NCBI GenBank assembly: GCA_013697635.1
Contig: JACCWM010000112.1
Span: forward strand, 1-46,500
Origin: Lujinxingiaceae bacterium
Lineage (GTDB): Bacteria; Myxococcota_A; Bradymonadia; Bradymonadales; Bradymonadaceae
Direction: 5' to 3'
Length of the DNA: 46,500 bases
This document shows, in pieces, positions 1-46,500 of the stretch. The position numbers were made by a program, and so were the translations under genes. How positions within the stretch are numbered: the first letter of the stretch is position 1; each line of letters begins with the position of its first letter. The notes beneath the pieces were generated by a model that saw nothing but the letters and a program-made list of their open reading frames with translations, did no database searches and was not told the DNA's origin.

Positions 1-1
1 A

Positions 2-118
2 TACGCTCGAGGCGGGCGTCTCGTTTTTAGCTTCCAACCTCCCTACGCCAATTCAATGTGCACAGAGCGCTTCTTGAGGCTTGTGCACGCGCTCGGCTCA
101 CGCTACCGTCTCTGGTAA
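2..118 (+). CDS. possible C-terminal end of a gene entering from the left edge
   Basis: An open frame runs from the first bases of the window to a TAA at 116-118, giving about 38 residues that begin near GGRLVFSF and end in YRLW. About two thirds of its codons end in G or C, which is only mildly coding-like. The frame could be the tail of an upstream gene; the GGRLVFSF stretch is vaguely like a strand of a Rossmann-type methyltransferase, but that is a guess. The alternative is plain intergenic sequence. The rest of the stretch up to the lipoprotein start at 230 shows no convincing gene. Confidence 0.22.
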   Translation, partial: YARGGRLVFSFQPPYANSMCTERFLRLVHALGSRYRLW

Positions 119-229
119 CAAAACCCCGTAAGGCCTTGATAAGAAAGAATTTTTTTGAACACCGGAGCGGCCTGTAATGGCGTGCCGGGGGGCCGTTGCA
201 GCCGCTTCGACCATGCACAAGGATCGAAG

Positions 230-1513
230 ATGCAGTCAGAGATGCGTTGGACGTTGAGCGTGTTCGCGATGGTAGCCTTGTTGGTGTGCGCCGGCTGCCA
301 GATGGTCGATTTGGATCGAATGGACGAGCAAGACGTGGAGACGCGCACGGCCTTGTCGGGCCTGGAGAGCCCATGCAAGATGCCGGGTCACCCGTCCAAG
401 CGCTGTCGCGACTGGGAGGCGGCGCGCGCGCAAGAAGAGCCCGTCGATGAGCCAGTTATCGATGAGCCAGTCGATGAGCCGGTTGTCCATGGGCCGGTGG
501 ACAACGCGACGACGCGGGCCTTGTGGCTTTGGAACGAGCAGCCCTCGACACGCGCAATGCTCGAGAACAGCCAGGGTGCACAGGATGCCTTCTTTCGCTT
601 TGCCGCTGCGCCCCAGGGCCAGCCGGCGCGTGCGCTCAACCGGGTATTCTTCGAGGCGCGCGAAAAGAGCAGCAGCGATCGCCAGGCCGAGCTTTTCAAA
701 ATAACCTATGATCCGATCACCAACGCCTCGCATCGGCCGGCGCTGCGCAGCTTTGTTCGGCGCGCAAACGCCCAGGGCATCGCCGTGGAGTACCTCGACG
801 GCCAGGCGATCTGGCTTGCCACCGATGCCAACGCCGCGGTGGCGATCAAGGTCTGTGAGGATGTTGTCGCCTTTAACCTGGCCACGCCCGCTCGTGAGGA
901 GCGTCTGGCCGGCGTACATCTCGACATTGAGCCGCACACCGTGACCAGCGGTCCCTACGCCTGGCACTGGTGGCAAGATCGCCTGGCCCAGGGCTACAAC
1001 GCCCAGTGGACTGCGCGCTAGCAGCATATCTTGAACAGTTGCCGCGCGCGCCTCGACGCCTACCAGGCTCAGAGCGGCCATCGGATGACGCTGAGCTCGG
1101 ATCTGGGCGCGGACTACGCCCACTACAACAAGCCGCTGCTCAAGTTTCTAAACGACCAAGGCGGGCCGCTCGACTACATCACGATCATGAATTATTTCGA
1201 CGACCGCAACAACGCCCACGGCAAGCCGGCCTTCTTTCACGGCATGCTCGAGGAAAACACCATGGTCGGCGGCCTCGAACAAAACCTCGCCCTGTGGAGC
1301 GCCGTACCCTTGCTGATCGGGGTGGAGACGGGGCCGACCTCGATCGCACCCGACTGGCAGTCCTTCTATCAGGAGGGGTGGCGCCCGATGTACGCCATGC
1401 TCGATCACATGATGGCGCACTACTCTGGGGCGGGTCTGCTCGGCTGGGCGGTTCATCACTATGCGCCGCACAGCTTCGCCGCGCTGTGCGAGTGGGGTGG
1501 CGAGCAGTGCTAG
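230..1513 (+). pseudogene. glycosidase-like (TIM-barrel type) lipoprotein split by an in-frame TAG
   Basis: Translation from the ATG at 230 gives a signal peptide with a cysteine near residue 21 (VCAGC), so a lipoprotein is likely. A Pro/Val/Asp-rich linker follows, with repeated DEPV units (about 450-500). The globular part has GVHLDIEPHT (D232, E234), a DxE pattern typical of TIM-barrel glycoside hydrolases, and further on ITIMNYFDD, as in family 18-like enzymes. A TAG at 1019-1021 (codon 264) interrupts the frame. The same frame then continues with the same protein character to the TAG at 1511-1513, for 427 codons in total. The frame is unchanged, so this is a nonsense substitution (for example from CAG), a sequencing error, or readthrough. 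Residues near the catalytic region lie before the stop; about 160 residues of the barrel lie after it. Substrate unknown. Confidence 0.6.
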
Positions 1514-1689
1514 GACGTGGCTTAGGGTAAAAAAGCCTGCGCGAGAGCGCGCGCGTCCATGGGCAAATTGGGCGCCGATCTTGCCCTCGAAAGGAGCGGA
1601 ACTAAGTTGGCCAACCATCCGAGCAGTTTGGCCGACTTGGCCGGCGCCCGCCGTAGCGGTGTCGTGACCACCCTATGAAAAGGTGTCTC

Positions 1690-2049
1690 ATGTACGAATT
1701 GGAAAACCCCAAAAACGGCGACTTTGTAATCGTGACGATCAACGGACGCCTTGGCGAGGATGTGGATCGCGTGGCATCGAGGCTCGAGAAGGTCTTCGAT
1801 GCCCACGACAAGGTCAACCTGCTGATCAAGCTCGAGGACATTGAGGGCGTTGACGCCGACACGCTCTGGAAGAACCTCAAGCTCACCGCTAAACACTTCG
1901 ATGAGATTGAGCGTTTTGGTGTGGTGGGCGACTCGGAGATGATCGAGTGGATGGCACGCATCAGCAAGCCGATCACCTCGGCCGACGTGCGCCACTTCGA
2001 CGTCGACGAGGTCGGTGAGGCCGAGCGTTGGGTGCGCGGCAAGGGCTAA
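1690..2049 (+). CDS. SpoIIAA-like (STAS-fold) protein
   Basis: This 119-residue cytoplasmic protein matches the SpoIIAA-like family, small STAS-fold proteins. It has the family pattern of an N-terminal beta strand (FVIVTINGRL), then KVNLLIKLEDIEG, LWKNLKLTAKHFD, the central GVVGDSEMIEWMARI, and a C-terminal VRHFDVDEVGEAERWVRG. I chose the ATG at 1690 because AAAAGG lies six bases upstream; an in-frame ATG at 1675 would add MKRCL. Members of the family bind lipids or act as anti-sigma-antagonist relatives, but the real role is mostly unknown and no anti-sigma partner lies nearby. The gene converges on the lipoprotein gene that ends five bases away. Confidence 0.75.
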   Translation: MYELENPKNGDFVIVTINGRLGEDVDRVASRLEKVFDAHDKVNLLIKLEDIEGVDADTLWKNLKLTAKHFDEIERFGVVGDSEMIEWMARISKPITSADVRHFDVDEVGEAERWVRGKG

Positions 2050-2054
2050 ACGCT

Positions 2055-3176
2055 TTAGTTGAAGCTGTAGACGCCTATGAGCGCGCCACCGTCGCGCTCA
2101 TAGGCGCCAAACCAGACGGCGCCCGAGCCGGGAAAACTCACGTCGGGGTGGACGAGCACCTGAACGCTTGAAAAATCGTGGCCGTAGGGATCGTCGTCCG
2201 GGTCGGCCAACTCCTCGATTTGACCGACATCAACGCTGGCGCGCGCGTCAGCCAGGCTGTTGCCTCCTGAGGCGACGATGTCCGAGCCGTAGCGCGCATA
2301 GTGGCCCTCGAGGGCCGCGCGCAGATCCGAGGCAAAACGGGTGTGAAGGCCATCAGCAAGCGCAGCCTCGGGCCAGGAGGCAAAGGGCGCGCTCCAACTG
2401 ACGCCGATTTCGGCGGCACGCGTGGCGAGCACGGCCTCGCGGCGCACCTCGACGCCGCGCTCGTTGGTCGCCGCAAAAACCAGCGGTGTGCTGGCATCAA
2501 AGGCCGCAGCGAGCAGCGCATAGGCGGTGAAATCGACGTGGAAGTGGCGTGGGCCATCGGCAAAAACGTCGATGCCCGCGCGGCTCGCGTGTGCCTGCGC
2601 AAGTGCGGAGTTGGCCGTCAGGCGGCCACGAAAGCCGACGCCATCGGCCAAGCTCAGGGGCGTGAGGTTCTTCCAGACAAAAATGGCTGAGCTGCCGCGC
2701 TGCGTGGCGACTTGCACGCGCGGCTTGAACATCGCATAGGCCGTACGCCCGCTGGCCGTCGAGAGGCGAAGGTAGAGGCGGCCGTCGGTGGCGAGCATCT
2801 GGCCCAGCTCCACATGGCTGAGCTCGACTTCGAATTTGCGAGCGCTGACGCTGCGTGCGCCAGAAAGCGCCGCCTGCGCTGTTGCCGCGCTCACCGCAGT
2901 GAGGTTGTGGCTGGTGCGTCCACGCACCACCCAGCGCATCGTCTCACCGCTGCCGGGCAGCGCCTCGACCACCGGGCGAAACCAAACGGTCATGCCCTCG
3001 ATACGTGCGCTGAGCTCTTCGAGGCTATCGGACTTGCCATCATCATCGTTGGCGTCGACCACCACGACGCTCTCCTGAGCCGTGGTATGCTCGTCGAGCG
3101 CCTCACTGCAAGCAAAGCAGCCGATCAAGATCAAAAACATCGCGAATTGAAGCGTATAAGTGCGCGCAGAGTGCAT
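2055..3176 (-). CDS. predicted surface lipoprotein, unknown function
   Basis: The 373-residue product begins MHSARTYTLQFAMFLI and has a lipobox ending LIGC or CFAC, followed by an acidic linker (DANDDDGKSDS). The rest is a soluble, probably beta-rich domain with no motif I recognise. The start at 3176 was chosen because it gives a clean signal peptide with GAGG about eight bases upstream; an upstream in-frame start would add 28 charged residues before the signal. It is divergent from the immunity-like gene and convergent with the SpoIIAA-like gene. The gene end contains a strong inverted repeat (2072-2106). Confidence 0.7.
   Translation of the reverse strand: MHSARTYTLQFAMFLILIGCFACSEALDEHTTAQESVVVVDANDDDGKSDSLEELSARIEGMTVWFRPVVEALPGSGETMRWVVRGRTSHNLTAVSAATAQAALSGARSVSARKFEVELSHVELGQMLATDGRLYLRLSTASGRTAYAMFKPRVQVATQRGSSAIFVWKNLTPLSLADGVGFRGRLTANSALAQAHASRAGIDVFADGPRHFHVDFTAYALLAAAFDASTPLVFAATNERGVEVRREAVLATRAAEIGVSWSAPFASWPEAALADGLHTRFASDLRAALEGHYARYGSDIVASGGNSLADARASVDVGQIEELADPDDDPYGHDFSSVQVLVHPDVSFPGSGAVWFGAYERDGGALIGVYSFN
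2072..2106. other. 14-bp perfect inverted repeat inside a gene end
   Basis: Arms 2072-2085 and 2093-2106 are exact reverse complements with a seven-base loop. The repeat lies in the last codons of the minus-strand lipoprotein gene, just past the plus-strand stop at 2049. The two genes are only five bases apart, so it may stop transcription in either direction. No T-run follows on either strand, so a classical intrinsic terminator is not shown. Confidence 0.55.
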
Positions 3177-3275
3177 GAGGAGCCTCGGCTGTGTTCGTCT
3201 AAGAAGACTGCAAATCACGTCGGTGCCAATACAAAAATCGCGCCACACAGGGCGTCGCACAAAATTGCCCTGTAG

Positions 3276-3434
3276 ATGGCGTCGTTATTGAGCCTGCTCG
3301 GCGTTGGCCGGATCGGCCAGGCCTTGGACCAGGTGGCTGATCGAGCAGCCAGCGGCAAGTGCGCTGGCCATTGGCCTTGGGCACCTGGGACTTACGCTTG
3401 GATGAGCACTAAAACGGTTGGAGGAGCGCCATGA
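3276..3434 (+). CDS. candidate 52-residue small protein upstream of the immunity-like gene
   Basis: A closed frame begins MASLLSLLGVGRIGQALDQV and ends in a TGA that overlaps the next ATG as ATGA (3431-3434), a typical translational-coupling arrangement. The N-terminal half is amphipathic and uses GC-ending codons; the C-terminal half (KCAGHWPWAP onwards) looks less protein-like. No Shine-Dalgarno sequence precedes the ATG. It could be a small peptide gene or chance. Apart from it the intergenic stretch 3177-3430 shows only divergent upstream sequence. Confidence 0.25.
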   Translation: MASLLSLLGVGRIGQALDQVADRAASGKCAGHWPWAPGTYAWMSTKTVGGAP

Positions 3435-3631
3435 CACGCGATGAAATGATCTTGATTATCCGCGAGCTGCAAGAGGGCCAGGCACCGGAGCGCGACATCG
3501 ACGCGATGGTGGGTCGCGTCGAGCAGGCCACGGGCTATCCCGACATCCTGGAGTTGCTCGAGGACGAAGACGAGTTCTCGCCCGAAGAGATCGTCGAGTT
3601 GATCTTTGGCTACTCCGAGCGCGAGGCCTGA
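3431..3631 (+). CDS. small colicin/pyocin-immunity-like protein
   Basis: This 66-residue acidic protein has a very good ribosome site (GGAGGA about five bases before the ATG). Its layout follows the colicin E/pyocin S immunity family: TRDEMILIIREL, an acidic turn, a helix of the type DIDAMVGRVEQATGYPDILELL (compare the family pattern ...VxxFExxTxHPxxSDLI), an acidic loop, then FSPEEIVELI (compare DSPxxIV). The usual SDLI segment is DILELL here. Family members neutralise DNase or RNase bacteriocins by binding them. No nuclease bacteriocin gene is adjacent, so it is an orphan, perhaps protecting against neighbours' toxins or doing something else. Assignment is by eye. Confidence 0.55.
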   Translation: MTRDEMILIIRELQEGQAPERDIDAMVGRVEQATGYPDILELLEDEDEFSPEEIVELIFGYSEREA

Positions 3632-3649
3632 GTCAGCCCCGCGCGCCGC

Positions 3650-5263
3650 TCAGCACTCACACTGATGTCCGCAATTGGTCGGCTTGCACACGCAGGTCTC
3701 GACGGCTTGGTAGCGCTGAATGGCCGTGGGCCCGGCCGTATTGCCGCAAACGCTGCGGCAGATATTGGTCGTGCAGGCTGCAAGGCAGGTGCGGTAGGTC
3801 GTACAGGCCGGATCGTTGTTGCAGGTCTGGTTGGCCGACGTGCAGTCAGCACCTGAGCGCCCGGTGACATCGTCGCGGCAGCTCGTGCAGGCACCCGGTC
3901 CAAAGCATTTGCTCTCGCCACAGTTGTCGCCGCGCACGCAATTGTTGCTGCATTCACCGCAATGACTTCTGCTAGTGGTGAGATCTGCACAGGTGTCGCC
4001 ACACAAATCCTCGCCCAGTATGCAGCTTAGGAAGGTGCCTGACTCCGTCGACGAGCTCGTCAGATGGAGTCGGCCAACCGGTTGCACCGTCGCGTTGTTC
4101 AAAGTGCCCCGGGTCACCAGGCCACTGCGAGTCTCGGTGCGCGTGCGCGTGAGATGAAAGCTCAGGCTGGCGAGCTCCTCGTCGTCAATCGCGGCGTCGA
4201 TCGTCGAGCGCGGCAAACTGAATCCGCCGCTGGCATCGTTGGCGCTGCAGCTGAGCACGCCGACACGTCCAAGCTTGGAGGTGACAATCGCCGTCAGCGT
4301 GACTGAGTCGCTGCCCGCCTCCCAGTTGAACTCGACCGGGCCCTCGCCAAAGATTGTGCCTAGACCAATGGCCACATTGGACGGCGAGCTCTGCAGGTGC
4401 TTGGTGGTCGTAAAGCTCTGCTCGAAGCCCGCAAAGCCTGCGGCCGTGCTGCCGTTGGCCCTGACCGTGATCGTGCTTGCATCCGTAAAGAGTGAGCCGC
4501 CGCCGGCATTGCTGAAGCTGTAGGGCGGCGAGAGCGTGAGCGGTTCGGTCGTGCCGGTAAAGTTCAAGTTGCCGGCGTTGAAGCTCTCGGTCTTGCGACA
4601 GGCGGGGTTGTTGGCGACGGGGAAATAGCACTCCTCGTCGTTGGCGCAGCTCAAGTCGCAGGCGCGCTTGCACTGGCCAGCACAGCCGGCCGTGAAGGCA
4701 CAATACTCGTTGGCCTCGCAGCCGTCCGGGCAATCGGGATACTGGCTCAGCCAGCAGCCGCCGATCTGCAGGGCGCATGACGGCGCAGCAGCGGCCGATG
4801 CATCAGGCACAAAGAAGGCCGAGGCGGTCGCTGAGACCAGATCACCGCCCGTTCGTGCCGTGAGCACGATCGAGCCCAGCGCGTATTCGCCAGGCTCGAT
4901 GACCCCGGTGTCGTCCTCACCACCACCGGTGTCGTCGGTTGTATGGCTTGTGTCGTCGCCACCACCGCCGGTGTCGTTGCTGCCGGTGTCGCCGGAGGTG
5001 TTGTTGGTGTTGTTGTTGTTGGTGTTGTTGGTATTGTTGGTGTTGTTGGCGCCGGTGTCAGAATCGTTGTTGTCATCTTCACAGCTGCACGTGCCCATGG
5101 TGCCGCTGGTGCGACAGCTACGCGAGCCGATCGCGCCGTCGTCACAGGTGCACGCCTCTTCCAGGCCAGCGCGACAGCGCGGTTCCACGGGTTGGTCATC
5201 GCTGCAAGCCGAGAGGAAAATAAAGGCAATTAATAACAACAAAGCACAAAAAGTTGCGCGCAT
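3650..5263 (-). CDS. cysteine-rich lipoprotein with Asn-Asn-Thr linker
   Basis: The 537-residue product has a signal peptide with lipobox LSAC. Next comes a short cysteine module (C-x-x-G-x-x-x-x-C-x-C-x-x-G) resembling the start of the large RCC1 lipoprotein at 40256-43183. A long flexible linker rich in NNT, DTG and GGDD follows (about residues 65-125). A middle module contains CPDGCEANEYCAF and further cysteines (about 160-215). Then comes a beta-rich part without cysteines and a cysteine-rich tail of about 120 residues. It is probably a cell-surface protein whose linker lifts the domains off the membrane. No enzymatic motif is visible. Divergent from the S1-domain gene across 275 bp. Confidence 0.75.
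   Translation of the reverse strand: MRATFCALLLLIAFIFLSACSDDQPVEPRCRAGLEEACTCDDGAIGSRSCRTSGTMGTCSCEDDNNDSDTGANNTNNTNNTNNNNTNNTSGDTGSNDTGGGGDDTSHTTDDTGGGEDDTGVIEPGEYALGSIVLTARTGGDLVSATASAFFVPDASAAAAPSCALQIGGCWLSQYPDCPDGCEANEYCAFTAGCAGQCKRACDLSCANDEECYFPVANNPACRKTESFNAGNLNFTGTTEPLTLSPPYSFSNAGGGSLFTDASTITVRANGSTAAGFAGFEQSFTTTKHLQSSPSNVAIGLGTIFGEGPVEFNWEAGSDSVTLTAIVTSKLGRVGVLSCSANDASGGFSLPRSTIDAAIDDEELASLSFHLTRTRTETRSGLVTRGTLNNATVQPVGRLHLTSSSTESGTFLSCILGEDLCGDTCADLTTSRSHCGECSNNCVRGDNCGESKCFGPGACTSCRDDVTGRSGADCTSANQTCNNDPACTTYRTCLAACTTNICRSVCGNTAGPTAIQRYQAVETCVCKPTNCGHQCEC
4998..5050. repeat. short tandem repeat encoding Asn-Asn-Thr linker
   Basis: Imperfect GTTGTTGGT-type units on the plus strand encode NNT units in the minus-strand lipoprotein. 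In-frame copy-number change would alter linker length without breaking the gene. Confidence 0.8.
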
Positions 5264-5294
5264 CTTCAGACTCCCAGTGGCTCAACACAGTCGA

Positions 5295-5310
5295 TTCAAC
5301 CCAAAAAATT
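5295..5310. promoter_or_regulatory. sequence shared by upstream regions of two Asn-Thr lipoprotein genes
   Basis: The plus strand reads TTCAACCCAAAAAATT here, 32-47 bases upstream of the lipoprotein start at 5263. Nearly the same string (one A fewer) lies at 33266-33280 upstream of the other Asn-Thr lipoprotein gene, where it overlaps a predicted -35. The distances to the start codons differ, so a common function is only a possibility. I see no convincing promoter elsewhere in 5264-5538. Confidence 0.3.
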
Positions 5311-5538
5311 CAACGATTCGCAGCGAACCCTAACAGATTGGCCAAAGCACTGTCAAAAACTGACGCTGCGCCGCCGAGTGCAAGCAAAAGGGGGCACGAA
5401 TGTTTCCCACCCCCAGGCTGTTGAGGAGTGCGTCGCCGGTTTACAACCCGACCAGATCCGTCCAGTATGTGCGCGGTGCCGCCTGCAGCCCGAATACGCC
5501 CTCCACTTTTGACAAACCCTACGACCCCGTTGACGTCC

Positions 5539-7065
5539 ATGAGCAGCGATAAAAAAGAATCCAAAGATCAGTCGATTCCTCCGCGCGTGCGCAAGCCCTC
5601 GGATAAGCCCGACGACGCCGTCCTCAGCGGTGAGCAGGCCAGCGAGCAGGCCAGCGAGAAGGCCGAGCCGGCTGAGCCCGCACGTTTGGCGCCGTTGGTG
5701 CCGCGTCCGGCCCCAAAGCCCGCCGCTGAGGTGGCTGCAGCAGCGGCGCGTCGCTCGATGCCCGAGACGCGCGTGGCGCGGCCCGAGCCCAAGCAAAGCC
5801 GCGCAAGCGAGAAGGCCAACGCCTCGTCGAGCCAGGGCCTGACCTTTGGTGATGCCGAGGCGACGATGGACGACTTTGAGGCCCTGCTCAACGCCGAGGC
5901 GGCCAACACGCCCAAGCGTCGCAAGTTCGACATCGGTGACGTCGTCGAGGGCACGATCATCAGCATCGGGCGCCACATCTTCGTCGATCTCGGTGACCAG
6001 TACGAGGGCGTCGCCGCGCGCGATGGTTATCTGGACAAGGACGGCAACCTGACGATCGAGGTCGGCGAGTCGACGCGCTTTTTTGTGCTCTCGAAGAAGG
6101 GCGGCATCCAACTGGGCAAGGAGATGGAGGGCGGCAGCGGCCTGGAGACGGTCGAGACGGCCTATGAGGCCGGCATCCCGATCAAGGGCCGGGTCATGGC
6201 GACGAACAAGGGCGGCTTCGAGATCGATTTGGGCGGCGTCGCGGCGTTTTGCCCGATCAGCCAGATCGACCTGGCCTTCACCGAGGATCCCAACGTCCAT
6301 GTCGGCCAGAGCTACACCTTTCGCGTCACCGAAGTGCGCGAGGGCGGGCGTACCGTCGTCGTCAGCCGCGCCGCCTTGCAGCGCGACGAGCGCGACGCAG
6401 CCCGACAAGAGACCCTGGACAAGCTCGAGCCCGGCGTGCGCCTCGAGGGCCGCGTCACGCGCGTGGCCGACTTTGGCGCTTTTGTCGATCTGGGCGGCAT
6501 CGAGGGCCTGGTGCACATCTCCCAGATCAGCCACGCCAACGTCGACAAGGCCTCCGACCACCTCAAAGAGGGCGACACGGTGCTCGTCGAGGTGCTCAAC
6601 ATCGAGCAGCCCGTGGGCGATCGCCAGATGCGCATCGGCCTGAGCATGAAGGCCGTTGAGGAGGACCCCTGGCTCAGCGTCAACGATCGCTTTGCCGTGG
6701 GCCAAAAGCTCGAGGGCACGGTCGTGCGCCTGGCGCCCTTTGGCGCCTTCGTCGAGCTTGCGCCCGGCCTCGACGGCCTGGTGCACGTCTCGCAGATGAG
6801 CTGGGAGCGCCATGTGGCAACGCCCAGCGACATCGTCGCGCTCGGTGAGCGCGTCAACGTCGAGGTCCAAGACATCGACATCTTGCGCCGGCGCATCAGC
6901 CTGAGCATCAAGGGTGCGCCACCGGCTCGCGAGGTCGTCGAGGACGTCAAGCCTGGCGCCAAGCCTCGCCCCGAGGTCGAGCCGACAAGCTACGACGACG
7001 CTCCGGCTGGACGCGGCCGCTTCGGTACGCTAGGAGATCTGCTCAAGGCACGCAAAGACGACTGA
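5539..7065 (+). CDS. four-S1-domain RNA-binding protein (ribosomal protein S1-like)
   Basis: The 508-residue protein has a charged, low-complexity N-terminal region (about residues 1-125; repeats of SEQA, Ala/Pro/Arg rich). Four S1/OB-fold repeats follow at about 129-200, 214-287, 298-372 and 387-459. Repeats three and four carry the canonical GxVxxxxxFGAFVxL and GLVHxSQ signatures (for example [19 protein letters not shown]). Ribosomal protein S1 of most Gram-negatives has six S1 repeats, so this may be a second, shorter S1-type protein. I placed the start at [10 protein letters not shown] because upstream codons in frame look non-coding, although no good ribosome site is visible. It is followed 16 bases later by the flavoenzyme gene, probably co-transcribed. 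Confidence 0.8.
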
Positions 7066-7081
7066 CCGCAGCGGAGAACCG

Positions 7082-8392
7082 ATGAAGGCCACCACCAAGA
7101 AAGACGTCTCGCTTGCAGCCCAGAGCAACTACGGACGCCGGCGCCAGTCGGAGATCTACGTGGGCGGCGTCAGCGGCCAGAGCGCGGGCGTGCCCCTCGA
7201 TCTGGTCGAACTCGAGAGCCGCGCACGCGAGGTGATGTCACGCGAAGCCTATGCTTATGTGGCGGGCGGCGCGGGCGTCGAGAGCACGATCTTGGAGAAC
7301 CGCGAGGGCTTCGAGCGCTGGCGCATCGTGCCGCGCATGCTCAACGACGTCTCCTCGCGTGATACCTCGATCGAGCTCTTTGGCCAGCGATTGCCTGCGC
7401 CCTTTTTGCTTGCCCCGATTGGCGTGCTCGAGATGGCCCACGAGCAAGCCGATCTGGCCGTCGCGCGCGCCTGTGCCGCTGAGGGCGTACCGATGATCTT
7501 CTCCAACCAGGCCTCGGTCTCCATGGAGGAGTGCGCCGCGCAGATGGACACCTCGCCGCGCTGGTTTCAGCTCTATTGGAGCGCCTCCAACGATCTCGTC
7601 GAGAGTTTTGTCGCGCGCGCCGAAGCCAGCGGCTGTCAGGCAATCGTGGTGACGCTCGATACAACGATGTTGGGCTGGCGCGTGCGTGATCTCGATCTTG
7701 CCTACCTGCCTTTTCTTCGCGGCAAGGGCATCGCCCAGTACACCTCCGATCCGGTTTTTCGCATGCTGCTCAAGGCCCAGGGGGGCGATGAACTCAGCTC
7801 GGAGCGCAAGATCAACCTCAACACGCTCAAGGTACTCTTTGAGCTGGCCGAGCACTATCCCGACGGCTTCTTGAAGAATCTCACCTCCGGTGAGCCCCTC
7901 TCGGCCGTGCGAAAGTTCATCGGAATCTATTCGCGGCCGTCGCTGACCTGGGACGATCTGGCGTTTTTGCGCGAGCGCACCAAGTTGCCGATCTTGCTCA
8001 AGGGCATCTTGCACCCCGACGATGGCAGAAAGGCCGTCGACGCCGGTATGGACGGCATCGTCGTCTCCAACCATGGCGGCCGCCAGGTCGACGGCGCGAT
8101 CGCCTCGATCGACGCGCTGCCCACGGTGGTCGAGGCCGCCGACGGCAACATCCCGGTGCTCTTCGACAGCGGCATTCGCACCGGCGCCGACGCTTTTAAG
8201 GCGCTCGCGCTGGGTGCGCGCGCGGTTTGCCTGGGCCGGCCCTACGTCTATGGCCTGGCCGTCGGCGGTCAAAAGGGCGTTGAGAACGTCATTCAAAACT
8301 TCAAAGCCGACTTCGATCTGACCATGGGCCTTGCGGGCTGTCGCAGCGTCGCTGAGATCACGCGCGGCGCGCTCGTGCGCCGCAGCGCCTGA
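7082..8392 (+). CDS. FMN-dependent alpha-hydroxy-acid oxidase, lactate 2-monooxygenase-like
   Basis: The 436-residue protein belongs to the FMN-dependent alpha-hydroxy-acid dehydrogenase family (glycolate oxidase, lactate dehydrogenase LldD, lactate monooxygenase). Visible landmarks are AYAYVAGGAG near the start, PFLLAPIG, FSNQASVSMEE, the catalytic-histidine signature SNHGGRQVDG (H331), and the FMN-phosphate part DSGIRTGADAFKALALGA. The segment GWRVRDLDLAYLPFLRGKG followed by SDPVF is typical of the lactate 2-monooxygenase subfamily, which turns lactate plus oxygen into acetate, CO2 and water. GGAG precedes the ATG. Length is a little above the family's usual 350-400. Substrate is inferred from family only. 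Confidence 0.85.
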   Translation: MKATTKKDVSLAAQSNYGRRRQSEIYVGGVSGQSAGVPLDLVELESRAREVMSREAYAYVAGGAGVESTILENREGFERWRIVPRMLNDVSSRDTSIELFGQRLPAPFLLAPIGVLEMAHEQADLAVARACAAEGVPMIFSNQASVSMEECAAQMDTSPRWFQLYWSASNDLVESFVARAEASGCQAIVVTLDTTMLGWRVRDLDLAYLPFLRGKGIAQYTSDPVFRMLLKAQGGDELSSERKINLNTLKVLFELAEHYPDGFLKNLTSGEPLSAVRKFIGIYSRPSLTWDDLAFLRERTKLPILLKGILHPDDGRKAVDAGMDGIVVSNHGGRQVDGAIASIDALPTVVEAADGNIPVLFDSGIRTGADAFKALALGARAVCLGRPYVYGLAVGGQKGVENVIQNFKADFDLTMGLAGCRSVAEITRGALVRRSA

Positions 8393-8555
8393 TCGCTCAG
8401 GGCCGACAGTTGGGATTTTCCGGGTTGCCCCCGGCCAACTGCGAGTGCGTGATCTGCCAGACGATTTTCTTGCGCCCGCGCAAAGCCGTTCTAATCTCGA
8501 AGATCCGACGAGTGACGCTCTCTTGTGCCCTTTTTGGCCGGCGTGTGGACCCTGG

Positions 8556-9236
8556 ATGATTCGAAACTGGTATTTGATCGACGACGACGGCTTTCGCGAG
8601 ATCAAGCGCGCTTCTGGCCCGGTGGACTTCTGGACGAAGTTCAACGCCGCCCAGACGGACGCGCTCTGGCCACCCTTTACCCAACTCGTGGTTGAGGCCC
8701 CGGCCAAGCGTGTGCGCTCGGCGCTGATTGCGCTTGGCGAGGAGAGCGCCGTTGGCCTCGAGGACGTCACCGCGCGCCCGGAGCTGTGGAGCGAGGGCAT
8801 CTATCTGGCGAACATGCACCAGCTCACCCTGGTCAGTGAGCCATTGACCGAGCTCGAGGATCGCTTCGTGCAGGCCGACGCCAGCGAGGCGATCGTGCAA
8901 AGTCTGAGCGCGGCCGGAGCCTTTTTTGGCTACGATCCGAGCTGCGATACCTTGCACCTGACGATGTTTCAAAATGGGCGGCCCACCTTTACCTGGTACG
9001 ACTCGGCTGAGCCCGGGCCGAGCTATGCGCTGGTCTTCAACGCCGACGGCAGCTGCACTCACGAAGATCCGCGCCACTTTGCGCTTCGCATGCTCGACAT
9101 GCCGCGCACCAGCCCGCTGCTCGATCGCTACGCCTTCGTCGAGTCCAATCTGCGCTCGCTCGGCGTCGATCCGGTCTGCCCGGATCTCGGGGAACTGCCG
9201 ATTGCGCACGTGCTGCGCGCGCGCCAGGATACCTGA
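8556..9236 (+). CDS. hypothetical cytoplasmic protein
   Basis: I do not recognise this 226-residue protein. It begins MIRNWYLIDDDGF, has no signal peptide or membrane segment, and is acidic with several aromatic residues. The start at 8556 was chosen because the frame upstream overlaps the preceding gene and looks non-coding; no strong ribosome site is seen. It lies 163 bases behind the flavoenzyme gene and converges on the HExxH gene 33 bases away. Codon use matches its neighbours. Confidence 0.6.
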   Translation: MIRNWYLIDDDGFREIKRASGPVDFWTKFNAAQTDALWPPFTQLVVEAPAKRVRSALIALGEESAVGLEDVTARPELWSEGIYLANMHQLTLVSEPLTELEDRFVQADASEAIVQSLSAAGAFFGYDPSCDTLHLTMFQNGRPTFTWYDSAEPGPSYALVFNADGSCTHEDPRHFALRMLDMPRTSPLLDRYAFVESNLRSLGVDPVCPDLGELPIAHVLRARQDT

Positions 9237-9269
9237 AGCGCGCTGCCTGAATGCTTTGCAAATACGGGG

Positions 9270-9845
9270 TCAATGCGCCTCGAGCCAGTCGATCGCCACC
9301 CGACTGGCCTCGCTTACGATCCGCCCGGCCTCAATCGCGGGCGCGGCCTCGAGGTAGAGGGCGTGGGCCGCCGCAATGTCGGCCGGCTGGCAGCCGTAGT
9401 CGCGCAATTTTGCAGCGAGTGCTTGCAGATCGGGCATGGTGCCATGGCGCCAGTGGTGCAACTCCATGTTGCACACGTAGGCCTCGGCCTCGAGCAGGGC
9501 GCGCTGGCGCGAGCTGCCAAGGTAGCGGGCCATGTAGGCGAGCTGGCCGTCGCGCTCAAACTGCACGACGTGTTGGTGTTCATGGGTGCAGACGACGATC
9601 TGCCACCAGAGCGCCTCGTCGCTCGCAGCCACACCGACGACAAAGGGCGTATAGATGGTGTGGCCCCAGACCGTGGTATAGCGCTCCATGAAGACGGGCA
9701 CCTCCAACACGCCGATCAGGGCCAGGGCGTGGGCGGTGGCGCGCATGCGCAAGGCGTCGTGCTTGAGGCGGCTGCGCGTCGCGAAGCGCTGGGCCATGTG
9801 CTGCCAGAAAGCTTCGACGAGCTTTCCCGTGATCACGGGCGCCAT
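9270..9845 (-). CDS. HExxH metallopeptidase-like protein coupled to a histidine kinase gene
   Basis: The 191-residue protein has HEHQH at residues 88-92 inside THEHQHVVQFERDG, a zinc-binding HExxH motif. About 28 residues later ALLEAEAYVCN supplies glutamates (E119, E121) in the position of the third zinc ligand of gluzincin peptidases. No signal peptide is present, so the protein is cytoplasmic. The start ATG shares one base with the stop of the upstream hybrid kinase (TGATG), so translation is probably coupled. A protease acting on or controlled by the kinase is possible; a non-peptidase zinc fold is the alternative. Confidence 0.6.
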   Translation of the reverse strand: MAPVITGKLVEAFWQHMAQRFATRSRLKHDALRMRATAHALALIGVLEVPVFMERYTTVWGHTIYTPFVVGVAASDEALWWQIVVCTHEHQHVVQFERDGQLAYMARYLGSSRQRALLEAEAYVCNMELHHWRHGTMPDLQALAAKLRDYGCQPADIAAAHALYLEAAPAIEAGRIVSEASRVAIDWLEAH

Positions 9846-12454
9846 CAAGACACCACGACCTTGCGCTGCTTGAGGCGGGCGCGAACGAGCGCTTCGAGAT
9901 CCCCCGGCGAGAAGGGCTTGCTCAGATAGCCGCTGAAGCCGGCGCGCAAGAAACTCTCCTCGTCGCCGGGCAGCGCATGGCCGGTGATCGCGATGATGGG
10001 ACACGTGGCATGCTCGCTGGTCTCGCGCAGCTTGCTCAGCGCCTGCAGACCGTCCATGCCTGGCAGGCTGATGTCGAGCAGCACGACGTCGAAGGTGCGA
10101 TCGCGCGCGCGCTCCAGCGCCGATTCTGCATCGCCGAAGGCCTCGACCTCGTAGAGACGTGCCAGTTGGCGGTGCACGACCTGGCGTATCGCCTCGTTGT
10201 CCTCGACGAGCAGCACCGAGCTCATGGCGACCTCGCTCTCCCAGTCGCCCAGCGCGTCAATTTTCTCCACCGCCGGCCACGCCCCCGTGACCGCGAAATC
10301 CTCCTCGCTGAGGCGAGCAAAGGCGACGGTGAAGACGCTGCCCTGGCCCTTTTGGCTCTCGACCTCCAGGCGACCTTCGAGCACTTCGACAAGGCGCTTG
10401 GTGATCGCCAGGCCCAACCCGCTACCCTCGTGCGAGCGCGCAAGGCCGGTGGACTCCTGCTTGAATTCGCCAAAGAGATCGGGCATGAACGCCTCGTCGA
10501 TGCCGATGCCGGTGTCTTCGATGCGCACGTGGACCTCGGCCTCGTCGGCCTCGATCACCACCGTGACCGAGCCCGTCTCGGTGAACTTGATCGCGTTTCC
10601 AATCAAGTTGTTGAGGATGCGCTGAAAGAGCGCGCGGTCCAGGCGCGCAAAGGCCTCGGGGTGTGCCGAGCGAAACTCGAGCACGAGGCCGCGCTCGGCG
10701 GCCAGCGCACCGAGCGCACGAACGGTGTCGGCCGCCTCGTCGCTCAGGTTGACCGTCTCGGGTTCGATCTCGATCACGCGGCCCTCGAGCTGGGCCAGAG
10801 CCAGCACCGAATTGAGCGTCTCGGTCAGCCGGCGCCCGCTGCGCTCGATGGTCTGTACGGCCTCGAGATGCTCTTCGGGGACCTCCTGGGCCAACACCGA
10901 GGCCCAGGCGAGCATGCTGGTCAGGGGCGTGCGGATCTCGTGGCTCATGTTGGCGAGCAGGCTCGACTTGAGCCGGGTCATCTGCTCGGCGTTGTCTTTG
11001 GCCTCGATCAGGTGCTCCTCGAAGAGCTTGTGCTCGGTGACATCGCGCAGGTTGAGCAAGATGCCCTCGATGCCGGCGCGCTCGAGCAGGTTGGTGGCCT
11101 TGAGCGCGACGTGGCGAGGCGTGCCGTCTTGGTGGGCCAGCGCAAAGCTCAGCTCGATGACCGAGTCGGGCTGAAAGAACAGCCGGCTCAAGTCGTTTCG
11201 CACCTTGTGAACCATGGCCTCGGGCAGATGCTCGAACAAGGTCTTCTTGGCGAACTCGGCCGGCGTAAAGCCCAGCACCGACTGGACCGAGGGCGAGATG
11301 TAGCCAAAGCGGGTCTTGACGTCGCAAAACGCGATCACGTCGGTTGAGCTCTCGGTGACGGCGCGAAACTTCTCCTCGTTTCGCTTGGCCGACTGATAGA
11401 GCCGGGCGTTGTCCATGGCGGTGGCCGCCTGGCGAGCCATGCCCACGATCAGGTGCTCGGCGCGCTCGTCGAAGACGCCCGCCTCGGCGTGACCAAAGAA
11501 AAGCCCGCCGAGCACCTTGCCCGTGCGCGCGATCACCGGCGCGGCCAGATAGCTGCGCATCGCCAGATGCCCAAGCGGCGTACCGAAAAATGGCGAGCTC
11601 TCGCCAAAGCGCCCATCGCCTGTGACGTCGTCCATGCGCACCGCGCGCGCGCTGTCAAAGCACGTATCGAAGGTGCTGCGCGAGTGGCGTGGCATGGGGA
11701 AGTGGTTAAACGCCTCGCGCGAGGCGCCCTCGAGCGTGAAGAGCACGAAGCTTTCGGCGTCGGCGTCCAACGAATAGTCGTAGTAAAAGGCCCCCATCTG
11801 CGCGCCGCTCAGCGCCAGGCCGGCCTCAGTGACCGTGTGGACCAGCGTCTCCATCTCCAGCTCGCCGGAGAGCATCACGTTGACCCGGCTGAGCGTTCGA
11901 AGCGTCTGCGTCTGGATGTGGAGCGCGTCGTCGGCCTCCAGGCGAATGCGCGCGACCTGGGCGGGATCGCTGGACTCCTGGGCCGAGATCAGCACGCCGC
12001 CAATGCGATTTTGCTCGACGCGCACCGGGCTGTAGGCAAAGCGAAAGTGCGAGTGCACCAGGGCCTTGCTCGAATCGACGACGAGGACCTCGGCTTCCGA
12101 CTCGAGCGCATCGCCCTCGCTGTAGACTTTGGCGATGCGCGTGGCCACCGAATGCCAGCTATCGGCCCAGGTCACGCGCGCGGGCTGGCCCAGCGGCTTG
12201 GGGTGCTCACGGCCGGCGAGGCGGATGTAGGCGTCGTTGTAGATCTGGATGCAGTCCTCGCCCCACCAAAGGCTCATCGGGAAGGGGTTGGTCAAGACCA
12301 GGCTGACCACCGACTTGAAACTTTGAGGCCAGGATTCGATCGCGCCCAGCGGCGTCGTCGACCAGTCCATCGCGCGCACCCGCTCGCTCATCTCACCGCC
12401 ACCGGCGAGAAAATCGAGCTTCGAATGCGACCTTTGGGGATTTTGTGTCCCCAT
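9845..12454 (-). CDS. hybrid sensor histidine kinase (PAS-GAF-PAS-HisKA-HATPase-REC)
   Basis: The 869-residue protein has no membrane segments. A PAS-like domain of the type opening WSTTPLGAIESWPQS and continuing FPMSLWWG covers about residues 25-165. A GAF domain (about 190-345) and a second PAS (about 360-475) follow. The dimerisation/phosphoacceptor domain has NMSHEIRTPL with H505, then an ATPase domain (IGNAIKFTETG; DTGIGID; GSGLGLAI). A C-terminal receiver begins SSVLLVEDNE with phosphoacceptor D794. It autophosphorylates in response to a cytoplasmic signal and passes the phosphate to its own receiver. A GAGAGG site precedes the ATG. It lies 127 bases behind the chemosensory genes and ends overlapping the HExxH gene; its partner regulator is not in the window. 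Confidence 0.92.
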   Translation of the reverse strand: MGTQNPQRSHSKLDFLAGGGEMSERVRAMDWSTTPLGAIESWPQSFKSVVSLVLTNPFPMSLWWGEDCIQIYNDAYIRLAGREHPKPLGQPARVTWADSWHSVATRIAKVYSEGDALESEAEVLVVDSSKALVHSHFRFAYSPVRVEQNRIGGVLISAQESSDPAQVARIRLEADDALHIQTQTLRTLSRVNVMLSGELEMETLVHTVTEAGLALSGAQMGAFYYDYSLDADAESFVLFTLEGASREAFNHFPMPRHSRSTFDTCFDSARAVRMDDVTGDGRFGESSPFFGTPLGHLAMRSYLAAPVIARTGKVLGGLFFGHAEAGVFDERAEHLIVGMARQAATAMDNARLYQSAKRNEEKFRAVTESSTDVIAFCDVKTRFGYISPSVQSVLGFTPAEFAKKTLFEHLPEAMVHKVRNDLSRLFFQPDSVIELSFALAHQDGTPRHVALKATNLLERAGIEGILLNLRDVTEHKLFEEHLIEAKDNAEQMTRLKSSLLANMSHEIRTPLTSMLAWASVLAQEVPEEHLEAVQTIERSGRRLTETLNSVLALAQLEGRVIEIEPETVNLSDEAADTVRALGALAAERGLVLEFRSAHPEAFARLDRALFQRILNNLIGNAIKFTETGSVTVVIEADEAEVHVRIEDTGIGIDEAFMPDLFGEFKQESTGLARSHEGSGLGLAITKRLVEVLEGRLEVESQKGQGSVFTVAFARLSEEDFAVTGAWPAVEKIDALGDWESEVAMSSVLLVEDNEAIRQVVHRQLARLYEVEAFGDAESALERARDRTFDVVLLDISLPGMDGLQALSKLRETSEHATCPIIAITGHALPGDEESFLRAGFSGYLSKPFSPGDLEALVRARLKQRKVVVS

Positions 12455-12581
12455 GGATTAACCTCTCACTGCTAAACGAAACGAAGAATGGCCATGCACT
12501 GCTGTGTTCCAACGATCGGTATGCCAGCGAATATAGGCGCGCTTTCAGCGCGAAGTCGAGTCCTTTTTAGCCCTTGGTTCG

Positions 12582-14903
12582 TTATATGTAGCGGCGAACG
12601 GAATTAAGCAGTTCTTTTTCCTGAAAATTGAGTTTGACCAGATAGCCGTTTGCGCCAAGCTGCATCGCACGCTCCTTGTCTTCAGGCTCACCCAGCGTAC
12701 TCAAGACGATCACCGGCAGACGAGCATGCTGGCTGGAGGCTCGAATCGCCGCCAAGAGCTCGAGGCCGTTCATCCGCGGCATTTGCACGTCGGTCAAGAC
12801 CAGGTCGACGCGATTTCGCTCAAGCACGCGCAGCCCGTGATCGCCGTCGTCGGCCTCGAGCACACGGTAGCCCACGCCGCGAAGGATGCTCGTGACCAGG
12901 GCGCGTGTCACCTCGCTATCTTCGACGACGAGGATGGTCTTGATGTCAATGGCCGGCATGTCGCCGATCGCCGTCCAACGCTTCTTGACGGCCAGGCCGT
13001 CGGGGTTGAATTGCAGCTCCGCGCGTGTTCGGGTGAGCAAATCGAGCACGTTGAGCAGCGGGACCACTTCACCCGCGTCGGTCAATGCCACGCCTTGACA
13101 AGGTCTGATGCCGCCCAAAAATTCCCCCAGCGGGCGACTGATCGCCTCGTGCTCGCCGATGACCGTGTCCACCCAGACGGCGACCTTGCGTGTGCCTTTT
13201 CGTACCAACAAGACGGTGAACTCCATCGGCGCTGCCGTGCGCTGCTCGATGCCCAAAAGCGGCGCCCAGTCGACCAGCGCGACGAGCTCCTCGCTGTAGC
13301 GCACGCAGACGCCGCCGTGGACGCGGCGAAGCTCGTCGCGCCCGATCACGTCGACGCGCTCGACGTCGGTCGCAGCGATCGCGAAGCGGCGCGCGCCGAT
13401 GACGATGATCAAGACCGAGCTGACCGCGCTCGAGACCGGCAGATGCAGCATAAAGGAGGTGCCCTTGCCCACCTCACTCTCGATTTCGATGTAGCCTCCC
13501 AGGCGCGAGATCTGGCGGCGCACGACGTCCATGCCGATGCCGCGTCCGCTGATGTCGTCGACCGCGTCGCGCGTCGAGAAGCCCGCCTCGAAGATCAAGG
13601 CGATCGCGTCTTGATCGGAGAGCGTCTCGGCCTGCTCGGCGTTGATCAAGCCGCGCTCGAAGGCCTTGGCGCGGATAAAGTTTGGATCGATGCCTCGCCC
13701 ATCGTCGTAGAGCACGACGCGGATTCCGTCGCCGACGTGTTCGGCCAACAGACCGATCTCGCCCTCGCCCTCTTTGCCAAGTTGGGCGCGCTGCTCGGGT
13801 GGCTCGATGCCGTGGTCGACGGCGTTTCGCACCAGATGTAAGAGCGGCTCGGACATCGCCGACAAGATCGCCCGATCGACTTCGACGTCTCCAAAGGCGT
13901 GGACCAGGCGCACGCGCTTTCCCTGGGCGCTGGCCAGATCGCGCACGGCACGCGGATAATGGCTCAAAACCTGGGCCAGCGGCACATGGCGCAGCCGGCG
14001 AGTCTGCTCGTCGAGCTGACCCGAGCGCATGCTCACCAGGTAGGCCTCTTCGCGCAGCGAGGTCTCGAACGCGTCGAGCCGGTGCACCAGGTTGCGTAGG
14101 GCATTTTGCTGACTCTTGGGCAGCGTGCCCTCGACTTGGCCAAGCCAGCCCCGAAACTCACCGCGAAGCGCCTCGAGATCGCCCAGGCGATAGTCAAAGC
14201 GACGGCTCAGCAGGAGCACATCGGCCGCCACATCGCCCAGGCTCTCGAGCTTCTCCAAATCGACGCGCAGGGTGCCTGTGGACTGAATGCGCAGCATCGC
14301 GGCGTTGGTGATCTCGGCGCCTGGTTGTGCGCCGGGCTCGCTGGCGGCCGCGCGCTCATCGTCGGGTGCCTGGATGCGTGTGCGTGTGGCGCGCCCGGTC
14401 GATGGGCGCGCCCATCCGCCGGAGTCGCCAAAGGGCGCGGGGCTCTCGGTGGGCGCGCTCACCGGCTGCTCGCGGGGCGGCGTTGGCGATGTCTCCAGCG
14501 CAGCCGTGGTCTGCTTTGCACCGGCGCTGTTGCGGGCAGCGGTGACGCGGTCGATGAAGCCAGCCAAGTCGACGGGACGCTCCGCTGCGCCAGCCGATTT
14601 GGTGAGTAACTGGCGCGTCAAATCGAGGCCTTCGAAGACCACGTCAACCAGCGCGCGCTCGACATCGAAGTTGCGCGCAGCGAGCACCAGCAGCAGGTGT
14701 TCGGTCTGGTGGGCCACCAGGTTGATGTCGGCAAAGCCCATCATCTTGGCCTCGCCCTTGAGCGTGTGGATCTCGCGCATCAGCTCGTCGCGCGCGTGTG
14801 CGTCGCCCGGATTGCGCTCGAGCAGCACCATCGTCAAGTTCATCTTCTCGATGCGATCGAGGGCGACCGCTCGAAATTTTTCGATGAGCGCACCCAGACT
14901 CAT
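12582..14903 (-). CDS. cheA: CheA-type histidine kinase fused to a receiver domain
   Basis: The 773-residue protein has an N-terminal Hpt domain with phosphoacceptor H46 in HTLKGEAKMMG, a Pro/Ser-rich linker (about 125-195), a dimerisation region, and an ATPase domain (VRNAVDHG; DDGRGID; GRGIGMDVV). A CheW-like domain follows, then a receiver at about 655-773 beginning KTILVVEDSE with D705. The usual receiver lysine-proline is Lys-Leu here. There is no separate P2 domain typical of CheYB-binding CheA. Such CheA-receiver fusions are common in chemosensory systems that control twitching or other cellular functions. The ATG overlaps the stop of the methyl-accepting protein gene as ATGA. The 12455-12581 gap downstream holds a 6-bp GC hairpin (12538-12552) without a T-run. 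Confidence 0.92.
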   Translation of the reverse strand: MSLGALIEKFRAVALDRIEKMNLTMVLLERNPGDAHARDELMREIHTLKGEAKMMGFADINLVAHQTEHLLLVLAARNFDVERALVDVVFEGLDLTRQLLTKSAGAAERPVDLAGFIDRVTAARNSAGAKQTTAALETSPTPPREQPVSAPTESPAPFGDSGGWARPSTGRATRTRIQAPDDERAAASEPGAQPGAEITNAAMLRIQSTGTLRVDLEKLESLGDVAADVLLLSRRFDYRLGDLEALRGEFRGWLGQVEGTLPKSQQNALRNLVHRLDAFETSLREEAYLVSMRSGQLDEQTRRLRHVPLAQVLSHYPRAVRDLASAQGKRVRLVHAFGDVEVDRAILSAMSEPLLHLVRNAVDHGIEPPEQRAQLGKEGEGEIGLLAEHVGDGIRVVLYDDGRGIDPNFIRAKAFERGLINAEQAETLSDQDAIALIFEAGFSTRDAVDDISGRGIGMDVVRRQISRLGGYIEIESEVGKGTSFMLHLPVSSAVSSVLIIVIGARRFAIAATDVERVDVIGRDELRRVHGGVCVRYSEELVALVDWAPLLGIEQRTAAPMEFTVLLVRKGTRKVAVWVDTVIGEHEAISRPLGEFLGGIRPCQGVALTDAGEVVPLLNVLDLLTRTRAELQFNPDGLAVKKRWTAIGDMPAIDIKTILVVEDSEVTRALVTSILRGVGYRVLEADDGDHGLRVLERNRVDLVLTDVQMPRMNGLELLAAIRASSQHARLPVIVLSTLGEPEDKERAMQLGANGYLVKLNFQEKELLNSVRRYI

Positions 14904-16744
14904 GGTGCGTCGCCATCCTCGACGTCGGATTGCGAGCCCTCGAGCTCGCGGGCGATCGCGTCAAAGTCCTCCTCGCTCAGCGCCGCATTCTTGTGCTTGC
15001 GCTTTAGAGAGCTGAGCTCCTGCACGATCTGCACCTCGGCGCCGGCCGAAAACTCCAGTGTCGGCGGCTCGTCGAGGCGCTTGGCTCCGCTGCTCTGGGC
15101 CAGGCCGGGGGGCGTCATCGAAATGGCCGAGAACTGCTCGGTGCGCGCCGGCTCGCGCCGGCCCAGCGGCAGGCCGATCGGTGTCATCTGCATCTCGCGC
15201 GCGCCCATCGGGCGCGGGCGCATCGGCTCGATAGTCGAGCTGGTCATGGCGCTGAACTCGGCCGACATATCCGAGCGGGCAAAGCTGCGCTGGGGGGCGC
15301 TGGAGCGCGCGACGCGTGCGCTGCGAGGCTCGGGCACGCTGCCCTCGGAGAGACGAAACTTCGAGACGACAGCGCCCAGATCCTGGCTCAGGTTGGCCAG
15401 CTCCGTGGCGGCCAGCGTGACCTGGCGCGTGCCGGCCACGCCCTGATTGATCAGGTGCGAGAGCTCGTCCATCGATTGGGTGACCTGCTCGGTGCCCGAT
15501 TGCTGCTGCTGGGTGATCAGCGAGATCTTCAGGGCCGATTCGGTCGTTCGCTCGGAGAGCCTCGATCCGTCCTCGGTGGCCATGACGCTGGCAAGCGAGG
15601 ATTCGCGAATGTCGCTGACCAGCTCCTTGATGTCGCTGATCGAGGCCTTGACGTTCTCGGCCAGACGGCGCATCTCAGCGGCGACCAGCGTAAAGCCCTT
15701 GCCCGCCTCGCCGGCGCGCATGCCCTCGAGGCTGGCATTGAGCGCGAGCAAATCCGAGCGGTCCGCTATCGCCTTGATCACCTCCAAGATCTCGGCGATG
15801 CGCTCGGTGTGCGACTTGAGCTCGCCGATGCGATCGCCTACGACGCGGTTGTTGGCCTGGGTCTTCTCGGCCGACTTGAACACGGTCTGCGTGCTCTCGG
15901 CGATCTTTCGCGCCGAGGAGAGCAGGGTCTCCATGGTGCGCTGGGTCTCCTCGACGCCGGAGGCCTGGTGCGAGGCGGCCAGCTCCTGGTCGCGCAAGAC
16001 GAAGAGGATCTGCTCCGAGGAGCTCGAGATGTGCAGCGCCGTCTCGGTGATCTGGGCGACCAGATCCTTGAGGCCTGCAACCATCAGGTTGAAGGCCGTG
16101 TTCAGATCGCCCTCGCCGACGACGTTCGAGCTCAAATCGCCGGCGGCGATCTGTTTGGCACGCTGGGCGATCGTGCGCAGGTTGCGCACCATCAGCGCGA
16201 AGCTCTCACCGAGCTCGCCTGGGATGCGCTCGTCGAGCAGCGGGCTGGCCAAGTCGTCGCGCGCGATCATGCGCGCCTGGATCGTCAGCCGGCGCATCTG
16301 GTTGGTCATCAACACGAAGCTGCGCTCCAGATCGCCCTGGTGGGCACGCACCTGCACGTCGGCATCAAAGAGGCTGGCCGAGCGCATCACGCGCTCCTCG
16401 ACCTCGACCACGCCGATGTGGCCGCGGGCGAGCTCTTCGGCATGGCTGGCCAGGCCGCCAAGCTGGCTGAGCATGCGGTTGGTGGCGTTGGCCAGCCGCC
16501 CGATCTCGTCGTCGCCCTCGATCGTGATGCGCTCATGCTTGAGATCGCCGGCGGCGATACCCTCGATGATGCGCGTGACCTCCTCGAGCGGGCGCAGCGC
16601 CTGGCGCGTAAACCCGATCATGGCCGAACCCAGCGCGCCCAAAAGCGCCATGCTGTACCAGGGCGCATCCAAAAACCAGAAGACGAGCGCGATGAGCACC
16701 AACAATATCGCGATGTAGATGCCGATCTTCTTCCACAATTGCAT
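14900..16744 (-). CDS. methyl-accepting chemotaxis protein without periplasmic sensor domain
   Basis: The 614-residue protein has two close hydrophobic segments (about 8-27 and 30-46) with almost no loop between them, so no periplasmic ligand domain. HAMP-type helices follow (about 47-260, at least two repeats, each with a Gly-Asp-Leu turn). The signalling hairpin is at about 325-355 (SDLLALNASLEGMRAGEAGKG), close to the consensus. A disordered tail of about 150 residues then carries three [EQ]FSA motifs and two MTPxGL motifs. The receptor likely reads membrane state or relays an internal signal to the CheW/CheA pair encoded beside it. CheR and CheB, which set receptor methylation, are absent from the window. 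Confidence 0.9.
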   Translation of the reverse strand: MQLWKKIGIYIAILLVLIALVFWFLDAPWYSMALLGALGSAMIGFTRQALRPLEEVTRIIEGIAAGDLKHERITIEGDDEIGRLANATNRMLSQLGGLASHAEELARGHIGVVEVEERVMRSASLFDADVQVRAHQGDLERSFVLMTNQMRRLTIQARMIARDDLASPLLDERIPGELGESFALMVRNLRTIAQRAKQIAAGDLSSNVVGEGDLNTAFNLMVAGLKDLVAQITETALHISSSSEQILFVLRDQELAASHQASGVEETQRTMETLLSSARKIAESTQTVFKSAEKTQANNRVVGDRIGELKSHTERIAEILEVIKAIADRSDLLALNASLEGMRAGEAGKGFTLVAAEMRRLAENVKASISDIKELVSDIRESSLASVMATEDGSRLSERTTESALKISLITQQQQSGTEQVTQSMDELSHLINQGVAGTRQVTLAATELANLSQDLGAVVSKFRLSEGSVPEPRSARVARSSAPQRSFARSDMSAEFSAMTSSTIEPMRPRPMGAREMQMTPIGLPLGRREPARTEQFSAISMTPPGLAQSSGAKRLDEPPTLEFSAGAEVQIVQELSSLKRKHKNAALSEEDFDAIARELEGSQSDVEDGDAP

Positions 16745-16770
16745 GGCTTCATTCCTTAATGTCGAAGCGC

Positions 16771-17199
16771 TCAGCCCGCTTGCCTGAGCCGATCCAGATC
16801 GAGCATCCAGACGATTCGCTTGAGATTGTCGTATCCGCAGGCCTTGCGCAAGATAACGGGTAGTGTGCCCTTGAGCCAGCTCGGCAGCTCCAGCAGCCGC
16901 TCGCCACTCCAGCTCTCCGCCCCCCAGACTTCGCCCAAACAGAGCCCGATGGGCGGGCCGCCGCGCGCCTCGAGCAGACCGATGTGGCCGGCGCGCGAGG
17001 GCAAAAGACCAAGGTAGGGCGCCGGATCGAGCAAGATCATACCCTGGGCTTCCTCGAAGTCGAGCACGCTGCTGATCGCGGCCAGCTCGACGACCAGCTC
17101 GAAGGGGCGCAAGCGAAATCGCAGGACGTCGACCTCGGCTTGTATTCGCGCCTCTTCGTTTGCCTCCCCGCCAGCGTTTTGCTCAGCGAACGGCAGCAT
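16771..17199 (-). CDS. divergent CheW-like domain protein
   Basis: The 142-residue protein looks like a single CheW fold: VDVLRFRLRPFELVVELAAISSVLDF corresponds to the first strands, and LPSRAGHIGLLEARGGPPIGLCLGEV to the central part. The usual middle motif (GlyxhhxhRGxxhPhhDL) is degenerate. The start overlaps the end of the upstream cheW by 17 bases, so the two are translated from one message. It may be a second coupling protein or a competitor in the array. Identity rests on position and general pattern rather than strong motifs. Confidence 0.6.
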   Translation of the reverse strand: MLPFAEQNAGGEANEEARIQAEVDVLRFRLRPFELVVELAAISSVLDFEEAQGMILLDPAPYLGLLPSRAGHIGLLEARGGPPIGLCLGEVWGAESWSGERLLELPSWLKGTLPVILRKACGYDNLKRIVWMLDLDRLRQAG

Positions 17200-17755
17200 C
17201 GTCCAACAACTTTTCGATGTTCAATAAAATGGTCAAAGACTCGTCTTCAAAGCGTGCCGCCCGCGCGAAGCTGCGTGTGCGCTTGGAGATCGACTCGGGC
17301 ACATCGTGGGCTTGCACCGCGCTCTGTGGCCACGAATCGAGGCCCTCGACCTGGTCGACGTAGATCCCGACGGTGAACAGCGCAGTCTCCAAAATCACGA
17401 TGCGCGCCGCCGACGGCCCGATCGCCACCGTCGCGTCAAGCCTGTCGAGCTTGAGAAAGCGCCCCAGATCGAGCACGCCGACCACCTGGCGGCGCAGCAC
17501 CATGATGCCCCGAATGTGGGCCGGCGCGCCCGGCAGCGCCGTCAAGCTTACCCGGCCCACGATCTCGCGCACGTGGGCGGCCTCTACGGCGAAGGCGTCT
17601 CCCTCGACGCGAAAGCGCAGCAGGGGTATGCGCGCCTCCGATGAGCCGGCGCTCTCTTCGTCGCTGCCCCAGGAGAGCGAGGCGTCCTCGACTCCGCTCA
17701 ACAGCTCGCCCAACCCCATTTTGCTCTGATCCTTTGTCATGGTCTCGCCGGCCAA
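17183..17755 (-). CDS. cheW: CheW coupling protein
   Basis: The 190-residue protein has an acidic N-terminal lead of about 40 residues, then a CheW domain: LLRFRVEGDAFAVEAAHVREI, the hallmark LPGAPAHIRGIMVLRRQVVGVLDLGRFL (written here in two overlapping blocks: LPGAPAHIRGIM and VVGVLDLGRFL), and VGIYVDQVEGL. It joins receptors to CheA in the signalling array. It is the first gene of the minus-strand chemosensory operon. A second start (MTKDQ, 17740) is possible. A TATAAG box on the minus strand near 17778-17773 could be its -10, but no matching -35 is clear. Confidence 0.88.
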   Translation of the reverse strand: MAGETMTKDQSKMGLGELLSGVEDASLSWGSDEESAGSSEARIPLLRFRVEGDAFAVEAAHVREIVGRVSLTALPGAPAHIRGIMVLRRQVVGVLDLGRFLKLDRLDATVAIGPSAARIVILETALFTVGIYVDQVEGLDSWPQSAVQAHDVPESISKRTRSFARAARFEDESLTILLNIEKLLDDAAVR

Positions 17756-17812
17756 AAAGGTCTAACGGCTATCTTATAGCAATCCGCGCGTTTGGACAGC
17801 TTATCGCCCTAA

Positions 17813-17841
17813 TTGACAGGCTCTCAGCCCGTTTGTACTCT
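17813..17841 (+). promoter_or_regulatory. predicted sigma-70 promoter of the EAL gene
   Basis: TTGACA (17813-17818), 17-base spacer, TACTCT (17836-17841), which matches the -10 consensus at first, second and last bases. A transcript from here would have a leader of about 75 bases before the ATG at 17924. It lies in the intergenic region between divergent cheW and the EAL gene. Confidence 0.45.
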
Positions 17842-17923
17842 CACAACCAGCAAGTCTCAAACGTGAAGCAGTGATCTTTTCTCGTCGTACTGCGATCCAA
17901 CACGTCCATGCTGGAGTATGAAC

Positions 17924-19249
17924 ATGTTGAAGCATGACCCCTTTGAAACCACCGATCAGCTCGAACTCGATGAGCTCTCCGAGGCGGTGCGAGATGAAGA
18001 AGCATTGCTGAGCCGGCCGAGACTGCCTCTTCTGCACGAGGTCGTCGAGGAGCTCGCTGAGCGCATCACGCAACGCGCATGCGTGGGTCTGGTCATTCTC
18101 GATGCAAGCAACCTCGGGCCCTGGGAGCGCCAACATGGCGCCGCGGCCTTCACCCTGGTCATGGGCCGGCTCGCCGAGTTCACCAGCGGCATGCGCGGCA
18201 ACGGAATTCGCCACGACGATCTGGTGTGCATGGAGGCCGCCGCCGGCGATACGCTGCTCATCTTCTTGAGTCAGCCACGCCTGGAGACGGCCGAGTCCGG
18301 CATCACGGTGGATTTTGAGGAGATCGCCTCGCGCCTGAAACGCCAGCTCTTCGAGCCCTTTGTCGACGCCCAGATCATGTACCACCAGGCGCTCGATCTG
18401 GTCGCTCCCGGCAGCGCCCTGATCTTGCACAACGGCTCGGTCGATCCGCGCCGCGAGATCTACCGGGCCGTGCGCCGCGCCCGCGCTGATGCCCAGGTTA
18501 ACTACCTCGGCATGCAGCGGCGCCGAAACCGCGTCGTCGGCCACATGATCGCCCATCGCAAGATTTTGACCGTCTACCAGCCCGTCGTCCGTCTGCCTGA
18601 TCGCCACATGCTCGGCTTCGAGGCCTTGAGCCGCGCCGAGGCCGGTGACGCCGACAAACTCGGCATCCACCTCTTCGTCGCCGCCTCGCGCGCCGAACTC
18701 GAGTGCGAGCTCGACCAGACCTGCCGCTCGCTCTCGATGCACCGTCGCCCCATGCTCGCCACCGACCAGCAACTCTTCGTCAACTGTCTGCCCCCGACCT
18801 TCTACGAGCCGATGCGCGATCTGGAAGTGCTCATCGCCGCCTGGCAGGCCGACGGCCTTCGCCCCGACCAGCTCGTCTTCGAGGTCAACGAGAGCATCAC
18901 CCACGAGCAGGCCGCGCGCATTATGCCGGCGATCCGCGACCTGCGCGCACGCGGCTTCCAATTCGCCCTGGACGACGTCGGCACCGGCGCCGCCAACCTG
19001 CGCCTGCTCGCCGATCTCGAGCCCGAATACATCAAGATGGACATCTCCTTGACCATCGGCATCGCCCAGAGCGTTCGCAAACAAGCCCTGGCCTCCTACC
19101 TGCTCGAGCTCGCCAACCGCAGCAACTCTCGCCTGATTGCCGAGGGCATCGAGACCACCGAAGACCTCGACATGCTCGTCGATCTCGGCATCCACCTCGG
19201 CCAGGGCTATCTTCTCGGCCGCCCGGCGCCGGCCGAACACTGGCTTTGA
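17924..19249 (+). CDS. degenerate-GGDEF plus EAL domain protein (probable c-di-GMP phosphodiesterase)
   Basis: The 441-residue protein has an N-terminal half resembling GGDEF folds (LVILDASNLGPWERQHG), with the active-site loop reading AAGDT instead of GGDEF, so cyclase activity is unlikely. The C-terminal half is an EAL domain with the family's key residues: GFEALSR, FVNCLP, VFEVNES, LDDVGTG, YIKMD, AEGIET and GQGYLLGRP. It should cleave cyclic di-GMP, possibly with the GGDEF-like half sensing GTP. I chose the ATG at 17924 because GGAG lies seven bases before it; the ATG at 17918 would be too close. It is transcribed away from the chemosensory operon, so cyclic di-GMP may be linked to that pathway. 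Confidence 0.88.
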   Translation: MLKHDPFETTDQLELDELSEAVRDEEALLSRPRLPLLHEVVEELAERITQRACVGLVILDASNLGPWERQHGAAAFTLVMGRLAEFTSGMRGNGIRHDDLVCMEAAAGDTLLIFLSQPRLETAESGITVDFEEIASRLKRQLFEPFVDAQIMYHQALDLVAPGSALILHNGSVDPRREIYRAVRRARADAQVNYLGMQRRRNRVVGHMIAHRKILTVYQPVVRLPDRHMLGFEALSRAEAGDADKLGIHLFVAASRAELECELDQTCRSLSMHRRPMLATDQQLFVNCLPPTFYEPMRDLEVLIAAWQADGLRPDQLVFEVNESITHEQAARIMPAIRDLRARGFQFALDDVGTGAANLRLLADLEPEYIKMDISLTIGIAQSVRKQALASYLLELANRSNSRLIAEGIETTEDLDMLVDLGIHLGQGYLLGRPAPAEHWL

Positions 19250-19388
19250 TCGGCCCGTCCCGGTCGATCAGGAAGAGGGCGCGGGCTCGAGCCGTTTACT
19301 TGTAAGCTGTCGCCTCGATGTCTTTACTCGCCGCCTGTTGCGGATAGTCCTTTGTAATCTCGGCATTTTGGTATAAGCAGCAGACCGC

Positions 19389-19408
19389 CGCGGGCCCTCT
19401 GGCCCGCG
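19389..19408. other. GC-rich hairpin upstream of the helicase gene
   Basis: Eight-base arms 19389-19396 and 19401-19408 are perfect complements with a CTCT loop. It sits between the EAL and helicase genes with no T-run after it, so it could be a leader structure or a weak terminator. The rest of the 224-base gap shows nothing else I recognise. Confidence 0.4.
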
Positions 19409-19473
19409 CATCGGCGCGCCGTGCAATGCCGTAGCATCGCGCGCTTTGGGAGAGAACGGCGGAGTCAAAAACG

Positions 19474-21255
19474 ATGTCCGGTGGTAGTGAAGAACAACAG
19501 TACGAGACGTTCGAATCGTTGGGCCTGAGCGCGCCCATTTTGCAGGCGCTGATCGATGCAGGCTACGAGAGCCCGACGCCGATTCAGCAAAAGACCATTC
19601 CGTCGCTGCTCGGGGGCCGAGATCTGGTGGGCCGTGCGCAGACGGGCACGGGCAAGACGGCGGCGTTTTCGATCCCGCTGCTCGAGGCGCTCGATCCCGA
19701 CAACAAGGCCGTGCAGGCGATCGTGCTCACGCCCACGCGCGAGCTGGCCATTCAGGTGGCCGAGTCGCTCGAGACCTATTCGCGCCACCTCAAGCGCATC
19801 AGCGTGCTGCCCGTCTACGGCGGCCAGCACATCGGCGTGCAGCTCACTCGCCTTCGCCGCGACGTGCATATCGTCGTCGGCACGCCGGGCCGGGTGATGG
19901 ATCACCTGCGCCGGGGCACGCTCAAGCTCGATCACGTCAAGATGCTCGTGCTCGACGAGGCCGACGAGATGTTGCGCATGGGCTTTATCGACGACGTCGA
20001 ATGGATTTTGGACAAGACCCCGGCCGAGCGCCAGACGGCGCTGTTCTCGGCGACGATGCCGCCCGAGATCATGCGCATCGCCAAGCGCCACCTCAAAGAT
20101 CCGGTCAACGTCGAGATATCCCAGACCACCGTGGCCGCCATCGAGCAGCGCTTCATTCGCCTGGCACCGCGCCAGAAATTCGACACGCTTCGGCGCATCC
20201 TCGAGAGCGAACCGCGCGACGGCGTGCTCGTCTTTGCCCGAACCCGCGCCGACGCCGCAGAACTGACCACCCAGCTTGGAAACCACGGATTTGCCGCCGA
20301 GTCTTTGCACGGCGACATGAGCCAGCAACAGCGTGAGCATGTCACGGGCCGCTTCAAGGAGGGCCGCGTCGACATCGTCGTGGGCACCGACGTGGCCGCG
20401 CGCGGCCTCGACGTCGACCACATCACCCACGTGATCAACTACGAGATCCCCAACGACACCGACACCTACGTGCACCGCATCGGTCGCACCGGGCGTGCCG
20501 GGCGAAGCGGCGTGGCGATTCTCTTCGTCACCGCGCGCGAGATGCGCATGGTCAACCAGATCGAGCGGGCCACACGCCAGACGATCAAGCCCATGCAGAT
20601 CCCGACCAACGCCGATATTGAGACGCGGCGCATCGAGCACATCAAGGAGCGCATCCGCAAGGCGCTGGCCGACGAGAAGATGGAGTTTCAATACCGCGTG
20701 GTCAAAGAACTCGCCGCCGAGGGGATTCACATGACCGAGATCGCCGCTGCTGCGGCCTTCCTGGCCGAAGGTGGCAAGAAGAAGGCCTTTGACGCCGAGC
20801 CGGCCTTTGTGCCGGAGTTTCGCGAGAGTCGCGGCGAGCGCCCGGATCGTGGCGATCGCCCCGATCGCAAAGATCGCCCGAGCTCGAGCAAGCGCCGCCG
20901 TGACAGCTCCGAGATCGAGGCCGGCATGGTGCGCCTCTTTGTCGCCGGCGGCGCCAAAGACGGCTTTCGCCCCTCCGATCTCGTCGGCGCCATCGCCTCC
21001 GAGGCCAAAATCCCCGGCCACGCGATCGGCTCGATCACGATCGGCGAGCGCGCAACGCTCGTTGAGCTGCCCGCGGAGTTCGAGGCCAAGGTGATCGATT
21101 CGATGAAGGACGCCCAGATTCGCGGCCGCAACGTCGAAGTGCGAAAGGCCACCGCGTCCGACGACGTCACCCCCAGCGCCGCGGGACGCCCGGTTCGCCC
21201 TGGCAAGCCCGCCGGCGCCGCGCGCAAGCCCGGCCCCAAGTTCAAGAAGAAGTAG
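19474..21255 (+). CDS. deaD: DEAD-box ATP-dependent RNA helicase (DeaD/CsdA type)
   Basis: The 593-residue protein carries all DEAD-box motifs in order: Q motif (PTPIQQ), Walker A AQTGTGKT with K61, PTRELAIQ, DEAD at 161-164, SAT at 192-194, then ARGLDV and HRIGRTGRAG in the second RecA-like domain. A basic low-complexity stretch (about 450-480, RGERPDRGDRPDRKDR) leads to a DbpA-type RNA-binding domain (about 484-560; VRLFVAGGAKDGFRPSDLVG) and a Lys/Arg/Pro tail. This layout fits DeaD/CsdA, which unwinds RNA in ribosome assembly and in mRNA handling at low temperature. GGAG precedes the ATG by nine bases. Nothing in the leader identifies a cold-shock box. Confidence 0.93.
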   Translation: MSGGSEEQQYETFESLGLSAPILQALIDAGYESPTPIQQKTIPSLLGGRDLVGRAQTGTGKTAAFSIPLLEALDPDNKAVQAIVLTPTRELAIQVAESLETYSRHLKRISVLPVYGGQHIGVQLTRLRRDVHIVVGTPGRVMDHLRRGTLKLDHVKMLVLDEADEMLRMGFIDDVEWILDKTPAERQTALFSATMPPEIMRIAKRHLKDPVNVEISQTTVAAIEQRFIRLAPRQKFDTLRRILESEPRDGVLVFARTRADAAELTTQLGNHGFAAESLHGDMSQQQREHVTGRFKEGRVDIVVGTDVAARGLDVDHITHVINYEIPNDTDTYVHRIGRTGRAGRSGVAILFVTAREMRMVNQIERATRQTIKPMQIPTNADIETRRIEHIKERIRKALADEKMEFQYRVVKELAAEGIHMTEIAAAAAFLAEGGKKKAFDAEPAFVPEFRESRGERPDRGDRPDRKDRPSSSKRRRDSSEIEAGMVRLFVAGGAKDGFRPSDLVGAIASEAKIPGHAIGSITIGERATLVELPAEFEAKVIDSMKDAQIRGRNVEVRKATASDDVTPSAAGRPVRPGKPAGAARKPGPKFKKK

Positions 21256-21263
21256 GGTGTCTG

Positions 21264-21283
21264 CCTCCCCACTGGTGGGGAGG
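21264..21283. repeat. palindromic hairpin just after the helicase gene
   Basis: Nine-base arms 21264-21272 and 21275-21283 are perfect complements with a TG loop, nine bases past the helicase stop; the right arm is followed by ATCAAGGAGGGGC. The form resembles intergenic CCTCCCC...GGGGAGG palindromes that occur in many copies in some proteobacteria. It could also act as a terminator, though no T-run follows. Confidence 0.45.
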
Positions 21284-21326
21284 ATCAAGGAGGGGCGCAG
21301 CAGCCACGCTCAACCCGCGCTCACGA

Positions 21327-21370
21327 TTGACCTTGCGGGCGCGATGCGACATCTTCGAGGACTCGAAGAT
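21327..21370 (+). promoter_or_regulatory. possible promoter overlapped by a 20-bp palindrome (operator-like)
   Basis: TTGACC (21327-21332), 17-base spacer, CATCTT (21350-21355) gives a weak promoter match. The near -10 region lies within a dyad with perfect nine-base arms (21351-21359, 21362-21370) and a two-base centre, ending 30 bases before the acyltransferase start. Its placement suggests a repressor site or leader hairpin. No regulator gene is adjacent. Confidence 0.35.
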
Positions 21371-21400
21371 TGGGACAACTTTGCACGGAGGATCAAGCTC

Positions 21401-22237
21401 ATGAGTCTGCGCCGAAAGCTCGCCATCGCCACCTGGTCTGAGCCCCGTGAGGGCAACATCTACGGTAAGATGACCGTCGATATGACCGAAGCCCAACGCT
21501 ACATCGAGCATGTGCGCGAGACCACCGGCGAGAAGGTGACGATCACTCATCTCGTCGGGCGCGCTGCGGCCGAGGGTCTGGCTCATGCCCCCACGCTCAA
21601 TGGGCGCATCGTCTTTGATCGCTTCATCCCCTTTGAGACCGTCGACGTTGCCTTCTTGGTCGCGCTCGAGGGCGGCAGCGATCTGGGCAAGGTCAAGGTC
21701 GAGCGCGTCAACGAGAAGTCGGTCGCCGAGCTGGCCGTCGAACTCGGCGCCCACGGGCGCAAGCTTCGCGATGGCAAGGACGAGGCTTTCGAGAAATCCA
21801 AGGGCGCGCTCAAGTTGATGCCGCGCTGGCTGCTTCGCCGCTTTCTGTGGCTGGTCGGCTTTTTAAGCAGTGGGCTGGGCCTCAACCTCAAGGGCCTGGG
21901 CCTCGAGCCCTTTCCCTTTGGCTCGTGCATCGTCACCAGCGTGGGCATGCTCGGCCTCGACGAGGGCTTTGCCCCGCCCACACCCTTTGCGCGCGTGCCG
22001 ATCTATCTGCTCGTCGGCGCGATCCGCCCGCAGCCGGCGGTCGTCGACGGCCAGGTCGTTGTGCGTGATCAGGTCACGATCACGGCCACCGTCGACCATC
22101 GCTTCGTCGATGGCTACCAGCTCGGCACGCTGGCCAAGATCTTCAAAGACGTGCTGCTCAACCCCTGGCAGCTCGACGCCAAGGCGCTGCCCGCGCCGGG
22201 TGCCGCGATAGCAGCGCCCCAGGAAGTCTCGGCGTGA
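21401..22237 (+). CDS. stand-alone E2-type acyltransferase domain protein (no lipoyl domain)
   Basis: The 278-residue protein matches the catalytic domain of 2-oxoacid dehydrogenase E2 subunits. It has the C-terminal active-site motif DHRFVDG (H233, D237) followed by GTLAKIFKDVLLNP, and the internal ITHLVGRAAAEGL and VDVAFLVALEGG. There is no lipoyl domain or peripheral-subunit-binding domain, so it cannot act as a normal E2. A hydrophobic stretch (LLRRFLWLVGFLSSGLG, about residues 145-165) may associate with the membrane. I chose the ATG at 21401 because GGAGG lies nine bases upstream. The stop overlaps the GTG of the next gene (GTGA), so the two are translationally coupled. It may transfer an acyl group from CoA to an unknown acceptor. 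Confidence 0.75.
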   Translation: MSLRRKLAIATWSEPREGNIYGKMTVDMTEAQRYIEHVRETTGEKVTITHLVGRAAAEGLAHAPTLNGRIVFDRFIPFETVDVAFLVALEGGSDLGKVKVERVNEKSVAELAVELGAHGRKLRDGKDEAFEKSKGALKLMPRWLLRRFLWLVGFLSSGLGLNLKGLGLEPFPFGSCIVTSVGMLGLDEGFAPPTPFARVPIYLLVGAIRPQPAVVDGQVVVRDQVTITATVDHRFVDGYQLGTLAKIFKDVLLNPWQLDAKALPAPGAAIAAPQEVSA

Positions 22238-23712
22238 GGGTTTGGGCCGCCTTTGTAGTCGTTGCAATCGCGCTGCTGCTGGTCGCGCCCTTGTCCGCTT
22301 ACTCCCAGGTGAGCGGCCTGGGCGCGCGCCCCGATATCAGCCCGGCTGGCTACCTGCTCGACGCCCGGCTCTCGTTGCAATCATCGGCAAGCGCGCTTGG
22401 CGCGCTCGAGCCGCAAACCGGTCTCTCCGCGGGCCTCGAGGCCCAGGCCTGGCTTCGCCACACCACACGCTCGCTGGCCCTATCCGACGAGAACTCGCCC
22501 GATGCGCCGAGCTTTTCGCTCAACGTCTGGCCGTTTTTGGGCACGACCTGGGGCGTGTGGGCCGCCGCCAGCCTCGATGTCAACGGCTGGCTGTGCATGG
22601 GCTGCGGTGCGCCGGCCACCGAGCAGAGCGCGCTCAGCAGCGACGCTCAGGCCGGAGGCTGGGTGCTCCTGCAAAGCGGCATCCTCGATCTCAAGTTGCG
22701 CTCGACCTACAACCAGCCGGTCTCGTTTTCGAGCCGCTTCTGGCGCTCGCGGCGCGGCGTCTTGACGATGGGCTATGGCATCTCCATCCCCGCCGTCGTG
22801 CGCTTTTGGGATGAGAGCGGCTGGTACGTCGCCGTCCAGAGCGTTGAGGTTTTTGTCGACGAGCTGGTCGACGCGCGCCCCGGACCAAACAACACGCGCA
22901 GTTTTGCCCATCTGGGCCGCGACGTGCTCGTCCAGGCGCGCGTCGTCGAGTATTTTCACCCGCGCGAGTACTCGCCGCTCTCGGTGAGCGTGATCGCCGT
23001 CGCCGTTGAGTCGCACGCCACCCCGGCGCCGACAGGCGGCGACGGGCTACGCGCCGAGGACGCGAGCGTAGCCATCGCCATCGACATGATCGACATCCGC
23101 GGCATCAGCGCGAGCGCCGGCGAGCGCACCCTCGATCTGTCGCTGGGCTTTAGCTGGCTCGAGCCGGTGCAGCGACGCAGTGGCGAGGCCTCGTCCGATG
23201 GCCAGAGCAGCGCCGAGCAGATCAGCATGGCGTTTCGGGGCTGGCTGGGCTACGGCCGCCAGCGCCACTTGCAGCTCGACGCGCACTGGGCGCCGCTTGA
23301 GCGACATACGCCGCTGCAGACCACGAGCTACGCCTTTGGAATCGGCACCTTTCACCGCCTCGACCCAAGCGGCCTGGGCGTCGATTTTGGCGGCCAAGCG
23401 CGCGGCGAGCTGGCCTTTGCGCTCAGCGCGCCGTGGTCAGGCCATTTTGCCGCCACGGGCGTGCTCGCAGACCGCGTCCAGGTCAGCCGGCTGGCAGCGC
23501 CGGCAAGCGTTGCGCCCATAGGCACGCGCCTTTGGATGGGCAGACTCCAGGCCGGCGTTGCGCGCCCCGTCGCCTTTGACTACCTGCTCAGCCTCGATCT
23601 CTGGTCGGAGCGCTCCGATCGCGAAGACCCGCGACGCCTGCACGCGCTGCAAAGCTATGCGCCAAGCTGGGATTTCGGCGTCGAGCTCAGCCTGGTCGGC
23701 CAGCTACTCTAA
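22234..23712 (+). CDS. probable outer-membrane beta-barrel or secreted beta-rich protein
   Basis: The 492-residue protein starts at a GTG that overlaps the acyltransferase stop. The signal peptide (MRVWAAFVVVAIALLLV, cleavage near SAYSQ) has no lipobox. The mature part is rich in alternating polar/hydrophobic stretches with aromatic residues at their ends (WGVWAAASLDVNGWL, YVAVQSVEVFV, ARGELAFAL), and ends in a strand finishing VGQLL. Together these suggest an outer-membrane barrel. No known family motif is visible. The coupling suggests that the acyltransferase and this protein act in one process, perhaps envelope modification. Confidence 0.55.
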   Translation: MRVWAAFVVVAIALLLVAPLSAYSQVSGLGARPDISPAGYLLDARLSLQSSASALGALEPQTGLSAGLEAQAWLRHTTRSLALSDENSPDAPSFSLNVWPFLGTTWGVWAAASLDVNGWLCMGCGAPATEQSALSSDAQAGGWVLLQSGILDLKLRSTYNQPVSFSSRFWRSRRGVLTMGYGISIPAVVRFWDESGWYVAVQSVEVFVDELVDARPGPNNTRSFAHLGRDVLVQARVVEYFHPREYSPLSVSVIAVAVESHATPAPTGGDGLRAEDASVAIAIDMIDIRGISASAGERTLDLSLGFSWLEPVQRRSGEASSDGQSSAEQISMAFRGWLGYGRQRHLQLDAHWAPLERHTPLQTTSYAFGIGTFHRLDPSGLGVDFGGQARGELAFALSAPWSGHFAATGVLADRVQVSRLAAPASVAPIGTRLWMGRLQAGVARPVAFDYLLSLDLWSERSDREDPRRLHALQSYAPSWDFGVELSLVGQLL

Positions 23713-23798
23713 CGGCGCGCTTGTAACTGACATAGTTGCACGTAGCTTCGGACTCTGGAGCGCGCGCTCCGCCCGGCTGCCCATGAAGAGGTGTGAAC

Positions 23799-24614
23799 AT
23801 GGCAAAAGTTCCCATGATTGGCTTGTTGACCGACTTTGGAATCGACGATGCTTATGTGGGCATCCTCAAGTGCGTGATCCTCGACATCTGTCCGGCCGTT
23901 CCCGTCGTCGATCTCTGCCACGCGATCGCTGGCCAAAACATCCTCTCGGGCGCCTACCTGCTGGGCACGACGGCCTCCTACCTGCCTCACGGCGCGGTGG
24001 TCGTGGCCGTGGTCGACCCTGGCGTAGGCACGGCCCGGCGCGCGGTGGCCGTGCGCACCGAGCGCGGCATCCTGGTCGGCCCGGACAACGGCTTGTTCTC
24101 CTTTGTCCTTCGCCACCACCCCGCGCACGAGGTCTTTGAGCTGACCAATGCGGCCTATCACCTCGAGGCCGTGAGCGCGACCTTTCACGGGCGCGACATC
24201 TTTGCGCCCGTGGCCGCCCACCTGGCCTGCGGAATCGAGATCGAGGCTATCGGGACGCGTTGCAGCTCCGACAGCCTGGTGTATCTGGCCAACACCGATC
24301 CGATCTTTCACGACGAGGAGATCGAGGCCAACGTGATCCACATCGACCGTTTTGGCAACGTGATCACCAACCTCACCTTTGCCGCCTACAGGGCCTGGGA
24401 GGGCGACGTGGCCACCAAGGCGACCATTGAGCTCGAAGAGTATGAGGAGGATGTGCCGATCTATCGCTCATTTGGCGAGGTACCCGTGCGTGCACCGCTG
24501 GCCTTCTGGGGCAGCGGCGGCCACCTTGAGCTCGCCGTGCGCGAGGGCAGCGCGGCGAGCGTCTTCGGCCTCGGCCAGGAGTCCTCGCTCGTGGTCAAGA
24601 AGCGATCGAGCTAG
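23799..24614 (+). CDS. SAM hydroxide adenosyltransferase (DUF62 family SAM hydrolase)
   Basis: The 271-residue protein has the DUF62 signatures: LLTDFGIDDAYVG near the N-terminus, VVDPGVGTARR, GPDNGLFS, TFHGRDIFAPVAAHL and IDRFGNVITN. The Asp-Arg-His triad of the family appears as D73, R80 and H130. These enzymes cleave S-adenosylmethionine to adenosine and methionine using water; the related fluorinase and chlorinase need a specific loop that I do not see here. I preferred the ATG at 23799 (AGAGG seven bases upstream) over a GTG at 23793. It stands alone, 86 bases after the barrel gene, and converges on a small membrane protein gene. Confidence 0.9.
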   Translation: MAKVPMIGLLTDFGIDDAYVGILKCVILDICPAVPVVDLCHAIAGQNILSGAYLLGTTASYLPHGAVVVAVVDPGVGTARRAVAVRTERGILVGPDNGLFSFVLRHHPAHEVFELTNAAYHLEAVSATFHGRDIFAPVAAHLACGIEIEAIGTRCSSDSLVYLANTDPIFHDEEIEANVIHIDRFGNVITNLTFAAYRAWEGDVATKATIELEEYEEDVPIYRSFGEVPVRAPLAFWGSGGHLELAVREGSAASVFGLGQESSLVVKKRSS

Positions 24615-24624
24615 GACGAGCGGT

Positions 24625-24653
24625 CAGCAGCGCTCTCAGCGGGGGCGCTGCTG
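24625..24653. terminator. hairpin between convergent genes, terminator-like
   Basis: Nine-base arms 24625-24633 and 24645-24653 are perfect complements with an eleven-base loop, between the plus-strand stop at 24614 and overlapping the minus-strand stop at 24636. No T-run follows, so intrinsic termination is not assured. Confidence 0.35.
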
Positions 24654-25058
24654 GTGCCAGGCGCGCGCGGCGAAGGCCGTGTGCAGCACCAGCGGCGTGG
24701 TCAGGATCAGCGCCAGGGTCATGCCTGAGCTTCCAAGGCCATAGGGCATGACAGCGAGCACCGCGAACGATACGACGACCGCCACCGTCATGCCCCAAAG
24801 CGCCACGGCCCAGAGCCTGAGCAACCAGAACTTCGGCCGCGGGATGACCACGTCGAAACAGCGCTCGGTCAGCTTCCAGGCGCCCGCACTGACCAGTGTC
24901 TGCACGGCGCCGATCAGCAAAGCGGCACCGACAAAGGTGACGAAGAACCACACCCCAAACCACGGGCCGGCGTCGTGCATGCAGGCAAAAGCCGCAGCCG
25001 GGGCGATCGTCATCAAGGAAAAGATGGCTGCAAAAAGGTGGGCGCGTCGCATGGACAT
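24636..25058 (-). CDS. small integral membrane protein, unknown function
   Basis: The 140-residue protein has an N-terminal signal-like segment (HLFAAIFSLMTIAPAAAFA) and three further hydrophobic helices (about 33-55, 76-100, 110-128), with Arg/Lys-rich ends. It is not a family I recognise. Start choice is uncertain: M1 at 25058 or M3 at 25052; no strong ribosome site is present. It lies 84 bases downstream of msrA on the same strand and could share its transcript. Confidence 0.55.
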   Translation of the reverse strand: MSMRRAHLFAAIFSLMTIAPAAAFACMHDAGPWFGVWFFVTFVGAALLIGAVQTLVSAGAWKLTERCFDVVIPRPKFWLLRLWAVALWGMTVAVVVSFAVLAVMPYGLGSSGMTLALILTTPLVLHTAFAARAWHQQRPR

Positions 25059-25142
25059 GGAAGGGGCCTATGAGAGAAGGGGCTTCTGTGAGTGACATCT
25101 ATTTCAACCACAGCACTTCGGCGCCCTATTCCAGACAATCTT

Positions 25143-25796
25143 TCAGGTGGCCACGCCCACAGGACAGCTCACACCCGTGCCGCCCAGACCGCAGTAGCCG
25201 CCCGGATTCTTGGCCAGGTACTGCTGGTGGTATTGCTCGGCATAATAAAACTCTGGCGCGGCCAAGATCTCCGTGGAGATCGGGCCGAGGCCAGCCGCCT
25301 CGAGGCGCTGCTGGTAGGCATCACGCGTGGCCTCGGCAAGCGCGCGCTGCTCGGCGTCGTCGACGTAGATGCCCGAGCGGTATTGCGTGCCCACATCGCC
25401 GCCTTGGCGCATGCCCTGGGTGGGATCGTGGCTCTCCCAAAACACGCACAGCAGCTCCTCGAAGCTGAGCTTGGCCGGATCGTAGACTACGCGCACCACC
25501 TCGTTGTGGCCGGTCATGCCCGAGCAGACCTCCTGGTAGGTAGGGTTGGGCGTGTGCCCGGCGGCGTAGCCGACCTGGGTCGAATAGATGCCGTCGAGCT
25601 GCCAAAACTTGCGCTCGGCGCCCCAAAAACAGCCCAGACCGAAGATCGCCGTCTGCAGACCCTCGGGAAACGGCGGCTGCATCGCGCTGCCCAGCACGGC
25701 GTGTGTCGGGCTGACCTGGATCGCCTCATTGCGCCCGGCCAGCGCCTCCTCGGCGCTGGGGATACGCTGCTTTTTGCTGGTGAACATCGAGAACAT
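25143..25796 (-). CDS. msrA: peptide methionine sulfoxide reductase MsrA
   Basis: The 217-residue protein carries the catalytic GCFWGAE signature (C56) and [39 protein letters not shown], with resolving cysteines in the C-terminal [14 protein letters not shown]. MsrA reduces the S-form of methionine sulfoxide in oxidised proteins, using thioredoxin. The N-terminal extension before the domain (about 45 residues) and C-terminal cysteines match the long, Escherichia coli-like type. GGAGG stands seven bases before the ATG. The gene sits between the CBS gene and the small membrane protein gene. Confidence 0.96.
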
Positions 25797-25890
25797 GGTG
25801 TCGCCTCCGTTCGTTGGGTCTGAAGTGCGCGGGCATTCAGAGATATGAAACGCGCCACGACACCATTTCCATCCGCCTTATGGCCCTCTA

Positions 25891-26331
25891 CTAAAGCGTG
25901 CTCGGCTCTCCAGATGGCTGGGAGACCTGCTCGACGAGCTCGCCGGCCTTCTCGCGACTATGGCGAGCGATGTCGGCCTGGGAGACCACGCCGCTGACGG
26001 CGCCATCTTCGTCGGTGACGATTAAGCGGCGAATGCGGTGTTTTTCCATGAGCTCGGCGGCAAACTCGAGCGTGTCGTGCTCGCTGATCGTAAAGCCTGG
26101 CGTCGACATGCAATCGACGACGCGCTTTTTGAGCGGATTTTCCCCCAGCGCAATGATCCGACAGACGATGTCGCGGTCGGTGACCGCGCCCACCGGGCGG
26201 CGCGTCTCCTCGCTCTCAATCACAGGCAACATGCCGCAATCGCAGGAGACGAGGAGCTTGGCGACCTCTTCGAGCTCGGTGTGAGGCGTGCAGCAGGCAG
26301 GATTGGCCGTCATGATCTCCGATACGTTCAT
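25891..26331 (-). CDS. two-CBS-domain regulatory protein
   Basis: The 146-residue protein is a CBS pair: MNVSEIMTANPACCTPHTEL opens the first CBS, with GMLPVIE and VGAVTDRDIVCRI; the second is VVDCMSTPGFTISEHDTL with RRLIVTDEDGAVSGVVSQADI. CBS pairs bind adenine nucleotides or SAM and control partner proteins. I chose the ATG at 26331 because GGAG lies eight bases upstream; an upstream start would add 35 unconvincing residues. The cysteines in CCTPH and SCDCGM could allow redox sensitivity. Its partner is not identifiable here. Confidence 0.88.
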   Translation of the reverse strand: MNVSEIMTANPACCTPHTELEEVAKLLVSCDCGMLPVIESEETRRPVGAVTDRDIVCRIIALGENPLKKRVVDCMSTPGFTISEHDTLEFAAELMEKHRIRRLIVTDEDGAVSGVVSQADIARHSREKAGELVEQVSQPSGEPSTL

Positions 26332-26356
26332 GGTCGTGCTCCATCTTGAGGATATT

Positions 26357-26413
26357 GCAGCGCCAGGCAGCGCTGCCTTGCCCTTACGCGCACATCGCGT
26401 AAGCCTTGAGTGT
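26357..26413. other. two hairpins in the gap after the metallophosphatase gene
   Basis: A 7-bp stem (26357-26363 with 26370-26376) and an 8-bp stem (26393-26400 with 26406-26413) lie between the CBS gene and the metallophosphatase stop at 26461. They follow that gene on the minus strand and may limit readthrough. Neither has a T-run. Confidence 0.35.
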
Positions 26414-26460
26414 AAGGACAAGCGCTCACTGGTCAAAAGCGCTCTGGTGTCGATGGCGGC

Positions 26461-28029
26461 CTATTTCTGGCTGCGCGGCTTGCCCCGATCGAGCACTTTT
26501 CGCACGCCGGCATGCTCCGGGATGGCGAGCTTGACCGCGATAACCTGGCCCTCGACCCAATCGCTGCCCGCCGGCGCACCCGGGGTAGCACTGAGCGCAC
26601 TGAGCGTGCCCGCTGTGCGCACATAAGTATCGGCCGTCATGGCGAGTCGACGCTCGTAGAGCTCGAGGCGGCTGGCACTTGTTGCATGGCGCGCTTGCAG
26701 CGACGCGAGTGCGGACTCGCTGGCCGCGCGATTCTCGTCGGCCGCCTCGAGCTCTACGAGCGCGGCCTGCTTCTGAGCGATCTCGACGCGCATGGCCTCG
26801 AGCTCGATGAGCATTTTGTCCATGGCCTCGCTGGCGCGGTAAAAGCCGGTGACGGCGCGCCGGTAGTCGCGAAGCTCCACGAGCGGATCGCTAACGGCGT
26901 TGGCAAAGCGCACAGCGCCCGCGCCCTTGGTAGCATCCTGCAAGTACAGATCGAGGCGCCCCAGGTGCTTGCCCCGGCTGGCCGGCTCGAGGATCGGCAC
27001 GCCTGCTGCCCACAGCGGGCTGATCGTCGTGCTCGCCGTATTGGAGACGACCACCGCCGTGAGCGCGATGCCCTCGCTTTGAAGCGCGCCCACCAGCTCA
27101 CGGGTCTTCTCCACGCCGAGATTACTCAGCAACACCACGGCGCTGACTTCTTCGGGCAAGAGCGCGGCGGCCTCCCGGACCGCCTCGAGCGCTGGCCGCA
27201 CCGCAAGCCCGCGCGCTTCATAGTAGGTTTTGGTTGCCTCTTCATCGCGCGCGACGCCGATAAATGCCACACGCGCCCCGCCACGCTCGACGACGACATG
27301 CGAGGCAAACAGCGGCTTGCCTTCCTTTTGCAAATTGGCCGAGATGAATGGAAACTTCGCGACCTTTTGCAGCACCTGCAGCTTCTCCAAGCCCAGGGCC
27401 AGGTCATGCTCGCCGACATTGAACGCGTCCGGCGGCCCGACATTGAGCGCGTCGACGATCGCGCGCGCTTGATCGAAGAGCAGCTCCTGGCGCGGCGCGG
27501 CGGCATTCTCAAAGCCTCGCGGCGCATAGAGCAAATCTCCGGCGTCGGCCGTAAAGACGATCGAGCGCTCGGGCACGCTCTTACCCCACCAGCGCATGCT
27601 CTCGTCGACCGCCCCCAGCCGCGCAAGATCGACGAGCGTATGGCGCCGCGTCAGCCCGCCGAGCGGGTTGGCCTTGCAACCACAATCCTCGCGCTCCCCG
27701 TGATTGTTGGCCGAGACCAGCAAGCTGAGCACCGTAGGATTCTCCATCACCGGGCGCACCTGCGGATTCTCGCGCTGTTCGCGCTGCACGGAGGCCTCGA
27801 CCGTGTTGATCGCCATCTCAAAGGCCGCCCTGCGAGCGCCGAGCATGCTCGAGCGCGCATGCAAAACGCTCAACTCGAAGTAGGGTGACGGCTCGGCCGC
27901 CTGGGCCGGCTCGGCCTGGGCTTCGACCGATGGTTGGGCAGGCGGATTGCAGCCGGAGAGGATGGTCAGTGCGCTAAGCGCGATGAGATAGTTCGAGAAT
28001 CGTTGGACCGAAGTGGGGCGGCTGCGCAT
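26461..28029 (-). CDS. metallophosphatase / 5'-nucleotidase-like lipoprotein
   Basis: The 522-residue product has a lipobox LSGC near residue 27. It contains the calcineurin-like 5'-nucleotidase family marks: VLSLLVSANNHGERED with the special DCGCKANPLGGLTRR segment (cysteine pair followed by GGLxRR), FNVGEHDLALG, FISANLQKEG and VAFIGVA. This CGC...GGL form is the subgroup often found next to multihaem cytochrome genes, but none is visible in this window. A helical, Glu/Ala-rich C-terminal part (about 420-490) probably forms a coiled coil. It is likely a periplasm- or surface-anchored phosphoesterase. Some usual metal ligands could not be placed, so activity is uncertain. Confidence 0.75.
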   Translation of the reverse strand: MRSRPTSVQRFSNYLIALSALTILSGCNPPAQPSVEAQAEPAQAAEPSPYFELSVLHARSSMLGARRAAFEMAINTVEASVQREQRENPQVRPVMENPTVLSLLVSANNHGEREDCGCKANPLGGLTRRHTLVDLARLGAVDESMRWWGKSVPERSIVFTADAGDLLYAPRGFENAAAPRQELLFDQARAIVDALNVGPPDAFNVGEHDLALGLEKLQVLQKVAKFPFISANLQKEGKPLFASHVVVERGGARVAFIGVARDEEATKTYYEARGLAVRPALEAVREAAALLPEEVSAVVLLSNLGVEKTRELVGALQSEGIALTAVVVSNTASTTISPLWAAGVPILEPASRGKHLGRLDLYLQDATKGAGAVRFANAVSDPLVELRDYRRAVTGFYRASEAMDKMLIELEAMRVEIAQKQAALVELEAADENRAASESALASLQARHATSASRLELYERRLAMTADTYVRTAGTLSALSATPGAPAGSDWVEGQVIAVKLAIPEHAGVRKVLDRGKPRSQK

Positions 28030-28122
28030 GTTCTGCTCTCCTCAAGAGCCCGATTTCTCGACTTGTGGGCTGGGCCGTGAGCATAACAGGGCGTTGGTGC
28101 AAACGCCACGCGGCGCGTAGCC

Positions 28123-30093
28123 CTACTGCCCGCTCGCCACCGCCTCAATGCCCGCCGTCACCCGGTCGCCCTCCACGCCATGGATGTCGAGCGTGGGGTT
28201 GCGCAAGGTAATCCACGCCAGCTGCGCCTCGGCCGTCACCAGCAGATTGGTCGCAAAAAACGCTGGTACAATCTCGATCAAGGCCTCGATCAGCGAGGTC
28301 ACCCGCTCGTCGTCAAAATCGAGCAGCGGCTCATCGGCGATCTCCGCTCGCGCGGCGACCTCAAAGCTCAGGCGCACGTCGCTGCCTTCGATGGCAATCT
28401 CGACATCGAGGTCCAAGAATAGCGCCAGGGTCAGCAACGTCTCGCGCGCCTTGTCAGGATGGAGCAGGTCCACGTCGATCAAGAACTCCGCGATGCGAAG
28501 CTCAATCCCGCTGGAATTTGTCGCCGCCGGGTCAAACTCCACCACCGGCGGCAAGAGCGGGCGAAACACCATCGCCGCTGGCGTTTCGCCATCGGCATAG
28601 GCGCGAATCCTCGCGTCGAGCACGGTGGCAAGCCCATCGGCGGTGAGCGACATGGGCAGCGTCGTGCCCGCAAAGTCGTCGCCCTCGAGCGACTGGTGCA
28701 ACAGCCCGCTTCGCCATACGCCGTGTGCAATGCGCCCAATCGTCGTGCGGCTGGTCGCGACCTTGAGCTCGCCATCGACCGAGGCCGGCGAGCCGGCGCC
28801 TACTGGGCGGTTGAGCGCGCCGGCAACATCGGCCACCGCCGGGTATTTCTGCGAGGGCATCTCGACGCTGGCCATGATGTGCATTCCCAACGCCGTCGTG
28901 CGCACGCTCTCCACGAAGAGCTGAAACTCCAGGCTTCGGCCCAACAGCTCGATCTTGCGCCTGAGGATCGCCGGATCGTAGAGCTCCTCGATGAGCAGCG
29001 TGCCGATGTACTCGCTGAAGGCCTTCTCGGCGACCATCACGACCAGGCCGCGCAAAAAGGCCGAGTCGTCGGTCAAGTCGCTGTGAATACTACTCTCGTC
29101 GAGCACCAGTTCGGAGGCGATCACCTCGATCTTGATGCCGCCCTGAGGCGTGGCGGAGACGCGCACGTCGAGGTGGGCTTCGAGTTCGCTGATGCCAAAG
29201 AAGGTCGCGTGCGACTCGTTGTCAAAGCGGATATCCCCATCGACGCGCAGGTTCGTGATCTTCAGCGCTATGGCCAGATGATCCTGTTTGGGCGAGATCT
29301 GCACATCGATCGGATCAAAGGCGACAGCCGTGACGCTGACGAGCTCACTGCTGAGCGTTTGCTGCACATACTCCAATATCTGCTCGGGCTTGAGCAGCGA
29401 CTTGATCACGCCCGTCACCAGCTCAAAGCCCGCCGCCGAGACCGTGATGCCAAAGGCCGAGTTGATCCGCTCGCTCGGGTCGATCAGCGGCCCGTAGATC
29501 ACGCCGCGGCGCGTGCGGGCCTGGTGCCCGGCCTTGTCGATCGCCGTGATCGTCAGCTCGTTGAGCCCGACCTCGAGCGTGTAGCTGTGCTCGAAGCGGC
29601 CGTCGGCGTCGAGCTCGACCAACTGCTCGTCGATCTTGAGCAGCAACAGCCCCGAGCCCACGTCGGTGACCTGGCCGCGCACGATCAGCTCGCGGCTCTG
29701 CTCGTCGCCTCGCACCAGCCCGCGCTGTGGGCTCTCGATGACGATCTTGGGCGGCGCCGAGTCCACAAAAAAACTAACCTTGGACACGGCCTCACCGGCC
29801 AGCGCCTGCGCTGTGGCAGGCCCCTCGGGAAACTCCACGAGCACATCCCACGCGCCACCGGTCACCGTCGCGCGCACACCGTTGACCACCACCTCGCCGG
29901 TATTGCTCGCTGTGCCACGCACGTGAATGCGCCGCGCGGTGATGTATTGCTCAGCTTGCGGATACGTGATCGAGACCGTGGCCACGGCCGGCGTCTGCTG
30001 CACAGGCTCGGAGCAGCCGGCAAACACGGTGCTCACTAACAGCAGGACGAATAAGAGGGCAGATGCGGTGTCGCGCTGGGAAACTGTATTCAT
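28123..30093 (-). CDS. large lipoprotein with Ig-like domains and a possible lipid-binding region
   Basis: The 656-residue product begins MNTVSQRDTASALL and has lipobox FAGC. Two Ig-like beta-sandwich modules follow (about 40-120 and 125-215; SITYPQAEQYITARRIHVRG, LNELTITAIDKAG). From about residue 215 onward there is a long beta/alpha region with LLKPEQILEYVQQTLSSEL, and later strands such as LAIALKITNLRVDGDIRF. That layout recalls BPI/TULIP lipid-binding proteins, but this is inference from appearance. I chose the start at 30093 to give a normal signal peptide; a 22-residue extension upstream is possible. Divergent from the S9 peptidase gene. Confidence 0.6.
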   Translation of the reverse strand: MNTVSQRDTASALLFVLLLVSTVFAGCSEPVQQTPAVATVSITYPQAEQYITARRIHVRGTASNTGEVVVNGVRATVTGGAWDVLVEFPEGPATAQALAGEAVSKVSFFVDSAPPKIVIESPQRGLVRGDEQSRELIVRGQVTDVGSGLLLLKIDEQLVELDADGRFEHSYTLEVGLNELTITAIDKAGHQARTRRGVIYGPLIDPSERINSAFGITVSAAGFELVTGVIKSLLKPEQILEYVQQTLSSELVSVTAVAFDPIDVQISPKQDHLAIALKITNLRVDGDIRFDNESHATFFGISELEAHLDVRVSATPQGGIKIEVIASELVLDESSIHSDLTDDSAFLRGLVVMVAEKAFSEYIGTLLIEELYDPAILRRKIELLGRSLEFQLFVESVRTTALGMHIMASVEMPSQKYPAVADVAGALNRPVGAGSPASVDGELKVATSRTTIGRIAHGVWRSGLLHQSLEGDDFAGTTLPMSLTADGLATVLDARIRAYADGETPAAMVFRPLLPPVVEFDPAATNSSGIELRIAEFLIDVDLLHPDKARETLLTLALFLDLDVEIAIEGSDVRLSFEVAARAEIADEPLLDFDDERVTSLIEALIEIVPAFFATNLLVTAEAQLAWITLRNPTLDIHGVEGDRVTAGIEAVASGQ

Positions 30094-30187
30094 GAGGTCC
30101 GCTGTTGGGCCTGGTCGCATGGGTGTTGACGTCGGCTCTCTTTGTACAGCGTTGGCCATCGCCGATCAATGCGCGACCCGATGGGGG

Positions 30188-30217
30188 TTGCCCATTGGCT
30201 CCGATCTATTCTATAGA
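30188..30217 (+). promoter_or_regulatory. possible promoter of the S9 peptidase gene
   Basis: TTGCCC (30188-30193), 18-base spacer, TATAGA (30212-30217) lies about 75 bases before the ATG at 30293. The remaining 30094-30292 gap between the divergent genes shows no other feature I can support. Confidence 0.3.
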
Positions 30218-30292
30218 CCCGGCATGGTTAACCACTCGAACGGTGCACTCGCCACCCATTGCAAGCCCGCATACGCCGACAGGAAAGACATC

Positions 30293-32362
30293 ATGAATCG
30301 ACTCGCGCTCCTCCTCATATTGCTGAGCTCAGCCGTGCTCGGCTTTGGCTGCACTGCCGCTCAAGTGTCCTCCGACGAGACTCCAACCGAGAGCACAGCC
30401 GACAGCGCTGCCTCCCAAGCGCGCACTTATGTCGTCGACTTTCGCGACCGGCGCATCGATCTCGAGCCCTACGTACAGGGCTTCCCATTTAGCCAGTTTC
30501 AGCCCGATGTCGAACACGGCCACATGCTCTATTTCGAGACTACGCCGCAGGGTAAATGGCTTTATTTTCAAGATCTTGCCACCAAAGGTGAGATCGACCT
30601 GCGCGCCGGCCGAAAGCTCAACGACATCGACTGGTCGACGCGCAGCTTCTGGGGCGGCGTGTTTCATCGGCCCAGCCAGCGCTTCTTGGTTCGCGCCGAC
30701 GAGCGCAATGACGAGCGCATCAACCTGTACTGGATGGATTTGGCCACGGGCGCACTCGAGCAAACCACCGACAACGACTACACCTATGCCTTTGGCCTCT
30801 CCGAGGACCACTCGAGCGTGGCCTACGTGGCTCGCCACGGCACCAAAGAGCCCTTCAACAGCTGTCTGTACGTGCGCGATTTGACCAGCGGCGATGAGCG
30901 CAAGGTGCTCTGCGACGAAGGCGGCAGCGACCGCTTCACCTGGAGCAACGTCGAGTACTCGCCAGATCGCGACTTCGTGATCGTGACCGTGCAGCACGAT
31001 GGTGACCGCAACACGACCAACCTCGCGCGCATCGATCTCATGAGCGAGACTCCGGCTTTTGAGTTTTTGCTTGAGCGCGGCACCAAACACTTTCGCCTGG
31101 GCACGACCGCCAAGACCGTCAGCCACGACGGCTTGATCTACTGGTCGGCCAAGAGCGGCTTTGACAACCTCTACCGCTACGATTGGAGCGAGAAGGCCAG
31201 CACCGCGCTCACCGAATTCGAAGACGAGATGGCCAGCGCCGTCTACATGAAGAACGACGAGCAAGCCGTGCTCACCGTCGTCTTGCGCCGCCCCTACGAG
31301 TCCGAGATCCTCGTGCTCGACCCCGAGAGCGGCGGCGAGCTCTACCGCGAGCAATCCGACGACTCCTTGAGCATCTCCTCGCGCCACGCGATGGCCGGCG
31401 TAATCACGGCAAGCTCGGTGGCCTCGCCGTTTCGCATGGACCGCTTCACACTCGAGAGCGCCGATGGCGCGGTCAGGATCGTGCGCTCTCGCATGGCCGG
31501 CGTGCCTGGCGAGCTCGCCCGGCGCATCATCCACTGCAACGTCGAGCGCGTCTCCTACCCGACCTTCGACAAGCTCGCCGACGCCGCGCCGCGCATGTTG
31601 CACGCCTACCTGCTCACGCCGCGAAACCCGCCCACCGCCGACAAGCGCCTGGTGCGCATGACATCCTTCTACGGCGGCGGCAACCACTTCAGCACCGGCA
31701 CCCAGATCATGTGCGAGGCCGGCGTCGCGACCTTCAGCCCGGCGCCGCGCGGCAGCAGCGGCTTTGGCGCCAACTTCGCCGCCCTCAACGACGGCGATCT
31801 CGGCGGCGACGAGATCATCGATCTCTTCTACGGTGCCCGCTTTTTGGAGCAAGAGTACGGCTACACCGCCTCGCAAATCGGCGTTCACGGCGGCAGCCAT
31901 GGCGGCTACGCCACCATGCGCGCTTTGACCTTTCCGCCCGAGACCAACAAGCGCGATGAAGCCTACGCCTTTGGCTTTGGCATCAGCCACGCCGGCTTCT
32001 CCGACATCCTGAGCTTTTTCGAGACCTGCAACATCCCCGACTGGGTGATCCTCGAGGCCGGAAACCCCGCGACCGAGGCCGACAAGCTGCGCGATCGCTC
32101 GCCCTTGACCCACGTCGAGCGCCTCGCCGCCCCGATCCTGCTCACCCACGGCGAAAACGACAGCCGCGTCCCCGTCGCCGAGAGCCGCCGCTTCGCCGAG
32201 CGCGCCAGCGAGCTCGGCCGCCCCGTCACTTACGTGGAATTTGCCGGGCAAGGCCATGGCATCGACGGGCTCGACAACACCCTGCACTACTACCGCGTGG
32301 TCTTCGACTTTCTGGCCCAAAAGGTCGACCCCCAATTGGTCGTTCAGAGCGAAGCGGATTGA
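30293..32362 (+). CDS. secreted S9-family (prolyl oligopeptidase-like) serine peptidase lipoprotein
   Basis: The 689-residue product has a signal peptide with a cysteine in FGCTAAQ, then a beta-propeller-like N-terminal half (about residues 50-440; repeated strands such as LYWMDLATGALEQ). An alpha/beta hydrolase domain follows, with the catalytic triad S535 (GGSHGG), D623 (HGENDSRVPV) and H655 (GQGHGI). These enzymes cut peptides, usually after proline or by dipeptidyl cleavage, and the propeller restricts access. AGGAAAG precedes the ATG by six bases; a longer upstream frame is not supported. A bidirectional terminator follows the gene. Confidence 0.9.
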   Translation: MNRLALLLILLSSAVLGFGCTAAQVSSDETPTESTADSAASQARTYVVDFRDRRIDLEPYVQGFPFSQFQPDVEHGHMLYFETTPQGKWLYFQDLATKGEIDLRAGRKLNDIDWSTRSFWGGVFHRPSQRFLVRADERNDERINLYWMDLATGALEQTTDNDYTYAFGLSEDHSSVAYVARHGTKEPFNSCLYVRDLTSGDERKVLCDEGGSDRFTWSNVEYSPDRDFVIVTVQHDGDRNTTNLARIDLMSETPAFEFLLERGTKHFRLGTTAKTVSHDGLIYWSAKSGFDNLYRYDWSEKASTALTEFEDEMASAVYMKNDEQAVLTVVLRRPYESEILVLDPESGGELYREQSDDSLSISSRHAMAGVITASSVASPFRMDRFTLESADGAVRIVRSRMAGVPGELARRIIHCNVERVSYPTFDKLADAAPRMLHAYLLTPRNPPTADKRLVRMTSFYGGGNHFSTGTQIMCEAGVATFSPAPRGSSGFGANFAALNDGDLGGDEIIDLFYGARFLEQEYGYTASQIGVHGGSHGGYATMRALTFPPETNKRDEAYAFGFGISHAGFSDILSFFETCNIPDWVILEAGNPATEADKLRDRSPLTHVERLAAPILLTHGENDSRVPVAESRRFAERASELGRPVTYVEFAGQGHGIDGLDNTLHYYRVVFDFLAQKVDPQLVVQSEAD

Positions 32363-32379
32363 TTTGGTTCCAGGAACGC

Positions 32380-32427
32380 AAAACAAAAACGGGAGTTTGC
32401 CGCATGGCAAACTCCCGTTTTTGTTTT
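32380..32427. terminator. strong bidirectional intrinsic terminator
   Basis: Arms 32380-32400 and 32407-32427 are perfect 21-base complements with a six-base loop CGCATG. The stem core is GC-rich and its outer part is A-rich on one side and T-rich on the other, so each strand ends the hairpin in a T-rich tract. It sits between the convergent S9 peptidase and Asn-Thr lipoprotein genes. Confidence 0.93.
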
Positions 32428-32455
32428 GAAACCTTAATTGACGCTTCCTACGATT

Positions 32456-33160
32456 TCACTCGACGCAGTACTTGCCCGTCGCGTTGCCCACGGCCTCGCA
32501 ATTCCAAAAGGTCGGGCAGTCCGTAAAGCTCTGGCAGGTCGCCGAGCAGTAGCCGAACTGGGTGCTGCCGTCGCTGGCGACGAGGCAGACTTTGTAGAGG
32601 CAGTCATTGTTGACCTGGCAGCTCTCGCCGAAGTCGTTGGCGGCGCATTTGCCCTCGAACGCGCCGGCGGCCTTCTTGCAGTAGGTCGAGTCGCAATCGT
32701 CGCCGTCGTCACAGTCTGCGCCGATGCCCTTGTTGCTGTTGGTGTTGTTGGTATTGGTGTTGTTGGTGTTGGAGTTGTTGTCGTCACCACCACCGCAATT
32801 GTCGGCCGCGTCACACGTCGACGACGCGTTGACGCAGTTTCTATCAGCATTGCTCAACGTGTTGCAGCCCTCGACACAATTGGTCTTAAATGCGGCCGGC
32901 AGGCAGCCCATCGTGATCAACTTGTCGCACGTGGCATCGCAGGTCAGCGTCGGCGTCGACGTGTTGTTGGTGTTGGTGTTGTTGGTGTTCGTGTTGTTGG
33001 TGTTCGTATTGTTGGTGTTCGTATTGTTGGTGTTGGTGTTGTTCGTGTTCGTGTTGTTGCTGCTGCTGCCGCGGCGGCGGCGATCGTCGTCACCGCAGCC
33101 AATCACGAAGGTAAATGCGATACAAAGGGACACGAACAATTGAAAGCGAACGGATTTCAT
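32456..33160 (-). CDS. Asn-Thr repeat, cysteine-rich lipoprotein
   Basis: The 234-residue product has lipobox VIGC then GDDDRRRRG and a linker of about six NNTNT units. A cysteine-rich module (CDATCDKLITMGCLPAAF onwards) follows, then a second Asn-Thr linker, and a C-terminal cysteine-rich module (DCDDGDDCDSTYC to YCVE). Disulfide-stabilised modules joined by flexible linkers suggest a cell-surface protein reaching outside the cell. GGAG lies about eight bases before the ATG. The promoter is well placed upstream (33242-33270) and its transcript ends at the shared terminator. Confidence 0.82.
   Translation of the reverse strand: MKSVRFQLFVSLCIAFTFVIGCGDDDRRRRGSSSNNTNTNNTNTNNTNTNNTNTNNTNTNNTNTNNTSTPTLTCDATCDKLITMGCLPAAFKTNCVEGCNTLSNADRNCVNASSTCDAADNCGGGDDNNSNTNNTNTNNTNSNKGIGADCDDGDDCDSTYCKKAAGAFEGKCAANDFGESCQVNNDCLYKVCLVASDGSTQFGYCSATCQSFTDCPTFWNCEAVGNATGKYCVE
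32731..32780. repeat. second Asn-Thr linker repeat in the same gene
   Basis: A shorter run of GTT/GGT-type units encodes the second NNT linker of the minus-strand lipoprotein. It is similar to, but shorter than, the 15-base repeat at 32961-33059. Confidence 0.75.
32961..33059. repeat. 15-bp tandem repeat encoding NNTNT units
   Basis: About six units of a 15-base motif (variants of TGTTGGTGTTCGTAT) on the plus strand encode NNTNT on the minus strand. Copy number may vary between strains with the frame preserved. Confidence 0.85.
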
Positions 33161-33241
33161 TTTCTAACTCCAGAATGACGTTGTGAGGACTATGTAGTGA
33201 AAAAACCAGCAAAAAGGTGCATTTGAGTGGCAAGCGGGGCG

Positions 33242-33270
33242 ACCATACAAAAGAGCTGTGCGCTGTTCAA
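33242..33270 (-). promoter_or_regulatory. predicted sigma-70 promoter of the Asn-Thr lipoprotein gene
   Basis: On the minus strand TTGAAC (33270-33265), exactly 17 bases, then TATGGT (33247-33242). Transcription would start near 33235, giving a leader of about 75 bases before the ATG at 33160. The -35 overlaps the string shared with 5295-5310. Confidence 0.55.
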
Positions 33271-33310
33271 CCCAAAAATTGACCGCACTTTTTGCGCGAT
33301 GCGCTTCGGT

Positions 33311-33967
33311 TTACTCGACCAGCCGGGCCAGGCCGTGCTCGCGCACCAGCACGAGGCGGCGCCTGGCGAGCAGGTGCTCGCGGCGAGCTTGCGGGCTCAT
33401 GCGGGCGACGATCTGCTCGTTCTCGCGCACGATGCGCTCCTCGATGCGCGCCTGCTCGATTTGGTCGAGCGCGGCAAAGAAGCCGTCGACGAGCGCGCGC
33501 TCCACGGCGGCGAGCTCGTCAAAGGGTGTCGCGACACCGCCCTTGCAAAGCAGGCGAACGCGTCGGTAGGCCTCGCGGTAGAGCGCCTTGATCTTGTCGT
33601 CTTCGCTCGCTTTGCCGGCGCGCTCGATGTTGCCCAGGGCGCGCTCGAACACCTCGCTCTCGTCGGCGGGGGCGTCGATTTGCTCGTCTTCGTGGCCGCC
33701 GACGCCTTTTTGGCGCGCAACGGCGACGAGCGGCTCGATGTAGGCGCGACAATTGTAGATGCCGCGCGGCGGATCGCCCTCGCCCAGAGCCTCGACGGCC
33801 TCTTTGAGCCCGCGACAGACCACCGCAGCCGTCACACCCTGGGCGCGCCAGCGGCTGAGCAGCTCCAGATCTCGCCCGCTGAACATGATGGCACGCCCGG
33901 TCAGCTCCATGAAGAAGACCTGGATCGTGTCGAAAAAACCCATGCTGTCAGCGGGGTAGTGGCTCAA
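33311..33967 (-). CDS. hypothetical cytoplasmic protein, last gene of the flippase operon
   Basis: I do not recognise a named family for this protein of up to 218 residues. The first part (about 20-85) has the pattern FSGRDLELLSRWRAQGVTAA with PPRGIYNCRAYIEPL, reminiscent of small winged-helix or DnaD-like domains in other deltaproteobacteria; this is a guess. The rest is helical and charged. The start is uncertain: a TTG at 33967 overlaps the upstream stop as TTGA, with GAGGAG about eleven bases before it; the first ATG is at 33943. It lacks a signal peptide. Transcribed with the lipoprotein, flippase and BtrH-like genes. Confidence 0.6.
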   Translation of the reverse strand: MSHYPADSMGFFDTIQVFFMELTGRAIMFSGRDLELLSRWRAQGVTAAVVCRGLKEAVEALGEGDPPRGIYNCRAYIEPLVAVARQKGVGGHEDEQIDAPADESEVFERALGNIERAGKASEDDKIKALYREAYRRVRLLCKGGVATPFDELAAVERALVDGFFAALDQIEQARIEERIVRENEQIVARMSPQARREHLLARRRLVLVREHGLARLVE

Positions 33968-34509
33968 GGACGGGTCGTCTCCTCATCGGCAGACTCTTTT
34001 TCGAGGCTCTCTTGCAAGGCGGCCTCCTTGACGGCGGCCTCCTTGACGGCGGCGTCCTGCTTGGCCTTTTCCTGCTTGGCCTTGCGGTACTCATCGCGCT
34101 CGGTGCGCTCAAAGAGCTGCCAGGAGTCGCCCACGGTCTTCCACACCTCGATATAGCGCACCGTGGCCACGACCATGCTGGGCATCTTGTAGGACTCCTG
34201 CTCGACGTCGACCTCGGCCATCTCCACCTCGATCGTGATGCTCTTGATGTTGAGGTCGACGATCTTGAAGTCGTCGCCGAGCTCCTCATAGCGCCCGAGA
34301 AAGCTCTGGCGGTAGCCGTCGGCGACATAGAGCGCGGCCTGCTCCCAGCGCCCCCAACGCAAGTCGAGATGGAAGTTGTTCAGGTTGTATTGCAAGGCCT
34401 GCGGGTCGCCCGGGCGCTTGGCCTCGGGCTTGGTCGCGCAGGCCGAGACACTCAAGAGCAGCGCGCCCACAAGGGCCAGGACGAGGGCAAAGCGTTGAGA
34501 ATACTGCAT
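33964..34509 (-). CDS. small lipoprotein, unknown function
   Basis: The 181-residue product has lipobox VSAC (cysteine near residue 24). A central mixed alpha/beta domain follows (LDLRWGRWEQAALYVADGY to TVGDSWQLFERTERDEY), perhaps NTF2-like. The tail is Ala/Lys/Glu-rich and contains a perfect AAVKE-type duplication. The gene starts eleven bases after the flippase stop and its end overlaps the start of the next gene, so it belongs to the four-gene operon. Likely membrane-anchored on the periplasmic side. Confidence 0.7.
   Translation of the reverse strand: MQYSQRFALVLALVGALLLSVSACATKPEAKRPGDPQALQYNLNNFHLDLRWGRWEQAALYVADGYRQSFLGRYEELGDDFKIVDLNIKSITIEVEMAEVDVEQESYKMPSMVVATVRYIEVWKTVGDSWQLFERTERDEYRKAKQEKAKQDAAVKEAAVKEAALQESLEKESADEETTRP
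34019..34048. repeat. 15-bp direct repeat in the lipoprotein tail
   Basis: Two identical 15-base copies of GGCGGCCTCCTTGAC, followed by a partial third, encode the AAVKE repeat of the lipoprotein tail. Confidence 0.7.
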
Positions 34510-34520
34510 GTTCTCTTGAC

Positions 34521-36299
34521 CTATGAGCGGCCGATAACGGCCTTGAAGCGGTTGAAGTCCTTGGCGGTGAACTCGCGGGCCACCGCGAGCACGCCCAGCA
34601 TGGCGATGCCCATGACGGCCATTTTGGCCACGATCATGAGCAAATAGAACATCTTACCCTGGATTGCGACCAGCGCCGGATCCATCGGCCAGAGCTGATC
34701 GATGCCAAAAAGTGCGACGGCCGCGAGCAGCAGGCGCGCGATCGTGGCTACCGGCAAGACGGCGCGAAACTTGTAGTACAGCCAGCAAAGGGAGACGACA
34801 AAACCAAAGACCATGGCGATCGTCGTGGCGATCGCGGCCTGCTGCATATAGAGCGTGCCCTCGAGCAGATAGGGCGCGGCAAAATCCGCCCGGTTGCTCG
34901 CAAGCTCGATGGCCTGGTGCACCGCGGCCATCGGCGAGTCCGCCAGGGCAAGCTCGCCGGGCGCGCTGTGGTGCGTGGCGAGCATCTCCATGGTCGACTG
35001 GTGCACTCGCGAGATGAAAACGTAGTTGAGCACGGCGCTGACCACCATCGATGCGCCCATGATCACGACGGCCGCAAGCGGGTGGCCCGATCCGATGATC
35101 ATCGTCGTGGCCACATAAAACAGGGCAAAGAAGATGATCGAGACGCTCAGAATCGACAGCGCGACCGCAGCCCGTCCGTAATCGGCCGAGTACAGCGCGG
35201 CGATGATCGAGTCGGAGTTGAAGGCGAGCAACATGGCCACGCCGCCGATCAGCAGCAGGCAGTAGCGAAAGGTCTCGCGCACATAGCCGCGCGTCTTTTC
35301 GGTGTCGTCGCTGAAGGTCGACTGGCTGATCAGCGGGAAGATCACGAAGGTCACAGCGATCACGCCCTGATAGGGAATGCGCGCAATGTTGAGCACCGCG
35401 CCGTAAAAGCCCGCGAACTTGTTGCTGATCAGCGCAAAGATGTTCTCCATGCCCGCAAACTGCGCGGGCATATCGGCCGCCACGGCCTTGAGGATGAACA
35501 AGTCCGAGCGCATGATTCCGTTGAGCGCAAAGGTATAGAGCATGACCAGCACCAGATAGCTGAGCAGGCGCTTGAGCGAGGCTGAGGCCTCGGCGCGCGT
35601 CTGGGCATCGGGCGGCCCGCTGGCCTCGGCGGCGATCGCCGCGCGCCGGCGCATCAGCCTCAACGTCCAGGCCCCCGAGATCACACAGATCAAGCCGGCC
35701 GCGATCACAAAGCCCGCCACCGCCCCGATCACCCCAAAGCCCAGCAACACCAGGCCCAAGATGCCGACCATCTTCATGGTCGCAAAGGTCATATCGAGGC
35801 TTGCCTGCTTGACGAACTCCTTGAGCCCGTTGAGATAGCCCACGAAGATCGCGTAGAAGGCGTAAAACAAGATGATCAAGCTCGACAGCCGAAACAGCCC
35901 GGTCAGCGAGGGATCGTTAAAGCTCGCCGCGATGTACGGGCTACCCAGCGCGTAGAGCAGCGCCACGGGCACGCCCAACATCAACTGCAAGCGCACCGCC
36001 AGGCGCACCACCTGGCTTGCCCGCTCGGGCTGCTCGCTGACCAGCTTGCTCACGGCCTGCAGGCTGCCGATGATCATGACCATGTTGATCAGGCCGATCG
36101 TCTCGGTCACGATCTTGAAGACGCCAAACTGCTCGGCCGAGCCAAATATAATCGGCAAACCAAGCTGAATGACCGCGCTCGTGACCAGAAACCAGACCTT
36201 GGCCGCCGTGATCACCAAAAAACCACGCCCGGTCTTCTTGATCGCCTCATGGTCGAGCGCTGCTGTGTCCTTCGAAGGTGCTTCTACTGCTTCAGCCAC
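34521..36299 (-). CDS. MOP-superfamily flippase (oligosaccharide/lipid flippase-like)
   Basis: The 592-residue protein is strongly hydrophobic, with about 13-14 predicted transmembrane helices. It begins with KVWFLVTSAVIQLGLPIIFG and SAEQFGVFKIVTETIGLINM, a pattern common to Wzx/polysaccharide-transport and MviN-like members of the MOP superfamily. These move lipid-linked sugars or peptidoglycan precursors across the inner membrane. A hydrophilic loop of about 40 residues lies near residues 435-475. The start is a GTG at 36299 with GGAG seven bases upstream. It begins 15 bases after the BtrH-like gene stop, so the two are co-transcribed; the substrate is unknown. Confidence 0.82.
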   Translation of the reverse strand: MAEAVEAPSKDTAALDHEAIKKTGRGFLVITAAKVWFLVTSAVIQLGLPIIFGSAEQFGVFKIVTETIGLINMVMIIGSLQAVSKLVSEQPERASQVVRLAVRLQLMLGVPVALLYALGSPYIAASFNDPSLTGLFRLSSLIILFYAFYAIFVGYLNGLKEFVKQASLDMTFATMKMVGILGLVLLGFGVIGAVAGFVIAAGLICVISGAWTLRLMRRRAAIAAEASGPPDAQTRAEASASLKRLLSYLVLVMLYTFALNGIMRSDLFILKAVAADMPAQFAGMENIFALISNKFAGFYGAVLNIARIPYQGVIAVTFVIFPLISQSTFSDDTEKTRGYVRETFRYCLLLIGGVAMLLAFNSDSIIAALYSADYGRAAVALSILSVSIIFFALFYVATTMIIGSGHPLAAVVIMGASMVVSAVLNYVFISRVHQSTMEMLATHHSAPGELALADSPMAAVHQAIELASNRADFAAPYLLEGTLYMQQAAIATTIAMVFGFVVSLCWLYYKFRAVLPVATIARLLLAAVALFGIDQLWPMDPALVAIQGKMFYLLMIVAKMAVMGIAMLGVLAVAREFTAKDFNRFKAVIGRS

Positions 36300-36314
36300 G
36301 TTCCTGCTCCATGC

Positions 36315-37313
36315 TCATAGACGGTCCCAAAACGTGCTCTCAAATTGGAAGACCGCCTCGGCCAGCGAGACGATCAGCGCCGCGGGATCTTTATCGGGTG
36401 CATCGTCGCTGCCCGCCAGAAATTTGCTCATCGAGAGCATGTAGCGCGCCATGGTGCTCCAGGCCTCGGCGGTGCGCGTCATGCTCACGGCCAGGTTACG
36501 GTCGAGCGTCGGGCAGATTGAGCCGGCTTCGAGCAAAAAGTCGCGGTACATCGCCCGAAAATTGCCGCCACCGGTGCCGCGGCGCTCGCTGACCTGGTAG
36601 GCGAAGCGATAGCACCAGGCGGCGTCGTCCAGCGTGCGCCAGGAGGCCACGCTGTCGGCGAAGTCGCGAAGCGCCCGCAAGCCGCCGATGCCACCGACCT
36701 CTTCTTCCATCAAAGCGGCGTTTTTCGCGATCGCCTCGACGATCACCTCGGCCACGGGCCGCGGCTTGCCAGGCTCGAGCACCCAGAAGACGTGCTGATT
36801 CTCAAAGCTCGGTGCCGCGCGTGAGGCCCGCGCCGCCGCAAGCTCCTCGAGCCCGACGCGCTGCAGCCCTTCAAAATGCGTGTCGGCCACCCAGGCAATC
36901 GCCTCGGCCTCGTTGTAGCCGACCACCACGATCCGGTGGCCGTTAAAAGATGACGCGCTCTGCCAGTAGGGCAGATAGCGCAGATCACACTGCACCAGCG
37001 CGGGGTAGCCGGCGTCGATCGCCTCCTTGACCCCGGCCCAGCCCACCTGGGGATCGGTGGAATAATGGGCTACCAACTTGAGTCCCAAGATCTGGGCAGT
37101 ATTTTCTTCCATGTCCCAGTGACGGCCCGTAAATTGGCGCGACGGGGAGATCATCTCGCTTTGCAGGTAGTAAAAGCCCAGACCGCTGCCGAGCCCGAAG
37201 ACCATCGGCTCGGAGAGCTTGATCCCGGCGTGGCGCAGCAAACTGGCCATCGCCACGCTTCCACAGTGGATTCCCGGCAGATGCTCGAAGCCTTGAATCA
37301 GGATGTCGCTCAT
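36315..37313 (-). CDS. BtrH_N / DUF4872 family protein (cysteine-dependent acyltransferase or peptidase fold)
   Basis: The 332-residue protein has the BtrH N-terminal signature GIHCGSVAMASLLRHAG with C17 as the likely nucleophile, followed by GLGSGLGFYY. NGHRIVVVGYN then supplies a likely catalytic histidine, and VADTHF the third residue. The C-terminal part carries the DUF4872 motif RGTGGGNFRAMYRDFLLEAG. In the antibiotic butirosin pathway BtrH moves an acyl group from an acyl-carrier protein to the product; other members are uncharacterised. No signal peptide is present. It is the first gene of the four-gene minus-strand operon with the flippase. Its substrate cannot be told from sequence. 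Confidence 0.85.
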   Translation of the reverse strand: MSDILIQGFEHLPGIHCGSVAMASLLRHAGIKLSEPMVFGLGSGLGFYYLQSEMISPSRQFTGRHWDMEENTAQILGLKLVAHYSTDPQVGWAGVKEAIDAGYPALVQCDLRYLPYWQSASSFNGHRIVVVGYNEAEAIAWVADTHFEGLQRVGLEELAAARASRAAPSFENQHVFWVLEPGKPRPVAEVIVEAIAKNAALMEEEVGGIGGLRALRDFADSVASWRTLDDAAWCYRFAYQVSERRGTGGGNFRAMYRDFLLEAGSICPTLDRNLAVSMTRTAEAWSTMARYMLSMSKFLAGSDDAPDKDPAALIVSLAEAVFQFESTFWDRL

Positions 37314-37392
37314 CGTTGCGCTCGCTCAAGTGGGGCAGGCGCGCCGAGATGGCTTGCTTCGGCGCACGAAAAGGTCTATTTCAAAGGAACTT

Positions 37393-38004
37393 ATGGATTC
37401 GATTCGGAGTTCAGCCTTGAACCACAAACCTATGTATCTCAGCCACTTCATCGGGCTAATTTTCGTCGCCCTCGCGCTGTGCTTCGCGCCGGCGGCGGTT
37501 TTGGCTGACGATCTCGCCACGCCTGCCAACGCCCAAGATCAGGACGTATCGCCGCCGCATTTTGAGCCCAAAGACGCCATTGAGCAAGCTTCCAGTGTGG
37601 TTGGGCCTGTCGAGCCCACGATCGCGGCGCCGGCCTTCGAGCTCTTTGGCAGCGACCATCGCCAGCGCATCTACGACGAGGCGCGCCTGAGCCACGGCAC
37701 CGCCGCGCTCTACTCGCTGGCCTTGCCCGGCCTTGGCAATATCTACACCCAGCAGTATTTGCTGGCTGGCGTCGCCTTTACCATGATGGCCTTCTCGACG
37801 GTCTTCATCGCCTTTGGCTTGCACTCCTCGCGCCCGGACGTGGTATGGATGGGCGCCGGTTCGGCCCTGATCACCTACACGGGCAGCATGGCCAGCAGCC
37901 TCTACGGCGTCTCCGACTACAACCGGCTGCTGCGCGAAGGCCTCAAGATTTCGGAGTTCGCCCCGCGCGCTGGGCCGAGCTTTGTTGTCTCCTTTCGATT
38001 TTGA
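37393..38004 (+). CDS. small membrane protein with signal peptide, TM2-like
   Basis: The 203-residue protein has an N-terminal signal-like segment (HFIGLIFVALALCFAPAAVLA). A soluble stretch of about 80 residues follows, then two hydrophobic helices. The first follows the pattern LALPGLGNIYTQQYLLAGV, similar to TM2-type membrane hairpins, with GAGSALITYTGSMASSLYG after it. I chose the ATG at 37393 because AAAGGAA precedes it closely; an internal ATG at 37432 would trim the signal. Its job is unknown. It is divergent from the BtrH-like operon across a 79-base gap with no clear promoter. Confidence 0.55.
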   Translation: MDSIRSSALNHKPMYLSHFIGLIFVALALCFAPAAVLADDLATPANAQDQDVSPPHFEPKDAIEQASSVVGPVEPTIAAPAFELFGSDHRQRIYDEARLSHGTAALYSLALPGLGNIYTQQYLLAGVAFTMMAFSTVFIAFGLHSSRPDVVWMGAGSALITYTGSMASSLYGVSDYNRLLREGLKISEFAPRAGPSFVVSFRF

Positions 38005-38054
38005 AGTCGCACCCACGGGTCAATGATGTGTGAGCTCCTGGAATGACCGACAGG

Positions 38055-38867
38055 TTACTTCACTAGCTCCCACACGCCCCAGCCGATCAAGCCCGTGCCC
38101 ACCGTGTACATCCCAACCGGCACGACATCGAGCGCGTCGAAGCGATAATTGCTCGCCGATTCGGGCACGGTATCGACGATTCCCCCGCCCACGACGATGG
38201 CCGCGCCGGCCACCAGGTAGACGATCGCCAGGCCACGCCCGCGCGCCGCGGGCAAGACCGGCTCGATCGCCACAATTGAGCCGGCGCCGCTACCCTCGAT
38301 CACCAGATGCACCCGGCTGGTCTGCATTGGCGCGATCTCCACGCGCTGCGAGGTCTGCACCTCGTCCAACTCACCGCGCACGACAATGCTGCCCTGGCTG
38401 TGCGCGCTCGCCCTTTGCGGGCAGGGCACGCCTTGTGCGTCCCCAATGTAGACGGTCATCTCGGCTGGCGCGCAGGTGATCACGAGCTCACCCGGACACG
38501 ATGCCTGCAACTCGGCGCGGTAGCGCGCGATCACCGCAGCGATCGCCTCCGGCGAGGGATCGGCTATCGCCGGTGCTTCGAGCGCGCGCACAAAGCCTTG
38601 CTCGGCGCTCTTGCAATCGCCGGCGCGCTGATGGCTGCGGCCAAGGTTGACGTAGGTGATGTTGAGCTCGCCCAGATCGAGCGAGGCTCGAAAAAGTCGA
38701 ATCGCGCGCGCAAAGTCCGCCTCCACGATCGCCTCAATGCCCTGGGCGTTGAGTTCGAGCTGGGCATCGGTGGGCGCGACGACGCGCTGGCCGGATTGCG
38801 CAAGCGCCGAGCTGCTCCATGCCAGCACAACAACGAGGGCGAGTGACTGCAGCAGGCGTTGGCTCAT
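38055..38867 (-). CDS. secreted TPR-containing protein with C-terminal membrane segments
   Basis: The 270-residue protein has a signal peptide (LLQSLALVVVLAWSSSALAQS, cleaved near AQS). It then has TPR-like helices (ELNITYVNLGRSHQRAGDCKSAEQGF). A beta-rich part resembling a PEGA-type sandwich includes CAPAEMTVYIGDAQGVPC and RVHLVIEGSG. Two hydrophobic segments at the C-terminus (GLAIVYLVAGAAIVVGGG and VVPVGMYTVGTGLIGWG) place it in the inner membrane. The architecture is frequent in deltaproteobacterial envelope proteins, function unknown. The start at 38867 gives a normal signal; 45 residues upstream in frame are rejected. It lies 32 bases downstream of the RCC1 lipoprotein gene, probably the same transcript. 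Confidence 0.65.
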   Translation of the reverse strand: MSQRLLQSLALVVVLAWSSSALAQSGQRVVAPTDAQLELNAQGIEAIVEADFARAIRLFRASLDLGELNITYVNLGRSHQRAGDCKSAEQGFVRALEAPAIADPSPEAIAAVIARYRAELQASCPGELVITCAPAEMTVYIGDAQGVPCPQRASAHSQGSIVVRGELDEVQTSQRVEIAPMQTSRVHLVIEGSGAGSIVAIEPVLPAARGRGLAIVYLVAGAAIVVGGGIVDTVPESASNYRFDALDVVPVGMYTVGTGLIGWGVWELVK

Positions 38868-38899
38868 CGATTTTGGTCGCAAAGTGGGCACAGAATCAT

Positions 38900-40249
38900 C
38901 TATGGGTTGGTCGAAAAGTGAAGGCGCACGCGCACCGGCACGAGGACATCGCCCTTGCCAAGTGAGGGTGCCACCTGGCCTTCGTCGTTTGCGCCCCAGC
39001 ACCAGACCTGCTGGGCGTCGTCGAGCGCACAGCTGTGTCGGTTGCCCAGCGCCAGGTCACGCAGCGCAGCCCAGGGTGATTGGGCGATGACCGGAACACT
39101 CACGCTCTGGTCGGCGCCGTTTTGCCCGTTGCCGAGCTGGCCATGGTCGTTTCGGCCCCAGCAGCGCACCTGCCCCTCGTCAAAGGCGCAGGCATGCTCG
39201 CCGAGGCCTGCGCGCACGCCCTGCATCTGAGTGAGGCTCTCGATGTCCAAAGCTTTGGCGCGCGACCCACCGGCTTCAGTGCCCAGTTGGCCAAAGTCGT
39301 TGTTGCCCCAACAGGCGACATCGCCGATCTCAGATAGCGAGCAGGCGAAATTCAGCCCGAGGGCGATCTCGCGCGCGGCATCGAGCGGAGTGATGACGCC
39401 TGCGCTGTCGCTTTTGGCCATCACGCCCGCGCCGTCACGTTCACCGAGCTGATCCCTCACGTTGTCTCCCCAACACGATACCAGCCCGCCCACGAGTCGC
39501 GCACAGCTGGTCGTGCCGCCAGTGGCGAGCTGGGCGACGTCTGCGACTCCATCCACGATCAGCGGCTGCGCCGATTGCGTCGTATTCCAATCGGCGCCGA
39601 GCTGCCCGACCGCATTGCTGCCCCAGCAGACGGCCTGGTCTGCGTCGTTGATCGCGCAGCCATGTTGGAAGCCCAGAGCGAGCGCAACAAAGGGCTCACC
39701 CCCGAGTGCTGGAACTTGAGTCGGAATGTGGCTTTCGCGGTCTGTGCCCGCAGGCACGCCCAACTGGCTCGCGCTGTTGTCGCCCCAGCATAAGACGCCG
39801 TCGGCGGCGATCACACAGGCGTGGCTCCACCCCGCGGCGATCGACGTGGCACCCACGAAACGCTCGACGATGTTCGGCCCAGACCAGCGCGAATCGTCGG
39901 CAGCAACACCGAGCTGCCCCAGGTCGTTGTGGCCCCAACAGGCCACGTCGTCGCTGGCCAGCAGCACGCAGTTAAAATCTGAGCCGGCGACCAACTGTAA
40001 AATGGCCGTGCACTGGCCATCCACGCAAGCCCCGTGCAGGCAGTCCTGGCAGATGTTGACATCGACGATGTCATCGTCTTGCACATCGATTGCGACGTCG
40101 ACGTCGACGTCATCTTCGACGCCCGCATCCAAAGCTGGCGCGCCCGGGCCATCTTCAAAGGCGTTGGTCAACGCGCAGCCGCCGGCCATGCACCCGAGCA
40201 CCAACAAAACAGCGCGCCACCCAAGGTGCGATCGATACGTCTTTGCCAT
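38900..40249 (-). CDS. RCC1-repeat lipoprotein, single seven-bladed propeller
   Basis: The 449-residue product has a signal peptide with MAGGC. An acidic Asp/Val repeat linker (about 40-65, DDVDVDVAIDVQDDDIVDV) and a small cysteine module (CQDCLHGACVDGQC) follow. Then come exactly seven RCC1-type units, each with a CWGxNxxxQLG-like end (CWGHNDLGQLG, CWGDNSASQLG, CWGSNAVGQLG, CWGDNVRDQLG, CWGNNDFGQLG, CWGRNDHGQLG, CWGANDEGQVA), so one closed seven-bladed propeller is expected. RCC1 propellers act as protein-binding platforms. The gene starts six bases after the stop of the larger RCC1 gene. Surface-exposed role inferred from the lipid anchor. Confidence 0.85.
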   Translation of the reverse strand: MAKTYRSHLGWRAVLLVLGCMAGGCALTNAFEDGPGAPALDAGVEDDVDVDVAIDVQDDDIVDVNICQDCLHGACVDGQCTAILQLVAGSDFNCVLLASDDVACWGHNDLGQLGVAADDSRWSGPNIVERFVGATSIAAGWSHACVIAADGVLCWGDNSASQLGVPAGTDRESHIPTQVPALGGEPFVALALGFQHGCAINDADQAVCWGSNAVGQLGADWNTTQSAQPLIVDGVADVAQLATGGTTSCARLVGGLVSCWGDNVRDQLGERDGAGVMAKSDSAGVITPLDAAREIALGLNFACSLSEIGDVACWGNNDFGQLGTEAGGSRAKALDIESLTQMQGVRAGLGEHACAFDEGQVRCWGRNDHGQLGNGQNGADQSVSVPVIAQSPWAALRDLALGNRHSCALDDAQQVWCWGANDEGQVAPSLGKGDVLVPVRVRLHFSTNP

Positions 40250-40255
40250 CGGGCA

Positions 40256-43183
40256 TCACTCCTGTGCGGTCTTCTCAATATTGAGCTGAAACAGACCGCA
40301 ACCGCCGCCGCTACCAGCCACGTCATAGTATGGCGGGGTGTCGACCACGATCGTGATGCGTTGGCCGCTGGTAAGCGGCAAGCTCAAGACCTGGTTGCTA
40401 TTATAGGTCGTATCCACGCAAGCGAGCTCCACGCCGGTGCAGCCACCGTTAAAGGCGTAGAGCATGCCGTACCTCGCCGAGCCCTTGAGATCGAAGCTGT
40501 ACGTGCCGGCCGATGGTGCCCGCCAGGTAAAGAGCTTCTCGGCGCCGTTGTTGTACTGCGTTCCTCCAATGTTACTGTGACACTGGCTCGCAAAATAATT
40601 GCCGTAAAGGCAGGTATTGCCGTCGCCGACGTTTTGACCAAGCGCCATGCCTAGATCTGTCGCGCAATCGCCGTCGTCACAGTCGGTCTTGGAGTCGGCG
40701 TCGTTGTCGATACCGTCGCTGCAAAGGCCGGCCTCGCTGGTCACCGGCGAGAGTGTCGGAATCGCCACGGCGTAGCGCCGGTCAACCGGCGATTCGCTCT
40801 GGCGTTGGTTATCGCCAAGGCGGCCATCGAAATTTTGGCCCCAACAAAAAAGCTGGCCCGAGCTGCGCTTCGCGCAGGAGTGGTAGGCGCCGGCCGAGAT
40901 TTCACTCACGCTGCTGATGTTTTGTACCTGGGTTGGCGTGGTTCGAATGACTCCACCATCGGTCGAGTTCCACCCCTGGTAGCTGCCGTCGCCAAGCTGG
41001 CCATTGGCGCCGCTGCCCCAGCAAAACGCCGCCCCGTCGTCCTGCACGGCACAACTATGGGCGCGGCCCAGATCGAAGCGCAATACCTTGAGCATGGTGC
41101 CGGCCGAGCCGACAAGCAAAATCCTCGAGGTCGAGCCGTTTCCAAGTTGCCCCTGGCTGTTGTTGCCCCAACACACGAGCTGCCGGTGCTCGCGAAGCGC
41201 GCAGCTGAACTGATCGCCGGCCTCGATCTGCAAGATCAACCCGAGTTGGCTGATCTGCGCTGGCTCCGGGTTTGGCGCGACCGTGCCGTTTCCGAGCTGG
41301 CCCTGGGCGTTTTGTCCCCAGCAGCGCGCCGTCTTGTCCGCGAGCATGGCACAGGTGTGATTGGCTCCGGCGCTCACGGTCCGCGCGTTGATAATCCCAA
41401 CGACGGTGGCCGTCGCCGCGACCACGGCGGTGGTCCCGGTGCCGAGCTGGCCACCGGCGTTGTTGCCCCAGCACTTGATCTGGCCGCCGGCCAGCACCGC
41501 GCAGCTGTGTTCATCACCGGCGCTCACATCGATCGCGTCGCTGATGCCGGCGACCGCCACCAGGTTTGGGTTGGCCGTGTTGACGCCGTGGCCGAGCCGG
41601 TTATGGCCGCCATGGCCCCAACACACCACCTCGCCGCCTTGCTTTCGCGCACAGGTGTGGTTGCCACGCGCCGAGATCTGCACCACGTCCAAAAGCGCGG
41701 TCTCATAGGGCGCATGAAAGTTGACGGAGTTGCCCGCGGCTGCATTGACCTGGCCATGGAAGTTGTTGCCCCAGCACCAGACCCGGCCGCCGGCGCGCAG
41801 CGCGCAGCTATGCTGGCTGCCAGCAACGATCGTCTGGCCGGCCGGCGTGGGCGGCGTAACCACCTCACCCACACACAGCCCCGCCTCGCAGCGCGTGTCC
41901 TGCGCACAAACCAGCCCGCACACCCCGCAGTTTGTGTCGTCGGTTTGCACGTTTGCATCGCCATTGCACGCCAGCGTGTTGGCGTCGGCGCACACCCTTC
42001 TGCCTGTGGCGCACACACCGCAGGCGGTTCCCGATTTGTGGTTGAGCCGATTGCAGCCGCCACACTCGTTGAGCTGGGTGGCATTGGCGCACTCGGTTTG
42101 ATTGGGTGCGATGCACACGTATTTTCCGTCGCCGCAAGGCCCACAGGCGCTGTTCGGCAGATTCGCCAAAATGCCCGTACCGCCGCACAGATTGTCCGTG
42201 CGCGGCTTGCACACCGAGCCGCCCTGGCTGTTGCATACGAAGTGTTGGCCCGCCCCGCAGCTTGTGCCAAGCGCGTGCTCGAGCGGCGAGCAGCCGCCGC
42301 AGGCGTTGGTGCCATCCTGGCAGACCACGCGCTCTGTGCCGTCGCACTGGAAGCTGCCCGCGCAGTCGCCGCAGGGCTGGCCGGGCGCAGCGAGCAGTGG
42401 CGCGCAGCCACCGCAAGCGTTGACCAACTGATCATCGCAGACCACCTCATCGGCCCCGGCGCAGCGATAGCTCCCCTCACCGCAGGCCCCGCACGCGACG
42501 CCGGGCAAGGCCGTGAGCTGCACCGCGCCGCCGCAGGCGTTGGTGCCCGGGCCCACGCACACCAGGTTGTTGCGCGTCTGGCAGTGCAACACGCCCGTAG
42601 CGCTGCCCACCTGGCAGGTAAACAGTCGCTCATCTTCACCGAGATCCGTGCAACCGCCACAGGCGTTTGGCTTGTCGTTGGCGCAGCTCAGGGCATTGGC
42701 GCCCTCGCACACAAAAGCGCCGTTGCCGCAGCTCCCACAATTGTCGCCGGGCGCCGCCTCGAGCACCTCACAGCCCCCGCAGCTATTGAGCTCGCTGGCG
42801 CGCGTGCAACGAAGCGTCTGCGGCCCGGCACAGACCACCAGGCCGTCGTCGCACGGCCCACACTTGTCGCCGGGCGCCCCCGCTGCCCCCTCCAGCGTCA
42901 ACGCCCCGACTCCGCCGCAGCCATTGCGCCCATCCAAGTTGGCATCCTGCTCGCCCGTATCGCTGAGCTCGCTCGGGCACTGACACGGCGCAAAGCGCCC
43001 GCTCTCCTGGCAAACCTGCACGTTGAGCTCGCCGCCCGGACAGGCGCAGCTCGACGATTGGCCGGGCACGCAGCGCGCATCCTGGACGGGGTCGTCGGCG
43101 CAGCCGCTAAGCACCCCGAGCACCATCAGTATCGAGAAAAAGTAGACGATGCGTGCTGGCAAACTAACAATTATCTTGGCCAT
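40256..43183 (-). CDS. giant lipoprotein: cysteine-rich repeats, RCC1 propeller, C-terminal beta domain
   Basis: The 975-residue product has lipobox LSGC and a short C-x-C module. Eight cysteine-rich units of about 40 residues follow (about 85-420), each opening N-x-CGG and carrying GxxCGxC and one or two further cysteines. Next comes a block with DTNCGVCGLVCAQDTRC. Seven RCC1-type units follow (about 460-800; CWGNNFHGQVN to CWGQNFDGRLG), predicting a seven-bladed propeller. DGIDNDADSKTDCDDGDC, a calcium-binding-like motif, is next, then a beta domain resembling prepeptidase C-terminal folds (TWRAPSAGTYSFDLKG). It looks like a disulfide-braced stalk carrying a binding head. No enzyme motif. 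First gene of the RCC1 operon, divergent from the kinase. Confidence 0.88.
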   Translation of the reverse strand: MAKIIVSLPARIVYFFSILMVLGVLSGCADDPVQDARCVPGQSSSCACPGGELNVQVCQESGRFAPCQCPSELSDTGEQDANLDGRNGCGGVGALTLEGAAGAPGDKCGPCDDGLVVCAGPQTLRCTRASELNSCGGCEVLEAAPGDNCGSCGNGAFVCEGANALSCANDKPNACGGCTDLGEDERLFTCQVGSATGVLHCQTRNNLVCVGPGTNACGGAVQLTALPGVACGACGEGSYRCAGADEVVCDDQLVNACGGCAPLLAAPGQPCGDCAGSFQCDGTERVVCQDGTNACGGCSPLEHALGTSCGAGQHFVCNSQGGSVCKPRTDNLCGGTGILANLPNSACGPCGDGKYVCIAPNQTECANATQLNECGGCNRLNHKSGTACGVCATGRRVCADANTLACNGDANVQTDDTNCGVCGLVCAQDTRCEAGLCVGEVVTPPTPAGQTIVAGSQHSCALRAGGRVWCWGNNFHGQVNAAAGNSVNFHAPYETALLDVVQISARGNHTCARKQGGEVVCWGHGGHNRLGHGVNTANPNLVAVAGISDAIDVSAGDEHSCAVLAGGQIKCWGNNAGGQLGTGTTAVVAATATVVGIINARTVSAGANHTCAMLADKTARCWGQNAQGQLGNGTVAPNPEPAQISQLGLILQIEAGDQFSCALREHRQLVCWGNNSQGQLGNGSTSRILLVGSAGTMLKVLRFDLGRAHSCAVQDDGAAFCWGSGANGQLGDGSYQGWNSTDGGVIRTTPTQVQNISSVSEISAGAYHSCAKRSSGQLFCWGQNFDGRLGDNQRQSESPVDRRYAVAIPTLSPVTSEAGLCSDGIDNDADSKTDCDDGDCATDLGMALGQNVGDGNTCLYGNYFASQCHSNIGGTQYNNGAEKLFTWRAPSAGTYSFDLKGSARYGMLYAFNGGCTGVELACVDTTYNSNQVLSLPLTSGQRITIVVDTPPYYDVAGSGGGCGLFQLNIEKTAQE

Positions 43184-43293
43184 CTTCAGGGCTCTCGTTG
43201 CTTCCGTAGCGTAGTAGAATGTGTCATAACAAGTTCATCGATGGTTAAGAGGATACATCGCTCCCATGCCGGTGCAAAGGTTCTGTTAAGACG

Positions 43294-45153
43294 ATGAGTG
43301 AGAAGTCGACAACCGCGAACGCCGCAACCAGCGGCCTCGAGGTGGGATCACTAATCTACGGGCGATACAAGATCGGCTCCGTTGTTGGCTCGGGCGGTTT
43401 TGCCACCGTCTACTCCGCCTTCGATCAGGAGATCGAGCGCACCGTGGCGATCAAGGTGCTCAACATCGAGGCCTTCGCCGCCCAGGGCACCTCGCTTGAG
43501 AACGTGCTCGCGCGTTTTCGCCGCGAGGCCCAGCTCGCCGCGCGCATCCGCCACCCCTCGGTCGTGCAGATCTTCGATTTCGGCGTACTCGAGCCCGAAA
43601 ACCGCCCGTTCATCATCATGGAGATGCTCGAAGGCCACGATCTCGAGGTCGAGCTCTACCAGAAAGGCCCGATGGCCCCCGCGCGCGTGCTGCCGATGTT
43701 TGGCGAGTCGCTCGACGCGCTCGGCGAGGCGCACCGCCTGGGCATCGTGCACAAGGATTTGAAGCCCTCGAATCTGTTCTTGACTGATCCTGGCACGCGC
43801 CGCGAGCGCCTGCGCCTGGTCGATTTTGGCATCGCCCACATCGGTGAGGCGACCAACTCGCGTCTGACGGCCACCGGCTCGTTTCTTGGCACCCCGGCCT
43901 ACATGGCCCCTGAGTACGTCGAATCGCAAGTGGTCTCGCCAGCGCTCGACGTCTACCAGATGGGCCTGATCTTGGTCGAGATGCTCACCGGCCGGCCCGT
44001 GGTCGACAATGAAAACCCCTGGAAGTGCGCGATGATCCACGTCTCCCAGGAGTTCGAGATCCCCACGCCGCTGCTCGACGGCCCGCTCGGCCAGGTGATC
44101 GAACTCGCGCTCGCCCGCGATCCGCAGCGCCGCTACAGCGACGCCGAGGTCTTCTCCGACGCGCTTCGCAAGGTTGACACCGGGGCCTTCAAGTGGCTCA
44201 ACCCCAAAGCGCCCACACGCCGGCTCAGCGCGCTCAATCAAGTTCGACCGTCCCAGCCCACCGAGACGCTCGATGACGACGAGAGCTTTGGCGAGGACAC
44301 CCAGGTCGCGCCGCCGCCTGTCGATCCGCGCTTTGCCCAGTTCGCCGCCTCCGTGTTCGCCGCGCCTCCCAAGACGGCGCCCAGCCCCGTCGTCGCGATC
44401 CCCAAGACCGAGCCCAACCCGGTCGTCGCCCCCTTCTTTGACACCGAGCGCCTCGACGTGGACTTCTCCGTCGGCCAGACCGATATGACGAGCTTCGACG
44501 CGATGGATTTTGGCGCCGAAGCCTACCTCGGTCCTGCGCCGGGCTTTGCTCCGCATCAAGCCACGGATCAATCGAGCTCCTCTTTGCTGCTCACCATGGC
44601 TGTTGTCGAGGAGCAGGCCGCCCCCCCGGCCAAGAGCACGCTGCTCGGCCTGGTCACCGTGATCTTTGCCGGCATCATCATCGTCACCGGCGCCGCGTTT
44701 TGGGCCTTTGGCACTCCCGCCACCAAGCCTCAGCCGGCGCCCATCGCGCCCGTCGTGCCCGTCGTGCCCGGTGTCGAGGTGCTTGAAGAAAGCGCCGAGA
44801 TGGTCTTTGAGCCGGGTGCGATCGTCATGGCGATCCGAGTCGACTCCGACCCCAGCGCGGCCGCGCTCTACCGCGGCGAGACCTTGCTCGGCCTCACGCC
44901 CACCACGGTGAGCTTTGATGCCGACAGCCTCGTGGTGCTCACGGCCCGCAAGTCCGGCTTCAGCGACGCCACCCTCGAGCTCAACGCCCAGAGCGATCCG
45001 AGCGCACTGATCGCCCTTGAAGCGCTGCCCAAGGTGGTGCCCAAGACCACGACGCCAAAGCCCGTCGAGAAACGAGGCCCACCCGCCGATCGCGGCAAGA
45101 ACAAGCAGCTCAAAGAGCAAAAGCAGCGCCCCAAGATGCAACTCCTCGATTGA
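43294..45153 (+). CDS. membrane Ser/Thr protein kinase with C-terminal PEGA-like domain
   Basis: The 619-residue protein has a kinase domain at about 25-290. It shows the glycine loop VVGSGGFATVY, VAIK with K54, E79, the catalytic loop VHKDLKPSN (D155, N160), DFG at 177-179 (in VDFGIAH) and the activation segment ending GTPAYMAPE. The catalytic-loop arginine is lysine (HKD). A Pro/Thr-rich linker leads to one transmembrane helix (about 450-472, LGLVTVIFAGIIIVTGAAFW). A PEGA-like beta domain (SDPSAAALYRGETLLGLTPT) and a basic tail follow. It is a PknB-like, membrane-bound kinase whose outer domain may sense envelope conditions. GC-rich, codon use like the neighbours. Downstream is dnaX, probably a separate unit. 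Confidence 0.92.
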   Translation: MSEKSTTANAATSGLEVGSLIYGRYKIGSVVGSGGFATVYSAFDQEIERTVAIKVLNIEAFAAQGTSLENVLARFRREAQLAARIRHPSVVQIFDFGVLEPENRPFIIMEMLEGHDLEVELYQKGPMAPARVLPMFGESLDALGEAHRLGIVHKDLKPSNLFLTDPGTRRERLRLVDFGIAHIGEATNSRLTATGSFLGTPAYMAPEYVESQVVSPALDVYQMGLILVEMLTGRPVVDNENPWKCAMIHVSQEFEIPTPLLDGPLGQVIELALARDPQRRYSDAEVFSDALRKVDTGAFKWLNPKAPTRRLSALNQVRPSQPTETLDDDESFGEDTQVAPPPVDPRFAQFAASVFAAPPKTAPSPVVAIPKTEPNPVVAPFFDTERLDVDFSVGQTDMTSFDAMDFGAEAYLGPAPGFAPHQATDQSSSSLLLTMAVVEEQAAPPAKSTLLGLVTVIFAGIIIVTGAAFWAFGTPATKPQPAPIAPVVPVVPGVEVLEESAEMVFEPGAIVMAIRVDSDPSAAALYRGETLLGLTPTTVSFDADSLVVLTARKSGFSDATLELNAQSDPSALIALEALPKVVPKTTTPKPVEKRGPPADRGKNKQLKEQKQRPKMQLLD

Positions 45154-45187
45154 TCGCCGTCGACAATTTTGCACAATCGAGACTGCA

Positions 45188-45217
45188 TTGACGCCGCCAA
45201 GTGTTCGAACATAGGGT
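45188..45217 (+). promoter_or_regulatory. predicted sigma-70 promoter of dnaX
   Basis: TTGACG (45188-45193), 18-base spacer, TAGGGT (45212-45217). This lies 58 bases before the dnaX ATG and within the 121-base gap after the kinase gene. Confidence 0.4.
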
Positions 45218-45274
45218 AGTCCCCAAAAGCGGCGCACCACCGACACTCACGCACCCTCCACCCCCAGACAGCCC

Positions 45275-46500
45275 ATGTCGTACGTAGTACTCGCCAGAAA
45301 ATGGCGCCCTGAGCATTTCGAGGAAGTCGTCGGCCAAGGCCATGTCGCCCGCACGCTCAAGAACTCCATTGAGCAGGACCGCGTCGCCCACGCCTACCTC
45401 TTCACCGGCGCGCGCGGCGTCGGCAAGACCTCCACGGCGCGCATCCTCGCCAAGGCCCTCAATTGCAAGGAAGGCCCCACCGCCACGCCCTGCTACAAGT
45501 GCGTCTCCTGCACCGAGATCTCCAAGGGCCAGTCCGTCGACGTCTTCGAGATCGACGGCGCCTCCAACCGCGGCATCAACGAGATCCGCGAGCTGCGCGA
45601 GGGCGTCCGCTACGCCCCCAGCCGCGACCGCAAGAAAGTCTACATCATCGACGAAGTCCACATGCTCACCACCGAGGCCTTCAACGCTCTGCTCAAGACC
45701 CTCGAGGAGCCGCCCCCCCACGCCGTCTTCATCTTTGCCACCACCGAGCCCCAAAAGATCCCGGTGACGATCTTGAGCCGCTGCCAGCGCTTTGACTTCA
45801 AGCGCATCACCCAGCGCGACATCGTCGAGCACCTCGAGCACCTCTGCAAACACGAGCAGATCACGGCCGACCGCGCCGCCCTCCAGCTCATCGCCCGCCA
45901 GGCCGCCGGCGGCATGCGCGACGCCCTGAGCCTGCTCGACCAGATCATCAGCTTTGCCGGCAACACCATCCGCGAAGAGCAAATCGCCGAGATCTTGGGC
46001 GTCGCCAACCGCCGCCACCTCTTTGAGCTCAGCGAGGCCGTCCTCACCCACGACCCCGAGCGCGCCCTGCTCGTGCTCGACGACGTCAACCGCTTCGGCT
46101 ACGACATGCAACAATTCGCCTCCGAGCTGGTCAATCACTTTCGCGATCTGGTCGTCACCGCCGTCGTCAAAAACCCCGAAGACGTCACCAACCTCACCGA
46201 AAGCGAGCTCATCCTCGCCCGCACCCAGCTCCAACACGTCCAATCCCCCGAGCTCCTCCACCGCTACTTCTCCGTCATGGTCGACGGCGCCCAGGACATG
46301 CACCGCTCCCCCTACCCCAAACTAATCTTCGAGATGACCCTCGTCCGCATGGCCGCCCTCGAACCCCTCACCAGCCTCGACCTCATCGTCGAAAAGCTGC
46401 GCACCCTCGAAACCGAGCTCGAACACGCCGGCGTCACCCCCGAACCCTATCTCCCCCCCACCCCCCTCGAGAACGTGATCGAGAACGTGATCGAGAACGT
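45275..46500 (+). CDS. dnaX: DNA polymerase III gamma/tau subunit (3' end outside window)
   Basis: The open frame from ATG 45275 continues past the window end, giving at least 408 residues. It shows the clamp-loader features: RPEHFEEVVGQ, Walker A GARGVGKTS (K51), a four-cysteine zinc module (C64, C73, C76, C79), IIDEVHML (Walker B variant DEVH), TLEEPPPHAVFIFATTE and the sensor ILSRCQRFDF. It loads the sliding clamp and organises the replisome. After about residue 400 the sequence becomes a tandem ENVI repeat that the window cuts off, so the tau C-terminus is missing. Upstream is a short intergenic region with a promoter-like sequence. Confidence 0.97.
   Translation, partial: MSYVVLARKWRPEHFEEVVGQGHVARTLKNSIEQDRVAHAYLFTGARGVGKTSTARILAKALNCKEGPTATPCYKCVSCTEISKGQSVDVFEIDGASNRGINEIRELREGVRYAPSRDRKKVYIIDEVHMLTTEAFNALLKTLEEPPPHAVFIFATTEPQKIPVTILSRCQRFDFKRITQRDIVEHLEHLCKHEQITADRAALQLIARQAAGGMRDALSLLDQIISFAGNTIREEQIAEILGVANRRHLFELSEAVLTHDPERALLVLDDVNRFGYDMQQFASELVNHFRDLVVTAVVKNPEDVTNLTESELILARTQLQHVQSPELLHRYFSVMVDGAQDMHRSPYPKLIFEMTLVRMAALEPLTSLDLIVEKLRTLETELEHAGVTPEPYLPPTPLENVIENVIEN
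46469..46500. repeat. 12-bp tandem repeat in dnaX
   Basis: Two full copies of GAGAACGTGATC and a partial third run into the window end, encoding ENVI units. The total copy number is unknown because the sequence stops here. Confidence 0.85.

Follow-up and report, generated by a model that had tools for sequence, protein, structure and literature searches.

A four-gene unit of a Lujinxingiaceae bacterium, probably composite, around a conserved flippase-lipoprotein pair

Introduction

Do four tightly packed genes for a BtrH-like enzyme, a flippase, a lipoprotein and a cytoplasmic protein form one biochemical pathway, or are they genes of separate origin that came to share a transcript? The question is raised by a locus on the minus strand (33311-37313) of a 46,500-nucleotide stretch of contig JACCWM010000112.1 (GCA_013697635.1, Lujinxingiaceae bacterium), here called the window. 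The original prediction read the four genes as a modification-and-export pathway for a product of the envelope. Comparison with related genomes points instead to what is probably a composite transcription unit, built around a housekeeping-like flippase and lipoprotein, in which the acyltransferase and the DnaD-like gene are hitch-hikers.

Organization of the four-gene unit

The open reading frames were recovered exactly as first described. The leading gene encodes the BtrH_N + DUF4872 protein (36315-37313, 332 residues, ATG start) and is followed by the genes for the flippase of the MOP superfamily (34521-36299, 592 residues, GTG start), the lipoprotein (33964-34509, 181 residues, ATG start) and a protein of 218 residues (33311-33967, TTG start), all on the minus strand. 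The genes are separated by 15 and 11 bases and then by a TTGA stop-start overlap of 4 bases, and GGAG / GAGGAG motifs resembling ribosome-binding sites lie upstream of the flippase gene and the 218-residue protein gene. Since a genome search found homologues of all four in relatives, all are real genes. Short intergenic gaps are by themselves ordinary in bacteria. From spacing and order, the four genes are likely one predicted transcription unit, in agreement with the single transcript that had been proposed. The divergent intergenic region (37314-37431) is presumed from its position to hold the promoters; a sigma-70-like promoter was looked for in this region and none was found. A terminator-like stem lies just past the last gene (33282-33300, minus strand), with four such stems observed in the region against 3.9 expected from shuffled sequences, which is no enrichment.

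The BtrH-like enzyme

In Pfam, the 332-residue protein matches BtrH_N with 132.8 bits (cut-off 29.7; 1.2e-38) and DUF4872 with 110 bits (cut-off 28; 1.4e-31). It shares with BtrH of butirosin biosynthesis (PF14399 + PF16169) both domains at full length and a Cys-His-Asp triad, here Cys17 (37263-37265), His126 (36936-36938) and Asp144 (36882-36884). Among 31 BtrH-like sequences, Cys17 and His126 are each kept in 30 and Asp144 in all 31, and the window protein has all three residues; the conserved cysteine and histidine of the original prediction are thus confirmed. In the BtrH homologue of genome G003 (L010 9018-10025), the sole family member with a changed His126, this residue is replaced by Arg (GARRI for NGHRI) while Cys17 and Asp144 are kept, and the protein is possibly an inactive or altered enzyme.

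BtrH itself has been described as an ACP:aminoglycoside acyltransferase (PMC10318531), and for this reason the 332-residue protein is predicted to be a papain-like cysteine acyltransferase. It would probably act in the cytosol, taking an acyl group from an ACP and passing it to the amine or hydroxyl of a small acceptor. Unlike the butirosin system, however, the unit lacks aminoglycoside, carrier-protein and ligase genes. The protein is also of the same BtrH type as DarH (NCBIfam NF053550) and the BtrH-like DarE of the dialkylresorcinol cluster of Azoarcus; it differs from them in that its DarH match, over residues 9-301, scores 123.4 bits against a curated cut-off of 300, and in that neither resorcinol nor polyene genes were seen next to its gene. 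Searches of solved structures with the BtrH-like sequence gave no relevant match, and a scan of the named genomes with this single protein as the query found no relatives. The window's genome encodes no other BtrH_N protein.

An alternative for this enzyme, that it is a peptidase or amidase and not an acyltransferase, is compatible with a composite locus and keeps perhaps one chance in four. It draws on a Peptidase_C39_2 match over residues 87-145 that falls just under the cut-off (9.4e-5) and on the papain-like relatives of the family (PMC10318531), but the full-length BtrH_N + DUF4872 match and the 123 bits to the model of the BtrH-related acyltransferase DarH argue against it.

Distribution of the BtrH gene and the 218-residue protein

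The BtrH-type gene is sporadic: it is present in 4/21 genomes of the family, many of the relatives compared being drafts, and in 4/12 of those of good quality. It adjoins the flippase gene in the window genome only, lies away from it in the other three carriers (G003, G005 and G010), and is absent from 16 family genomes that retain the flippase. Two of these carriers, G010 and G003, have it divergent from a gene for the same small membrane protein as that at 37432-38004 in the window, which is its commonest neighbour, with the flippase elsewhere or absent; in G005 flagellar genes precede it and it overlaps a gene for an alpha/beta hydrolase. Across the phylum, relatives of the protein occur in 65/379 genomes. 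No flippase of the window's family was found near BtrH in the 20 neighbourhoods examined there, the neighbours being, for example, sulfatase, luciferase-like, methyltransferase and hydrolase genes.

The 218-residue protein, which is cytoplasmic, is modelled as all-helical (AlphaFold2 pLDDT 89.8). The predicted fold of its N-terminal half (residues 13-85; 33713-33931, minus strand) resembles the DnaD-like structure 2zc2, a weak match (VIA Z 6.3, 66 residues aligned) that came only from a second structure comparison, Foldseek having given no match under E 0.5 with the model. PF07261 (DnaB_2) likewise matches weakly in 2/27 homologues, with a best E of 0.0025. A likeness to the DnaD/DnaB replication-initiation proteins would lie in the fold of the 70 N-terminal residues and in this weak family match, whereas the separate helical C-terminal half and the company of RecD2, instead of primosome genes, set the protein apart.

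In five relatives (G003, G007, G009, G010 and G015), all outside the window's clade, the gene for this protein stands directly behind RecD2. Therefore, its historical partner is a helicase and not the flippase, and in Bradymonadales the family may serve as an accessory protein of the helicase. Such loci include L109 of G003, where the RecD2 gene (9036-11920) and the gene behind it overlap by 4 bases, as well as L114 and L115. In G005 the gene follows that of a nickel-insertion protein, and in 11 genomes, the window included, it follows the lipoprotein. RecD2 is still present elsewhere in the window's genome (C125).

One pathway or a composite unit

The original prediction had proposed conservation of the four-gene order in relatives as its own test. 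The genes are scattered in related genomes and the full order occurs in one genome only, so the one-pathway reading fails that test. According to this reading, an amino sugar or lipid-linked sugar would be acylated by BtrH in the cytosol, exported by the flippase and taken over by the lipoprotein. The tight gene order in the window, the conserved triad, and the BtrH-like darE gene in an envelope-pigment cluster of Azoarcus that includes ABC transporter genes (PMC3949708) are in its favour, but BtrH lies elsewhere in its three other carriers and is missing from most genomes that keep the flippase, and the 218-residue protein has a history with RecD2. A single pathway therefore appears improbable, at roughly one chance in six, and in the window organism adjacency in one genome is its sole support.

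The composite unit, in contrast, is supported by the same two distributions, since BtrH is found in 4/21 family genomes and away from the flippase in the other three, and the 218-residue protein gene follows RecD2 outside the clade and the lipoprotein inside it. The BtrH-type enzyme and the flippase need not share a pathway. Because the BtrH gene comes first in the unit, the flippase is now probably transcribed from the BtrH promoter as well. As a whole, the four-gene set is ordinary and should not be handled as a biosynthetic pathway; what stands out is the pair of flippase and lipoprotein, an uncharacterised core component of this group.

The conserved flippase and its lipoprotein

The flippase matches Polysacc_synt_3 (7.9e-10) and Polysacc_synt (2.9e-9) in Pfam, with scores of 38.9 and 37.2 bits against cut-offs of 23 and 28.2, which places it with the MOP/PST proteins. 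In scoring above these cut-offs it resembles the Wzx/PST flippases and MurJ, members of the same superfamily, but it falls below both MurJ cut-offs (Pfam, 26.5 vs 27.4 bits; NCBIfam, 26 vs 235.55 bits). The genome has a clear MurJ of its own elsewhere (G000:C126, 255.7 bits), and the flippase was therefore ruled out as the MurJ of this organism. Two further Polysacc_synt_3 proteins are encoded in the genome. Two weak MurJ matches (C164 and C143), considered as controls for Wzx variability, were dropped since they were read as MATE-type proteins.

The flippase is present in 19/21 family genomes. In the 14 with usable matches to both proteins, its mean identity to the window is 60.4% and that of MurJ is 60.3%. 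Wzx flippases encoded in polysaccharide loci usually vary far more, and a fixed substrate is therefore the simplest reading of the flippase. It differs from the Wzx/PST proteins also in its fixed lipoprotein partner and in the absence of a glycosyltransferase cluster: as originally noted, no glycosyltransferase is encoded by the unit or by the genes closest to it according to a family search, nor was a linked polymerase found there. Apart from the lipoprotein, no consistent recurrent neighbour was found at 39 diverse flippase loci, the other clusters being mostly antisense or local ORFs. Searches of solved structures with the flippase sequence gave no relevant match.

The lipoprotein is present in all 21 family genomes, and its lipobox Cys24 is invariant in 27/27 homologues. 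No Pfam family was matched by it or by the 218-residue protein. Residues 34-140 (34090-34410, minus strand) are modelled with an NTF2-like fold (AlphaFold2 pLDDT 92.9) that aligns with 3hx8 (VIA Z 13.6, 106 residues, rmsd 2.2) and with the NTF2-like part of PBP5 (PDB code: 6mka; VIA Z 12.5). With its lipobox cysteine, this model makes the 181-residue protein a predicted NTF2-like lipoprotein. The fold over these residues is that of NTF2-like lipoproteins and of the MecA_N domain; however, identity to such structures is only ~6-18% and a penicillin-binding domain is absent. The NTF2-like fold binds many ligands, and the fold alone shows no function.

At 49 loci of named genomes, mostly from Myxococcota with a few from Acidobacteria and some ending at a contig edge, the lipoprotein gene directly follows that of the flippase in 27 and is nearby in two more. 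Where the profile missed the lipoprotein, the next ORF is mostly unrelated or antisense-like. In G002 the flippase gene stands apart from the lipoprotein and 218-residue protein genes; therefore, the modules can separate. The pairing of flippase and lipoprotein is genuine, old and conserved, and this part of the original prediction is supported. The flippase would carry a single, fixed lipid-linked precursor over the inner membrane, and the lipoprotein, on the periplasmic side, may bind the flipped product or the flippase itself. More specifically, Myxococcota and a few Acidobacteria may share a two-component core system, so far undescribed, in which the two proteins handle one conserved lipid-linked compound of the envelope. 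The system would be retained with the same strictness as MurJ, and in the window genome BtrH would additionally acylate the compound, although this fuller proposal is put forward as a long shot. A second lipid II flippase, with the lipoprotein as the partner of a cell-wall synthase, would agree with the MurJ-like conservation, the weak MurJ match of 26.5 bits and the resemblance to PBP5, but is quite unlikely given the MurJ already in the genome, the equal Z with which the fold matches many unrelated NTF2 proteins, and the lack of any cell-wall gene seen travelling with the flippase. Interest thus shifts to a flippase of Myxococcota that is conserved at the level of MurJ and has a dedicated lipoprotein, without linked glycosyltransferases.

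Evolution of the locus

In the flippase tree, the window is placed beside ten genomes that lack BtrH; the support of this ten-genome group is 86/83, which is below the starred level, and that of the eleven-genome clade including the window is 100/98. It is only in this clade that the 218-residue protein gene became part of the flippase cassette. The simplest account suggests that a pair of BtrH and the small membrane protein, the flippase-lipoprotein pair and the 218-residue protein gene came together in the ancestor of the eleven, and that BtrH would subsequently have been lost in ten of them. The DnaD-like protein, whose usual partner is RecD2, would have arrived behind the flippase-lipoprotein pair in that ancestor and presumably acts with DNA. 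The order in the window combines two neighbour pairs, the small membrane protein gene with BtrH and the same gene with the flippase, each of which also occurs in other genomes. The complete order may therefore date back to the ancestor of the eleven-genome clade and may have had a function in that clade, a point against the composite reading.

Neighbouring genes

The small membrane protein is encoded outside the operon, on the plus strand (37432-38004). It is DUF5683-like (7e-4) and its gene is the oldest linked neighbour of the unit; the ORF opens at 37303 and the likely start is 37432. In 7/10 of the genomes grouped beside the window, this gene is divergent from the flippase gene with no BtrH between them.

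Directly downstream of the unit, a gene on the minus strand (32456-33160) encodes a predicted lipoprotein in which a long tract of Asn-Thr-Asn repeats precedes a Cys-rich part. An S9 prolyl oligopeptidase-type peptidase is encoded at 30032-32362 (plus strand), and its relatives are found near the flippase in Lujinxingia loci. On the other side, two adjacent predicted secreted proteins of 449 and 975 residues with RCC1-like CWGxNxxGQLG repeats (38900-43183, minus strand) lie between the small membrane protein gene and a Ser/Thr kinase gene (43294-45153); this pair was not seen at the corresponding site in Lujinxingia loci. The start of a DnaX-like gene (DNA polymerase III gamma/tau) is found at 45275-46500 (plus strand). 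Since the DnaX-like gene adjoins the small membrane protein gene in Lujinxingia and G017, it appears that local synteny survives an insertion of ~7 kb.
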